A DNA stretch of 49,588 nucleotides from a virus. Where the stretch lies: IMG/VR virus record IMGVR_UViG_3300008267_000074, positions 1 through 49,588 of that record. One strand, written 5' to 3'. The notes beneath the pieces are model-generated. The model saw nothing but the letters and a program-made list of their open reading frames with translations, did not search any database and had not been told where the DNA came from. The number at the start of each line of letters is the position of its first letter. Positions within the stretch are counted from its first letter, which is position 1. The position numbers were made by a program, and so were the translations under genes. Positions 1-49,588 of this stretch are shown one piece after another.

Positions 1-675
1 TTATAATATGTTATTTATCTGCTTGTTTAGTAATAATTTGAATTTATCTTTATCTGTTAATGCTGGTGCATCTAATTGCACAGATAATGTGCCAGAAAGA
101 TTAATATACATTGAAACAGACACTAAATCGTTAGTATAAAAACTTGTACCATCTTGCATAATCATTATATCAAGAGTTATATAATCTATATCAGCAGATC
201 CATATTGGTTAAACGTTAATAACTTTGTTCCATCTGGATCAAAATAATTTACAGTTATGCTGCTGGAAGATAGAAAAACATTATTTACTTGATCTAGAAC
301 ATTTTGCACTGTGCCAGTAATATCTAAAGTACCGGGGATCCAATTTATACCATTCCATTTTAAATATTGACCGGGAATAGCATCAGAGGCGGAAACATCT
401 TGTAAGGCATTTATTGAAGCTGATAGTGAATCTTCATAATAAACTGAAGTAGTAACTTCCGTAACGTGCATGCGTTTTGCATGTATTGTATCTGTTATAT
501 ACGCATTACCATCAATATATAAACCGCTTGCTGTGACCGGAAAAGAAGAACTTACATGTCCACCATTTATTAAAGAGCCGGAAACATTAAATAAAAGATT
601 ATCTTCACTGTCTGTTTTTAAGATTTGTTTTTTAGTTAAAACGTCAGATATAAATCTAACTGGACGAACGGCCAT
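1..675 (-). CDS. Small fibre-type structural protein with shared C-terminal beta module
   Basis: This 224-residue protein is complete; its TAA stop occupies the first three bases of the window. Residues 1-60 resemble the N-terminus of the 1000-residue fibre two genes upstream (a D-x-L-LF-V-SG stretch followed by SG and SAS-type turns). The middle is Ser/Thr/Asn-rich, as in phage fibres. Residues 166-224 carry a beta-rich module (ITLDIMI, then YTNDLVSVSMYI, then VQLDAP, then FKLLLN) that also occurs in the 563- and 1000-residue fibres of this window. The start is supported by GAAGGA nine bases upstream, inside the last codons of the preceding gene. A virion fibre or fibre-cap role is inferred from the shared module and position; no enzymatic motif is visible. 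Confidence 0.6.
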   Translation of the reverse strand: MAVRPVRFISDVLTKKQILKTDSEDNLLFNVSGSLINGGHVSSSFPVTASGLYIDGNAYITDTIHAKRMHVTEVTTSVYYEDSLSASINALQDVSASDAIPGQYLKWNGINWIPGTLDITGTVQNVLDQVNNVFLSSSSITVNYFDPDGTKLLTFNQYGSADIDYITLDIMIMQDGTSFYTNDLVSVSMYINLSGTLSVQLDAPALTDKDKFKLLLNKQINNIL

Positions 676-678
676 TGT

Positions 679-939
679 TTATTTTCCTTCTTCAATGCCA
701 TATTCAGCTTTAATGGCCTTTAAATTTTTTAAAAAATCTGGACTGATGCCATGTAATTTTACTTTTCTATTTAATATATCTTTAACTAATAGCAAATCAG
801 CCTTTTGTTTTTTTAATTTTTTTATAACTTCTTCTTTATTTTCAAAACCTTCATTAGCTTCTTCACGAATCCGTTTAAGATTATTGCGGCAAATCATTAA
901 CCAATTAGTCACTTGCAGGAAAGAGAACTTATACTTCAT
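679..939 (-). CDS. Small basic helical protein, function unknown
   Basis: I do not recognise this 86-residue protein. It is Lys/Glu-rich and predicted helical, with a charged stretch around residues 20-60 (FENKEEVIKKLKKQKADLLL) that could form a coiled coil. The start overlaps the end of the preceding 67-residue gene by 11 bases and has an AAAGGA about ten bases upstream, so translational coupling is likely. It lies between two fibre-type genes, so it could be a fibre assembly chaperone comparable in position to small T4 fibre chaperones; that is inference from context only. There are no cysteine pairs, membrane segments or catalytic motifs. Confidence 0.6.
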   Translation of the reverse strand: MKYKFSFLQVTNWLMICRNNLKRIREEANEGFENKEEVIKKLKKQKADLLLVKDILNRKVKLHGISPDFLKNLKAIKAEYGIEEGK

Positions 940-1132
940 CTGGTAATTCCTTTTCTTGTTCTATCAATTCTATAATCTTATCGTATTTTTCTGCCATTTT
1001 ATCTATTATTTCTTCAAACTCAATTTTTCTGCTTAATAATGATACTTCTTTACGAAAATCTCCTGTATGCGGCAATATTTCGCGCATTATTTTATCAAAA
1101 TCCTTGATAAGATAGGTTATTTTGCGTTTCAT
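929..1132 (-). CDS. Small acidic coiled-coil protein, function unknown (start uncertain)
   Basis: This 67-residue, strongly helical protein has a heptad-like pattern in residues 33-62 (rich in E, K, I and L). It overlaps the next gene by 11 bases. The start is ambiguous. The ATG at 1130-1132 has an AGGA directly abutting it, which is too close to act as an SD. The next in-frame ATG (1085-1087, giving about 52 residues) has AAGGA 13 bases upstream. A copy of the AT-rich box seen before two fibre genes lies at 1134-1149, so a transcript starting there would favour the shorter form. Function is unknown; a fibre assembly or chaperone role is possible from position. Confidence 0.5.
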   Translation of the reverse strand: MKRKITYLIKDFDKIMREILPHTGDFRKEVSLLSRKIEFEEIIDKMAEKYDKIIELIEQEKELPDEV

Positions 1133-1133
1133 T

Positions 1134-1149
1134 CCTAATAAATAGTTTT
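1134..1149 (-). promoter_or_regulatory. Degenerate copy of the 16-bp upstream box
   Basis: On the minus strand this reads AAAACTATTTATTAGG, matching 13 of 16 positions of the box AAAACTAATTATTATA found exactly at 4284-4299 and 6242-6257. It follows the terminator at 1153-1184 and sits directly before the first possible start of the 67-residue gene. It could be a promoter for the 67/86/224-residue genes. AT-rich DNA makes a chance match quite possible. Confidence 0.3.
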
Positions 1150-1152
1150 ATT

Positions 1153-1184
1153 AAAAAGAAAGGGTGGCAAATCTTCTGCCACCC
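1153..1184 (-). terminator. Intrinsic terminator after the 1000-residue fibre gene
   Basis: The arms GGGTGGCA (1162-1169) and TGCCACCC (1177-1184) form a perfect 8-bp stem with a 7-base loop. On the minus strand the stem is followed by TTTCTTTTT. It begins 27 bases after the stop of the 1000-residue gene. The same stem sequence recurs after the 563-residue gene at 4426-4445. Confidence 0.85.
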
Positions 1185-1211
1185 AATCAAACGTACATAT
1201 TTATTATATTA

Positions 1212-4200
1212 TTATATTACCATTGTCCAAGCAGTACCGTTATGGAAATATAGATTAGTTCCTGATACTGCCATCATACCAACAGTACCAGCTGGTAATG
1301 GATTTTGAGCAGTTAACTTTATAACAGATGTAACATTCACCGATCCGGTAACAGTCAAAGAGCCGCTAGGAACAGTAACATTGTTGTTACTATCGGCAGT
1401 TAATTTAATACGTCCTTGACCATCGCTAATTATAACATTGTTATCAGTATTATTTATTGAAGAACCATTATTACCTCCAATAATAACGTTGTAGCTACCT
1501 GTAATTAAGCTAGTGCCCGCATTGTATCCCATAGCTACGTTAGAAGTACCATATACAAAATATTGCAACGCTCCATAACCAACTGCTGTATTTCTATGAT
1601 ACATTTTATTAGTGCTTAATGCAAAAGAACCTATTGCTACGTTTCTGTGAGCAGATGTTCCTGCGTTAGCGGCATAATATCCTATAGAAACGTTATCAGA
1701 CCCACCAGTTCCTTCACCATAATTTCCAGCAGCAGCATTAGAAAATGTATTAGAACCTATAGAAACGTTTTGTATACCATAGTCTCCAACTGCCGTCCAG
1801 AATGTAACTGCTTTTCCAATGCCAACGTTATCATAACCACCTGTAGCTCCACCATAAACTTTTGATCCTTGTAAGGCTATGAAAATATTATTTTGAGAAG
1901 AATTTCCATTAGAAATGTTTATACCATGAATACTTGCAGACTGAGAAGATGATAAATTATTTGCTCCGATAGCTGTTCTTAACGATGAAGTAAAGTTAGA
2001 GCTTGATACATAAGAAGATAAAACACTGCTACCCACAAAAGCATTAGAAGAGGTAATAACAGTTCCATCACCAAATGCGATACCAGTACTAGCTGTAATA
2101 CTAAACATGTTTCTTATACTACCACTAAGATATATGTTATAAATTTCAGTACTCGGGTTATTAGAGTTAGTATAAGCAGTTAATAAATTAGATAACACAA
2201 TAGAACCGTGTTTGCCGTTTACATGACCGCCATTAGAACCAATAATAATAGTATTATCGGTTTGCGAACTCAAACCATAACCGGCAGACATGCCGATTGC
2301 TATATTATTTGCTCCTCTTGGTAATTGTCCAAGAGCTAAAGATCCAATAGCCGTATTGTTATCTACACCAGATCCTCCTGTAAGTGCATTTAGGGCGTAA
2401 CTACCAAATGCCGCATTATATATACCAGCAACATTTTTATTTAATGCATACGATCCAACTGCGGTACACTGTGCAGCGCCGGGAGAAGAACCATAAACAG
2501 TACCACCGGATAATGCTGCATAACCAATCGCTACTATACCAGCACCATAAACATTTCTTCCAGTTTGACCACCGATAAATAACGTATCTGCTAATTCGTG
2601 ATGCCCTCTACCAATTCTTGCACCATATACTTGCATATCTTTACTAGAAGTAACGTTTCCAACAAATGAAACAGAAGAAGCATTTAATTGTGCAAATGAT
2701 GCTGAGACTTCTTGACCACTTACCGATGAACCGGTATAAGAGATGACACCATTTGATATTTGAAGATTATTACCGGCTCTAAATTGATTTCTTACATCAT
2801 TTGTAAATGTAGCAATAGCAGAACCAGTAGCAACATAAGACGCAGTAACTTTTGTTAATGAAGAACCATCACCTATATATTTTGAAGCTGATACATAATT
2901 ATTAGTTCTATCAATTTTAAATATATATGGACCAAAATCTAAAGTTTCGTTACTTATGTCTATTCTATTGGTACGCATTGTAATATAGCTACTAGCATCA
3001 CTTAAATCACCTAAAATTGCGCCTTTGGCGGCAATCAAGGTACCGCCATATAATTCTAATTGTCCTGAATCTATACGTATACCATTATCAAAATACGCTT
3101 TATCATCAAAAGTTTTACTACCATTAAAATTCTGATTACCGATACTTACGAATCCACATTCTGTACTGGAGGCAGAACGAAATGTTAAAGTACCAGTTTG
3201 ATTACTGACAGATAAAGTAAAAGGGTTACTAGTTCCAACACCGGGATCTCTTGTTAAAAGTAATGCTTTTGTTGGTGAATATTCTATTTGTAAACTAGCG
3301 GTAGCAATTGTAAATAAATTATTTGAAGATATGACACCATTAGAAATACTAATATTACTACCGGCTGTAAATTGCCCTCTAACTTCATTAGTGAAATCTT
3401 GTTTATTAACAAATGAACTAGAAACACTACTTGTTGTAGCATATGGAGTTAAAGCGCTGGTAATTTGTTGAGCGGTTATACCTCCAGTAGAGCTAATGGT
3501 ATTACCAGAAATAGTGACGTTATCTCCAGCAACTAATTGAGAGCTTATATCACTTAACTTAGCATAAGATGCTAAGGCGCTAGTTAATTCTGAATTAGTA
3601 ATACCCGGAGTATTATATGAAGCGCTTGTGTTAATTACATCTAATAATGTTTCATTTACGGCTATAAATCTAAATGGATTTCCAGCCGCACTTGGTGCAT
3701 CTATGTCAGCATAAAGATTTCCACCGCTAACAAATAAATGAATGCTAGCCATATCATTTTTATAAACACCATCATTGTTTGAATCAATTAATAAGTCTAC
3801 AGTAATATCTTTTAAATTATCTGACGCAAAATAATCAGATCCAGATGTTGCTAATTGTGTTAAATTAAGTCTAGTTAAACCATATGGCCCTAATGTTCCA
3901 AAATGTCTAAAACGAACAGCTTCATATGCATTTCTAATAATTGCGGCTTTTGTTTCAATAGATTGATCTATGGTGCGGATAGCAAGTTCCGCATTATACA
4001 TATTATCTGCTGTTAGAGGAACATTATTCAATGGTTGCGATGCAGAAAGCATCAAATTACCACTTACAATAACTTCGTTACCTGCCACGTGGAATAATAC
4101 TGTTCCATCATCTAAAACTTTTTTAATATATGTGTTAGAGCCACTTAAAATGATACTTGAATCATTTTTGGCTTCGACTGTACCTAGAATTTTAATATTT

Positions 4201-4214
4201 CTTGGGTCTGCCAT
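1212..4214 (-). CDS. Large tail-fibre/adhesin with YadA-head-like repeats
   Basis: This is a 1000-residue fibre-type protein rich in Ser, Asn, Gly and Thr. Residues 137-192 hold the beta module shared with the 224- and 563-residue proteins (DITVDLLID, then YKNDMASIHLFVSG, then DIDAP, then FRFIAVNE). Two blocks of short repeats, roughly residues 530-660 and 765-920, follow the pattern N-N/V-x-AIG-x-x-AL (NNTAIGSLAL, NVAIGSFAL, NVAMGYNAG), like the left-handed beta-roll head repeats of trimeric YadA-type adhesins. The C-terminus (GMMAVSGTNLYFHNGTAW) is a common fibre end motif. The start has AAGGAG ten bases upstream, preceded by a small hairpin, a T-run hairpin and a 16-bp box. It is transcribed before an intrinsic terminator, perhaps monocistronically. 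Likely a trimeric receptor-binding fibre. Confidence 0.8.
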   Translation of the reverse strand: MADPRNIKILGTVEAKNDSSIILSGSNTYIKKVLDDGTVLFHVAGNEVIVSGNLMLSASQPLNNVPLTADNMYNAELAIRTIDQSIETKAAIIRNAYEAVRFRHFGTLGPYGLTRLNLTQLATSGSDYFASDNLKDITVDLLIDSNNDGVYKNDMASIHLFVSGGNLYADIDAPSAAGNPFRFIAVNETLLDVINTSASYNTPGITNSELTSALASYAKLSDISSQLVAGDNVTISGNTISSTGGITAQQITSALTPYATTSSVSSSFVNKQDFTNEVRGQFTAGSNISISNGVISSNNLFTIATASLQIEYSPTKALLLTRDPGVGTSNPFTLSVSNQTGTLTFRSASSTECGFVSIGNQNFNGSKTFDDKAYFDNGIRIDSGQLELYGGTLIAAKGAILGDLSDASSYITMRTNRIDISNETLDFGPYIFKIDRTNNYVSASKYIGDGSSLTKVTASYVATGSAIATFTNDVRNQFRAGNNLQISNGVISYTGSSVSGQEVSASFAQLNASSVSFVGNVTSSKDMQVYGARIGRGHHELADTLFIGGQTGRNVYGAGIVAIGYAALSGGTVYGSSPGAAQCTAVGSYALNKNVAGIYNAAFGSYALNALTGGSGVDNNTAIGSLALGQLPRGANNIAIGMSAGYGLSSQTDNTIIIGSNGGHVNGKHGSIVLSNLLTAYTNSNNPSTEIYNIYLSGSIRNMFSITASTGIAFGDGTVITSSNAFVGSSVLSSYVSSSNFTSSLRTAIGANNLSSSQSASIHGINISNGNSSQNNIFIALQGSKVYGGATGGYDNVGIGKAVTFWTAVGDYGIQNVSIGSNTFSNAAAGNYGEGTGGSDNVSIGYYAANAGTSAHRNVAIGSFALSTNKMYHRNTAVGYGALQYFVYGTSNVAMGYNAGTSLITGSYNVIIGGNNGSSINNTDNNVIISDGQGRIKLTADSNNNVTVPSGSLTVTGSVNVTSVIKLTAQNPLPAGTVGMMAVSGTNLYFHNGTAWTMVI

Positions 4215-4230
4215 TTTAATAAATCTCCTT

Positions 4231-4243
4231 GCCTTTTAAGGGC
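4231..4243 (-). promoter_or_regulatory. Mini-hairpin fused to the SD of the 1000-residue fibre gene
   Basis: The minus strand reads GCCCTTAAAAGGC and is followed immediately by AAGGAG and the start codon. Pairing is weak (3 bp plus a possible 2 bp), but the position and the GGCAAGGA junction match the stronger GCCC-TGAT-GGGC hairpin before the 563-residue gene. Confidence 0.4.
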
Positions 4244-4249
4244 AAATAT

Positions 4250-4279
4250 AAAAAAAGCGCCAAGATAACCCATTGGCGC
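4250..4279 (-). terminator. T-run hairpin upstream of the 1000-residue fibre gene (terminator or leader)
   Basis: The arms GCGCCAA and TTGGCGC (4273-4279 with 4257-4263) form a 7-bp stem with a 9-base loop, followed on the minus strand by seven T. The preceding gene already has a terminator at 4420-4445, so this second one is not needed for it. It may instead be a 5' leader hairpin or an attenuator for the fibre gene, whose start is only 35 bases further on. Confidence 0.65.
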
Positions 4280-4283
4280 AAGA

Positions 4284-4299
4284 TATAATAATTAGTTTT
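4284..4299 (-). promoter_or_regulatory. 16-bp box AAAACTAATTATTATA, copy 1
   Basis: This is identical over 16 bases to 6242-6257. It lies 70 bases upstream of the start codon of the 1000-residue fibre, four bases before a GC-rich hairpin. The other copy lies 75 bases upstream of the 563-residue fibre in the same arrangement. A phage promoter core is the simplest reading. It is not the T4 late consensus TATAAATA. Confidence 0.5.
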
Positions 4300-4317
4300 T
4301 AAAAGGGGCAAAAGATA

Positions 4318-4410
4318 TGTCGAGCCAAGTGCTTGATATATCAGCCATATTTCATTCGGAAAATAAATTAAATTACAAATTATTAAGCCATTATTATAAC
4401 TGTCGAGCCA
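4318..4410 (-). repeat. Direct repeat TGGCTCGACA, two copies
   Basis: The 10-base sequence TGGCTCGACA (minus strand) occurs at 4318-4327 and 4401-4410, 83 bases apart, inside the intergenic region before the 1000-residue fibre. The TCGACA within it resembles a -35 element, and AATAAT follows the upstream copy after 16 bases. This could mark a promoter or a protein-binding site; the evidence is weak. Confidence 0.35.
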
Positions 4411-4419
4411 TAAACAAAT

Positions 4420-4445
4420 AAAAAAGGGTGGCATTTCTGCCACCC
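4420..4445 (-). terminator. Intrinsic terminator after the 563-residue fibre gene
   Basis: The arms GGGTGGCA (4426-4433) and TGCCACCC (4438-4445) form a perfect 8-bp stem with a 4-base loop, followed on the minus strand by six T. It begins 30 bases after the stop codon. Both arms are identical in sequence to the terminator at 1153-1184. Confidence 0.9.
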
Positions 4446-4475
4446 TCTCCTAACCTAATTTACTATTAGATTATA

Positions 4476-6167
4476 TTATACTAAGCCGCCATCTTTTTCG
4501 TTAACTGCAATTAAGCGGAATGCTGCGGTTGGAGTTGCTGGAGCATCGATTTGTACTTTCAATGCTGCGCCGTCTACATACATCTTGATAGCTACCAAGT
4601 CGTTTGTATAACCGGTGTTATCGGCATCTACCATTACGTCCAATGCGATATTTGCAATTTGTGCAACAGCGAATTGTGCGCCACCTTCTGTGGTTAAGTT
4701 TACAATTACTTGACCGCTGGTTAATGCGCCAGTAACTACGCAACGTAATGCATCGTACTTGTTGCTTAGATCGGTAGATTGTGTAGCAAATTTTGTGTCT
4801 AATGCGTGGATAGCATCGCTTACGTCAAATTTGCCATCTACTACTGGGGTGGTAATATTTGAGAATGCAGAGCCAGAAAGTTTCATTGCACCATCGAATG
4901 AAGCTTCGCCAGCTACATCTAAGCCAATGTCAGATACCCACTTACCTGCTGCGTTATCGTAAACAAAGCTTACGCCTGCGCCGTCTACTTCAATACCTGC
5001 ACCATCTGCTGCTGCGCCGTTAGCTGCGCCCTTAGCAATAGTTACAAGTTTATCGGTTACTTCAAGGTTTACGCTGTTAACGTATGTTAATTGACCGTTA
5101 ACTGTTAAGTTACCGCCAACTGTTACGTCACCAGAGAATGAACCGCTCTTTGCACCAACGATGTCTTGACCACCCATCTTAAGTTCGCCAGACATTGTGC
5201 GTGTACCATCAAGTTTCAAGAAGGTTAAGTCTTCTGCTGCACGGGCTGCTGCTTCTGCTGCTACAGCGCCGCTTGTGTAAGCTTGCAATGAGCTAGAAAG
5301 AGCATTGTCTTGTGCATCAACATATGTTTTAATAGCGCCAGAAAGAGCAGTTGTTGCTGCGTCTTGTGCTGCGTTAGCTGCATCAACATATGAAACGATG
5401 GCACCAGAAACGGTAGTGATTCTAGCATCTAATACGCCTTCAGCTGCTAATGCACGGGTACGTTCTGCTGCTACGGCACCAGAGAAAGAGGCAGACAATG
5501 CTGGTAATGAGCTACTTACCAATGTGTCAAATGCTGCTTCATTGAAGTCTAAACGTGCATCGAATGCGCCTGATAATGCCAAATCTTGTGCGTCAACGTA
5601 AGCCTTAATAGAGCTAGAATAATTTGTAAATTCTAAATCTTGTGCTGCGTTTTCAGCATCAATATAAGCTACTAAAGCACCAGATAATGCAGCAGTAGCA
5701 AGATCTTGTGCATCATTTTCTGCATCTACATAAGCTACAATAGAACTTGAAACACTGTTTAAGTTATTTTGTAATTGTGTATCGCCAGCGTTTACATAAG
5801 CAATTACTGCGCCAGATAATGCTGAAGTTGCTGCATCTTGTGCAGAATTACCAGCATCAACATAAGACTTCATGCTGCTAGATAATGCTGAATCGGCTGC
5901 AATACGTGCCAAAGCTTCTGCACTTAAAGCGCTCATAATAGCGCCAGAAAGAGCAGATGTTGCTGCATCTTGTGCAGAATTACCAGCATCAACATAAGAC
6001 TTGATAGCGCCAGATACGTCTGTTAATTGACCGTAGTTTACACCATCGGTGCTTACTGTACCAGCTGCTACGTTAGTTACTTTTTGACTGTTTACGTCTA
6101 AACCTTGTTCAAATTTTGCAGCTTGTGATGCTGTCAAAACTGTTAAAATCTTTAATGGATTAGCCAT
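4476..6167 (-). CDS. Ala-rich repeat fibre/stalk protein with shared C-terminal beta module
   Basis: This 563-residue protein has residues 50-320 built from degenerate repeats of the type SGAIKSYVDAGNSAQDAATS, a pattern typical of trimeric coiled-coil stalks. One pair is encoded by an exact 44-base DNA repeat with a 132-base (44-codon) period. After the stalk comes a region common in marine phage structural proteins (VGGNLTVNGQLTYVNS, then DKLVTIAKG, then DGAGIEVDG). Residues 507-563 are the module also found in the 224- and 1000-residue fibres. The gene is clearly richer in G+C than its neighbours: two 60-base lines I counted have 24 and 28 G+C, against 13-20 in two neighbouring lines. With its own upstream cassette and a strong terminator, it looks like a highly expressed single-gene transcript. 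The start has AAGGA 11-12 bases upstream. Confidence 0.75.
   Translation of the reverse strand: MANPLKILTVLTASQAAKFEQGLDVNSQKVTNVAAGTVSTDGVNYGQLTDVSGAIKSYVDAGNSAQDAATSALSGAIMSALSAEALARIAADSALSSSMKSYVDAGNSAQDAATSALSGAVIAYVNAGDTQLQNNLNSVSSSIVAYVDAENDAQDLATAALSGALVAYIDAENAAQDLEFTNYSSSIKAYVDAQDLALSGAFDARLDFNEAAFDTLVSSSLPALSASFSGAVAAERTRALAAEGVLDARITTVSGAIVSYVDAANAAQDAATTALSGAIKTYVDAQDNALSSSLQAYTSGAVAAEAAARAAEDLTFLKLDGTRTMSGELKMGGQDIVGAKSGSFSGDVTVGGNLTVNGQLTYVNSVNLEVTDKLVTIAKGAANGAAADGAGIEVDGAGVSFVYDNAAGKWVSDIGLDVAGEASFDGAMKLSGSAFSNITTPVVDGKFDVSDAIHALDTKFATQSTDLSNKYDALRCVVTGALTSGQVIVNLTTEGGAQFAVAQIANIALDVMVDADNTGYTNDLVAIKMYVDGAALKVQIDAPATPTAAFRLIAVNEKDGGLV
5827..6002 (-). repeat. 44-base exact direct repeat inside the stalk region
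   Basis: Positions 5827-5870 and 5959-6002 are identical and separated by a 132-base period. They encode the repeated stalk unit containing AGNSAQDAATSALSGA. Looser copies continue towards 5280. The in-frame period (44 codons) permits lengthening or shortening of the stalk by recombination. Confidence 0.85.
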
Positions 6168-6183
6168 TGTAATACTTTTCCTT

Positions 6184-6195
6184 GCCCATCAGGGC
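6184..6195 (-). promoter_or_regulatory. Mini-hairpin fused to the SD of the 563-residue fibre gene
   Basis: The minus strand reads GCCC-TGAT-GGGC (4-bp stem, 4-base loop) followed directly by AAGGA and the start codon. The same GGCAAGGA junction occurs before the 1000-residue gene. It may keep the SD exposed or protect the mRNA. Confidence 0.45.
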
Positions 6196-6199
6196 GGAT

Positions 6200-6240
6200 A
6201 AAAAAAGAGCATTTAAACTTAACTACAGTCTAAATGCGCT
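6200..6240 (-). terminator. T-run hairpin between the 361- and 563-residue genes (terminator or leader)
   Basis: GCATTTA (minus strand 6237-6231) pairs with TAAATGC (6215-6209), with one mismatch and two further pairs outside; the loop is about 15 bases. Seven T follow on the minus strand. It could terminate transcription from the 361-residue gene, whose stop is about 70 bases upstream, or be the leader hairpin of the 563-residue gene. Its arms differ in sequence from the hairpin at 4250-4279, but placement and T-run are the same. Confidence 0.65.
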
Positions 6241-6241
6241 G

Positions 6242-6257
6242 TATAATAATTAGTTTT
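6242..6257 (-). promoter_or_regulatory. 16-bp box AAAACTAATTATTATA, copy 2
   Basis: This is an exact copy of 4284-4299, placed one base before the hairpin and 75 bases upstream of the 563-residue fibre start. A promoter role is inferred from the matching position before two fibre genes. Confidence 0.5.
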
Positions 6258-6307
6258 ATTTTTAGGAAAAGTATTATTCTGTATTTTTGCTTAGTTAAAA
6301 ACCGAAA

Positions 6308-7393
6308 TTATCCAACAAGAATAATAACATACGAATCTGTGGGTATTGGATCACCAGTATCTATTATTGCGGTATTTTCATCTTGAAATAATACGAAAAA
6401 CTCTACTTTTTGATATTCTCCAAAATTTTCACGCATTGTTATAAATAAATCCCTACTATTAAAACCGTGTTTTAAAACATATTGAGTATCTACACCATTA
6501 CCAATAAGAAAACTCTTTTTAAACGCTAAACCAGAACCTACTAAATTACCTACATTACCGCCAACATTTTTTAATTCTTTCTTTTTTCTTTTTTTATTTT
6601 CTAGATCAAGAATAAAGTTTTCACGCGGAATCTTAAATTCCACGGCATTTTCTTTTATGTTTACATTTCTATCTTCTTTATTATCACCAATCGTATTAAG
6701 ATAACCAAGAACCTTTACTGTAATAATACTTTTATATTTTCTTTCTTCTTCTCCTAAATCTGCCACAGAATCCTGATTAAACTCAGGATTCATAAAACAC
6801 TCATATGTATGGCCGTCTTTATTTATTACAAAGTAGCTTTGAGCAGTTTTAGCCATAAATGGCTGTAAAACTTCATTCATTTGACCTTGATAGTTGGTCA
6901 TAATATTAATTTTATATTCAACGGTTATATATACAGGTATACGAACTTCTAAATGTTGATAAACTTGTTTTTTGTTTTTCTTTCCTGTTACAAAGTTTAA
7001 TTGTCCATTTTTCTTTAATGAATCAGCATTTGCAAAATTAGAAGTCTTATCTTGATTTAAAATTTTTGTAATATAATATCTATCATTTTTTGGAGATAAA
7101 TTAGATTGATAACTACCTTTTTTATTTGGATCTTTAATGACATTAGAACGTTCTAATGAAATAATAGGAGGTATAAGACTACCGTTTTTATCTCTTAAAG
7201 TTGGATTGTTCTTAATTTGATAAGAACGTTCCGCAGAAGACCAAATAACAGGTACTTTATTCCATCCATTACTTGTATTACAAAAGATATTTAATCCTTC
7301 TATATATTCTAAAAAGGCAGCATCAATTGTTTCAATGGTACTTGGAGCAAAGTTTATATCTTTTGTTTTATCTGTTATTATAACTTCTGACAT
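6308..7393 (-). CDS. gp15-like tail completion/sheath-stabiliser candidate with C-terminal beta domain
   Basis: This protein has 361 residues. The central region (around residues 145-235) has the pattern IPVYITVEYKINIMTNYQGQ, then MNEVLQPF, then EERKYKSIITVKVLGYL, which recalls the T4 gp15 tail sheath stabiliser/completion family of myoviruses. Residues 294-361 form a separate domain (IGNGVDTQYVLKHGFNSRDL to DSYVIILVG), a pattern I know as a C-terminal beta domain of many phage tail and fibre proteins. A charged Lys-rich linker (ENKKRKKKELKN) joins the two. The start has TTGGA about nine bases upstream. A completion protein within the fibre block is odd for T4-type order, so the protein may instead be a baseplate or fibre-attachment component. 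The family call is moderate to weak. Confidence 0.5.
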   Translation of the reverse strand: MSEVIITDKTKDINFAPSTIETIDAAFLEYIEGLNIFCNTSNGWNKVPVIWSSAERSYQIKNNPTLRDKNGSLIPPIISLERSNVIKDPNKKGSYQSNLSPKNDRYYITKILNQDKTSNFANADSLKKNGQLNFVTGKKNKKQVYQHLEVRIPVYITVEYKINIMTNYQGQMNEVLQPFMAKTAQSYFVINKDGHTYECFMNPEFNQDSVADLGEEERKYKSIITVKVLGYLNTIGDNKEDRNVNIKENAVEFKIPRENFILDLENKKRKKKELKNVGGNVGNLVGSGLAFKKSFLIGNGVDTQYVLKHGFNSRDLFITMRENFGEYQKVEFFVLFQDENTAIIDTGDPIPTDSYVIILVG

Positions 7394-7395
7394 AA

Positions 7396-8388
7396 TTAAA
7401 TATCCAATTTAAGTTTAAAAGTAAAATCACGATTTTCTGTTTTTCTTATTGGTTTTGCTAGTTTAGCTATAGCAATAAGGTTTTTATTTTCATCGTAAAT
7501 ACCTATTTTTGTTATAAATGTTTCTTTTTCTAAACTTCCTGTATAATTCTCATATGGATATTTAGTTACATTTTTAATATTAAGGAATTCATATTCATAA
7601 TAACCGTTTCCAGTTGTACTACCAGTAACAAATTTATAACGATCAAATTGACCATACTCTATACTAGTTGGATTATTAGAATGATTTAAATCACCCTTTT
7701 CAGCATGAGCCATCATTGTAAGAGTATTTACATAATTAACGCCTTCAAAATTTAAATCAAAACTGGCAGATGTAGTATAATTTATTGGTTCATTTAAACC
7801 AGCGCCCCAATTAACCCATCTAGCATAATCAACAAGAGGATCGGGATTATAAATTAATGTTTCTTGAAAATTTTCATCTAGTTTCCAAGATCCTGTTAAT
7901 AAAATAAATCCTTCATTATATAAAACAACGCCAGCAACATTACCCAAACCTACTGCACCAGTTGTTTGTATTAATTCACCATTTTTATTTATATCTTGTA
8001 ATTTAGCAATTAATGCACCACTTACATAATAAGATAATTCTACGCTTCCTTTATCAATAGCAGAGCCATAAAAAATAGATGGAACATTAATTAAATTTAA
8101 TTCTTGAGTAGATTTATCGCCAAAAGAAGAACTATAAGAGTAATGCGGGCTTACGGTAGAATAATAATTTAATGTATTTTTTAAAGCATATATTCTTTTT
8201 CTTTCAGAAGTATAATTTGTTACTTCATAAAAGTATTGTGGAGTAATAGAAGAAGTGTAAGGATACTCTTTTCCAACTAATACATCGCCATAGTCAGAAG
8301 AATTATAAGTAGCAGTATCAACCCCTCTAAATCCATTAAGAGAAGAACCTTTTGGCAAGAAGGGAAAATACTTTGTTTTGTCGAACAT
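7396..8388 (-). CDS. Virion structural protein, paralogue of the 375-residue protein
   Basis: This 330-residue protein is Ser/Tyr/Asn-rich with no catalytic motif. Its last 40 residues (TKIGIYDENKNLIAIAKLAK to KLKLDI) match the end of the 375-residue protein at 14739-15866 (TVGLYSPDNELLAVAKLSEP to RVRLDY), and both contain an N-H/Y-SNPT motif earlier. The two genes are therefore paralogues. Similar proteins occur in marine T4-like phages as virion structural proteins of unresolved role. No SD precedes the ATG; instead a perfect extended -10 (TGATATAAT) ends nine bases before it, so the mRNA may be leaderless. It is followed two bases later by the 361-residue gene and probably cotranscribed with it. 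Confidence 0.7.
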   Translation of the reverse strand: MFDKTKYFPFLPKGSSLNGFRGVDTATYNSSDYGDVLVGKEYPYTSSITPQYFYEVTNYTSERKRIYALKNTLNYYSTVSPHYSYSSSFGDKSTQELNLINVPSIFYGSAIDKGSVELSYYVSGALIAKLQDINKNGELIQTTGAVGLGNVAGVVLYNEGFILLTGSWKLDENFQETLIYNPDPLVDYARWVNWGAGLNEPINYTTSASFDLNFEGVNYVNTLTMMAHAEKGDLNHSNNPTSIEYGQFDRYKFVTGSTTGNGYYEYEFLNIKNVTKYPYENYTGSLEKETFITKIGIYDENKNLIAIAKLAKPIRKTENRDFTFKLKLDI

Positions 8389-8397
8389 AATACAGTA

Positions 8398-8406
8398 ATT
8401 ATATCA
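8398..8406 (-). promoter_or_regulatory. Candidate extended -10 promoter before the 330-residue gene
   Basis: The minus strand reads TGATATAAT, a perfect TGnTATAAT extended -10. No good -35 is visible. The expected start of transcription falls at or within a few bases of the ATG at 8388. AT-rich surroundings make a chance match possible, but the absence of an SD for this gene fits a leaderless transcript. Confidence 0.4.
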
Positions 8407-8429
8407 CTTATAAATAAATAGATATATTA

Positions 8430-11400
8430 TTATGATATATTATTATCGGGTGGTGCAAACATAATAAAATTAAAATATGGATTAAAACTATTTAAATTTA
8501 TTGCTACTCCAGCATTTGCAGCATCAACAACCCTAAATGCAAATCTTGTTCTTGCAGGAGAAGCAAAAGTATAAGTTCTTGCTTGAATAACTACTGGAAC
8601 TATATTATTATTATAATAATCTTCACTCGGATCTTCTATTGTTAAAGAAACGGCATAGCTTCTATAATTTGAAGCTGGATCATAGTTATTATGAACATAT
8701 ATATATACTATACCGTTACTTAACTGTGAACCATCAAGAGAATGTATATTAAATCCTCCTGTACTAGCGGCACTTAGCGTATTAATTGCTGTACGATAAG
8801 CCTTAACCCATGCTCTAGGAGTATTTCTGGAATACAAACCATTTCTTACTGAAACGGAAGCCCCAATATTAGCACTAGCGGAAACAGTATTAAAAGTTAC
8901 GTCACTTGTTGTAGCTATATCTTGTGGAGTAGAAAGAGTTACGTTGCCTGTTGACGTACTAGCTATTATTTGGTTTGTAGTACCAGCTATAGAAGAAACA
9001 TAATTAGAAGTAGTTCTAAGAACCGTGCCGTCTACTTGTATAGAATCAGCATTAACTTGAATTCCACCGTTAGCTGCTCCAGAAACATTTAATGTTACCG
9101 CACCACTAGATCCGCCACCAGTAAGACCATTACCGGCACCAACGCTAGTAATAGTACCAACGTTAGCAGTACTGCCAAGAGCAGTAGAAACACCGTTAAT
9201 TGTAATAGTGCTATTTTGTAATGCTCCGTTAGGTATACTTACTAGTCCGCCGCCATTACCATGTATTGTAGAGCCGGAAATCGTACCATTAACATTTAAT
9301 TTAAAACCTGAAACGCTAGTAGTTGAAATACCAACGTTTATACCATCGGTGTAGATATTAGAAGTATCATCTACTGTTGTTCCAAGAGAAGGATAGTAAG
9401 CTATATACCCTTGTTGTCCAGTGTTAACGGTACCTGCTCCACCGGCTGGTAATCCAATATAGGTAGATGCGCTAATAGAAGAAGCACTTAATTGAGTAGT
9501 AACTTTTAATATTCCTGTAACTTCTACGTTATTTTGGAATTTGCTAACACCATTTTGATCTATTTGTAATCTTAAATTACCAGCACCATCGCTTAAATAA
9601 ATATTATTATTTTTATTATCTTCCCCGCCATGAGAACCAATATAAACATTATTACTACCAGTTTTTACGTTTATAGCAGAATTATAACCAATGGCAATAT
9701 TTTGGCTACCGGTTTGTAAGTTTGGTAATGAATTATAGCCAATTGCCGTGCTATAACTGCCAGTTCTGTTTGAATAAAGTGCGGATGCACCTATCGCGGC
9801 ATTATAGGAGCCAATAGTATTATTTATCATAGCACTGACACCAATTGCAGTGTTATTTGTTGAATTGCCGCCCTCTCCAAACGGACCACCCATTGCTGCT
9901 GCGCCAATTGCTACGTTATTGCTAGCAGTTATATTACTGCCAAATGGACCTAAAGTATTTGTTCCAATTGCTAAATTGGAATCGCCTTTTACTATTCCAG
10001 CAGCAGAATTTACACCTAAAATATAATTTCCGGCTCCATCTACAAGATTTTGCAACGCTCTACTACCAATAGCAAAATTTGTTTGATTGCCTATTTGAGA
10101 ATGTTTTGATAATGCATAGGAACCAATCGCTACTGAATAATTTGAATTACATAATTCTCCCGCTTTATAGCCTATAAATATGCCCCCATCATTACCATTC
10201 ATCGATTTACCAGCTAGATTTCCAATAGCTACATTACCGTTGTTTTCAGCACTTGGAGCAACAGAGGAAGATAAAGCTTGATAGCCAATTGCTATATTAT
10301 TAGCATTTGTTGAATTTGCTGAATTTAAAGCTTGAAAACCAATAGCAATATTAGATGCAAGTGAAGAATTACCATTTCCAATAGTTATATTATTGTCAAC
10401 TTGTATTTTACCGCTAGCAGTTATTTGTGGTGAATATAAAAAGGTCTTATCGCTTGATATATTACCAATTAATATATCGCCACCTTCGGGATTTAAAAGC
10501 AATTTATAATTGCCCGTTCCAACCGTAGAGGGAATTCCAAGTGTTTTAACTTGTATTTTTCCAGCATCGCTTGGGCTAGGTTCAATAGTAACAACCAAAT
10601 CAACATTTGAATTACTGCTTTTAATATTTAAACCACCAGAAAGATTATTATCATTTGTTTTTATTGTTAATAAACCAACAGAATTACTATGATTAACTAT
10701 TATTCCACTAGAAGCACTAATAAATGAAGAAGTAACACTAGTTAAACCACCTAATGTTGTGCTAGTGCCTCCTAAAGAAATAGAAGTTGTTCCTACAGTA
10801 ATTGAATTATTTTGTAATGAAGCATTAGGAATACTAGATGCAGAAATAGCACCTGAATTAATTACTATTCCTGTTCCTCCGCTTATTTGCGCTCTAACGT
10901 CGTTTGTAAAATTAGGAAAATTAGCAGAAGAACCAGTTAAACCTAAATAATTTGAAGAACTAATTGAAGAACCAGTTATTGTTGTATAGGTTATTCTTGA
11001 ACCAGATATATTAGTGCCAGTTAAATTTGTATATAATCCAAGAGCGCCAGATATACCTGTAGTGCCTGTTACTTGTGTAATACTTACATTTGAATTTAAT
11101 GATGATGTACCATTTGTAACTGTAATATTAGAACTACCGGTCATTAATCCCCAAACGGCAGTTGAAACTCCTGATATAGAACCAACATTTAAGCCGACAT
11201 AATTTGAAGAACTAATACTGGAAGCTGTAATTACACTCGTTTTAAGGCCGGGAAATACTTCTAGTAAATCTGTAATGCTATCAAAAACAATATGAGCATT
11301 AGCGCCGTATTCATCAACTGTGGCACCAACAGAACCGCTTCCCCATAAAATACCAGAACCGCTAAGAGTAGTGTGATCAGCCGCGCCACTCATTAATGTG

Positions 11401-12227
11401 ATAAATTTATCACCAATTTTTAGAGTATTTTGCGTTAAGGTGTTTAATTGTCCAATACTGGCTGTACCGCCGATATAAATATCATTTGTTATATAAGCAC
11501 TAGAAGCAGTAAATTGATTAGATATTACAGCGGTTGAAGCAGATAATGTATTAAATTGTCCAATCGTACCAGAAACTCCAACAGAACCGGTTATTTGTGG
11601 AATAGAAATACGGTCTTTAGCGTAATTGCCAATATAAACATAAGCGTCAACACTTGTTGGAATACGAGAAATATCTTGTAAAAATAAAATACCAGAATAA
11701 TAATCTAATACATAATCTTCATCTTGAGATTCTAAAATTATCCCTGACGAACTGCTAACTTGAGCAGCATAAGCACTGTCATATGTTGGCGGTACTAATT
11801 GTAAAGTACCATTTGAATCAGAAGCAGTATAAGAATTAGTAAAAGGCGCTGTACCTTTTTTTGGATTTGAAGAGTTTGTTTGATAATTGGAAGGTAATAC
11901 TAATTTATATGCGTGTAATCCAGAAGTTTCTGTTTCTCCTTCTTTATCAATAGAAGTGTTGGAAGATAAATTACCTACTGTGCTAGCATATTCTGATAAA
12001 GAAATACTAACAAGAGAAAAAGTTACTTTTTCTACTATACCATTTGTTATACTGTAGATAGACGAACTAGGACTTGTTGGAATAGTATCAGAGAAAACAG
12101 TAGAAAATCCTACTTGAACATTAGAGCTAATACTTTCGTTTGAAGTTCCAAACTTTGCATTAGTGTGTGTTTTACCAAGTAATTTTTTATAAGCTATTAA
12201 AAGTTGATTTTTCTGTGTTAAGGCCAT
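8430..12227 (-). CDS. Large tail-fibre/adhesin with YadA-head-like repeats
   Basis: This is a 1265-residue fibre-type protein. Residues 1-210 form a non-repetitive, probably virion-anchoring region. Residues 210-600 are Ser/Thr/Gly-rich, with many short ITGS and SASS units that suggest a trimeric beta shaft. Residues about 610-880 contain repeats of N-I/V-AIG-Y/S-x-AL (NNIAIGYQAL, YSVAIGSYAL, NNTAIGVSAM, NIAIGYNSA), like the YadA-type beta-roll head. Residues about 1138-1265 form a distinct C-terminal domain beginning RAWVKAYRTA, possibly the receptor-binding tip. The start is supported by AGGA eight bases upstream, within the end of the preceding gene. Organisation parallels the 1000-residue fibre, but N- and C-terminal domains differ, so the two may occupy different attachment sites or bind different receptors. 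Confidence 0.8.
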   Translation of the reverse strand: MALTQKNQLLIAYKKLLGKTHTNAKFGTSNESISSNVQVGFSTVFSDTIPTSPSSSIYSITNGIVEKVTFSLVSISLSEYASTVGNLSSNTSIDKEGETETSGLHAYKLVLPSNYQTNSSNPKKGTAPFTNSYTASDSNGTLQLVPPTYDSAYAAQVSSSSGIILESQDEDYVLDYYSGILFLQDISRIPTSVDAYVYIGNYAKDRISIPQITGSVGVSGTIGQFNTLSASTAVISNQFTASSAYITNDIYIGGTASIGQLNTLTQNTLKIGDKFITLMSGAADHTTLSGSGILWGSGSVGATVDEYGANAHIVFDSITDLLEVFPGLKTSVITASSISSSNYVGLNVGSISGVSTAVWGLMTGSSNITVTNGTSSLNSNVSITQVTGTTGISGALGLYTNLTGTNISGSRITYTTITGSSISSSNYLGLTGSSANFPNFTNDVRAQISGGTGIVINSGAISASSIPNASLQNNSITVGTTSISLGGTSTTLGGLTSVTSSFISASSGIIVNHSNSVGLLTIKTNDNNLSGGLNIKSSNSNVDLVVTIEPSPSDAGKIQVKTLGIPSTVGTGNYKLLLNPEGGDILIGNISSDKTFLYSPQITASGKIQVDNNITIGNGNSSLASNIAIGFQALNSANSTNANNIAIGYQALSSSVAPSAENNGNVAIGNLAGKSMNGNDGGIFIGYKAGELCNSNYSVAIGSYALSKHSQIGNQTNFAIGSRALQNLVDGAGNYILGVNSAAGIVKGDSNLAIGTNTLGPFGSNITASNNVAIGAAAMGGPFGEGGNSTNNTAIGVSAMINNTIGSYNAAIGASALYSNRTGSYSTAIGYNSLPNLQTGSQNIAIGYNSAINVKTGSNNVYIGSHGGEDNKNNNIYLSDGAGNLRLQIDQNGVSKFQNNVEVTGILKVTTQLSASSISASTYIGLPAGGAGTVNTGQQGYIAYYPSLGTTVDDTSNIYTDGINVGISTTSVSGFKLNVNGTISGSTIHGNGGGLVSIPNGALQNSTITINGVSTALGSTANVGTITSVGAGNGLTGGGSSGAVTLNVSGAANGGIQVNADSIQVDGTVLRTTSNYVSSIAGTTNQIIASTSTGNVTLSTPQDIATTSDVTFNTVSASANIGASVSVRNGLYSRNTPRAWVKAYRTAINTLSAASTGGFNIHSLDGSQLSNGIVYIYVHNNYDPASNYRSYAVSLTIEDPSEDYYNNNIVPVVIQARTYTFASPARTRFAFRVVDAANAGVAINLNSFNPYFNFIMFAPPDNNIS

Positions 12228-12229
12228 TT

Positions 12230-14071
12230 TTATAGTCCTGTTATATTAATTCTACTAATGCTTGAAGTCCAAGAACCAGATGCTTGTAAACGCATTACAA
12301 AATATTCATTTGGTGATAAACCTTCATTTAATAAATTGATCGCGTGTTCTGAGGTAGTTGAGGTACTAACTGGATTTGTACCCGCCAAGCAACCTAAATT
12401 ATCGCTTCCAGAAGAATAACCAGCACCGGGAGCAGAAGTGGAAATATCTCTCCAACCAGTTTTACCCGGAACTTTTATCCAAGCTCTTACTTTTGTTCCA
12501 TTTAAAGTTGTGTTATAGGGCACAACTGTAAATCCGCTGCTTCCTGTAAACGCTACTGTAAAAGTAGCTACTGCCGAACTGCCGTTTTGAAATGCACGAT
12601 AGTAATATCTATCTTCAGTAGCTGTTGAATAATTTGGCTGACTTGTCGGTATATGTACAACGCTAGATCCAGCTACGTTTCCACCATTTAGTGTTTGAGT
12701 AGGATACCTTACTGAGCCGTTATAAACAGCTAATTCTGTAGATGTTAAGGTAGAAGAACTTGGAAATAAGCCTATTTGTGAAGAAAGAGAGGCTTGCGTG
12801 TCGTAACTAGCAGAAGAAACGCGATAATTTTCTAAACAAAAGTTTTCTTGTAATGTTGTATTTGCAGTAGAAATGTTATCGAACAATATTGTATTTGTTT
12901 GTAAACCTACTGAACCTGTTTTACCTAAACCATTACTTGCTGAAAGAGCAGAAAATAATGCAGTTCCTAATAAACGATAGTTACCATTAAAAGTATGTGC
13001 GCTACTAACAGATATAGAATCGTTGTTTGTAGTTGGTACCGGAATAGTTACAGCTGTTGTATTTAAACCAGTAGTTGTATTACCAAATGTTAAACCATTA
13101 GAAGTAGGATAGGTGTTTTTATAAAAATTTCCTACGCTAGTGGCAAAATTATAGGAAATAGAGGTAAAATATTTTATACCCGATAAGGCTTTGGTGCCGT
13201 TTTGAGTAAATGAAGAAGAAGTAGGCGTACTAAATGTATAATCTTGAGTTCCTAGAGAAGCCGTTGGATCATATACCCAATCGACATAATTAGTAACTGC
13301 ACTTCCTAATGAAGAAACGTGTGTAACTTTAGCATAATTGTAGCCATTAATCCAAGAGCCTGTTGGAATACCAACAGTGCCAGTTCTGTGACGGAATAAA
13401 TCAAATGGCTCACCAGAAGTTAAAAATGTACCTGTATTCGCCGTAGTAAGATTAAATGTTTGCGTAACGGCAGAAGCAGTATTAGCAGTAGAACCAGTAG
13501 GATTTATTTGTACGCCATTAATTTCGATTATATAACTACCAACGCCATCAGCTGCAACGTTAAATGCTTTTGCAGGGTAATTTACATATACGCCTTGATT
13601 GACGGCAGTAGAATTATTAAGAGACAATGTTAAAGCAGTTTTAGCAGCAAAAACACCCATTCTTACAGCATTTCCGCCATTTCCTAAAGAGCCAGTATAA
13701 GAACCAGCAAAATCTACATTAGATAAACCCGTTGTGGAGGCATAGTTTACATTTGTATAAGTCGCTACTGGATAACTAGATCCAAAAGCTAATTTCATAC
13801 TTGTATAAGCGGCGCTATTTCTTTCTAAATTAGAAAGTACCGGTGCTGCTTTTGGTGCTAAACCTTTTAACACTTCATTAATTCTATCAATAGCGTTTGA
13901 AAGATAAGTTAAATTTGTAATATCTGTAAATAAACCGTCAGTATAAGTTCCATCTTCTGTTGGTGTACCAATATTAATATTTCCTACAAGTGCTTGAGAG
14001 CCTGTTAATTGACTTGCAGAAACTTGATTAGCCGTTATGGTACTTGGATTTGTAGGATAATTAATAGGCAT
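12230..14071 (-). CDS. Ser/Thr-rich virion structural (fibre-associated) protein
   Basis: This protein has 613 residues and is strongly enriched in Ser, Thr, Asn and Gly, with no predicted signal or membrane segment. The N-terminal 90 residues include a helical segment (LSNAIDRINEVLKGLAPKA), typical of a trimerisation region in phage structural proteins. The rest appears beta-rich. Near the C-terminus, AWIKVPGKTGWRDIS is followed by a Gly-rich loop and ends in SRINITGL. The combination resembles large beta-rich structural proteins I know from uncultured marine phages, but I cannot assign a T4 counterpart. It is followed two bases later by the 1265-residue fibre, so it may be an adaptor or a further fibre. 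Confidence 0.65.
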   Translation of the reverse strand: MPINYPTNPSTITANQVSASQLTGSQALVGNINIGTPTEDGTYTDGLFTDITNLTYLSNAIDRINEVLKGLAPKAAPVLSNLERNSAAYTSMKLAFGSSYPVATYTNVNYASTTGLSNVDFAGSYTGSLGNGGNAVRMGVFAAKTALTLSLNNSTAVNQGVYVNYPAKAFNVAADGVGSYIIEINGVQINPTGSTANTASAVTQTFNLTTANTGTFLTSGEPFDLFRHRTGTVGIPTGSWINGYNYAKVTHVSSLGSAVTNYVDWVYDPTASLGTQDYTFSTPTSSSFTQNGTKALSGIKYFTSISYNFATSVGNFYKNTYPTSNGLTFGNTTTGLNTTAVTIPVPTTNNDSISVSSAHTFNGNYRLLGTALFSALSASNGLGKTGSVGLQTNTILFDNISTANTTLQENFCLENYRVSSASYDTQASLSSQIGLFPSSSTLTSTELAVYNGSVRYPTQTLNGGNVAGSSVVHIPTSQPNYSTATEDRYYYRAFQNGSSAVATFTVAFTGSSGFTVVPYNTTLNGTKVRAWIKVPGKTGWRDISTSAPGAGYSSGSDNLGCLAGTNPVSTSTTSEHAINLLNEGLSPNEYFVMRLQASGSWTSSISRINITGL

Positions 14072-14072
14072 T

Positions 14073-14510
14073 TTACTTAATTTCCGTAATTAGAATCGAA
14101 TCAGATGCCGCGCCATTAATAAAATATCCACCATAATAAACAGCGGCGGAATTTTCATCACTTGTGTATGTTCCAGATGGATACAGCATAAAAGAATAAT
14201 ACGTAGGAGCAGAATTTATATCAGAAATAGTAAAACCATTTGTTGTAGATCCGGTAGAAGATATAGCAATATATAAATTGTTAGGGCCGGGATTAAAAAT
14301 TGTCACACTTCTTCTTGATGGATCATTAATAGCTAATGCAAATGTTCCGCTTGCAGCACCAACCCAGCTAAAAGAAGAAGAATAATTTTGTACTACTGTT
14401 GTTACTGGTGGTGATAAATGAATTGGAATATAACCATAGCTACCACTTTCAACTGTTAAAGATTTTACCGCCCCAAGACCATCTTTTATTGTTAAACCTT
14501 GAATAGCCAT
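14073..14510 (-). CDS. Small beta-rich virion protein
   Basis: This is a 145-residue protein of beta-strand character. It contains RRSVTIFNPGPNNLYIAI (residues about 66-83), a pattern known in small virion or fibre-associated beta-sandwich proteins of phages, where a phrase like 'the value is stated as numerically missing in the fibre' has no bearing. There are no cysteines and no catalytic motif. AAGGA lies eight bases upstream of the ATG. It sits between a 71-residue protein and the 613-residue structural protein in the same operon. It could be a decoration, collar or fibre-base protein; the exact role is unknown. Confidence 0.6.
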   Translation of the reverse strand: MAIQGLTIKDGLGAVKSLTVESGSYGYIPIHLSPPVTTVVQNYSSSFSWVGAASGTFALAINDPSRRSVTIFNPGPNNLYIAISSTGSTTNGFTISDINSAPTYYSFMLYPSGTYTSDENSAAVYYGGYFINGAASDSILITEIK

Positions 14511-14521
14511 TTATTATTTCC

Positions 14522-14737
14522 TTAAATTAATCCATAATTATAAGAGGTTTCGGGACAAGAAAAATCTAATATATTTTCATTACCACAACCTTCAAAATGA
14601 CCTAAATCATTTAATAAGTTTCCCGCATAACCATAATTTAAATAAATATTTCCACCCCAAATTTTAAAATTAAAACGTGGTTTAGTTTTTATTACGTTAT
14701 AAAAAATATCATTATTTTCAAATTTCTTGAAAGACAT
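14522..14737 (-). CDS. Small structural-module protein (possible stand-alone or truncated domain)
   Basis: This protein has 71 residues. The first 35 (MSFKKFENNDIFYNVIKTKP, then RFNFKIWGGNIYLN) resemble an N-terminal module I recall at the front of larger marine-phage structural proteins that continue into beta or LamG-like domains. Here the ORF ends after a short Cys-containing tail (CGNENILDFSCPET). It may be a stand-alone small virion protein or the remnant of a longer gene. The start is two bases after the 375-residue gene; an AAGG lies 13 bases upstream, which is weak. No frame of the following sequence obviously continues it, because the 145-residue gene begins 12 bases later with its own good SD. 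Confidence 0.55.
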   Translation of the reverse strand: MSFKKFENNDIFYNVIKTKPRFNFKIWGGNIYLNYGYAGNLLNDLGHFEGCGNENILDFSCPETSYNYGLI

Positions 14738-14738
14738 T

Positions 14739-15866
14739 TTAGTAATCTAACCTTACGCGCAATATTAATTCTTGTGTTGGGTCTTTTTTTAGTGGTTCTG
14801 ATAATTTAGCTACAGCTAATAATTCATTATCAGGTGAATATAAACCAACAGTTGTAAAATATGACACTGGAGCATCTGTAGTTAAATTCTTGACACGAAT
14901 TTGACTTGCGCTTAAATATGTTGGATTTGAACTATAATTAAAATCATTATGATTTACACGGCAGAAATGAATTGTACTGTTTAGTTCTGTTGTGTTATTA
15001 AATTGAATGTTTTTAATACGTTTTCTTAAACCGGCATTAACTTGATCTATTGATGCAGTTTCAAACATCTTTTCAACGCTATAAGGTAAGCTCATGTTAT
15101 CGCTTAAATTAATAACTTGCGTTAATTGACCAAATTGACTAGATTCTAAATTAACTGATGGGCTATTTGAACTAGAGGCTCCCAAGGCATGAGCAGATAA
15201 AGCTACAATACCTGCTTGATAAAATACAAATCCAACTTGCTTATTAGTTTGTGTTGCTTCTAATGGAGAACCTACATCATCTTTGGCATAAAGAATGCCA
15301 TATTCTCCTACTGGAGAATTAATTTTATAATTTGTTGTTCCGCTAGCATCTGAAATAGATATAGTAGTAGTAAAAGGCGTAGCGCTAGAAGAAGCAACAC
15401 CAAGAATCATGTTAAATGACCCTTTTTTAATTTCGTCCTTTACTAAAAGGCGCGAAAAATCAAGATAATACATGGAAGTAAATTTATCGCCAGCAGTTGA
15501 TGCATCGCCATCACGGTCAAATTGCATTATATTACCGGACACATCATAACCAACCAACATTTGTGCCATTTGATTATAAATATTTATTTTCTTTTTGGCG
15601 TATGCATCTACTGACAATGTTCCACTACCGGGAGAATTAACGGCATTACCAACATTCATATCAAAAAGTTGATTTGCAGCGGAAGCAGTATATGGATAAT
15701 CATAAACAGTTTGGAACATTCCATGTGAATAAGATTTAATATTTGTACTAACACCAGTATAAGTAGAACTAGAAACAATTGAACCGGTTATTGGAATGTT
15801 TTCATGTAATAGTGTTCTAGTAGAAACAATATCATCATCTAAGAAAGCTTTAAACGTATTAGCCAT
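14739..15866 (-). CDS. Virion structural protein, paralogue of the 330-residue protein
   Basis: This is a 375-residue protein. The N-terminal third includes a region around FKAFLDDDIVSTRTLLHENI typical of marine T4-like virion structural proteins. The C-terminal part has HNDFNYSSNPTYLSASQIRV and ends in TVGLYSPDNELLAVAKLSEP followed by RVRLDY, which aligns with the end of the 330-residue protein at 7396-8388. No catalytic motif is visible. AAAGGA lies nine bases upstream of the ATG. It is probably a baseplate, neck or fibre-base component. The duplication and divergence of this family within one fibre block suggests two attachment platforms, but that is inference. Confidence 0.7.
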   Translation of the reverse strand: MANTFKAFLDDDIVSTRTLLHENIPITGSIVSSSTYTGVSTNIKSYSHGMFQTVYDYPYTASAANQLFDMNVGNAVNSPGSGTLSVDAYAKKKINIYNQMAQMLVGYDVSGNIMQFDRDGDASTAGDKFTSMYYLDFSRLLVKDEIKKGSFNMILGVASSSATPFTTTISISDASGTTNYKINSPVGEYGILYAKDDVGSPLEATQTNKQVGFVFYQAGIVALSAHALGASSSNSPSVNLESSQFGQLTQVINLSDNMSLPYSVEKMFETASIDQVNAGLRKRIKNIQFNNTTELNSTIHFCRVNHNDFNYSSNPTYLSASQIRVKNLTTDAPVSYFTTVGLYSPDNELLAVAKLSEPLKKDPTQELILRVRLDY

Positions 15867-15879
15867 TTATGTATATCCT

Positions 15880-16842
15880 TTATGCTATCTTTTTTATAAG
15901 TCTTACTGGAATATCAATTCCAACGCCAGTTGTTACGCCGGTAACATTAATATTAGTTAAAATACTTTTTACATTTGTTGCTGCTGGCGTGACGTTTGAA
16001 AATAAGCTTGTAATATCTGTGCCGAATTGATTAAATAAATAATCACTTGTATTTGTCTCTAAAGAGGCACGTAATAAAAACTTTAAATGTGTACCGCGAG
16101 AACCTGCTATAACTTGTCCTTGAGATGGATTATCACGATTTGTAACAATATCACGAATCCAAGAGTCGTTCATATTATCTTGTTGAGAGAAATAATAACT
16201 TGCCATATCATCATCATCAATATATGATGGAACAGGAAATACGAAATTGCCGTCTGAACTAACAAGAGACATAAGGCGATTATCAACTTCAACTATATAT
16301 TGAGTTTCTTTTAAATCTGGATCTAAAGTTATTGTTGGAGGAATTTTTACGTTATCTATGCCCTGATCTACTTGAATAAAGTCTCCATTTAATGAAACGC
16401 CATTAATTACTCCTTGTTGATTTATTAATTGATCATTAAATTTTAACGTAGAAAGATTTAAAAAAGTCTCTGTAGCTGAATCAACAGCAAGAACAAAACC
16501 ATTTTGCACTAATTCAGGTATTGCTACATTACTAATTTCATTATTTAATTTAATAACCGGTAAAAATAAAAGGTTATTACGTGTAATTGTAATAAGCTTA
16601 TTCTTCATTGAAGAGCCGTTATTAGTAAAGGCTTCCAAAACTGGGGTTTGAAGAATCTCTAAATCATAATATGCAGAACCACTAGAATTATTACGATCAT
16701 AAAGGCTGTAATCTATTTCATCGTCCGCTAAAGCAAATTTAGTTATACGAAAAGAGCCATCGCCTTTTGCTAATCTCATTCTTCCTGTATCTGTTAATAC
16801 AGCATCAAGAATAATATCACCACTATTATCTAAATAACCCAT
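15880..16842 (-). CDS. Virion structural protein (LTxxGR..LAKGDG family)
   Basis: This 320-residue protein begins MGYLDNSGDIILDAVLTDTG and continues RMRLAKGDGSFRITKFALAD and DEIDY. I know this N-terminus from structural proteins of marine and other large myoviruses. A related opening (ELTSYGKFLLSKGKFKPVYY, then FFDDEV) starts the other 320-residue protein at 22680-23642, so the two share an N-terminal fold but diverge after it. The acidic SYIDDDDMASYYF segment lies near residue 205. The ATG has GAGGA about eight bases upstream, and the 53-base gap before it contains a weak match to the 16-bp box. A baseplate or fibre-platform role is likely, not proven. Confidence 0.7.
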   Translation of the reverse strand: MGYLDNSGDIILDAVLTDTGRMRLAKGDGSFRITKFALADDEIDYSLYDRNNSSGSAYYDLEILQTPVLEAFTNNGSSMKNKLITITRNNLLFLPVIKLNNEISNVAIPELVQNGFVLAVDSATETFLNLSTLKFNDQLINQQGVINGVSLNGDFIQVDQGIDNVKIPPTITLDPDLKETQYIVEVDNRLMSLVSSDGNFVFPVPSYIDDDDMASYYFSQQDNMNDSWIRDIVTNRDNPSQGQVIAGSRGTHLKFLLRASLETNTSDYLFNQFGTDITSLFSNVTPAATNVKSILTNINVTGVTTGVGIDIPVRLIKKIA

Positions 16843-16895
16843 TTTTTAATCCTCTTTTTGTATATAACTAGTATAAAAATATGTAATAATTCTTA
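16843..16895 (-). promoter_or_regulatory. 53-base AT-rich gap with possible promoter
   Basis: It contains AATAAGAATTATTACA (minus strand, 16882-16897), matching the 16-bp box at 12 of 16 positions, and further on TATACT and TATATA stretches before the SD GAGGA. This is the longest gap between 34.8 and 14.6 kb, so a new transcript could start here. The evidence is weak in such AT-rich sequence. Confidence 0.25.
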
Positions 16896-19469
16896 TTATT
16901 TATGCTTTATATCATAATTAAATTTAAAATTTAAATCTATTTTCCTGCCTGTTTGCTTAGATATTAACCTAATCTTCATGTTTTTATTCCAAATAGTATC
17001 TTGACTTAATCCCATTTGCAATCCAGTTGAATTAACGGTTTCTTGATTTACTAATTTCTGTAATAAAGAAGGAGAAACTTTTAAATATCTTCTAAAAGAT
17101 TTAAAATCTTGCAATAAGTTTTGTTTTTTATCTAATTCTACAACTTCAACAATAGGATATATTGTCCCATTATCATTAACTAGTTCTAGTTGAAATATTT
17201 TTGATAAATTAGAAAAATTTTTATGATAATCAATTGATCTTACGCAATAATAATATTTTTTATTTGGCTGTATCATATCCGTATAAGCAGCAGCCGTGCT
17301 ACCATTTGTTGGAATAGAAGTTAGAAAATTATTAAAAATTTCTTGATAAGAAGTTGGATGGTTATTTAAACGAAATATTTGAAATTCGTCAGAAGGTTCG
17401 TCAGATTCAAACATTAACATGTTTTCATTTGATGGAATGTTTTGTGATTGTTTTAATTTTTCTATTAATTGAATTTCAGCATCATTTGAAGATATAGGAA
17501 CTTTTTTATATTTTCCTATTCCAGTATTTATATTTAATAAAATTTTATTATCTATTCCAACATAAGGAATAATAGATAAATCTGGTTCTACCGGCGGTTT
17601 ATCTAATAAAAGATTGTTATACATGCTACTTTGTAAATCATAAACCACTAATTCAGGTTTATGTATATAATAAATTGTTACCTGATTATTGTTTATCAAT
17701 ATAGCATCTTGAGAAGGATCAGACCAGTTAGAATAACTATAACTATTTCCAACTGCTAATACTAAATTCTTAAGCTGATATGTATATTCTTCACCATATT
17801 TTATTTGTGTATCTATCCATTGCATATAAGAAGTATTTAAATTAGGTAAATACCATTCTTGCAGTGGAGTAGCGGTGGAAGTATTTTGAAAGCCGTTGAA
17901 TTTTTGTAAATGATATCCAACTATTTCAACAGGACTTTCTTTTCCTAAGAGAACATCTTTAAAATTTCTTTTATATTTATCTAATAAAGAATTTATATTA
18001 AAAAATAAGGATGGATCATTGACTATATTACTTGAAAATATATTTTCAAAAAACTTTTCATTTATCAAATACCCATTACAAGCAAGATTATTAGTTATTA
18101 CATTATTTCTTATATCTACTTCTGTTAAAGATGAAACAATTGAGTTATTTTTCATCTCAGAAAGAAATTTTGAATATAAATTATAATCATGAAATAATTT
18201 TGAAAAATTTTCTTGATCATCTTGATGAAGATCGATGGTTATTTCAGAATAAAAAGGAAATTGTTCTTTAAAAGCATTATATTTATTTAAGTATTTATCT
18301 AATGAAACTATTTCTGTTTCAGAAATACCCATATTAGAATTTATAATAAGGCTAGATACATCAGTTCTTACGCCATTTAAACTAATAATTTCTTCTGGTT
18401 TATTAAGAAAGCTAGTGTTTTCTATTTTAGCACTATTTGCATCAGTAAAAGTGCCCTGTATACCATCATAGTCAGATAATTCTGGAACATTTCCGGCTAA
18501 TTTAAATTCTAGAATCTCATAGAAATATGGTAAATTTAATATTGATAAATTAGGATGTTCTTTTAAAAAATTTTCATAATTTCTAATTAAAAAATTATAT
18601 TCTAAACTTGCTTTAAACTTTAAAATTCTATCTAAATTAGATACTGTTTCTTCTTCTAGTGGATCATAATGTTTATATTGAGAAAAACAAAGATCTATAA
18701 AATTAACATCAAATAAAACAGATTTTCCAAATGAAGTTACAGTTATTGTTGGTGGCTCAAAGGTTCTTTGAGGGGTTTGTGGTGTATTTTGAGATGTGTT
18801 TGGAGTTGTTGGTCTTGGATATCTGTTTCTACCTCTATCTCTACCAAGATTAAAACCCATTAAATCTTCTATTTTGCCAGTTCTTGCTCCTATTTCAGCG
18901 CCAGCCATTTCTAATTGTTGCTCTGTTAATTTTCTATCTTCTTCTTGTTTTTTTTGTAAAGATTGAATAAAATTACCTAAATTTTCTACTATTCTTTCAT
19001 CATATCCTCTTTCTTTTACTGCTTTAACCGCATCTATAACAGCTGCACGAATTGGCGCTACTAAATCATCAGAATTATTAAATAAAGTAGATATATCGGT
19101 AGTAGAAATATCAGATGATCGATTTAATATGTCTCTTATATTATCAAATATTTTTGGGTTAATTTTTTGATAATTTGGATTATCAACTGTTGTAGTAATA
19201 ACTGGTTTACTACTTTGAATTATTTCTTGTAAACGATTTACAAGAACTTGATTCATATTTAAAACTATTTTTCCTTCATATCTTCCACTTTCACCCGGAT
19301 TAGTTGGAGGAATATAATTTTCTGTATGACTAGCGATACTTATTGATGAATCAAGACTATTAGTATAAGTATTTTGATCTTGAACAGAAATCAATCTTCT
19401 AATAGGATCTCTAGAAAAGTCCTTTGTTTCACTAGAAATATATCTAAAATGTTTACCAATTTTTTTCAT
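16896..19469 (-). CDS. Large virion/baseplate-associated protein, function unknown
   Basis: This protein has 857 residues. A Gln/Glu/Lys-rich helical segment (about residues 165-200, with IQSLQKKQEEDRKLTEQQLE) is followed by an Arg/Pro/Thr linker (RDRGRNRYPRPTTPNTSQNT). A mixed domain runs to about residue 560. Around residues 560-780 the sequence has fibronectin-III-like signatures: YTYQLKNLVLAVGNSYSYSN and later KKYYYCVRSIDYHKNFSNLS. The C-terminal 100 residues are Lys-rich beta. Its position after the 3239- and 1064-residue giants, and before the fibre block, suggests a peripheral baseplate or fibre-connector protein. AAGGA lies five bases upstream of the ATG. I cannot name a T4 counterpart. 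Confidence 0.65.
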   Translation of the reverse strand: MKKIGKHFRYISSETKDFSRDPIRRLISVQDQNTYTNSLDSSISIASHTENYIPPTNPGESGRYEGKIVLNMNQVLVNRLQEIIQSSKPVITTTVDNPNYQKINPKIFDNIRDILNRSSDISTTDISTLFNNSDDLVAPIRAAVIDAVKAVKERGYDERIVENLGNFIQSLQKKQEEDRKLTEQQLEMAGAEIGARTGKIEDLMGFNLGRDRGRNRYPRPTTPNTSQNTPQTPQRTFEPPTITVTSFGKSVLFDVNFIDLCFSQYKHYDPLEEETVSNLDRILKFKASLEYNFLIRNYENFLKEHPNLSILNLPYFYEILEFKLAGNVPELSDYDGIQGTFTDANSAKIENTSFLNKPEEIISLNGVRTDVSSLIINSNMGISETEIVSLDKYLNKYNAFKEQFPFYSEITIDLHQDDQENFSKLFHDYNLYSKFLSEMKNNSIVSSLTEVDIRNNVITNNLACNGYLINEKFFENIFSSNIVNDPSLFFNINSLLDKYKRNFKDVLLGKESPVEIVGYHLQKFNGFQNTSTATPLQEWYLPNLNTSYMQWIDTQIKYGEEYTYQLKNLVLAVGNSYSYSNWSDPSQDAILINNNQVTIYYIHKPELVVYDLQSSMYNNLLLDKPPVEPDLSIIPYVGIDNKILLNINTGIGKYKKVPISSNDAEIQLIEKLKQSQNIPSNENMLMFESDEPSDEFQIFRLNNHPTSYQEIFNNFLTSIPTNGSTAAAYTDMIQPNKKYYYCVRSIDYHKNFSNLSKIFQLELVNDNGTIYPIVEVVELDKKQNLLQDFKSFRRYLKVSPSLLQKLVNQETVNSTGLQMGLSQDTIWNKNMKIRLISKQTGRKIDLNFKFNYDIKHK

Positions 19470-19485
19470 TTATATCCTTAAATAG

Positions 19486-22400
19486 TTATCTACGTGGTGT
19501 TTTAGGATTATTTTTAAGTTGATTACTTGGTTTATCTTTATTAGATAAATTAGAATTAGTATTTATATTTTTAATAAATGGTGGAGTTGAATTATGCATT
19601 TTATCATTTCCTACATTTAAATTCATTTTATTAAGATTATTGGCATCAACTGTATTCATTTGTTCTATTTTTTTTACATTTTCCATTTTATTATTGCCGA
19701 TATTTTTTTCAGTAAATGTTTTCATCAAACCGGCTGCTGGTGTTAGAGCAATATCAAATTTTTTTCCTAATTCTGGTTTTAATTTATCTCCTAATACTAC
19801 ACCTTTATTAAATTTAGTTAACTCTGGAATGTTTTTAATTACGTTTTGTAATCTAGAACTCACATCGTCATCTATTATATTTCTCATAGATTGTGTGAAA
19901 TTATTAAATCTGGCTGGTTTACGAACAATAAAGTTTGTTAAGCTTGTTCTCCCAGATAATAAAAAGTGTTTATTATAAATGGGCATCTTTATCTGTTCCC
20001 AATCATCAATATTTATTGATTGATCTTGATAGATTCTTAATCTACAAAGAATAGGCGCAGAATTTTCGGTTAATGATCTTACTTTTTCGTTAGTTAACGG
20101 TACCCAATTTTCATTTTTTACATTAATAAATGGTCTAGTTTTTTTATCAGGTCTTATAGGTAATAGTTCTAAATATTCTATTCTATGTATTGTGTTATAA
20201 AATAACAAATATATAGAATGAAAGTCAAGAGATGATAAATATTCTTCTTCTTTATTAAAAATTCTTGCTCTATTGAAAGCCAAAGAAATAATCTGATATG
20301 GAACTGTGGAAGTATATTTTTTCTTATGAGCCGTTGTTAAGGATTTAGGAGAAATAAATTTAAGTTTTTTTTGTTTTTCAATAATAGAATTACTTTTTTT
20401 ATCAGTTAATTTACTAAGTGATAAAAATAAATATGCAGGATCTACTTTAGAATCTAAAGTTGGTTTAACGTCGTTATAATCCTTTATGTCGTCTACTTTT
20501 TTATTTACTGTTTTAAATAATGAAGGAACAGAAATGGAATATTTTTCCATTATATTATTTAACCTAAGATTAAACTGTTGCTGTGATGTACTCATACCCA
20601 TAAATCCTAAATTAGTTATAGGAACTATACTTCCAGCATCACCAAGATTATTTTGTCTTTTTATGTCTGTTTCTAATTCCGCAAAAGAAAATTGATTAAT
20701 TAATTCAGGATCTTGTATTGTATCATCTAAATTAATTATCTTATTAATAGATTTTATAGTTCTTGGACCAATAAATTTATATCTATTATTGTATGCTATG
20801 CTATCTTCTATTAGATTATTTTTTGTATATTTAGAAATATTGGCAGTTACAATTGATTCTAGCTGATTAGTGGTAACTAAACAAAAACCATTTTTCTTTT
20901 CATTTTGTACAAATTCATAACCAATTTCAATTTTTTCCGATGCATCAACATATTCATTTGTAAACCAATAATTTACAATAGCATTATTATTTCTATTATT
21001 TTGAGCTATTCTGTCAATTTGTCTTATAAATCTTTGATATGTATTTATAAAATACATTATAGATTCTGCTGTGGCTGTAGAAGGCTCAAGCATGCTAACA
21101 AAAGCGCTGCTAACATTTAAACCATTTGATGAAGTTGCTAATTTTACTCCAAATAAATTTAATAATCCAATAAAATGAGCAACAGCATTATTATTCATTG
21201 TTACCCATTTAGAATTACCATATTCTTTTACAAATTTATTAGTAAAGCTACCGGCAAGAGCATCATAAACGCCAATTTGTTCAGAAGTAATATTAGGTAA
21301 GTTTTGAATAACTTGATAATCGCCAGATGGCACAGTAGGTTGTAAAAACTTATTTTTTTCTGTATATTCTTTTTTAGTTTTAACAATTTTTTCTGTTTCA
21401 GATAAATATTCCGTTAAATTTAATAAATGTTTTTGAGCTTCATTAATTAAACCCTTTAAATAATTTGTAAAATTATCTACTAATGTAATTTCTATACCAT
21501 ATTGATATAAACCAGTTTTAAGACCATAGATTTCAAAATCTGTTATATCAAAAGTTCTAAAACTACCCTCACGAACTGTAGAATAAGATACAGACGTTTC
21601 TCTAATAGAACCTAAATTTTTTTGTGAAACTGATTGAATAAAAATGGGTTCTTTTTTTGAATCAGCACCTGACGCAATAGAAGTTAAAGTATCATTTCTA
21701 TATTCAATACGAGCTTTATCTGAATTATTTGTTTTTATTACTTTACGTCTTAAAACTTTCATAGAAGCCATGTTTATTTGGCTAGTAAATTCATCTATTA
21801 AGTTAGTGTGTAGAATTTGAGTTTTATAAGCAGAAATATTTTTTATAAGGGCTTTATAATCTAAATTAAATAAAAACGATAAATTACCATTTATGTTTCT
21901 TGAAAAATAAGCATTAGAAAAATATTTATCGTCTGAAAATTCAAGCTTTCTTTCGGACAATAATTTTATATTTTTTGTATCTATTTCTACATTTTCATTT
22001 ATATTCTGTAATAATGAGTAAGAAGAATCTGAATTATTATTAAATAAAGATTTAGATAATCTTAAATCATTTATTAGACTAGAAATAACTTCTTCTCCCT
22101 CAATATTAGTAGAAATTAAAGGAAACACCTGTACATCGCTCATTAATATTCTTTTTTCTATAAATTGAGGCTTAATGTTTTTTTCTAGAATATAAGTATT
22201 TAAATCATTAAAAAGTACTATTCCAAGACTAAAAAAAGAAATGGTAGATTCGGGTAAAAGAAGCTCTTTTGTATAGGAAAGAGTAAAGTAATCACCCTCA
22301 ATCATATGAGAATTAATATCTTTTTTATCTCCACTAAATTCTTCTGTTGGATTTATAAATACTTTTCTAACGCCGTATTTACTTAATATTTCTTCTAACT

Positions 22401-22680
22401 CTGGCTGTGTTTTACAATTAATAACCTCATTAGACATGTCATTATTTATTACTTCAAACAATAACATTTTCATTAAATTTTTTGCTGTTTGATTACCAAA
22501 AATTTTTGGAGAACTAACATTCTCTTTTATATCTATATAAAACGTTAATAAAGAATCGGTACCAGAGATTTTTAAATCAACCTTTTTTAAATTGACTAAT
22601 TGTTTTCCATCACCATCTTTTATTGGAAAAGTATTATTTTTTATTGTATCAATTTGAGTAGAACTTAATGTAAAAATCAT
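19486..22680 (-). CDS. Large virion/baseplate-associated protein, function unknown (ATG start chosen)
   Basis: The reading frame can open six bases earlier at a TTG, but I choose the ATG at 22678-22680. That gives 1064 residues, its A overlaps the TAA stop of the preceding gene as TAATG, and GGAG lies about ten bases upstream. The protein is Asn/Lys/Ile-rich and mixed alpha/beta, with helical segments such as INEAQKHLLNLTEYLSETEK (about residues 405-425). The extreme C-terminus (about 90 residues) is Asn/Lys/Pro-rich and low-complexity (NKDKPSNQLKNNPKTPRR). No enzyme motif is visible. It lies in the middle of the giant structural cluster and is probably a baseplate-periphery component; homology to a named protein is not recognised. 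Confidence 0.65.
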   Translation of the reverse strand: MIFTLSSTQIDTIKNNTFPIKDGDGKQLVNLKKVDLKISGTDSLLTFYIDIKENVSSPKIFGNQTAKNLMKMLLFEVINNDMSNEVINCKTQPELEEILSKYGVRKVFINPTEEFSGDKKDINSHMIEGDYFTLSYTKELLLPESTISFFSLGIVLFNDLNTYILEKNIKPQFIEKRILMSDVQVFPLISTNIEGEEVISSLINDLRLSKSLFNNNSDSSYSLLQNINENVEIDTKNIKLLSERKLEFSDDKYFSNAYFSRNINGNLSFLFNLDYKALIKNISAYKTQILHTNLIDEFTSQINMASMKVLRRKVIKTNNSDKARIEYRNDTLTSIASGADSKKEPIFIQSVSQKNLGSIRETSVSYSTVREGSFRTFDITDFEIYGLKTGLYQYGIEITLVDNFTNYLKGLINEAQKHLLNLTEYLSETEKIVKTKKEYTEKNKFLQPTVPSGDYQVIQNLPNITSEQIGVYDALAGSFTNKFVKEYGNSKWVTMNNNAVAHFIGLLNLFGVKLATSSNGLNVSSAFVSMLEPSTATAESIMYFINTYQRFIRQIDRIAQNNRNNNAIVNYWFTNEYVDASEKIEIGYEFVQNEKKNGFCLVTTNQLESIVTANISKYTKNNLIEDSIAYNNRYKFIGPRTIKSINKIINLDDTIQDPELINQFSFAELETDIKRQNNLGDAGSIVPITNLGFMGMSTSQQQFNLRLNNIMEKYSISVPSLFKTVNKKVDDIKDYNDVKPTLDSKVDPAYLFLSLSKLTDKKSNSIIEKQKKLKFISPKSLTTAHKKKYTSTVPYQIISLAFNRARIFNKEEEYLSSLDFHSIYLLFYNTIHRIEYLELLPIRPDKKTRPFINVKNENWVPLTNEKVRSLTENSAPILCRLRIYQDQSINIDDWEQIKMPIYNKHFLLSGRTSLTNFIVRKPARFNNFTQSMRNIIDDDVSSRLQNVIKNIPELTKFNKGVVLGDKLKPELGKKFDIALTPAAGLMKTFTEKNIGNNKMENVKKIEQMNTVDANNLNKMNLNVGNDKMHNSTPPFIKNINTNSNLSNKDKPSNQLKNNPKTPRR

Positions 22681-23642
22681 TAACAAATGTCTCCAAATGG
22701 TGGCTTAATGTCGGAAATAGCATAAATATCAATTTTAGCCATTTGCTTAGGAGTTAATTCTATTTCTTCATCTACTAATAAATAAAGATAGTGTTCAACA
22801 AACTTAGTATCAATATTTAAACTATTTGTTTCTAAATTTTCTGGTTGGTCTAACAAAATGTCATCTTTAACATAAACAATATCTTTTTTAAACAAAAGCT
22901 GTCTCCAATCTTTAACAGATACATTTGTTCCCGGCATGGTTTTTTCTTCTTCTACATAAACCTCAATATCAAAATTTTTCTTCAAATCTTCTACATTTAA
23001 TTCACCAATATCAAACATTATATTGTTTTCTTTTACATAATGATAATAGATTCTTCCATCAAAAGAATTTTCATATGGTTCAGCTGCTGGCGAATAATCA
23101 GGATTTTCAATAGGTTTATCTTTAGTTATTACAACGTTATAATAACTTTGAGTTAAATTTACTTGGGGGATTCTAAATATAGGTTGTAATGTACCTTCAG
23201 AACTATCAGTATTATCAATAAAAGATACGGCAGATTCAACTTCTCCTTCAACAACATTTATATTCCAAGCAGGATAATAACTAGAATTATGAGATGATTT
23301 TCCTAATGGGGACGAAAGAGCATAATTTTTTTCAGATGTAAATTGTAATTCTTGATGTTTTAATTTATCTACATCATTTGTTATGACATCAATTAATTTT
23401 GTTGCTCTATTTTCTGCACCAATATAGGACGCTTGTGGCTTATTAGCTGGTGTTTCGTCTAATATTCTTGTCCTAATTTCGTTTTGAGTTTCTTCTAGGT
23501 CTGAAAATTTAGAATCGTATAAAACCTCATCATCAAAAAAGGCATAATATACAGGCTTAAATTTACCTTTTGATAGCAAAAATTTACCATAAGACGTTAA
23601 TTCAATTTTTAAAACTTCTTTTTTACTATCAAATATAGACAT
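22680..23642 (-). CDS. Virion structural protein (LTSYGKFLLSKG family)
   Basis: This 320-residue, acidic protein begins MSIFDSKKEVLKIELTSYGK, then FLLSKGKFKPVYYAFFDDEV, then TRILDETPANKPQASYIGAE. I know this N-terminus as a conserved virion structural family in marine T4-like phages, next to very large baseplate-type proteins as here. It shares its opening fold with the protein at 15880-16842. The second half is rich in acidic residues (DIEVYVEEEKTMPGTNVSV) and ends with EIELTPKQMAKIDIYAISDI. AGAGG lies eight bases upstream of its ATG. Its stop overlaps the next start (TAATG), so translation is coupled to the 1064-residue protein. Confidence 0.75.
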   Translation of the reverse strand: MSIFDSKKEVLKIELTSYGKFLLSKGKFKPVYYAFFDDEVLYDSKFSDLEETQNEIRTRILDETPANKPQASYIGAENRATKLIDVITNDVDKLKHQELQFTSEKNYALSSPLGKSSHNSSYYPAWNINVVEGEVESAVSFIDNTDSSEGTLQPIFRIPQVNLTQSYYNVVITKDKPIENPDYSPAAEPYENSFDGRIYYHYVKENNIMFDIGELNVEDLKKNFDIEVYVEEEKTMPGTNVSVKDWRQLLFKKDIVYVKDDILLDQPENLETNSLNIDTKFVEHYLYLLVDEEIELTPKQMAKIDIYAISDIKPPFGDIC

Positions 23643-23643
23643 A

Positions 23644-26600
23644 TTAATCGCCTCTATTTACTTTAATTTTGGTTCTTTTATTTGTAACCTCGTTTTGTCT
23701 CACACTTTTTACATCATTTCTTGGATTAAATTTTTCTAATCCTGCTTCTAGTTTTGTCTTACTTACTTTTGGTAAATTAGGAAGATTATTTACCAATTCT
23801 GCTATAGGATTTGTATTATCAATTTCTAATTTAGCCTCAACATTAACTAGTTCTACAAGAGAAAAGAAATCATACGGCCAATTATAAGAATATTGTGGTA
23901 TGTTATTGGCATTATTAGAATTTCCGAAGTCGAATTTAAAACGAGTATCGTCGCGGGTGTCCTCTGTTAATTTATAATAGTTTATTTCACCACGTTGCTT
24001 GACTTTGAACACTTTAAATTTAACTTCAGAAGGAAGTTTTTTGCCGTGGAATAGTTCTTTAACGCCAAAGCCATGAGATATGTTTATATCTTGCTTTTCA
24101 GCCTTATAGGATGCTTTTGGCATTAATCCTTGCCAAATATCAGACAAATCTTCTGTATCTAAAACAGTGCCAAATTCTGCTACATACATGACAAATGGGT
24201 TAATATCTTTATTTCTTATCCAATCTAAATGTGTTGGAATAGAATATTTTGTCATAGACTTAACTAATTTTACAATACTGTTATTCTGATCTACTTCGGA
24301 AGAATTTACTCGTCTTTTTATTTCTTCAAAAGTAACGAGCGAATCTCTACTGAAAGATAGACCAATAACTTCTTTTAAAATATCTCTATCAATAGCAAAA
24401 TAATATGGACCGTCACCACGTTGGAAACTGTTAGTAATCCCATTTTCGCCTAATAATTCTGGTATTGTTGCTGCTTTTGTGTTATCGATATTTAAATCAT
24501 GATTTTTATCATAAGTATATGGAATTACTACTACGCCTTCAGATAATACCTTATTGTCGTCTAATAAACCAATAGTTAATTTTTGATCTTTCTTAAAACC
24601 ACACAATTGAGCTAAAGAACCAGTTTTTGAAGAAATCATTTGACGCTTAGAGCCAATAAATGGTTCAGAAATATACATTTTTATTCCATTACCTTCTTTT
24701 ACCGGTTCTCCATAAGTTGTCCATAGACCTTTAAACAGATTTGAATATACACCATGTGTAAACTGATAAGTTTCATCTTGGAATCCACCTATAAAATTTA
24801 AACCTAAATTATTTATCTTATCAACATTAGCAAAATTAATAGCCGGTGTTTCAAATTTTGTTTGAATAACCCAAGAATTGTTTTCGTTTGTTGGTTTTTC
24901 AACAGCTGCCAATTTAGAATTAGCCGCATCAAACAAAGGATTATTATTTTCTGTTTTGAATAACAGGTTTATACTAGAAGATAACGTCATCAAAGAACTG
25001 TATGCAGGAGAATTGCTATAATTATCTGTATATGGTGCATTGAAGCTAGAAGAAATGATATTAGATCTTTCAGCAAATAGTGCTTTTGCGTCATCGTTGA
25101 TAAAAGTTATTGTTGCATTTCTTTGTATTTCTTCTAGAGAATATTGTCTAGTATCTTCAGCTTTAAATTCTATTCTAGCAACTGATTTTCCATAGTAATA
25201 TGGTGGAACATAAGGTGCATAAGCGGGAGTATCAACTTGTTTAAAGAAGAAATTATACCAACTAGAACCTGTTAATGCAGAAGCAGAAGCGTAGTTCCAA
25301 TATCTAACTGGTGGGCCATATAGAGAATCAGGAGAATATACTAATAAATCATTACTTCCTGATTGTAATAATTTAGCAGTTTCATAAAATGGATCTGCTA
25401 TATACTCTTTAAATTTTTTGTCCCTTTCTAATACAACATCCATATAATATGTGACGCCTGCAATCGCACTTTGAAATTTAGTTTCTGGTGCAGATACTAA
25501 CTTAGATAACTTATTTTTTAAGAAGAAGCTTGGAACTTCTGCTAAGAAATTATGCATTGCTAATTTATAGTCTGCATTATTAAATACAAAGTTTTTTAAA
25601 GAACCAGATAGCGACATATTATAAGACGGATAACGTAAATATTGTCTATCATCGCCATATACAACATCAGTAGAATAATATGTTGGGTCTAAATAATATA
25701 GATTGCTACTAGTTGTTTTTAATTCATCTGGTATGGTTGTATCAAATTCTAATAAACTTTCAAATTCAAATCGATAATTAGGCGACTTGTCAATAAACAA
25801 AGTAGCAGTATGATTTGTATTAACAGAACCAGAAGATTTGTAAAAATCTGGCAAAATGCTAGAGCTGAATGCAGCGCTGCTTGTTATAAAAGCAGGCCAA
25901 TCAACCGCAATAGAAGATTTAATGCTGTTTAAAAGTACGCCGGGGGCGAACAACGGTTGCATTAAAGTCAATAATTGCTGATCTATAGGAGTACCATTGG
26001 AATTATTAAAATCAGCGGTTGTATATACATCATCATAAATTGATGTAAATGTTTGCTTTAAATCAATAAATGAATTAATAAATTTAGAACTTAATTCTTT
26101 TACTCTTTCGCTTGGATAAAAACCTTTATATGGTAATAATTTTTTAATACCAGATATCTTAAATGATATTTTTTTATTATTTGCATCTTCGTCTAATACG
26201 AATGTATTTAATGGTGAAGATTTATTAATTTCACTATTAATATCAGTAAAATCATTTTGTATAGCTAAACCATCCACTGATAGATAACTTGTTGTTAAGA
26301 AAGAATTAAAATTACCATTTTTTTCTTTAATATAATATTCTGCGAAATCACTTATTTTATATTCTGGTACAAGAGAATATGTTTTGCTATTTGGTTTTAA
26401 ATCTCTTAAATATTCTTCATAAGAATTAAAGAATGGTTTTTTAGAAATTATACCGGTTTCTGTTTTAATATCACCAGCCACTTTATCCGTATCGTATATA
26501 TAACCTTCGTTTAATAAATAAACACATTCATTAATTGTTTTATTGAAAGTAATAGTTTTTTGTGTTTTGTCGTCATTTAATTTATATAAATATAAACCTT

Positions 26601-29600
26601 TGTTATTTGAACCTGTAGAAGACGGTAAATGATTGTTAAATATTAATTGAGGTCTTGGTAACAAGCGAGGTTTATTATATAAATAAGCTTCAAAAGGTGT
26701 TTGATTATCAGAAGTTTGAATAGTTCTATTATTTATTTGTTTTGTAAACCATCCTGCATAATATACAGCATCCCCAGAGCCGCTTTTTACAATACTAGAA
26801 ACCGGCTCGTTTAAATCGGAAGTATAGGATATAAATTTATTTTCGCTATCAGAATATAAGAATGCGTTATAAGTTTTTTCATTAGAAATGTAAGTTTGAA
26901 GAAATGTATTAGCACCGACATTCACATTGCCATCATAAACACTCCCATTAAAATCAACAATATAGGTATTAACATTTTTATAAGAACCTTCTTTCCAATA
27001 TGATAGTGTAGAGGAACTGACAAGGACGGCTATACTGCCAAGAGGTTTAGAAGCGTTATTATTATAAGGATCGGCAACGGTTTTATAGATTGAACCAACC
27101 ATTTGGACTACATCATTGTTTATATTTTTAATTTTTGTTACCCAAGCAGGATTGCCGTCTTCCAATAAAAGACCGCCTTCAGGTGCTGCTTTCCAAGTAT
27201 TAGTAGAGTAATTATAAATTCCAACAGCGGCGCTAGATGTAGAGTTAGAGGCTACTTTACTAAAATTTCCACCAACAACTATAGCATTAGAGCCAAATTG
27301 TGCTATAGTAGAAACAATACCATCAGTTCCTTGAGTTGTCGAAGATGCACCGAGAGCACTATATACACTTCCATTCCATTTTGCTAAAGTAGAACAAGAT
27401 AAATAAGTACTTCCATTCTTTGCGTGAGTAAATAGACCACCAACATATATACCACTAGAATTAGTGTGAATTGTTGTTCCAATACCAACTTTATAAGTTG
27501 GTCCTTGTTGAATAAAAATACCATCACCAACTTTTTGCAAGGTATTGCTAGTTTTATTCCATTTAGCAATACCATTTAATGTTAATGAAGAATCAGAAGT
27601 CTTATCAAAAAAGCCAATAAAATATATACCATCACTGCCACTAATAATTTGTCTTACTCCATAGAAAAGATAATTATATTGAGGTACTGATGGAAGAGAA
27701 ACCATATTATTAGATGCAGTAACACCTAATCCTAATCTATTCCACTGATTACCATCCCAGTATGCTATTCTGTCTAATTGATTGCCATATTCGTCTTGCG
27801 TAAAAAAGCCGCCAGCATATAAATAATTTGAATTATTATCATAATAAAGCGCAGTGACGGGGCCATTTAATTTTGCAATTCCATCATCGCTCCAAGTTTG
27901 TGTGACAGGATCCCATTTAGCAATATAATTGATCTTATCGTTATTAATATCTGGATCTAAGATAAAATATCTATGTTCTGGTAAATTATATGGCGATAAA
28001 ATACCTTTAACCGTATCGCCATAGCTCATAGTCATATTAAAATTAGCTAATATACTTCCACCGCCAACATTAATTTGATCTAATAGATAATTATTAAGAT
28101 CTATCTGTAAAACATCTAAAGGATCTGGATTTGGTACCCAATCATTTCCCAATGTTCCTGTATATACATCAGAAGAACCTGTTAAATTATCAAGAGCATA
28201 AATAGAAGAATTTATATTTCCACTAATTCTATGAAGAACAGGATAATCATTCATTACAGAACCAGTAAAGTCTTTTAATGCAGCGTAAGAACTGGTGGTG
28301 TAATCAAATAAATCTTTTACATCGGCCATTCTTTTACGAACAAGATAGTTTTCGTGCCAGTAGCTTCTTAATTTAGTGATGCTTTCACTGGAACCAAAAT
28401 CGTCATAGCTTGGTTTAGTTCTTACTTCTTTTAGACCTGTATTTTCTTTTGCAGGATAAATTTGTGTAGTATATTCTGCCTTTAAAAGTTCCGGCTTTGG
28501 ATCATATAAACCAGATTTTAATTCCATTAAAGCTTCATGTGCTTGTTGATTTGTCTTAGAAGAAATACCAGTAGCTATAGCTAAATCAATATTATTAAAT
28601 CTTTCTTTATTATTATCATAAGAGCTAATAACTTCAACAGATGATTCCGAACCAGTAACCAATAATGTATGTTTCATTGGTTTGTTAAATGTAACAGGTG
28701 ATTGTTTATAACTCTTTGATGTTTGTGCGCGTTTTTCCATATATGGAATTTTAAAACCACGCAAATCTTTAATTTTTTGTGATGGTTTGTCTAATACAAG
28801 CGTTAAGTTATTTTTTATAGAATTTTGTACAATCTTATTGCCATCTTTTCTGATTTGCTTCCAACTTGGGTGTTTATAAGCACCATTCATATTCAGCAAA
28901 AGCTTATTTAAATCATTATCATAATTACTACCGGTACTTACCGTAAATGTCGTTAAATCAACATTCTTAGAGAAATGGGTATTAAGACCAACAAAATCAA
29001 GAGGTTTAGAAGAAGATACAGAGCCGGATACAAATTGGAAAGAGTTTGTATTAAAAGTATTTAAATTTTCATATCCGCCTACATAGCCACTAAATTTTGG
29101 TCTTGTAGATAGTGAAGAAGAAATCCAAGCGTATCCTAAATCACTTTGTGGAATTTGATGTTGAACAAAGTTATTATCATATCTTGCTACAGAATTTGTA
29201 CTAGTGGCGTTAACTGGTCTATATTTTGGATTCTCATTAACTTTGTGTATTGATGGATTAACACTATCTAAACTTTTAGATTCCGCAGACCAAACGTTTA
29301 ATTGTTTACGTACACGTATATTTCTAGCATTTAAATCATTATAAGGAGAATACTCTTCAGCAGCGTTGTCTAAAGCACCGCGAGATAATGTTTCAGCACC
29401 ACCGGGAGCACTAAATCTTTCAACAAATATGTTCTTATAATCATTTCTTATAGGTAATTCACGACTAGAAAAACCATTTCCAGAATCAGATATATTAGTA
29501 ACAATATTTCCGGTTAAATCAACAAATGATTTATTGTTTCCCGTTCTTCCAGCACTTTGATAATATTCGTAATTTTGATAAAAGTTCTCTTTTTTCTTGA

Positions 29601-32600
29601 TTGGTTGAATTATTTGTCCTGAACCTGTTACAGTTTCATCGGCAAATTTAAATTGTGAAGTAACTTTATTGTTGTATACGGTAATTGGACTAATGCTATC
29701 TTCAATAATAGTCATACTTTTGACATCAAAGCGATAAAGTTGATTAAAAAGCCTTATTTTATCTTTCATGCCTTCATAATCTTGATTAGAATCAATGCTA
29801 TAAAGTGTTGGAACCTTATTTAAATTTGTTGAATTAATAACTTGACGTATAATTTCTCTATCAATATCGTTTTGAGGCTCTAAAGGTGTGTTTACGAGAT
29901 TATTATCTCTATTAACGCGCTGTTTAAGCCATAATGTACCCGCTGGTGAAGCAGGGGCTTTTTGTTTTTCATATTCAAAACTTAAACCAGATCCTACAGA
30001 AGTTACCATTTCGCCATTAAATCTAAGGCTTGGCATCTTATTTTGATATTTATTACGTTCTAATAAGTGACTTTCTACCATGTTTCTTACTTTATTAGAA
30101 ATATTAGCAGAAGCAGGTATTAATTGACTAATCATCAATGAAATTGATGAATCAATCCACTTATAAAATTCTAAAAACTTTTCAAAATCAGGAGTATTTT
30201 GTACTTTTTCAAAGAACATTCTTTGAACGTGATTAAGGGCCTTATAATCGTGTTGATATTTTTCAATCGGATCGCCAATCAAGTTATTAAAATCTTTTAT
30301 TGTTGCAAACCAATTCAATATTTCATCATTTATGACTTGCGCCATGCTTTTTTCTATTGATAGATAAAAATTAACTGGTCTAGAAGTCTTAGTACGTGTT
30401 ACATCGTCTGTAATTGGCGTTTGAATTAAATCAGAACCTGCCATAATTTCTGGCGGTATTTGTTTTCCTGAATAAACATATTCCCTATTAACAACTTGAT
30501 CATCGTTAGGATAAAAATTATTACCTAAACCTGTATGACGAATTCTTGTTATATCTTGTAATAATGGATAAAAATTATCAGTAATTTCTGCTAAAGAACC
30601 AGAAGATGCATCTTGAACGATAAATTGTCCAAAACCATCAGAGGAAGAGACATTAAAGAAATCCCAGTTTAAAGCAAGAGTATCTATTCTTGTAAAATTA
30701 GCATAAGAACCAGTAGTAATAACTTCCATAGGCCAATTTGGATATTGACGACCAAAATTAGAAGCATCTATAGAATGTACTCTTAATTCATCGTTATTCA
30801 CATAATCTAACCAAACACGCAACGAAGACACTTTTACATCTGTTTTATCAAACAAATAATTCTCATTAAAGTTTTCATAATGAGCGCCAACATATAAACG
30901 TTTATTTGTATTTAATGCCACCTTTGCATCGGCGGCTGGTATTGCTGTTGATAAAACAAACTGATTTTCAACGCTATCTACCAAGGAATTAAAACCAATA
31001 AACTCTAAATCATAGTCTGTTATTTCGCTACCAAAAGCTGTATTTACATTTTGTAATTTTTTAGGCGATAATCTAACAGCAAAATTCCATTTTTGGTTAT
31101 CGTATGTATCATTATAAAAACTAGAAGTTAAAATTACATTTGTGTTATTTAGTCTTGCTTGGAGTTTAAAATAAACATCGGGACTTTCATAGTTTCTTTT
31201 TTCAGCATAAACTTGAAAATTAAATAAATCTTGATTGTAGATATCATCGCCCCAAGTTAAATCCACTTCATTAACTTTACAAGTATGTAATCCAAAAAGT
31301 GAAATTTCTGTAAAAACTGGAATATCGTAATTTGGATTATCGTATTCTACTTTTTTAGGAAATATAATTTCTGTTTGAATTGTTAATGGTACAAAATCTA
31401 ATTCATTACTGTTACTACCTTTAATATATCCGCGTGTATCAGAATCGCCGGAAATATTTTTTTGAAAAACATAACCATTATATCTATCGGCATTATTAAA
31501 ATCTATGTACTTTTTAGGTATAGAAACAGATTTATATTTTTCAGTAAATTCATATTGTGAATTAGAAGCATATAAATTGATCTTAATTAATTCATCATCT
31601 ACGCCAAAACATCTAATCAAATTACGTAATGACTTTTCAGTACCTTTTGATTTATAAATATATGCTAGATTGTTGTATATATTTTGATAAATAGCATTTT
31701 TAATATTATGTACTTTTTCTTCAAATTCGTCTGATTCATTGCGCGACAAGACATCTTCTAAAAAGGTTGTATTATTAAAAATTTCTATATTTTCAAAGCC
31801 ATACGAACTTAATAATTTATTAGTAAAAGGCTTTGGCTTTTCATTTTCTTTAATATATTCTGTATTTCTTAATGCAGGTAAATCTTTAATTTGTAAATGT
31901 AAAGTATCAAAATAGCTAGATATAATTTGCACTAAGTGTGATAAATCGTTAGATTCTAAACTTTCTGCTTCTTCTGTTATCCAAGAAGGAATAGAATTAT
32001 AAATATTAGCATTATTTTGTTTATCATGTTCAAAGCCAATTTCTGCGTATTGATCGACTATGCTCTTTACTAATGGATTACTAGAAAATAAAATCGGGTC
32101 TTTATTTTCAACTGTTTCTCCAAAATATTCATCTATGGCAGAAGAAGTGCTTTTTACATTTAAATCATAAGAAATAATTGTACCGTTTGAAACACGACCA
32201 GAATAATCAATGCAGATTGAATCAAGAGCATTAATTTCCTTATTATTAACGTATCCTTCATTAAATTTATAATATACACCTAAAGAAGTATTTGCATCAT
32301 CAGTGTTACTACCGCCAGCTACATTTGTAAACCAATAACGATAAATTTGCTTAGAATTTCTAGCTACTTTCCAGAATCTAAATTCATCATAAGAAGCATA
32401 GCTTGTTCCAAATCCATTCCAAAATTGTGTATTTTTTCCTTCTGAATCAGCTTGATAGCCGCCAATAGTGGCTAGAGTTCCAAGATTATTAGCTAATGTA
32501 ATTCCACCAGCTCCAATTATCTTATTTAAAGACTGTAATTCGCCATCTAAATAAAAACATATTTCTAAATCATTAATATCAAAATCGCTGTTTTTAAAGC

Positions 32601-33363
32601 TAAAAGCATAATGATGCCAATTGTTTCTATCAGAATTATGATTTAAGGCATATTTTACAACGCCATTTGTTCCAGAAACATAAGTTAATAAAAAAGAATT
32701 ACTAGAAGAATGTTCGATTGTTAATCTTGTATAATCTGAACTACCGCTTTCTTTTTGATTCCATAAATCAAATATGGCATGAATGTTATTGTAAGCAGGA
32801 TCAGAAATATCGGTATTTTCTTTATACCAAAATTCGACTGTATTACCAAATTCAGTAATTCCTAAATTAGATTCTCTGTTTTTTGAAACATCAAAGATAT
32901 TAGATTTTTCAAAATCACCCGTTGGAGAAGCATTTGGACCACCTTTTATTTTTATATATTGTGGTTTTGAACAATCTTTATATTCATAAGAACCTGTTGT
33001 TACGCCAAACACTGAACCGGATCCTAATGTAACATAACCAGTTGTTTTTGGATATATATGATCAAAAATATAAAGGTCTAATTGAGTGGCTTTATTACGC
33101 CATTGTTGTTGCTCTTTGCGTGAACCGTCATAAGGGTAATTTTGGTATATGTTAGATATTGCATCGACATAATATTTTTCAGCAGAGCCATATCTTGCAA
33201 AATTAGAAGCGCTAGAAAAATCAACATCAGGTAAAAACCTTTCTCTATCTACTGCTATTTCTTCTAGATAGCCTTCACTTTCTGCTTCTTTATATAATTG
33301 CTCTAATTGTTTATTAGCAACTATCTTTTCAGAAGTTTTACCAAATAAATCTTTTAATGACAT
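23644..33363 (-). CDS. Giant virion structural protein with LamG-like domain and embedded beta-propeller
   Basis: This is a single uninterrupted frame of 3239 residues. Residues about 165-350 form a LamG/concanavalin-like domain (NTVEFWYKENT, then NWHHYAFSFKNSD, then CFYLDGELQ, then YDEFRFWKVARNSKQIYRYW). Around residues 570-595 is KSKGTEKSLRNLIRCFGVDD, a marker I know from giant structural proteins of marine phages. Residues about 1805-2210 are repeats of I-A-K/Y-W-(D/N)-G-x-x-W followed by Y-x-G-G-x-F (IAYWDGNQWNRLG, YLYAGGFFTQ, LAKWNGSVYSALG), which indicate a beta-propeller. Residues about 2413-2490 contain FYPSERVKELSSKF and QPLFAPGVLLNSIKSSIAVD, also known from that family. The position just after gp25- and gp6-like wedge genes is that of T4 gp7/gp8, so it is likely a baseplate-periphery or fibre-platform protein. 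The SD is AGGG, ten bases upstream. Confidence 0.8.
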   Translation of the reverse strand: MSLKDLFGKTSEKIVANKQLEQLYKEAESEGYLEEIAVDRERFLPDVDFSSASNFARYGSAEKYYVDAISNIYQNYPYDGSRKEQQQWRNKATQLDLYIFDHIYPKTTGYVTLGSGSVFGVTTGSYEYKDCSKPQYIKIKGGPNASPTGDFEKSNIFDVSKNRESNLGITEFGNTVEFWYKENTDISDPAYNNIHAIFDLWNQKESGSSDYTRLTIEHSSSNSFLLTYVSGTNGVVKYALNHNSDRNNWHHYAFSFKNSDFDINDLEICFYLDGELQSLNKIIGAGGITLANNLGTLATIGGYQADSEGKNTQFWNGFGTSYASYDEFRFWKVARNSKQIYRYWFTNVAGGSNTDDANTSLGVYYKFNEGYVNNKEINALDSICIDYSGRVSNGTIISYDLNVKSTSSAIDEYFGETVENKDPILFSSNPLVKSIVDQYAEIGFEHDKQNNANIYNSIPSWITEEAESLESNDLSHLVQIISSYFDTLHLQIKDLPALRNTEYIKENEKPKPFTNKLLSSYGFENIEIFNNTTFLEDVLSRNESDEFEEKVHNIKNAIYQNIYNNLAYIYKSKGTEKSLRNLIRCFGVDDELIKINLYASNSQYEFTEKYKSVSIPKKYIDFNNADRYNGYVFQKNISGDSDTRGYIKGSNSNELDFVPLTIQTEIIFPKKVEYDNPNYDIPVFTEISLFGLHTCKVNEVDLTWGDDIYNQDLFNFQVYAEKRNYESPDVYFKLQARLNNTNVILTSSFYNDTYDNQKWNFAVRLSPKKLQNVNTAFGSEITDYDLEFIGFNSLVDSVENQFVLSTAIPAADAKVALNTNKRLYVGAHYENFNENYLFDKTDVKVSSLRVWLDYVNNDELRVHSIDASNFGRQYPNWPMEVITTGSYANFTRIDTLALNWDFFNVSSSDGFGQFIVQDASSGSLAEITDNFYPLLQDITRIRHTGLGNNFYPNDDQVVNREYVYSGKQIPPEIMAGSDLIQTPITDDVTRTKTSRPVNFYLSIEKSMAQVINDEILNWFATIKDFNNLIGDPIEKYQHDYKALNHVQRMFFEKVQNTPDFEKFLEFYKWIDSSISLMISQLIPASANISNKVRNMVESHLLERNKYQNKMPSLRFNGEMVTSVGSGLSFEYEKQKAPASPAGTLWLKQRVNRDNNLVNTPLEPQNDIDREIIRQVINSTNLNKVPTLYSIDSNQDYEGMKDKIRLFNQLYRFDVKSMTIIEDSISPITVYNNKVTSQFKFADETVTGSGQIIQPIKKKENFYQNYEYYQSAGRTGNNKSFVDLTGNIVTNISDSGNGFSSRELPIRNDYKNIFVERFSAPGGAETLSRGALDNAAEEYSPYNDLNARNIRVRKQLNVWSAESKSLDSVNPSIHKVNENPKYRPVNATSTNSVARYDNNFVQHQIPQSDLGYAWISSSLSTRPKFSGYVGGYENLNTFNTNSFQFVSGSVSSSKPLDFVGLNTHFSKNVDLTTFTVSTGSNYDNDLNKLLLNMNGAYKHPSWKQIRKDGNKIVQNSIKNNLTLVLDKPSQKIKDLRGFKIPYMEKRAQTSKSYKQSPVTFNKPMKHTLLVTGSESSVEVISSYDNNKERFNNIDLAIATGISSKTNQQAHEALMELKSGLYDPKPELLKAEYTTQIYPAKENTGLKEVRTKPSYDDFGSSESITKLRSYWHENYLVRKRMADVKDLFDYTTSSYAALKDFTGSVMNDYPVLHRISGNINSSIYALDNLTGSSDVYTGTLGNDWVPNPDPLDVLQIDLNNYLLDQINVGGGSILANFNMTMSYGDTVKGILSPYNLPEHRYFILDPDINNDKINYIAKWDPVTQTWSDDGIAKLNGPVTALYYDNNSNYLYAGGFFTQDEYGNQLDRIAYWDGNQWNRLGLGVTASNNMVSLPSVPQYNYLFYGVRQIISGSDGIYFIGFFDKTSDSSLTLNGIAKWNKTSNTLQKVGDGIFIQQGPTYKVGIGTTIHTNSSGIYVGGLFTHAKNGSTYLSCSTLAKWNGSVYSALGASSTTQGTDGIVSTIAQFGSNAIVVGGNFSKVASNSTSSAAVGIYNYSTNTWKAAPEGGLLLEDGNPAWVTKIKNINNDVVQMVGSIYKTVADPYNNNASKPLGSIAVLVSSSTLSYWKEGSYKNVNTYIVDFNGSVYDGNVNVGANTFLQTYISNEKTYNAFLYSDSENKFISYTSDLNEPVSSIVKSGSGDAVYYAGWFTKQINNRTIQTSDNQTPFEAYLYNKPRLLPRPQLIFNNHLPSSTGSNNKGLYLYKLNDDKTQKTITFNKTINECVYLLNEGYIYDTDKVAGDIKTETGIISKKPFFNSYEEYLRDLKPNSKTYSLVPEYKISDFAEYYIKEKNGNFNSFLTTSYLSVDGLAIQNDFTDINSEINKSSPLNTFVLDEDANNKKISFKISGIKKLLPYKGFYPSERVKELSSKFINSFIDLKQTFTSIYDDVYTTADFNNSNGTPIDQQLLTLMQPLFAPGVLLNSIKSSIAVDWPAFITSSAAFSSSILPDFYKSSGSVNTNHTATLFIDKSPNYRFEFESLLEFDTTIPDELKTTSSNLYYLDPTYYSTDVVYGDDRQYLRYPSYNMSLSGSLKNFVFNNADYKLAMHNFLAEVPSFFLKNKLSKLVSAPETKFQSAIAGVTYYMDVVLERDKKFKEYIADPFYETAKLLQSGSNDLLVYSPDSLYGPPVRYWNYASASALTGSSWYNFFFKQVDTPAYAPYVPPYYYGKSVARIEFKAEDTRQYSLEEIQRNATITFINDDAKALFAERSNIISSSFNAPYTDNYSNSPAYSSLMTLSSSINLLFKTENNNPLFDAANSKLAAVEKPTNENNSWVIQTKFETPAINFANVDKINNLGLNFIGGFQDETYQFTHGVYSNLFKGLWTTYGEPVKEGNGIKMYISEPFIGSKRQMISSKTGSLAQLCGFKKDQKLTIGLLDDNKVLSEGVVVIPYTYDKNHDLNIDNTKAATIPELLGENGITNSFQRGDGPYYFAIDRDILKEVIGLSFSRDSLVTFEEIKRRVNSSEVDQNNSIVKLVKSMTKYSIPTHLDWIRNKDINPFVMYVAEFGTVLDTEDLSDIWQGLMPKASYKAEKQDINISHGFGVKELFHGKKLPSEVKFKVFKVKQRGEINYYKLTEDTRDDTRFKFDFGNSNNANNIPQYSYNWPYDFFSLVELVNVEAKLEIDNTNPIAELVNNLPNLPKVSKTKLEAGLEKFNPRNDVKSVRQNEVTNKRTKIKVNRGD

Positions 33364-33365
33364 AT

Positions 33366-34796
33366 TTATTCAACCCTAAATTTATATGTATCTTTAAACT
33401 CTACTAATTGATTTCCATCCCAAGTAGCTAATTTTATACCATATCCATAATCTTTTTCAAAAATATTCATATCTAATTCAAAATAATTTCCATTTTGATC
33501 ATATGAAGTTTTTGAATATGCTAGCGATCCTGTAGAATAATCAATAATAGTATAATTATCATTATATCTAAAAATTTTGTAATATAAATTAGGAATTATT
33601 GTATTTTCTATATTATTATAAGCAACTGTATAAATTGTTGGTTGCCAATTTCTTTCACGAACAAAGATATTAAATCTAGCTTGTTCATTTTGATGATATT
33701 TTGGTTTTAAATTTGTAATATTTAAAATATATTCTGTATTATAGGTAGAAGAATCGTTTTCTCTTTGTAATATCTCTATTTCTCCAGAATAATATTTTAT
33801 AGTTTGTGTTGCTAGATCAGTCCACTTATCATATACAAAACTAGCAGTAGTATCTAAGGATACTTGTGCTTTATATATACCGGGAAGCGGATTGGTTACT
33901 TCTAAATAAGAAGTGCTAATTTCATTTGTTAATGAAACATCGCTAAAAAAATTAATTGTTGGAATAGGATCTCCAACTATATTTTTTAATCTACCATTTA
34001 CTTTATTATAAAAATAAATATTCATCAAATTGTCTTCTGTGGATAATAAACTGCTAGAAGCATAAAAGTTATTTCTATCATCAGTAACAGAAGGATTCCA
34101 TTGTGCTTCTATACATGGTCTACTAAAATAGAACTCTGATCCACGGGCAGAAAACTTTTTAGTATAAAAACTTTGTTTTAAATCAATAGTTTCATAAGCA
34201 CCAGATAATTTTATTAATAATCCATTATTTGGAATTAATCCAGAAATCCAATCTTCAGTTAATTTTGTAATATTAATATCTATATTTTCTAATCCGGTTA
34301 TAAAACTAGCAGATAAGTTATATTCTGAACTGCTAAGAATATCGCCGCCTTCGTTAATCCATTTTGAACCGCTAGCCGCCATTATCCATGTTGCACCATT
34401 GCCACCAACATTTTCTATAAATCCGCTATCAGAATAATTATCCATATCCAATCCATAGCCTTCTTCCCAAGACATAGAAATAGGATTAATAGACATTACA
34501 AAATTTCTAGGAACTGTAAACGGATGTTCAACATTATAAAGTTTTAGGTAAAAATCAACATTTCCGCTAGTCGGAATCAAGCCAGAATTTCTTTGTTGAA
34601 TTATATCTTGTATAGGAAATTGTATTAAAATTCTACTTTTTTCTATTGAAGAGCTGTTTACTTGACCATATATAGTAAATACTTCTAATGAATCTGCTAC
34701 GCCCATATTTGCACTGATAGAGCGTACTATTAAGTCTTCTCTAAAGGCATTAGTAATGGTAGTATCTTTTTCAGCAACAAACTTTTTAATAGACAT
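33366..34796 (-). CDS. Baseplate-associated structural protein (SNMGxxDxLEVFxIYGQ family)
   Basis: This is a 476-residue protein. The N-terminus has KDTTITNAFREDLIVRSISA, then NMGVADSLEVFTIYGQ, then EKSRILIQFPI. I recognise this as a conserved structural family of marine T4-like phages; the pattern resembles a DNRLRE-type beta-sandwich. The rest is beta-rich, with NGLLIKLSGAYETIDLKQSF around residue 195 and an FVRERNWQPTIYTVAYNNIE segment near residue 380. It starts with an A shared with the stop of the gp6-like gene (TAATG), which implies translational coupling and a stoichiometric relation to the wedge. Its exact place in the baseplate is not known to me. Confidence 0.75.
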   Translation of the reverse strand: MSIKKFVAEKDTTITNAFREDLIVRSISANMGVADSLEVFTIYGQVNSSSIEKSRILIQFPIQDIIQQRNSGLIPTSGNVDFYLKLYNVEHPFTVPRNFVMSINPISMSWEEGYGLDMDNYSDSGFIENVGGNGATWIMAASGSKWINEGGDILSSSEYNLSASFITGLENIDINITKLTEDWISGLIPNNGLLIKLSGAYETIDLKQSFYTKKFSARGSEFYFSRPCIEAQWNPSVTDDRNNFYASSSLLSTEDNLMNIYFYNKVNGRLKNIVGDPIPTINFFSDVSLTNEISTSYLEVTNPLPGIYKAQVSLDTTASFVYDKWTDLATQTIKYYSGEIEILQRENDSSTYNTEYILNITNLKPKYHQNEQARFNIFVRERNWQPTIYTVAYNNIENTIIPNLYYKIFRYNDNYTIIDYSTGSLAYSKTSYDQNGNYFELDMNIFEKDYGYGIKLATWDGNQLVEFKDTYKFRVE

Positions 34797-36598
34797 TACA
34801 AGATGGTTCCTTTTATATCATCATTAGGATATTTTAATTCCATAACAACATTTTTAGGTACTTTTATATATCTTCCATCGGGAGACATATTACTTTTTAT
34901 ATCATAAAAGGTGCTAGAATAATTACCACCTGTTTTATTTTCAATAATTACAGAAGTTACGTCTATAATTCCATCTACTTTCTTTAAACTAGTAAATATG
35001 TCAGTAATATAAAAAGTTTCTCCAAAATTTGGTAGCATTCTAAAATCTTGCTTTAACTGTGTTATGGCATTTGTTAAAATATCATATTTTGGCATATCGC
35101 TACTTCCTATAGCGGTAAAAGTAATAGAATAATTAACTATTTTTCCATCTAAAATATCTATTGAATCATTAATCATTCTGTGCTGATTAAGCCAAGTTTT
35201 TAAGTTATTTTTAACTGTTTGATTTGGTTGAATCAATTTGCTATTATTATCTTCACAAAGAACATACAAATTCAAATTTCTTTTTAAAGAGTTGGAATCT
35301 TTGACTGCACTAATTCTTTTTATAGAACCAAATTTAGCAGGCATAGCATATGCTAATGCTACATAATCTTTTTCTGTTACTGCTCTATTTTGTGAAGCAA
35401 AAGAATTTTCTATCCTTCTTTTTAATTCATCGCCGTTTATAACTGTTACATCACCAATTAAAGGAGCCTCATTAATAACTTCTAGGCTATTTCTTATATT
35501 TGACATGATGGCGGTTGATAATTGATTTTCATCTACAAATTCAAAAATAGCAGAATTTACTCTATTTAAGCCGTTAGTAGCAACATTGATATTATTTGTA
35601 TTATTATTATATCTATAAGTTACTAATAAGGTGGTATTTGATGGAGCAACTCCTAATTTATCACTATTTAAAATTTTTGTTGGATCAAAAGAATCACTAG
35701 ATATATAATCTTTACCATATATGTCTAATACTGAACGACCCGGTTCTGTCAAAAAAGACATATTATCTTCTACCACTATATCAGAACTAGCACCGAACTG
35801 TAAAAATGTTGTTGAAAATTGTCTATCAACAACAAATCTTCTAGGTACAGCAAGAGGTTTTAAAATTTCTTTAGCTAAAGAAGCGTCAGAAGTATATCTA
35901 TTGGTTACAGATTTATAAATTATATTTTGAGATAAATAATCTACTTCGTAATATTGGTTTCCTTCTTCGTCAAATACAGAAATAATTTCAACTATATTTT
36001 CTTGTTGTAATTGAATTTTTTTAAATTTTTCATATTTACCTACTGCAATTCTTTCGGAGGAAATTATTCCAGATACCACTAAACCTTTAGCTTTTATAGC
36101 ATATGTTAAAGGAGTGCCGTTTTCAGAAACATTTAAAACTCTAACTTCATTATTAGGATTATCAAATCTAACATCTTCATTTAATATAAATTTAGTACCA
36201 CTTGTAGTAGTAAACGTACTACCCTTTTTTAGAACCGGTAAATAAGATCTATTTGGACCTAAAACGGCGGTATCAGCGGGAATAGATAAATAGAAAGTAG
36301 CTATTCCAGTAGAAGAAATTGAATTAGCAAACTTATAACCAACTTGTTTTCCATGCTTAATGATATTATCAAATTCACTTGCGGTTTCTAAAAAGCTTTC
36401 ATTGGCTTGATAATCTAGATAAAAAGATAATATGTCTCCAACATAAGCAGTAGTATCTAACATTAAAGAGCCAAAAGAGCTTTCATTAAAGTCTTTATAG
36501 ACATTTTCATAATATCTTCTTGCGTGCTCTATTAAGTCGCTTTTAATGCTATTAAAATCTCTACTTGTATACTTAATTGGTACTATTTTTTTTGGCAT
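34796..36598 (-). CDS. Baseplate wedge protein, gp6/baseplate J-like
   Basis: This 600-residue protein is in the usual length range of T4 gp6. The N-terminus (IKYTSRDFNSIKSDLIEHAR, then YYENVYKDFNESSFGSLMLD, then YQANESFLETA) is the classic start of gp6-like and baseplate J proteins. A central AVTEKDYVALAYAMPAKFGS and the following RNLNLYVL are the conserved J-family core (about residues 395-440). gp6 forms the dimeric ring of the wedge that surrounds the hub and controls the hexagon-to-star change. It lies directly after the gp25-like gene, as in T4-like phages, and its stop overlaps the next start. AAGGA lies about ten bases upstream of the ATG. Confidence 0.92.
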   Translation of the reverse strand: MPKKIVPIKYTSRDFNSIKSDLIEHARRYYENVYKDFNESSFGSLMLDTTAYVGDILSFYLDYQANESFLETASEFDNIIKHGKQVGYKFANSISSTGIATFYLSIPADTAVLGPNRSYLPVLKKGSTFTTTSGTKFILNEDVRFDNPNNEVRVLNVSENGTPLTYAIKAKGLVVSGIISSERIAVGKYEKFKKIQLQQENIVEIISVFDEEGNQYYEVDYLSQNIIYKSVTNRYTSDASLAKEILKPLAVPRRFVVDRQFSTTFLQFGASSDIVVEDNMSFLTEPGRSVLDIYGKDYISSDSFDPTKILNSDKLGVAPSNTTLLVTYRYNNNTNNINVATNGLNRVNSAIFEFVDENQLSTAIMSNIRNSLEVINEAPLIGDVTVINGDELKRRIENSFASQNRAVTEKDYVALAYAMPAKFGSIKRISAVKDSNSLKRNLNLYVLCEDNNSKLIQPNQTVKNNLKTWLNQHRMINDSIDILDGKIVNYSITFTAIGSSDMPKYDILTNAITQLKQDFRMLPNFGETFYITDIFTSLKKVDGIIDVTSVIIENKTGGNYSSTFYDIKSNMSPDGRYIKVPKNVVMELKYPNDDIKGTIL

Positions 36599-36622
36599 TA
36601 GATTAAATCCTTGAATTTTTTA

Positions 36623-37012
36623 CTAAATAGAATCAATATTTAGATAAAATTCATCGCTAAAGTTATATAAAGGTATTTGATAAATAATTCTTACATATAG
36701 TGCATTTTCATTATTATTTACCTCTTCACTACTACCAATAATTATATCGTCAATTTGTATTTGCGGTAAATAACGTGCAGTTTGTACATAAATTCTTTCT
36801 TTTATGTCGTCTGATAATTGTTCATTTTTTTGTTGAAATAGAAAAGATTTAAGGCCAACACCAAAACTTGGGATCATCACTCTTTCACCGGGAGAGGTTA
36901 AAAGAAGCATTTTAAAATTTTGTTTTATACCATCTAAACCAGTTTTATTCATAGAATAAAGACCATCAATTGGATCTTTTTTTAATGGTAATTTAGCAGA
37001 AAATCCTTTCAT
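36623..37012 (-). CDS. Baseplate wedge protein gp25-like (GPW/gp25 family)
   Basis: This 129-residue protein matches the family's usual length. It carries the core NFKMLLLTSPGERVMIPSFG followed by VGLKSFLFQQ, then IYVQTARYLPQIQIDDI. In contractile tails gp25 forms the wedge core with gp6 and gp53 and links baseplate to sheath, nucleating sheath assembly. AAAGGA stands six bases upstream of the ATG, two bases after the stop of the 2248-residue gene. The adjacent gp6-like gene supports the call. This pair is the strongest evidence that the phage is a myovirus. Confidence 0.95.
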   Translation of the reverse strand: MKGFSAKLPLKKDPIDGLYSMNKTGLDGIKQNFKMLLLTSPGERVMIPSFGVGLKSFLFQQKNEQLSDDIKERIYVQTARYLPQIQIDDIIIGSSEEVNNNENALYVRIIYQIPLYNFSDEFYLNIDSI

Positions 37013-37013
37013 G

Positions 37014-40000
37014 TTAATCCTTTAACTTTTTAGTAGATGGTCTTAAACCACTTGTACTACTATCACTAATTACTCCTCCGGAAGAATTTTGACTATTATT
37101 TGTAGCTGTAGAATCTACGGTGTTTAAACTATTGATTTTATTTGCTAAATTATCTTGTAAGGCGCTCACAAATGCGCTAGGCAAGCCTTCAGACTTTAGT
37201 TTATCCATTGCTTCTTTGATTTGTTCTAATTTTTTCTTCTGCTCTCTAAATTGTTTAGATTTATTACTAGATTGTTCTAAAGCGGTAGTTGTCGAAGTAA
37301 TTTGTTGTTCTGTAGCTACAAGACCAGTTGTAATAGGTTTAGTAATATCATAACCCGGATCTCCATCAAATATGTTATTAGTTAAATCTATCATATCTGG
37401 ATTGGTGGTTGTTAAGCAAGGATCTTCTTGTTTTTCTTTAGGAATGCCCGTTATTTCAGAAACAATATCAAAATCCTTACCCTTTTGCATTGCTTCTTCA
37501 GCGAGTTTAAATGGCGATTTAAGATTCTCATCGTCTTCATCAATCCACAAGCCCAATAATAAATATGCTAACCAAACATATCCGTTTTGTACTTTTGCTG
37601 GTCCTTGAATATATGTTTGCCAAATGCCAAGTGGAAGATAGACGGCTGGAGTGACAATAGAAGATTTCAAAATCTTTGGCGCTATAACAGTACCGGGATT
37701 TTCTATAGCAAACTTTATAGGATCTTTCTTAAAGTCTTCATCCTTTGGCTCAAACATGGCAAGTAGTTCATAAATTAATTTTAATATCATATGAACACTA
37801 GAACCAATCGTAATACTTAATTCTGTAACTTCAGCATAGCCTTTTAGAATATTTAAAGGTGTCATTATTAACATTCTAATAAGGAATTCTTTTATTATTT
37901 GTTCATTATCCATGTTCGATAAATCTTGAACATTTGTTTGATCTGGAACAATTGGTGCTCCTCCAGTAGCCATTTCTTTTACTAATCTTCTAATAATTGC
38001 TTTTGTGGAGGCAAGAGTATTAAAATTATTCTTTTTAGTTAAAGAACTTAACACACAGGTAATAAATAAGAATGATAAATTTTGTGTTCTTGGAAATAAG
38101 AATTCATAAATAAACTTATATTCTGGGGATTGGCTAAATTCATCTATCATGCCGATTAAATCAGATGATTCTGTTTCATAAATCTTTTGATAGAAAATAA
38201 ACTGTTCAGAATATCCTATTGCCTTAAATGCTTCATCTTTACCAATCGGTAGTAATTTTGCTGCTTCACGTTTTAAAATAAAAGTTTTTAAATTATCTAG
38301 GTATTCTTCACCTAAAATATCTGTGCGTTTAAACTGAGTACCAGTTACACGAATATAGATAGATTTTTTCTCAGGTACTATTTTTAGAGCATTTGCACTT
38401 TCATTATAATAATCACTTAAATTATGCAAATCTATTCTTTTAGGCGGTAAAAGACCAGCTAATCTACTGTTTGTATCTTCGTTTATTCTTTTAGCTAATT
38501 TTGGTAAAGCATAATTTTTTAATTCGTCTTTAATAACTTCTTTAATTAAATGTTTAGGATTCGGCACTGTCATACTAGTTTGTTGATCTAAGGCAAAAAT
38601 TTTGGCAAAAAACTTAGCCATCATCATATAAACTGTATTATCTTCGCTTCTTAAATCCGATTCTAACATGTCAGATAAGAAAGATATAAACACCTCATCT
38701 CTTCTAAGAACTTGCGGATCGTAATAACCAAATATTGGCATTGCTCTTAAGATATGCTCATGTAAATATGTTCTAATCAGAAGTCTATAGGTGCTTTCTA
38801 ACAAAATAATTTGAGTATCTGATAATTCCATATCAGCCAACTCAGCGGTGTTGATATCTTCCCCATTTTTTATTTTTTCATTTTTTACTTCTTCTAAACA
38901 ATAAGATTCTTCTTTTTTAGCTACCGCTTCATCTTTTAATGAGTCTATATCTAAATAATGAGGACGTATTTTACATGCCTTTTGCTGTTGTGTTTGACCA
39001 TGCAATAGAGATAAATATTGTGTATAAGGCACCTTGGTCTTTGGAGGATTGTTAACATCAATAGGCTTATCAAAAGGTTCACCCTTATCTTCTATTGCTT
39101 CCTGTTTTGAACTTAAAGAAGTTATATTTTCATATAATTTATTAAATACACTGGAGGATATATTGGTAATAACATCATTATTTAATAATTTAGCAAATCC
39201 AGAATAATTTGCTTTTAATGAAGGTCCAGAATCAGTGATTAAATTAGCAACATTAAACACATCATCTACAGAATTTATATTTGTTAATATAGTTTGAAAG
39301 TCTAAATCGGCATATTCATCTTTCATGCCGAAATCATCAAAAAATTCTTCTCCATCTTGAACTTTTTCAAAGCTTTTTTTAAGAATAGAAGAAGTTAAGA
39401 TTTGATTTTCATCATTTATAAACTTTAATTTATTTTTTTCTATAAATAAATCAAATAATTGTTTTTTATTTTTTGTTTTTATTTCTTCTAAAGGTAAAGA
39501 AAGACCTTGTGAAGAAGTCACATAATTAAATACGGCATCGTCACATTTAGCCTCTACTAAAGAATCTGTAAAATCATAACCATTTTTTATTATTTTTAAA
39601 TTATATTGATCTACTAATTGTAATTTATTAGATGTTAAATTATTTTTAATATCTAAACTTGATTGTGATAGCTCTACCTTATAAGAAGGATAATTACTCA
39701 TCATTGAAACGGCAATTTGTAAATGAGGAGCGGGAGTTTTAGTCTTATATGTTGTAAGTAAATCAGTAATATGTTGATTTGACTCTTTATATTCAAGGTT
39801 ATATTTGCTTTTTGCATCATCTTGAGCTATTAAGGCAATGCCATTTGCGCCAAATTTATCAATGATATTTTTTAGGCCATCAACAAAAGATTGTTTTTGC
39901 AATAATGTAAATATCTGTACTGATTGTGCAAAACCCTGACTTTCAACATACATTGCATTTGAATAATCAGAATTAGTAAATTTTAATACTCTTCTAACAA

Positions 40001-43000
40001 TACCATTTTTATTTGGATTATTTATTGTAGCTAAAGTAGAAGCATAATAAGAGCCAACTAGTTTTAAAAATTCATTAAATTGCGTATTCATGAATTTCTT
40101 TTCTTCATCGGTCAAATTAGAAAAGTTATTTATGTTAAAATCAACAGAATTTGCTAAATAATAAGTGTCTATTAAGAATAACAGCGATTGACAAAATATA
40201 GTTATTTCATGATTTAATTCATAAACATCTTTTCTTATATTATCCTTAAGACCATCAATAGAATTTTCTAATTTTTCTAAGATTTCTCCCTCTATATCAG
40301 CTTTATAGGACGATTCATTGAAAAGAATAGAATTATTTTTTAATATAGTATTAAAAACATAGTTTGGTAATTTTTCATCTTTAGGATTTGTTCTTTCTTC
40401 TTGTTCACTTATTTCATTTTCTGGTGGGTCGGCAGGCGTAATTTGATCACCGTCAATTTTAAATAATTTTTTTGGACCAGATGAAGAGGAAACAGCATAA
40501 GTTGATTTATTCCAATTTCTAGCGTCATCATCAAATGCATCATAAACAGGCTGATAAAGGGTGTCTAACATTCCTTTAAAGCTCTTTATAGAAGGGGCTA
40601 TTGATACTAATGGAGGTATAACTTCTCCATTTGGACCTGTTTTACAAAGAATAGTGGGAATATTAGCTAAATTAAATGGATCATCCTTGTTTAAGAAATC
40701 AAGAACATTTCTTAAGTTTTCTTCATCTTTATCTTTTAAATCTTTTAATAAATCATCGATTAAATCATCTGGTATGCCCTTGCTTTGTAAAATCGCTCTT
40801 TCACGCGCTTCTTTTCTACCATCGTCACATCTAAATTGTCTTGGAATAAATGGGCTATCAGGATTTAATAATTTAGCACAAATTTCTAAATTATATGTTT
40901 CTCCTAATCTAATAAAAAATCTTATTAAACTATCTTTATCAGATAATTTAGAGGCTAAATTATGTTTTTTATTTGGAGTATTATATTTTCTTCTTAAAAT
41001 AGAAAATATAATGTCATATACATCTTCATTAACCATAGAACCGGTTAATAAGTTACATAATTCTAATGTAGTTAAACATGCAGTAACATCTTCTAAGAAC
41101 AATTTTAATTCACGCTTTAGACGTTGTCTTGCTTCTTGTAATGTTTCATCATCTTCATTTAAATCACCAAAGAATTCATTTAAGAATGCATCCGTGTCGC
41201 GTGTATTTTCAGCATTATCAATGTCTCTGTTAATATCTCCAAAATTATTATTTGGTTGATTATCACCAAAATTAAAATTATCTGGGTTTGGATCAGCAGT
41301 ACAAGCTTTTAAAGAACCAGTAATTGCATATCTAATACCAAAAATAACTAATTGAGTTACTATATTTCCAACCATATCTTTGATAGCGTTTGCTAATGCT
41401 ACGTTTGGATCAAATAAAGGAGCTTCTGGAAATTCGAATGATTTTATTGTTTGTAAAGTAGTAGCAATAACTTGTTGAACTTTTTTTGCTACAGGATTAC
41501 ACAACAATAACAAATCTGGATTTTCAAGCAAATATTTCATTTGCTCGAAATCATTCATAATATTTGCAAATCTTTCAGGATTAAAATTTATTCCTGCACA
41601 AGTTAGCGCTTCTTGTAAAAATCTTATAAAATCTGTTCGATTTAAGGCATCTAAATATTGCCCTATTTTATGCCATGCTTTTGGACCGGGGAGAGGTTTT
41701 TTACCCAAAACAATTAACATATCGTCACTTAGCCATTTAACTTGTGACATTGCTTGTGTAAAAGAACTGCCCTCTACTTGCCTTGCTTTTGAAATATCAG
41801 TTCTTAATTTTTTTATTGTTTCAAAAGCCTTTTCAGCATCAGAAGATTCTAGAATGGTTTTTGCTCTTTGAGCAGGTGTAGTGCCAAACTTTTCAGCACA
41901 AGCACCAAAATCAACTGGCTCGGCATAAACTCTTTTAACCGGTGGATAATGTTTACTAATGAAAAAGTCTTTTAATACATTATCTTTATGAACTTGTGAT
42001 ACTTCTTCAACTAAAGCAGCTATTTGATTTATTTGCTGTATTGTGGTATTAATAAATTTTTCTGCCATGTTTATTTGATCACGAACATCGGCAAGAGAAA
42101 TATTTCTTATTTCTTCAAGAAATTCTTCAAGTAAAAGTGTAGATTCACTTAACAAACCTTTTTCTTTAGCTTCTTTTAATTTATCGGAATCTATTTCTAC
42201 ATTAACAGTTAAAAATCCACTTTCAGCTAATTCAATATCTTTTTCAATAAACCTTTTTAATTTTGTTATTATAGATTCTACTTTAAGTAAATAATTTAAA
42301 GTTGTTTTATCTAAAATAACTTCATCATTTAAAAACGCATCTGTGTTAAAATTTAAAATAATTTCTTTTTCAGAAACTTGTTCTGTATCATCTTCAAGTT
42401 TTGTTTTTGTAACTGAGTAAAGTTTTATATCTACTAGCTTTAAATTTACTTTATCAATAAATATTTCTAATTTTCCGTTAAAACGACGACCAGAAGCGGT
42501 CTTATTTTTAACTAAAGCTAGAGCGGCAGTTAAAGAGCCATATTCTTCTTTATTTTTATTGTCTGTTCCATAAATATTTTTATAATCTTCTTCAGCTTGT
42601 TGTCTTAAATCGTCCTTTAAAGTATCAATTCTATTAATTAAATTATCATAAACAAAATTATTTACAGCTATAAAAAAATCCGCTATTCCAGTTCTTTCTG
42701 GTTCTAAATCAGGACTGCCGGGAGCTAAAGGATCTGAACCAAACTTTTTAAAAGAAGATACAGGTTGAACATCCCATATTCTTAATGGCGGTAAATGAAA
42801 TATAAGAGTACAATACCATAAGTTAAAAATTATAGATGAACAATGAAGATCAAGATCTAAGGAATCTTGATAAGTTAATTTAATTATATTTTCATTAACG
42901 GGTTCTTCATAAGAATATTGTGGACCAATAGTTTCATCAATTTCAATTGTTTCTTCTCCAGAATCATATTCTGGTAATACTACTGGTTCATCAATTACCG

Positions 43001-43760
43001 GTTCTGTATTTGCTTCTAGGAAATAATCTCCATTTTCATTTTTAGCATAAATAAATCTTTTTGGTATAGAAATTAATATTCTTAAAGTAGAACACGGTCT
43101 TATTGGAAAAAAATATTCTTCGGCTCTTGAAAAATAAATAAAATTATCTACAAGACTTTTTACGTATTCATAATCATTTCTAAAGCCATTTGACTTTAAA
43201 ATAAGAGCAGTACCAGAATAACAAGCTAATCTAATTTTGTCTCTTAATTCTTCTTCACCGGCAACTTCTGTAGTGCTTATATCTTCATAATGAATAGATA
43301 CTTTTCCATTATATTCATCTTCAAATACTACATTAGTTTTTTGATCTTTCCAATATATTGGTGAAGTATATTCATATGGCTGATGTTCTTTTTTTGTAGA
43401 AATTGGAAATAAACAAGGTTGATTTTCTTTATTGTCTAAACTTAAATAATCTTTTTCTGTTTCAAAACCACGATATTTTTGTAAAGTTTCTTCTTTGGCT
43501 ACTAATAATTTAGTGTAGACATATAATAATTTATCTTTATAAATAACTTTAGACCATAGATTTTTATAACCCAATCCATGTTCTAAAAGTATAACTTCAG
43601 AATCTTTAACAATTTTCTGATTTTCAATAGGTTTATTAAATTTTCCTTTTGGAGCAAAGCTATCATAATCTGCTAACACATAGAAAGTGTCTTTTAATAA
43701 ATAATGTGTTGGGCTTTTAGGCAAAGCCGGATACATTGTGTTTAAGAAATTTTTATTCAT
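37014..43760 (-). CDS. Giant baseplate/tail-associated protein, function unknown
   Basis: This protein has 2248 residues in one frame. Residues about 34-86 look SH3-like (KDSEVILLEHGLGYKNLWSK, then VIYKDKLLYVYTKLL). The middle is helix-rich and charged, with two Cys-containing hydrophobic stretches (VATTLQTIKSFEF region and CLTTLELCNLLTGS). Residues about 1955-2075 include hydrophobic segments (MTPLNILKGYAEVTEL, then VWLAYLLLGLWI) that could be buried or membrane-active. Residues about 2140-2200 are coiled-coil-like, and the last 40 are Ser/Asn-rich. It lies between the hub-type proteins and gp25, the part of the genome where tail tube, tape measure or central baseplate genes occur. Tape measure is a possibility because of the length and helical content, but the chain is not uniformly coiled, so I leave the function open. 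The SD is weak (AAGG, 13 bases upstream). Confidence 0.65.
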   Translation of the reverse strand: MNKNFLNTMYPALPKSPTHYLLKDTFYVLADYDSFAPKGKFNKPIENQKIVKDSEVILLEHGLGYKNLWSKVIYKDKLLYVYTKLLVAKEETLQKYRGFETEKDYLSLDNKENQPCLFPISTKKEHQPYEYTSPIYWKDQKTNVVFEDEYNGKVSIHYEDISTTEVAGEEELRDKIRLACYSGTALILKSNGFRNDYEYVKSLVDNFIYFSRAEEYFFPIRPCSTLRILISIPKRFIYAKNENGDYFLEANTEPVIDEPVVLPEYDSGEETIEIDETIGPQYSYEEPVNENIIKLTYQDSLDLDLHCSSIIFNLWYCTLIFHLPPLRIWDVQPVSSFKKFGSDPLAPGSPDLEPERTGIADFFIAVNNFVYDNLINRIDTLKDDLRQQAEEDYKNIYGTDNKNKEEYGSLTAALALVKNKTASGRRFNGKLEIFIDKVNLKLVDIKLYSVTKTKLEDDTEQVSEKEIILNFNTDAFLNDEVILDKTTLNYLLKVESIITKLKRFIEKDIELAESGFLTVNVEIDSDKLKEAKEKGLLSESTLLLEEFLEEIRNISLADVRDQINMAEKFINTTIQQINQIAALVEEVSQVHKDNVLKDFFISKHYPPVKRVYAEPVDFGACAEKFGTTPAQRAKTILESSDAEKAFETIKKLRTDISKARQVEGSSFTQAMSQVKWLSDDMLIVLGKKPLPGPKAWHKIGQYLDALNRTDFIRFLQEALTCAGINFNPERFANIMNDFEQMKYLLENPDLLLLCNPVAKKVQQVIATTLQTIKSFEFPEAPLFDPNVALANAIKDMVGNIVTQLVIFGIRYAITGSLKACTADPNPDNFNFGDNQPNNNFGDINRDIDNAENTRDTDAFLNEFFGDLNEDDETLQEARQRLKRELKLFLEDVTACLTTLELCNLLTGSMVNEDVYDIIFSILRRKYNTPNKKHNLASKLSDKDSLIRFFIRLGETYNLEICAKLLNPDSPFIPRQFRCDDGRKEARERAILQSKGIPDDLIDDLLKDLKDKDEENLRNVLDFLNKDDPFNLANIPTILCKTGPNGEVIPPLVSIAPSIKSFKGMLDTLYQPVYDAFDDDARNWNKSTYAVSSSSGPKKLFKIDGDQITPADPPENEISEQEERTNPKDEKLPNYVFNTILKNNSILFNESSYKADIEGEILEKLENSIDGLKDNIRKDVYELNHEITIFCQSLLFLIDTYYLANSVDFNINNFSNLTDEEKKFMNTQFNEFLKLVGSYYASTLATINNPNKNGIVRRVLKFTNSDYSNAMYVESQGFAQSVQIFTLLQKQSFVDGLKNIIDKFGANGIALIAQDDAKSKYNLEYKESNQHITDLLTTYKTKTPAPHLQIAVSMMSNYPSYKVELSQSSLDIKNNLTSNKLQLVDQYNLKIIKNGYDFTDSLVEAKCDDAVFNYVTSSQGLSLPLEEIKTKNKKQLFDLFIEKNKLKFINDENQILTSSILKKSFEKVQDGEEFFDDFGMKDEYADLDFQTILTNINSVDDVFNVANLITDSGPSLKANYSGFAKLLNNDVITNISSSVFNKLYENITSLSSKQEAIEDKGEPFDKPIDVNNPPKTKVPYTQYLSLLHGQTQQQKACKIRPHYLDIDSLKDEAVAKKEESYCLEEVKNEKIKNGEDINTAELADMELSDTQIILLESTYRLLIRTYLHEHILRAMPIFGYYDPQVLRRDEVFISFLSDMLESDLRSEDNTVYMMMAKFFAKIFALDQQTSMTVPNPKHLIKEVIKDELKNYALPKLAKRINEDTNSRLAGLLPPKRIDLHNLSDYYNESANALKIVPEKKSIYIRVTGTQFKRTDILGEEYLDNLKTFILKREAAKLLPIGKDEAFKAIGYSEQFIFYQKIYETESSDLIGMIDEFSQSPEYKFIYEFLFPRTQNLSFLFITCVLSSLTKKNNFNTLASTKAIIRRLVKEMATGGAPIVPDQTNVQDLSNMDNEQIIKEFLIRMLIMTPLNILKGYAEVTELSITIGSSVHMILKLIYELLAMFEPKDEDFKKDPIKFAIENPGTVIAPKILKSSIVTPAVYLPLGIWQTYIQGPAKVQNGYVWLAYLLLGLWIDEDDENLKSPFKLAEEAMQKGKDFDIVSEITGIPKEKQEDPCLTTTNPDMIDLTNNIFDGDPGYDITKPITTGLVATEQQITSTTTALEQSSNKSKQFREQKKKLEQIKEAMDKLKSEGLPSAFVSALQDNLANKINSLNTVDSTATNNSQNSSGGVISDSSTSGLRPSTKKLKD

Positions 43761-43776
43761 TAATATATTATAACCT

Positions 43777-44763
43777 TTAATTTAATTTATGATAACTACT
43801 ATTGATATATTTATCATGAAAACCAGAAAGATATTTATTTTCTGTGCCTTGTAATAATGCTATATGCGCTTTTAAACCTTGCTCTATCTTAATAAATGTT
43901 TGCAAGGAAGTAGAAATGCCTTGTGGTAATAGATCGAATGATTTAGAAGTTGGTTTTCCAAAAAATGGAGATAAATGTGTGTGATTTGTAATTTTTTCAT
44001 TAAACATTCTTTGTATAGTTACAAATTCAGTAAATAATCCATTTAGCTTTCTAATATCATCTACTATTTTTGTTAATGCTTCTTTTAAATTATCGCCTTT
44101 AACCATTGGTTGTAAATTTCTAAATGTAATATCTTTAGGATTCATTACAGAAATATCCATAGCGATCATTTGAACGCCAGTTTTCTTTTCGTTCATTTCT
44201 CCATTTCTTACTTCTGAATCAACACCGGTAACTATTTTAAAAGTATTTCTAGACATTATTCTTATATCATCTGCTTTCATACCAATAGCGGAACGAGCTA
44301 TAGAATTACCAGTTGCACCAATTGGTAAACTAAAATATTCGTCTATATCAGCTTTTTGACTTAAATAAATTCTTGCTGCATCGGCAACAAAATTAGAGCT
44401 TTGTGGTGTACCATTAAATACTCTTTTCGCATCCGTATTAGTCCAACGACCAACAACAATATCAATTGCTCCGCTTTTTACATGTCCTTTTGCACCATAA
44501 CCGGGACCATTTAATTTACCGGGACGATCTCTACCGAAAACAATAAATGTATTATGCTTTCCCTCTATAACTGTTTCACAAGGAGCTTTTTCATATTTTA
44601 CAAAATTTACAGGCTCTTTTAATGGACCATTATTAAGTCCAATTTCCATATTAGATAATTTATGTAAACCTCTTGGATTTTTTAAGATCTCCTTATTTTT
44701 TACATCAACTTGATCTATTTCTTCTACTGGAGCAAGATCTTTATCACGATAGTTGGCTGGCAT
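43777..44763 (-). CDS. Virion/baseplate structural protein with GRDRPG...GAIDIVVGR motif
   Basis: This is a 328-residue protein. Residues 72-108 contain NTFIVFGRDRPG, then GYGAKGHVKSGAIDIVVGRW, a conserved stretch I associate with structural proteins of large marine myoviruses. Residues 260-269 (NHTHLSPFFG) contain an HxH motif (H261, H263), which in other phages occurs near metal-binding spike tips, although here it is not C-terminal. AAGGA lies six bases upstream of the ATG, directly after the peptidase-hub gene. Its position next to the hub suggests a central spike or hub accessory. The function is inferred; no catalytic motif is present. Confidence 0.65.
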   Translation of the reverse strand: MPANYRDKDLAPVEEIDQVDVKNKEILKNPRGLHKLSNMEIGLNNGPLKEPVNFVKYEKAPCETVIEGKHNTFIVFGRDRPGKLNGPGYGAKGHVKSGAIDIVVGRWTNTDAKRVFNGTPQSSNFVADAARIYLSQKADIDEYFSLPIGATGNSIARSAIGMKADDIRIMSRNTFKIVTGVDSEVRNGEMNEKKTGVQMIAMDISVMNPKDITFRNLQPMVKGDNLKEALTKIVDDIRKLNGLFTEFVTIQRMFNEKITNHTHLSPFFGKPTSKSFDLLPQGISTSLQTFIKIEQGLKAHIALLQGTENKYLSGFHDKYINSSYHKLN

Positions 44764-44766
44764 ATT

Positions 44767-46029
44767 TTATCCTTCTTCCTTATCGCCTTTTTTGTCTTTG
44801 GCTTCCGGGGGCAAATTTTTTCCCTTTACATAAGTCCAGTGCCAAGCTTCATTAACAGCAGGATCTTTTCCTTCTTCATTTGAAAAGCCGTATTCATGAG
44901 CATGTTTATCTAACCATTCATATTCTTTTGTTTTCCAGCCATTAACTGGAATATTAGCCATATCTATTGCAATTCCATTTTGATGATTACTGGTGCCGGG
45001 ATAAGCAGTAGTTAATGGATTATTTTTCTCTCCGGGTGGTTTTTTTTTATTTTGAGCTTTGCCTTGTTTGGCGGTAACATTTGGTACATAACCCGGATCA
45101 TATCTTCCATTATATAAATTAATTTGCTGTTCCATTGTTCTAAAACAGCTACCAGCCATTATATTAATTTTATCTTTTTTTGCTGCTTCTTTCATAGCAA
45201 GAAAAGCTTCTGCTGCGTCTATTCTTAAAAATTGACTTGGGGTGACCCTTTTTAATTTTATTTTTCCAATAAATTGTCCTCTAGCATAAGCATCTTTTTC
45301 TATTATATCAACATCGGGAGCAGCAAGTGGCTTCCACGGATTTCCAGTCATGTCTATTACAGGAGGTGTAGAACCAGAACCCGCTAAACTACCAGTAGGA
45401 ATTACGGGTTGGTTAAAGGGTGCGGATGGCTTTGAAAAATCAGCGGATGGATCTTTTTCTTCTGGTGCTCCAGCAAGTTTTTCTTCTATATAACCAAAAT
45501 CTTGCACATTGGGATTATCAAAACTTACTCTAACAATATCACCAATAGAATATGATTCATCTTTTCTAGCTAAAAATTCAGTATTATAAATATAATCAAT
45601 TAATATATTATTTCTTAATACTTCTTCATCAATTTTATTTTTATTTGGATTAGTAGAATCTACGCTTTTATCTTTTTCTAATGTTATTATTGGTTTATAA
45701 AAATCCATATCTAGGATTCTTACTTTATATCTAAAAACATCATAAGAAGCTAAACCGGCAACAGTAGAATTCTCAGCATTTAAACCGGTTTTAGAAAGTT
45801 TATTTAAATAGAAATTTTTCTTTTCATCTTCTGTTTTTAATATATCTATGATTTGTGCTGGAAAACTATTCATACCCTCAAATGGTCTTGGGGTAACATA
45901 GTCAACAATCATTTTTTTTAAAATTTGTGATTCGGTAGTATACTCAAGATCAATTTTAGGCTTTAATTGTTCTACATCTTTACTACCTAAATTACTAGAA
46001 GCAATAAAAGTTTTTCTTGAACCCGGCAT
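44767..46029 (-). CDS. Baseplate hub-like protein with M15 (VanY-type) peptidoglycan peptidase domain
   Basis: This protein has 420 residues. Residues about 100-185 (RYKVRILDMDFYKPIITL, then YSIGDIVRVSFDN, then FGYIEEK) resemble the OB-type domain of gp5-like baseplate hub/spike proteins. A Pro/Ser/Gly linker covers about 186-230. Residues about 265-405 form an M15/VanY peptidase: SCFRT (R297), PGTSNHQNGIAID with zinc ligands H349 and D356, WLDKHAHEYGFSN, and EAWHWTYV with H397 as third ligand and E394 as catalytic base. The C-terminal 20 residues are charged. The expected activity is cleavage of D-Ala or stem peptides of peptidoglycan during DNA injection. T4 uses a lysozyme domain in this place, so this is a different lytic fold on the hub. 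GGAG lies eight bases upstream of the ATG. Confidence 0.85.
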   Translation of the reverse strand: MPGSRKTFIASSNLGSKDVEQLKPKIDLEYTTESQILKKMIVDYVTPRPFEGMNSFPAQIIDILKTEDEKKNFYLNKLSKTGLNAENSTVAGLASYDVFRYKVRILDMDFYKPIITLEKDKSVDSTNPNKNKIDEEVLRNNILIDYIYNTEFLARKDESYSIGDIVRVSFDNPNVQDFGYIEEKLAGAPEEKDPSADFSKPSAPFNQPVIPTGSLAGSGSTPPVIDMTGNPWKPLAAPDVDIIEKDAYARGQFIGKIKLKRVTPSQFLRIDAAEAFLAMKEAAKKDKINIMAGSCFRTMEQQINLYNGRYDPGYVPNVTAKQGKAQNKKKPPGEKNNPLTTAYPGTSNHQNGIAIDMANIPVNGWKTKEYEWLDKHAHEYGFSNEEGKDPAVNEAWHWTYVKGKNLPPEAKDKKGDKEEG

Positions 46030-46032
46030 TTT

Positions 46033-46332
46033 TTATTCTCCACGAATTAAATCAAATAATTCGTCTTTTTCTTTTTTTGACATTCCTTCTTTAGAGCCTT
46101 CTTGACGTTGAATGATGGCTGCAACTTTTACTAATTGTTCATTGGAGCGTTGAAGAGTCTCTAAATACATGGCTGCTATTTCACCAAAGTTTTTGTGAGT
46201 ATATTTATCTTCAGCGTGTTTATTCATATGATCTACAAGATCTAACAATAGTTTACTTGTTACAGCACGATCATTTTGTATATTATGTGTTGCTTCCGCT
46301 ATGTATTCTTCTAAAGTTTTATTAGCACTCAT
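46033..46332 (-). CDS. Small helical protein, conserved context, function unknown
   Basis: This 99-residue protein is strongly helical. The core KLLLDLVDHMNKHAEDKYTH is followed by MYLETLQRSNEQLVKVAAII. I recall similar small proteins beside the late sigma and structural genes of marine T4-like phages, without an assigned function. Its start overlaps the end of the sigma-factor gene by 11 bases, and its stop is three bases before the peptidase-hub gene, so the three are translated together. Oligomeric helical accessory protein, possibly a chaperone, adaptor or small-terminase-like protein; none of these is proven. Confidence 0.65.
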   Translation of the reverse strand: MSANKTLEEYIAEATHNIQNDRAVTSKLLLDLVDHMNKHAEDKYTHKNFGEIAAMYLETLQRSNEQLVKVAAIIQRQEGSKEGMSKKEKDELFDLIRGE

Positions 46333-47215
46333 CTCTGTAAACCCTCGATTTTATATGAGAAATTTGTCCATTTTGCCATTTTTTACGAAAATCATCATAT
46401 TTATAGCGAAATTTCTTAAGATTATTTACAACCTGCTTTGTATTTAATCCAGTAATTTCTCGCATATACAGATAAATAGCTTTTTTATTAAAAATTTCTA
46501 TATTTTCACTTTCTTTAAAAAGCATTATTATCGCTTTATAGACTTTTATCTCATTTTCTTTGAGGCGTTTATCAAACCAACTATGCATTTCCGCTTCTAA
46601 AGCAGTCCAAAATTCTTCTTTTTCTCTAGAATGTAAATAAGAATCTTCATATACTAATTCTTCTTCTTGCGGTGAATCTTTAATATCTTCAATATAAAGT
46701 TCTTTTTTATTATTATTTTTCTTAACTTTATGTATAAACCAATTTTTAGTAATGACTGAAAAATATGAAAAAGCTTTTGAGCCGCGTGAAGTGTCATATT
46801 TATCTAATATTGTAGTTAAAAACGTTTTACATTCGTTTTTTAAATCATCAATATTAGGTAAGTTGTTAAATTTATAAGTATAAACTATCTTTTCAACCAT
46901 TTCATTAAAGGCTGGTTGGATAAGTTTTATATATAATTCGGTTTTACGATTGTTGTCAAGAATTGATGCATATTCTAAGATTGCATCTTCGTGAACTTTA
47001 GTGAAATATTGATTCTTAGCATCTACAACTTTTGGAGCTATCACCATAGGTTTTGGTGGCTCCTGTAGTAAACGCTTTTTATAAGCCCGTTTAGGAAAGT
47101 TAAGAGCTAATTCTACCGATTGTTGCGCTTCTTTTTGAAGACGCTTCTTTATCGGTTTTTTCAGCTTCTTTTTGGGCTTCGTTATTTTCTTGATTTTCTT
47201 GTATTTCTTCATCAT
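46322..47215 (-). CDS. Late sigma factor, gp55-like (start uncertain)
   Basis: This protein has up to 297 residues. Residues about 80-170 look like sigma region 2 of T4 gp55-type late sigma factors: LYIKLIQPAFNEMVEKIV, then DDLKNECKTFLTTILDKYDT, then KAFSYFSVITKNWFIHKVKK. The C-terminal half (KAIYLYMREITGLNTKQVVN, then NLKKFRYKYDDFR) looks like a helix-turn-helix-type end and makes it longer than T4 gp55 (185 residues). The first 30 residues are almost all Lys and overlap the preceding gene by 116 bases. An in-frame ATG at 47047 (M57, 241 residues) has AGGAG 12 bases upstream and would reduce but not delete the basic tail. In T4, gp55 directs host polymerase to late promoters, so it probably drives the structural block seen here. 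Confidence 0.8.
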   Translation of the reverse strand: MMKKYKKIKKITKPKKKLKKPIKKRLQKEAQQSVELALNFPKRAYKKRLLQEPPKPMVIAPKVVDAKNQYFTKVHEDAILEYASILDNNRKTELYIKLIQPAFNEMVEKIVYTYKFNNLPNIDDLKNECKTFLTTILDKYDTSRGSKAFSYFSVITKNWFIHKVKKNNNKKELYIEDIKDSPQEEELVYEDSYLHSREKEEFWTALEAEMHSWFDKRLKENEIKVYKAIIMLFKESENIEIFNKKAIYLYMREITGLNTKQVVNNLKKFRYKYDDFRKKWQNGQISHIKSRVYRDEC

Positions 47216-47483
47216 CGCTTTCTAAAATAGTATTTTTGTATACCTTACAAGTTTGTATAGCTAATTTTGTATTTGCTATTGCGGAAGTAATAGCTGGCTC
47301 ACCGTAATAATTTTCTAAATTAGCTAAAGGCTCTAATAAATTAGCATATTCAGTAAGAAACTTTTGCATTTCATCTACGTTACTAAAAGCAAAATTAAGG
47401 TTTTGAATTAGTTTTCTAGTGTACCATATAAATATTATATTTATTGCTATTGATATACCTAATAATAAAGATAATATAAACAT
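47100..47483 (-). CDS. Membrane-anchored helical protein with acidic tail
   Basis: This is a 127-residue protein. Residues 1-20 (MFILSLLLGISIAINIIFIW) form one transmembrane helix; the remainder would be cytoplasmic. Residues about 40-85 (FLTEYANLLEPLANLENYYG, then TKLAIQTCKVYKN) match a family I recall in cyanophages and pelagiphages next to FmdB and gp55. The tail (DDEEIQENQENNEAQKEAEK) is acidic and overlaps the basic N-terminal region of the sigma gene in another frame. The gene begins two bases after the zinc-ribbon gene; its SD (GAGAAAG) is weak. Function is unknown. Confidence 0.7.
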   Translation of the reverse strand: MFILSLLLGISIAINIIFIWYTRKLIQNLNFAFSNVDEMQKFLTEYANLLEPLANLENYYGEPAITSAIANTKLAIQTCKVYKNTILESDDEEIQENQENNEAQKEAEKTDKEASSKRSATIGRISS

Positions 47484-47484
47484 A

Positions 47485-47739
47485 TTATAGCTTTCTCTTA
47501 TTTAATTCTTCTTTGTAGTCTAATAACAGCTTACGATTATCTTCTATTGCTTCTTTTACACGAATACCAGCCGCCGTTTGTTCCTTATTTTTTTCTGGCA
47601 AAGAGGTTAAAAGTGTCGGAACTTTATGAACATGACCAGATTCATGACAATCAAGGCATTCAGTGAGCGTATCGCTCATGCCATGAGAAGCTTTAAATGT
47701 ATTTTCACACTTATCACACTTATAAATATAAGTAGGCAT
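47485..47739 (-). CDS. FmdB-type zinc-ribbon protein
   Basis: This is an 84-residue protein. MPTYIYKCDKC is the standard start of FmdB/CxxC-CxxC zinc ribbons. The zinc ligands would be C8, C11, C28 and C31, with HESGHVHKVPT closing the ribbon. A charged helix follows (residues about 58-84, VKEAIEDNRKLLLDYKEELN). Such proteins are frequent in marine T4-like phages, where they are labelled putative regulatory proteins; a role in transcription or protein interaction is likely but unproven. The start shares its A with the TAA of the 58-residue gene (TAATG), so translation is coupled. Confidence 0.85.
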   Translation of the reverse strand: MPTYIYKCDKCENTFKASHGMSDTLTECLDCHESGHVHKVPTLLTSLPEKNKEQTAAGIRVKEAIEDNRKLLLDYKEELNKRKL

Positions 47740-47915
47740 TACTTTTCCTCAACAGGATTTGCTAATAGCGTGGTTGGCGGATTAGTTACTACTAATTCTT
47801 CACCTTCTAGGGTCATATCAAAGCTTTTCAAAAGCGGAACAATATCAGTTTGTTCCATAAGACTTTTTTGTAATGCCACCATTACACAACTTAATGCTTG
47901 ATTTGAAAGTTTCAT
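47739..47915 (-). CDS. 58-residue conserved-type small protein
   Basis: This is a complete short gene that fills the gap between the glycosyltransferase and FmdB genes. It begins MKLSNQALSCVMVALQKSLM, continues EQTDIVPLLKSFDM, and ends with VVTNPPTTLLANPVEEK. Its ATG overlaps the TGA of the glycosyltransferase (ATGA), AAAGGA lies seven bases upstream, and its TAA overlaps the FmdB start (TAATG). I recall closely similar small proteins (MKLSN-x-AL, ALQKSLMEQ, NPP) in cyanophages, next to FmdB and gp55. Function is unknown; a virion-assembly or transcription accessory is possible. The linked stops and starts make it very likely to be real despite its size. Confidence 0.8.
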   Translation of the reverse strand: MKLSNQALSCVMVALQKSLMEQTDIVPLLKSFDMTLEGEELVVTNPPTTLLANPVEEK

Positions 47916-48952
47916 AATTTTCCTTTTGATAAAATTAAATTAGAATATTTTAATAAATTTTTTATCTCTTCATTTACATGAAATTTTTTAGAATATTCGT
48001 AAACTTCTTCTGTATTATAGCATTTTTCAATAGAATTTATAATTTCATTATAGGAATTTATTAATGTTCCTACGTTTGGATGAATTAATTCTTTATTAGC
48101 GCCTATATTTGTTGCTATAACTGGTGTTCCTTTTGATAAAGATTCAATGGTAGTTCTACCAAAAGCTTCTTGTAATCTAGTTAGCATTAAAAATTTATTA
48201 GCTTTTTTAAATACCTTCCTGTGCTCTTCACCTCTGTTAAGTTTACCAAAATAATGAAAATTAGATATTTTAATATTTTTTAGATATTGCTCTATTTGCT
48301 CGTTGCCAGATCCATAACAAACAAATTCTTTGTTAGTTAAGTCTTGACTTAATTTAATAAATATGTCTAAGCCTTTATTTGTTAAACCCCAATTTAAACC
48401 AGCAACCCATAAATAATATTTTTCTTTTTCTAAATGTAGCTCGTATTCATCATCAGATAGGCCGGTATGACAATAAAAACTTTTTTCTTTAATCTTCTGT
48501 TCATCATTTTCAAGTATATTAAGTTCTAATTGACTTTTAGAAACAAATCTATAAAAAACGTTATTATATTTTTTAAGTATTTTATCAGTAACTAAATTAG
48601 TTACACTATCATGTATAGTAACTATCATTGGTATATTTAAATGATTTAAATAATTTGCTGACCAAGGAGATTGTGACCAGATTATATCCGGTTTTTCATC
48701 TTTTATGATTTTTTCTATATTTTGACAAAACTCTTTAGAACTAACACCAGAAATATTAGTGGCATTAGAATTAGATTCTAAAATATTAAAATTATAATCT
48801 TCTTTCTTTATTCTTTTAGGTACAATAACTTTAAAATTTAAATTATTTTTTTTCATTCCAAAAGCTAAATTTTCTACACAACTTTCTATACCTCCATAAT
48901 CTAAAACAGGAAATTGTTGTATATATTCGCTACCTATTAAAATAATTTTCAT
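47912..48952 (-). CDS. GT4-type glycosyltransferase
   Basis: This is a 346-residue protein with two Rossmann-like halves. The N-terminus (MKIILIGSEYIQQFPVLDYG followed by GIE) has the acceptor-side glycine motif. YLWVAGLNWGLTNKGLDIF, CYGSGNEQIE and FHYFGKLNR are typical of GT-B retaining enzymes. The EX7E motif is E262-AFGRTTI-E270, followed by SKGTPVIATNIGANKELI. The length is normal for family GT4. It probably transfers a sugar from an NDP-sugar in the host cytoplasm; the acceptor is unknown (host surface glycan, virion protein or DNA base are options). It follows the FkbM-type methyltransferase by four bases and overlaps the 58-residue gene, so all three are one operon. The SD is weak. Confidence 0.9.
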   Translation of the reverse strand: MKIILIGSEYIQQFPVLDYGGIESCVENLAFGMKKNNLNFKVIVPKRIKKEDYNFNILESNSNATNISGVSSKEFCQNIEKIIKDEKPDIIWSQSPWSANYLNHLNIPMIVTIHDSVTNLVTDKILKKYNNVFYRFVSKSQLELNILENDEQKIKEKSFYCHTGLSDDEYELHLEKEKYYLWVAGLNWGLTNKGLDIFIKLSQDLTNKEFVCYGSGNEQIEQYLKNIKISNFHYFGKLNRGEEHRKVFKKANKFLMLTRLQEAFGRTTIESLSKGTPVIATNIGANKELIHPNVGTLINSYNEIINSIEKCYNTEEVYEYSKKFHVNEEIKNLLKYSNLILSKGKL

Positions 48953-48956
48953 TTTT

Positions 48957-49544
48957 TTATAACCAATTAATAATATTAATATTTCTTTTTTGAAAATAAC
49001 GTATAAATTGATCTTTTAAATTTGTATATTTATTAATTTCATTTAAAAAAAATCTTTCATGAAATTCAACATATAAATCATTTATTTTTGTATATGATTC
49101 ATCTTCTATCATTCTATCTAAAACATTAAATTCTTCACCTTCAATATCTAATTTAATTACAAGCGTATCTACGTTTTCTAAATTAGAAATAAATTTAGAA
49201 AAGTTAAAACATTCTACTTCCTCTTTTACCCAAGTGAATTTATGAGGATGTACGATATCATAATCTGGTGGAGCAGACAGTATGTTTGAACCCTGCCCAG
49301 TGGCATCGTTATTATTACTGTCGCAATTAACTATTATCTTTCCATCTTTATCAGAAACAGCTAAATTTTTATGTATAATGTTTAATTTTTCTAAACCGTC
49401 ATTTAAATAAGCTTTTGATAGGGCAAAAGTTTTTGGATTTGCTTCAAAAGAATATATTGTCCATGATTGATCAAATGAATAAATATTAGAAAACTGTTTT
49501 AAACCTTGAAATAAATGTGTTCCACAATCTATAAAATATTTCAT
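48957..49544 (-). CDS. FkbM-family SAM-dependent methyltransferase
   Basis: This is a 195-residue, complete protein. FIDCGTH (residues 4-10) is motif I of the SAM-binding fold, YSFEANP (31-37) is the acidic motif, and VIKLDIEGEEFNVLDRMIED (129-148) is the signature of FkbM-type O-methyltransferases. FkbM enzymes usually methylate hydroxyls of sugars or polyketides, which fits the adjacent glycosyltransferase. The upstream 44 bases are AT-rich with TATAAATT followed by GGGAG about 12 bases before the ATG. A role in capping a glycan made by the neighbour is inferred. Confidence 0.88.
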   Translation of the reverse strand: MKYFIDCGTHLFQGLKQFSNIYSFDQSWTIYSFEANPKTFALSKAYLNDGLEKLNIIHKNLAVSDKDGKIIVNCDSNNNDATGQGSNILSAPPDYDIVHPHKFTWVKEEVECFNFSKFISNLENVDTLVIKLDIEGEEFNVLDRMIEDESYTKINDLYVEFHERFFLNEINKYTNLKDQFIRYFQKRNINIINWL

Positions 49545-49588
49545 ATTTTTAATATACTCCCAAAATTTATATATTTATTTATTATTAA
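49545..49588 (-). promoter_or_regulatory. AT-rich leader before the methyltransferase gene, with TATAAATT
   Basis: This edge region contains TATAAATTTTGGGAG on the minus strand. TATAAATT differs by one base from the T4 late promoter core TATAAATA, but the start is only about 25 bases downstream and the region continues beyond the window. It could be a late-type promoter or simply the end of an upstream gene's spacer. Confidence 0.25.

Follow-up and report, generated by a model that had tools for sequence, protein, structure and literature searches.

Genes and features of the fibre region

The window, as the whole stretch of DNA analysed here is called, is a piece of 49,588 bp from an uncultured virus, and its minus strand holds nearly all genes. 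Capsid and terminase proteins place the phage group among the distant relatives of T4; of the phages with names, Flavobacterium phage immuto and Microcystis phage Mel-JY01 come closest. Two genes encode products of 563 and 1000 residues (Table 1), which can reasonably be called fibres from the YadA_stalk domain of the former and the PHROG tail-spike match of the latter.

Both genes are preceded by the cassette described in the initial annotation, and all of its parts were located in the same order: a 16-bp box, a hairpin, seven T, a mini-hairpin and the Shine-Dalgarno (SD) sequence AAGGA. The exact box AAAACTAATTATTATA lies on the minus strand at 6257-6242 and 4299-4284, and the distances of 75 and 70 bases to the start codon match ATG at 6167 and 4214. 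Read on the minus strand, the leader of the 563-residue gene is AAAACTAATTATTATA-C-AGCGCATTTAGACTGTAGTTAAGTTTAAATGCTC-TTTTTTT-ATCC-GCCCTGATGGGC-AAGGA-AAAGTATTACA-ATG, and that of the 1000-residue gene is AAAACTAATTATTATA-TCTT-GCGCCAATGGGTTATCTTGGCGC-TTTTTTT-ATAT-TTGCCCTTAAAAGGCAA-GGAGATTTATTAAA-ATG. The hairpin arms are GCATTTA..TAAATGC in the first and GCGCCAA..TTGGCGC in the second, with exactly seven T after each.

Table 1. Coordinates of the features of the two fibre genes and of the candidate sigma factor in the window
Feature	Position	Strand	Remarks
563-aa fibre-like protein	4476..6167	-	YadA_stalk domain; ATG at 6167
1000-aa tail-spike-like protein	1212..4214	-	PHROG tail-spike family match; ATG at 4214
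Late-promoter box (putative), 563-aa gene	6242..6257	-	core ACTAATTA at 6247-6254; orthologues also carry the box
First hairpin (predicted 5′-terminal), 563-aa leader	6206..6240	-	main stem 6209-6237; z -4.0
Seven-T run, 563-aa leader	6200..6206	-	sequence
Mini-hairpin GCCC-TGAT-GGGC, 563-aa leader	6184..6195	-	abuts SD
Shine-Dalgarno AAGGA, 563-aa gene	6179..6183	-	sequence
AATACTTTTCCT, upstream of 563-aa box	6264..6275	-	perfect complement of SD region AGGAAAAGTATT (6171-6182)
Intrinsic terminator, 563-aa gene	4419..4452	-	terminator scan
Late-promoter box (putative), 1000-aa gene	4284..4299	-	core ACTAATTA at 4289-4296
First hairpin GCGCCAA/TTGGCGC, 1000-aa leader	4257..4279	-	z -2.9
Seven-T run, 1000-aa leader	4250..4256	-	sequence
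Mini-hairpin TTGCC-CTTAAAA-GGCAA, 1000-aa leader	4229..4245	-	overlaps 5′ edge of SD
Shine-Dalgarno AAGGAG, 1000-aa gene	4225..4230	-	sequence
Intrinsic terminator, 1000-aa gene	1162..1184	-	terminator scan
Third box AAAACTATTTATTAGG	1134..1149	-	directly after terminator, directly before ATG of a 67-aa gene; without hairpin leader
gp55-like late sigma factor, candidate box reader	46322..47215	-	PHROG 234

The third box, AAAACTATTTATTAGG, directly adjoins the start codon of a short, conserved gene (MKRKITYLIKDFD..; 929-1149, minus strand), and the same layout is found at its homologues in three related contigs (G001-G003), so that the late mRNA of this gene may be leaderless or nearly so. Elsewhere on the minus strand of the window, the virion-gene block contains two very long ORFs, one of 3239 aa and one of 2248 aa (23644-33363 and 37014-43760), and a 420-aa protein (44767-46029) has a C-terminal part that matches tape-measure and endolysin PHROGs.

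Distribution of the box

The box AAAACTAATTATTATA occurs only at its two sites in the window, even with one mismatch allowed, and matches with three mismatches are at chance level (13 found, 12.6 expected). In addition, 60 16-mers recur in the window, mostly within the fibre gene's own repeats. Recurrence of a 16-mer is therefore weak evidence by itself, and the significance of the box rests on its position and on the relatives of the phage, which provide motif enrichment, leader conservation and hairpin z-scores.

Relatives of the 563-residue protein were collected from IMG/VR. Every orthologue sharing the N-terminus MANPLKILT, except L165, carries either the box itself or a sequence close to it 55-92 nt upstream of the start, and the box of the 563-residue gene is present in orthologues L122-L125, L131, L132, L151, L153 and L156. 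An exact-box search of IMG/VR gave AT-rich chance matches among the matches listed, the 21-bp pattern of box plus AGCG being specific, and a gapped pattern of box plus SD added mainly chance matches inside genes. Relatives sought with the 1000-residue protein and with a 361-residue protein were not found, nor were any found by a scan of genome contigs; megablast against phages and tblastn of an 857-residue protein gave no matches.

Counts of the motif in the window and G001-G003 (347 kb) revealed a strong strand preference. CTAWTTAT is present in intergenic regions 36 times in sense and 2 times in antisense orientation, with 1 and 4 occurrences of the reversed motif, and ACTATTTA was the top intergenic sense k-mer in a de novo ranking (30 sense, 3 antisense, 0.66 expected from coding). 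The typical position is just after a terminator or stop codon, ahead of head, tail-sheath and other late-type genes, and this distribution recurs before the same late genes in three further contigs (G004-G006). The sequence information is limited to an 8-9-mer, with no -35 conservation around the boxes, and a general sigma-70 promoter scan presented no excess over shuffles, which by that scan sets the box apart from ordinary sigma-70 promoters.

The promoter reading of the initial annotation is borne out: in seven related contigs and a named relative the motif is intergenic, specific to one strand and placed ahead of late genes, and the phage encodes a gp55-like sigma. The random scatter of the box inside genes, which that annotation had named as evidence against itself, was not seen. 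Its exact 16-mer did not hold as the recognition unit: the core is ACTAWTTA(T), and the flanking A/T letters vary. As judged from its distribution, this core is a strong case of a directional promoter motif.

Relation to the late promoters and late sigma factor of T4

The T4 late promoter, TATAAATA, is read by gp55 with gp33 and gp45. The window and G001-G003 do not follow this consensus, which presents 4 sense versus 17 antisense occurrences there. The reverse complement of TATAAATA, TATTTATA, is found in sense orientation a short way upstream of many late genes in immuto (L189, immuto 110411-160410) and likewise in Mel-JY01 (L188, 1-50000), where a similar motif is enriched. The intergenic regions of Mel-JY01 also contain a recurrent GC-rich element, with overlapping k-mers such as TCGGGCACAAGTGGAACCCGGGGGACTTC.

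The promoter of T4 late genes is an 8-bp TATA box located approximately one helical turn upstream of the start, with no -35 conservation (PMC2988020). The box described here shares with it the AT-rich, -10-only composition, the absence of a -35 element, the location ahead of late structural genes and the presence of a gp55-like gene in the genome, and it would also lie about one turn before the start, as extrapolated from T4 numbering. It differs in the core, which is ACTAWTTA(T) here and TATTTATA in immuto and Mel-JY01, versus TATAAATA in T4, and in a very divergent sigma. Late promoters of phage Aeh1 have a/gC at -13/-12, which is one step closer to ACTAWTTA than is the T4 TATAAATA.

PHROG 234, "late sigma transcription factor", was the only family matched by the candidate sigma, with hits for six of seven homologues (best E 1.8e-5) and an E of 0.0011 for the window protein. 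The gp55-like gene is conserved in G001-G005 and immuto. Against T4 gp55 alone the match was weak (hhalign E 0.094), and a PDB search with the sigma profile gave no sequence match. From the profile comparison, the product of 46322-47215 is probably a divergent gp55.

Structure of the fibre leaders

For the first hairpin, 10 leaders of the first-fibre type and 3 of the second-fibre type, taken from 10 phage records, were compared. In all 13 a stem begins 0-4 nt after the box, where the mRNA 5′ end is predicted from T4 spacing, and the arm sequences change: the stems include AGCGCATTTAGAC/GTTTAAATGCTC, AGCGGTTTTAATC/GGTTAAAACGCT, AGCGATTTTAATC/GGTTAAAATCGTT, AACGCTCTAAGGCAAA/TTTGTTTTAGGGCGTT, ACGCTGGTAATTTGC/GCAAGTTCTGGCGT, GTGATTTTG/CAAAATCAT, GCGCCAA/TTGGCGC, GAGGTCTA/TAGACTTC, and similar ones. 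Dinucleotide shuffles gave z-scores from -2.4 to -8.0 in 12 of the 13 leaders and -1.1, which is not significant, in the remaining one (G1_B). Arms paired with their own partner reached a mean of -11.7 kcal/mol versus -3.9 for swapped arms, with none of 20000 permutations as good; this test is biased toward own arms, which were chosen by folding, and the dinucleotide shuffles are the fairer control. The z-scores and the arm pairing agree with the earlier proposal that structure, and not sequence, is kept, and the comparison of leaders supports this reading of the first hairpin.

Among the remaining late leaders with a length of 50 nt or more, no comparable hairpin was found in the first four contigs (z -2.4 or higher) or in G004-G006 (z -0.9 or higher). 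Four phages with the same fibre N-terminus (L158, L160, L162 and L167) have the box and the mini-hairpin with no big hairpin, which is thus dispensable in this subgroup. An Rfam search of the window gave 0 matches above the gathering score.

The mini-hairpin abutting the SD is nearly exclusive to fibre genes, being present in 17/17 fibre leaders vs 6/174 other SD-bearing genes. Its stems vary (GCCC/GGGC, GCTC/GAGC, GGTC/GACC, TTGCC/GGCAA), and it is kept in the four leaders without the big hairpin. Two further arrangements were observed. At 84363 (minus strand) of G006, the L156 contig, a fibre-like gene (MSNIFNNIKVLTDLE..) has a box, an 86-nt leader and an SD-abutting mini-hairpin, and no 5′ hairpin. 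In the tail-sheath leaders of G002 (98287-98346; L141) and G003 (64362-64423; L146), a CTCC-CAAA-GGAG hairpin that contains the SD itself follows the late-promoter box.

Proposed function of the cassette and alternative explanations

We propose that each fibre gene has its own late promoter followed by a 5′-terminal leader that stabilises the mRNA and loads ribosomes, and we consider this interpretation fairly probable. The promoter would be a -10-only box with the core ACTAWTTA(T), probably read by the gp55-like sigma of the phage on the host RNA polymerase, and the fibre genes would be expressed late. When the core ACTAWTTA is set at T4 positions -13 to -6, +1 falls on the base right after the 16-bp box; by this analogy transcription may start some 6 nt beyond the core, where the box ends or immediately past it. 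A stem-loop would then occupy the very start of the mRNA (predicted +1 to +5); it most likely hides the 5′ end from 5′-end-dependent decay and keeps the following stretch single-stranded. The U-rich spacer would serve as a landing strip for the ribosome (S1/standby), and the mini-hairpin may keep the SD open and near the start codon, so that both would present the SD.

Stem-loops at the 5′ terminus stabilise mRNAs in the E. coli ompA and papA leaders, with protection against RppH and RNase E. The fibre leaders resemble them in a stem-loop predicted at no more than 4 nt from the mRNA 5′ end, with single-stranded RNA and then the SD behind it. They differ in belonging to a class of phage late genes, in the free replacement of the stem sequence and in the additional SD-abutting mini-hairpin, and for them stabilisation is a prediction. 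In E. coli, structures at the 5′ end hinder RppH and may make an mRNA more stable, with a like action in Bacillus (PMC3997798). The suggestion of the initial annotation that the leader stabilises or controls the fibre mRNAs is plausible.

The hairpin followed by T7 resembles an intrinsic terminator, and it could be a terminator or promoter-proximal attenuator that blocks upstream read-through or aborts fibre transcripts until late antitermination. Six or seven T follow the hairpin in 10/13 leaders, a terminator scanner lists the hairpin of the 563-residue gene as terminator-like, and that leader has no other terminator in the stretch that leads from the upstream stop codon to the box. Unlike known terminators and attenuators, however, the element stands just downstream of its own promoter, where it would stop the fibre transcript itself, and some relatives have lost the T-run but not the stem: L131 and L153 have a perfect or near-perfect stem with no T-run, and in L151 the T-run is only short. 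The missing or short U-run in three leaders that keep the hairpin disfavours termination as the main role. So does the location after the promoter, together with real terminators that are stronger and separate: the leader stems are AT-rich, with loops of 4-11 nt and -11 to -13 kcal/mol in the window, versus -15 to -18 for the terminators of the group. The earlier remark that the hairpin is not needed as a terminator holds for the 1000-residue gene, since the strong terminator of the 563-residue gene (4452-4419) lies 140 bases before the second hairpin. We regard a terminator or attenuator as rather unlikely. The leaders of T4 gene e and I-TevI keep read-through RNA silent but permit translation of late RNA (PMC3014915), and the late promoter of the 563-residue gene is similarly located between an upstream complementary arm and the ribosome-binding site (RBS). 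Read-through RNA would pair AATACTTTTCCT (6275-6264) with the SD (6182-6171) and stay silent, and RNA from the late promoter, without the upstream arm, would be translated. The 12-nt complementarity is perfect in the window (p 0.002 vs shuffles), and the predicted openness of the SD is 0.18 in read-through RNA vs 0.45 in late RNA. Unlike the T4 cases, the pairing is weak in G1_A and L125 and not significant in the other orthologues or the 1000-residue gene. With clear significance only in the 563-residue leader of this phage, RBS sequestration was rejected as a general mechanism; the pairing may be lineage-specific or due to chance. Sequestration is an unlikely explanation, and it could be combined with the stabilising, ribosome-loading leader.

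Phage proteins are also known to act on leaders, as T4 gp32, gp43 and RegA do, and a structured leader specific to one functional gene class would suit an operator through which such a protein autoregulates fibre synthesis. The stem sequence, the loop sequence and the loop length nevertheless differ between the two leaders of one phage and among relatives, which leaves little for a sequence-specific RNA binder, and an operator is thus very improbable. Least credible of all, with hardly any weight, is that the cassette is a mere homology patch for the swapping of fibre genes by recombination: the same box and architecture stand ahead of different fibre genes, whose N-termini share short motifs, but the cassettes are of low identity outside the box, yet keep their pairing, and the box is also found ahead of non-fibre genes.

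Significance for T4-like phages

The promoter and the 5′ stem-loop stabiliser are of known kinds, and the new part is the variant box with the fibre-specific double-hairpin leader, which was not found in Rfam or in the literature searched. The chances are about even that these leaders form an undescribed class of cis-acting RNA that marks the fibre genes of a distant T4-like clade. Such a leader would combine a freely rewritten 5′-terminal stem-loop with a U-rich spacer and a mini-hairpin that abuts the SD, and a divergent gp55 would drive its transcription from a variant of the T4-type late promoter, with the sequence ACTAWTTAT or, in immuto and Mel-JY01, TATTTATA.

One branch of T4-like phages thereby gains a promoter motif for its late genes, for which the literature searched yielded none; in pelagimyophages, a published late-promoter search was reported as unsuccessful (PMC7029224). 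The leaders suggest that fibre mRNAs, whose production has to be late and matched to that of other tail parts, have a structured 5′ end of their own. Since fibre and non-fibre leaders are so strongly separated, what 5′ structure does in the late mRNA of phages can be tested directly. ACTAWTTA(T) also helps to locate fibre genes and late operons on phage contigs from metagenomes.
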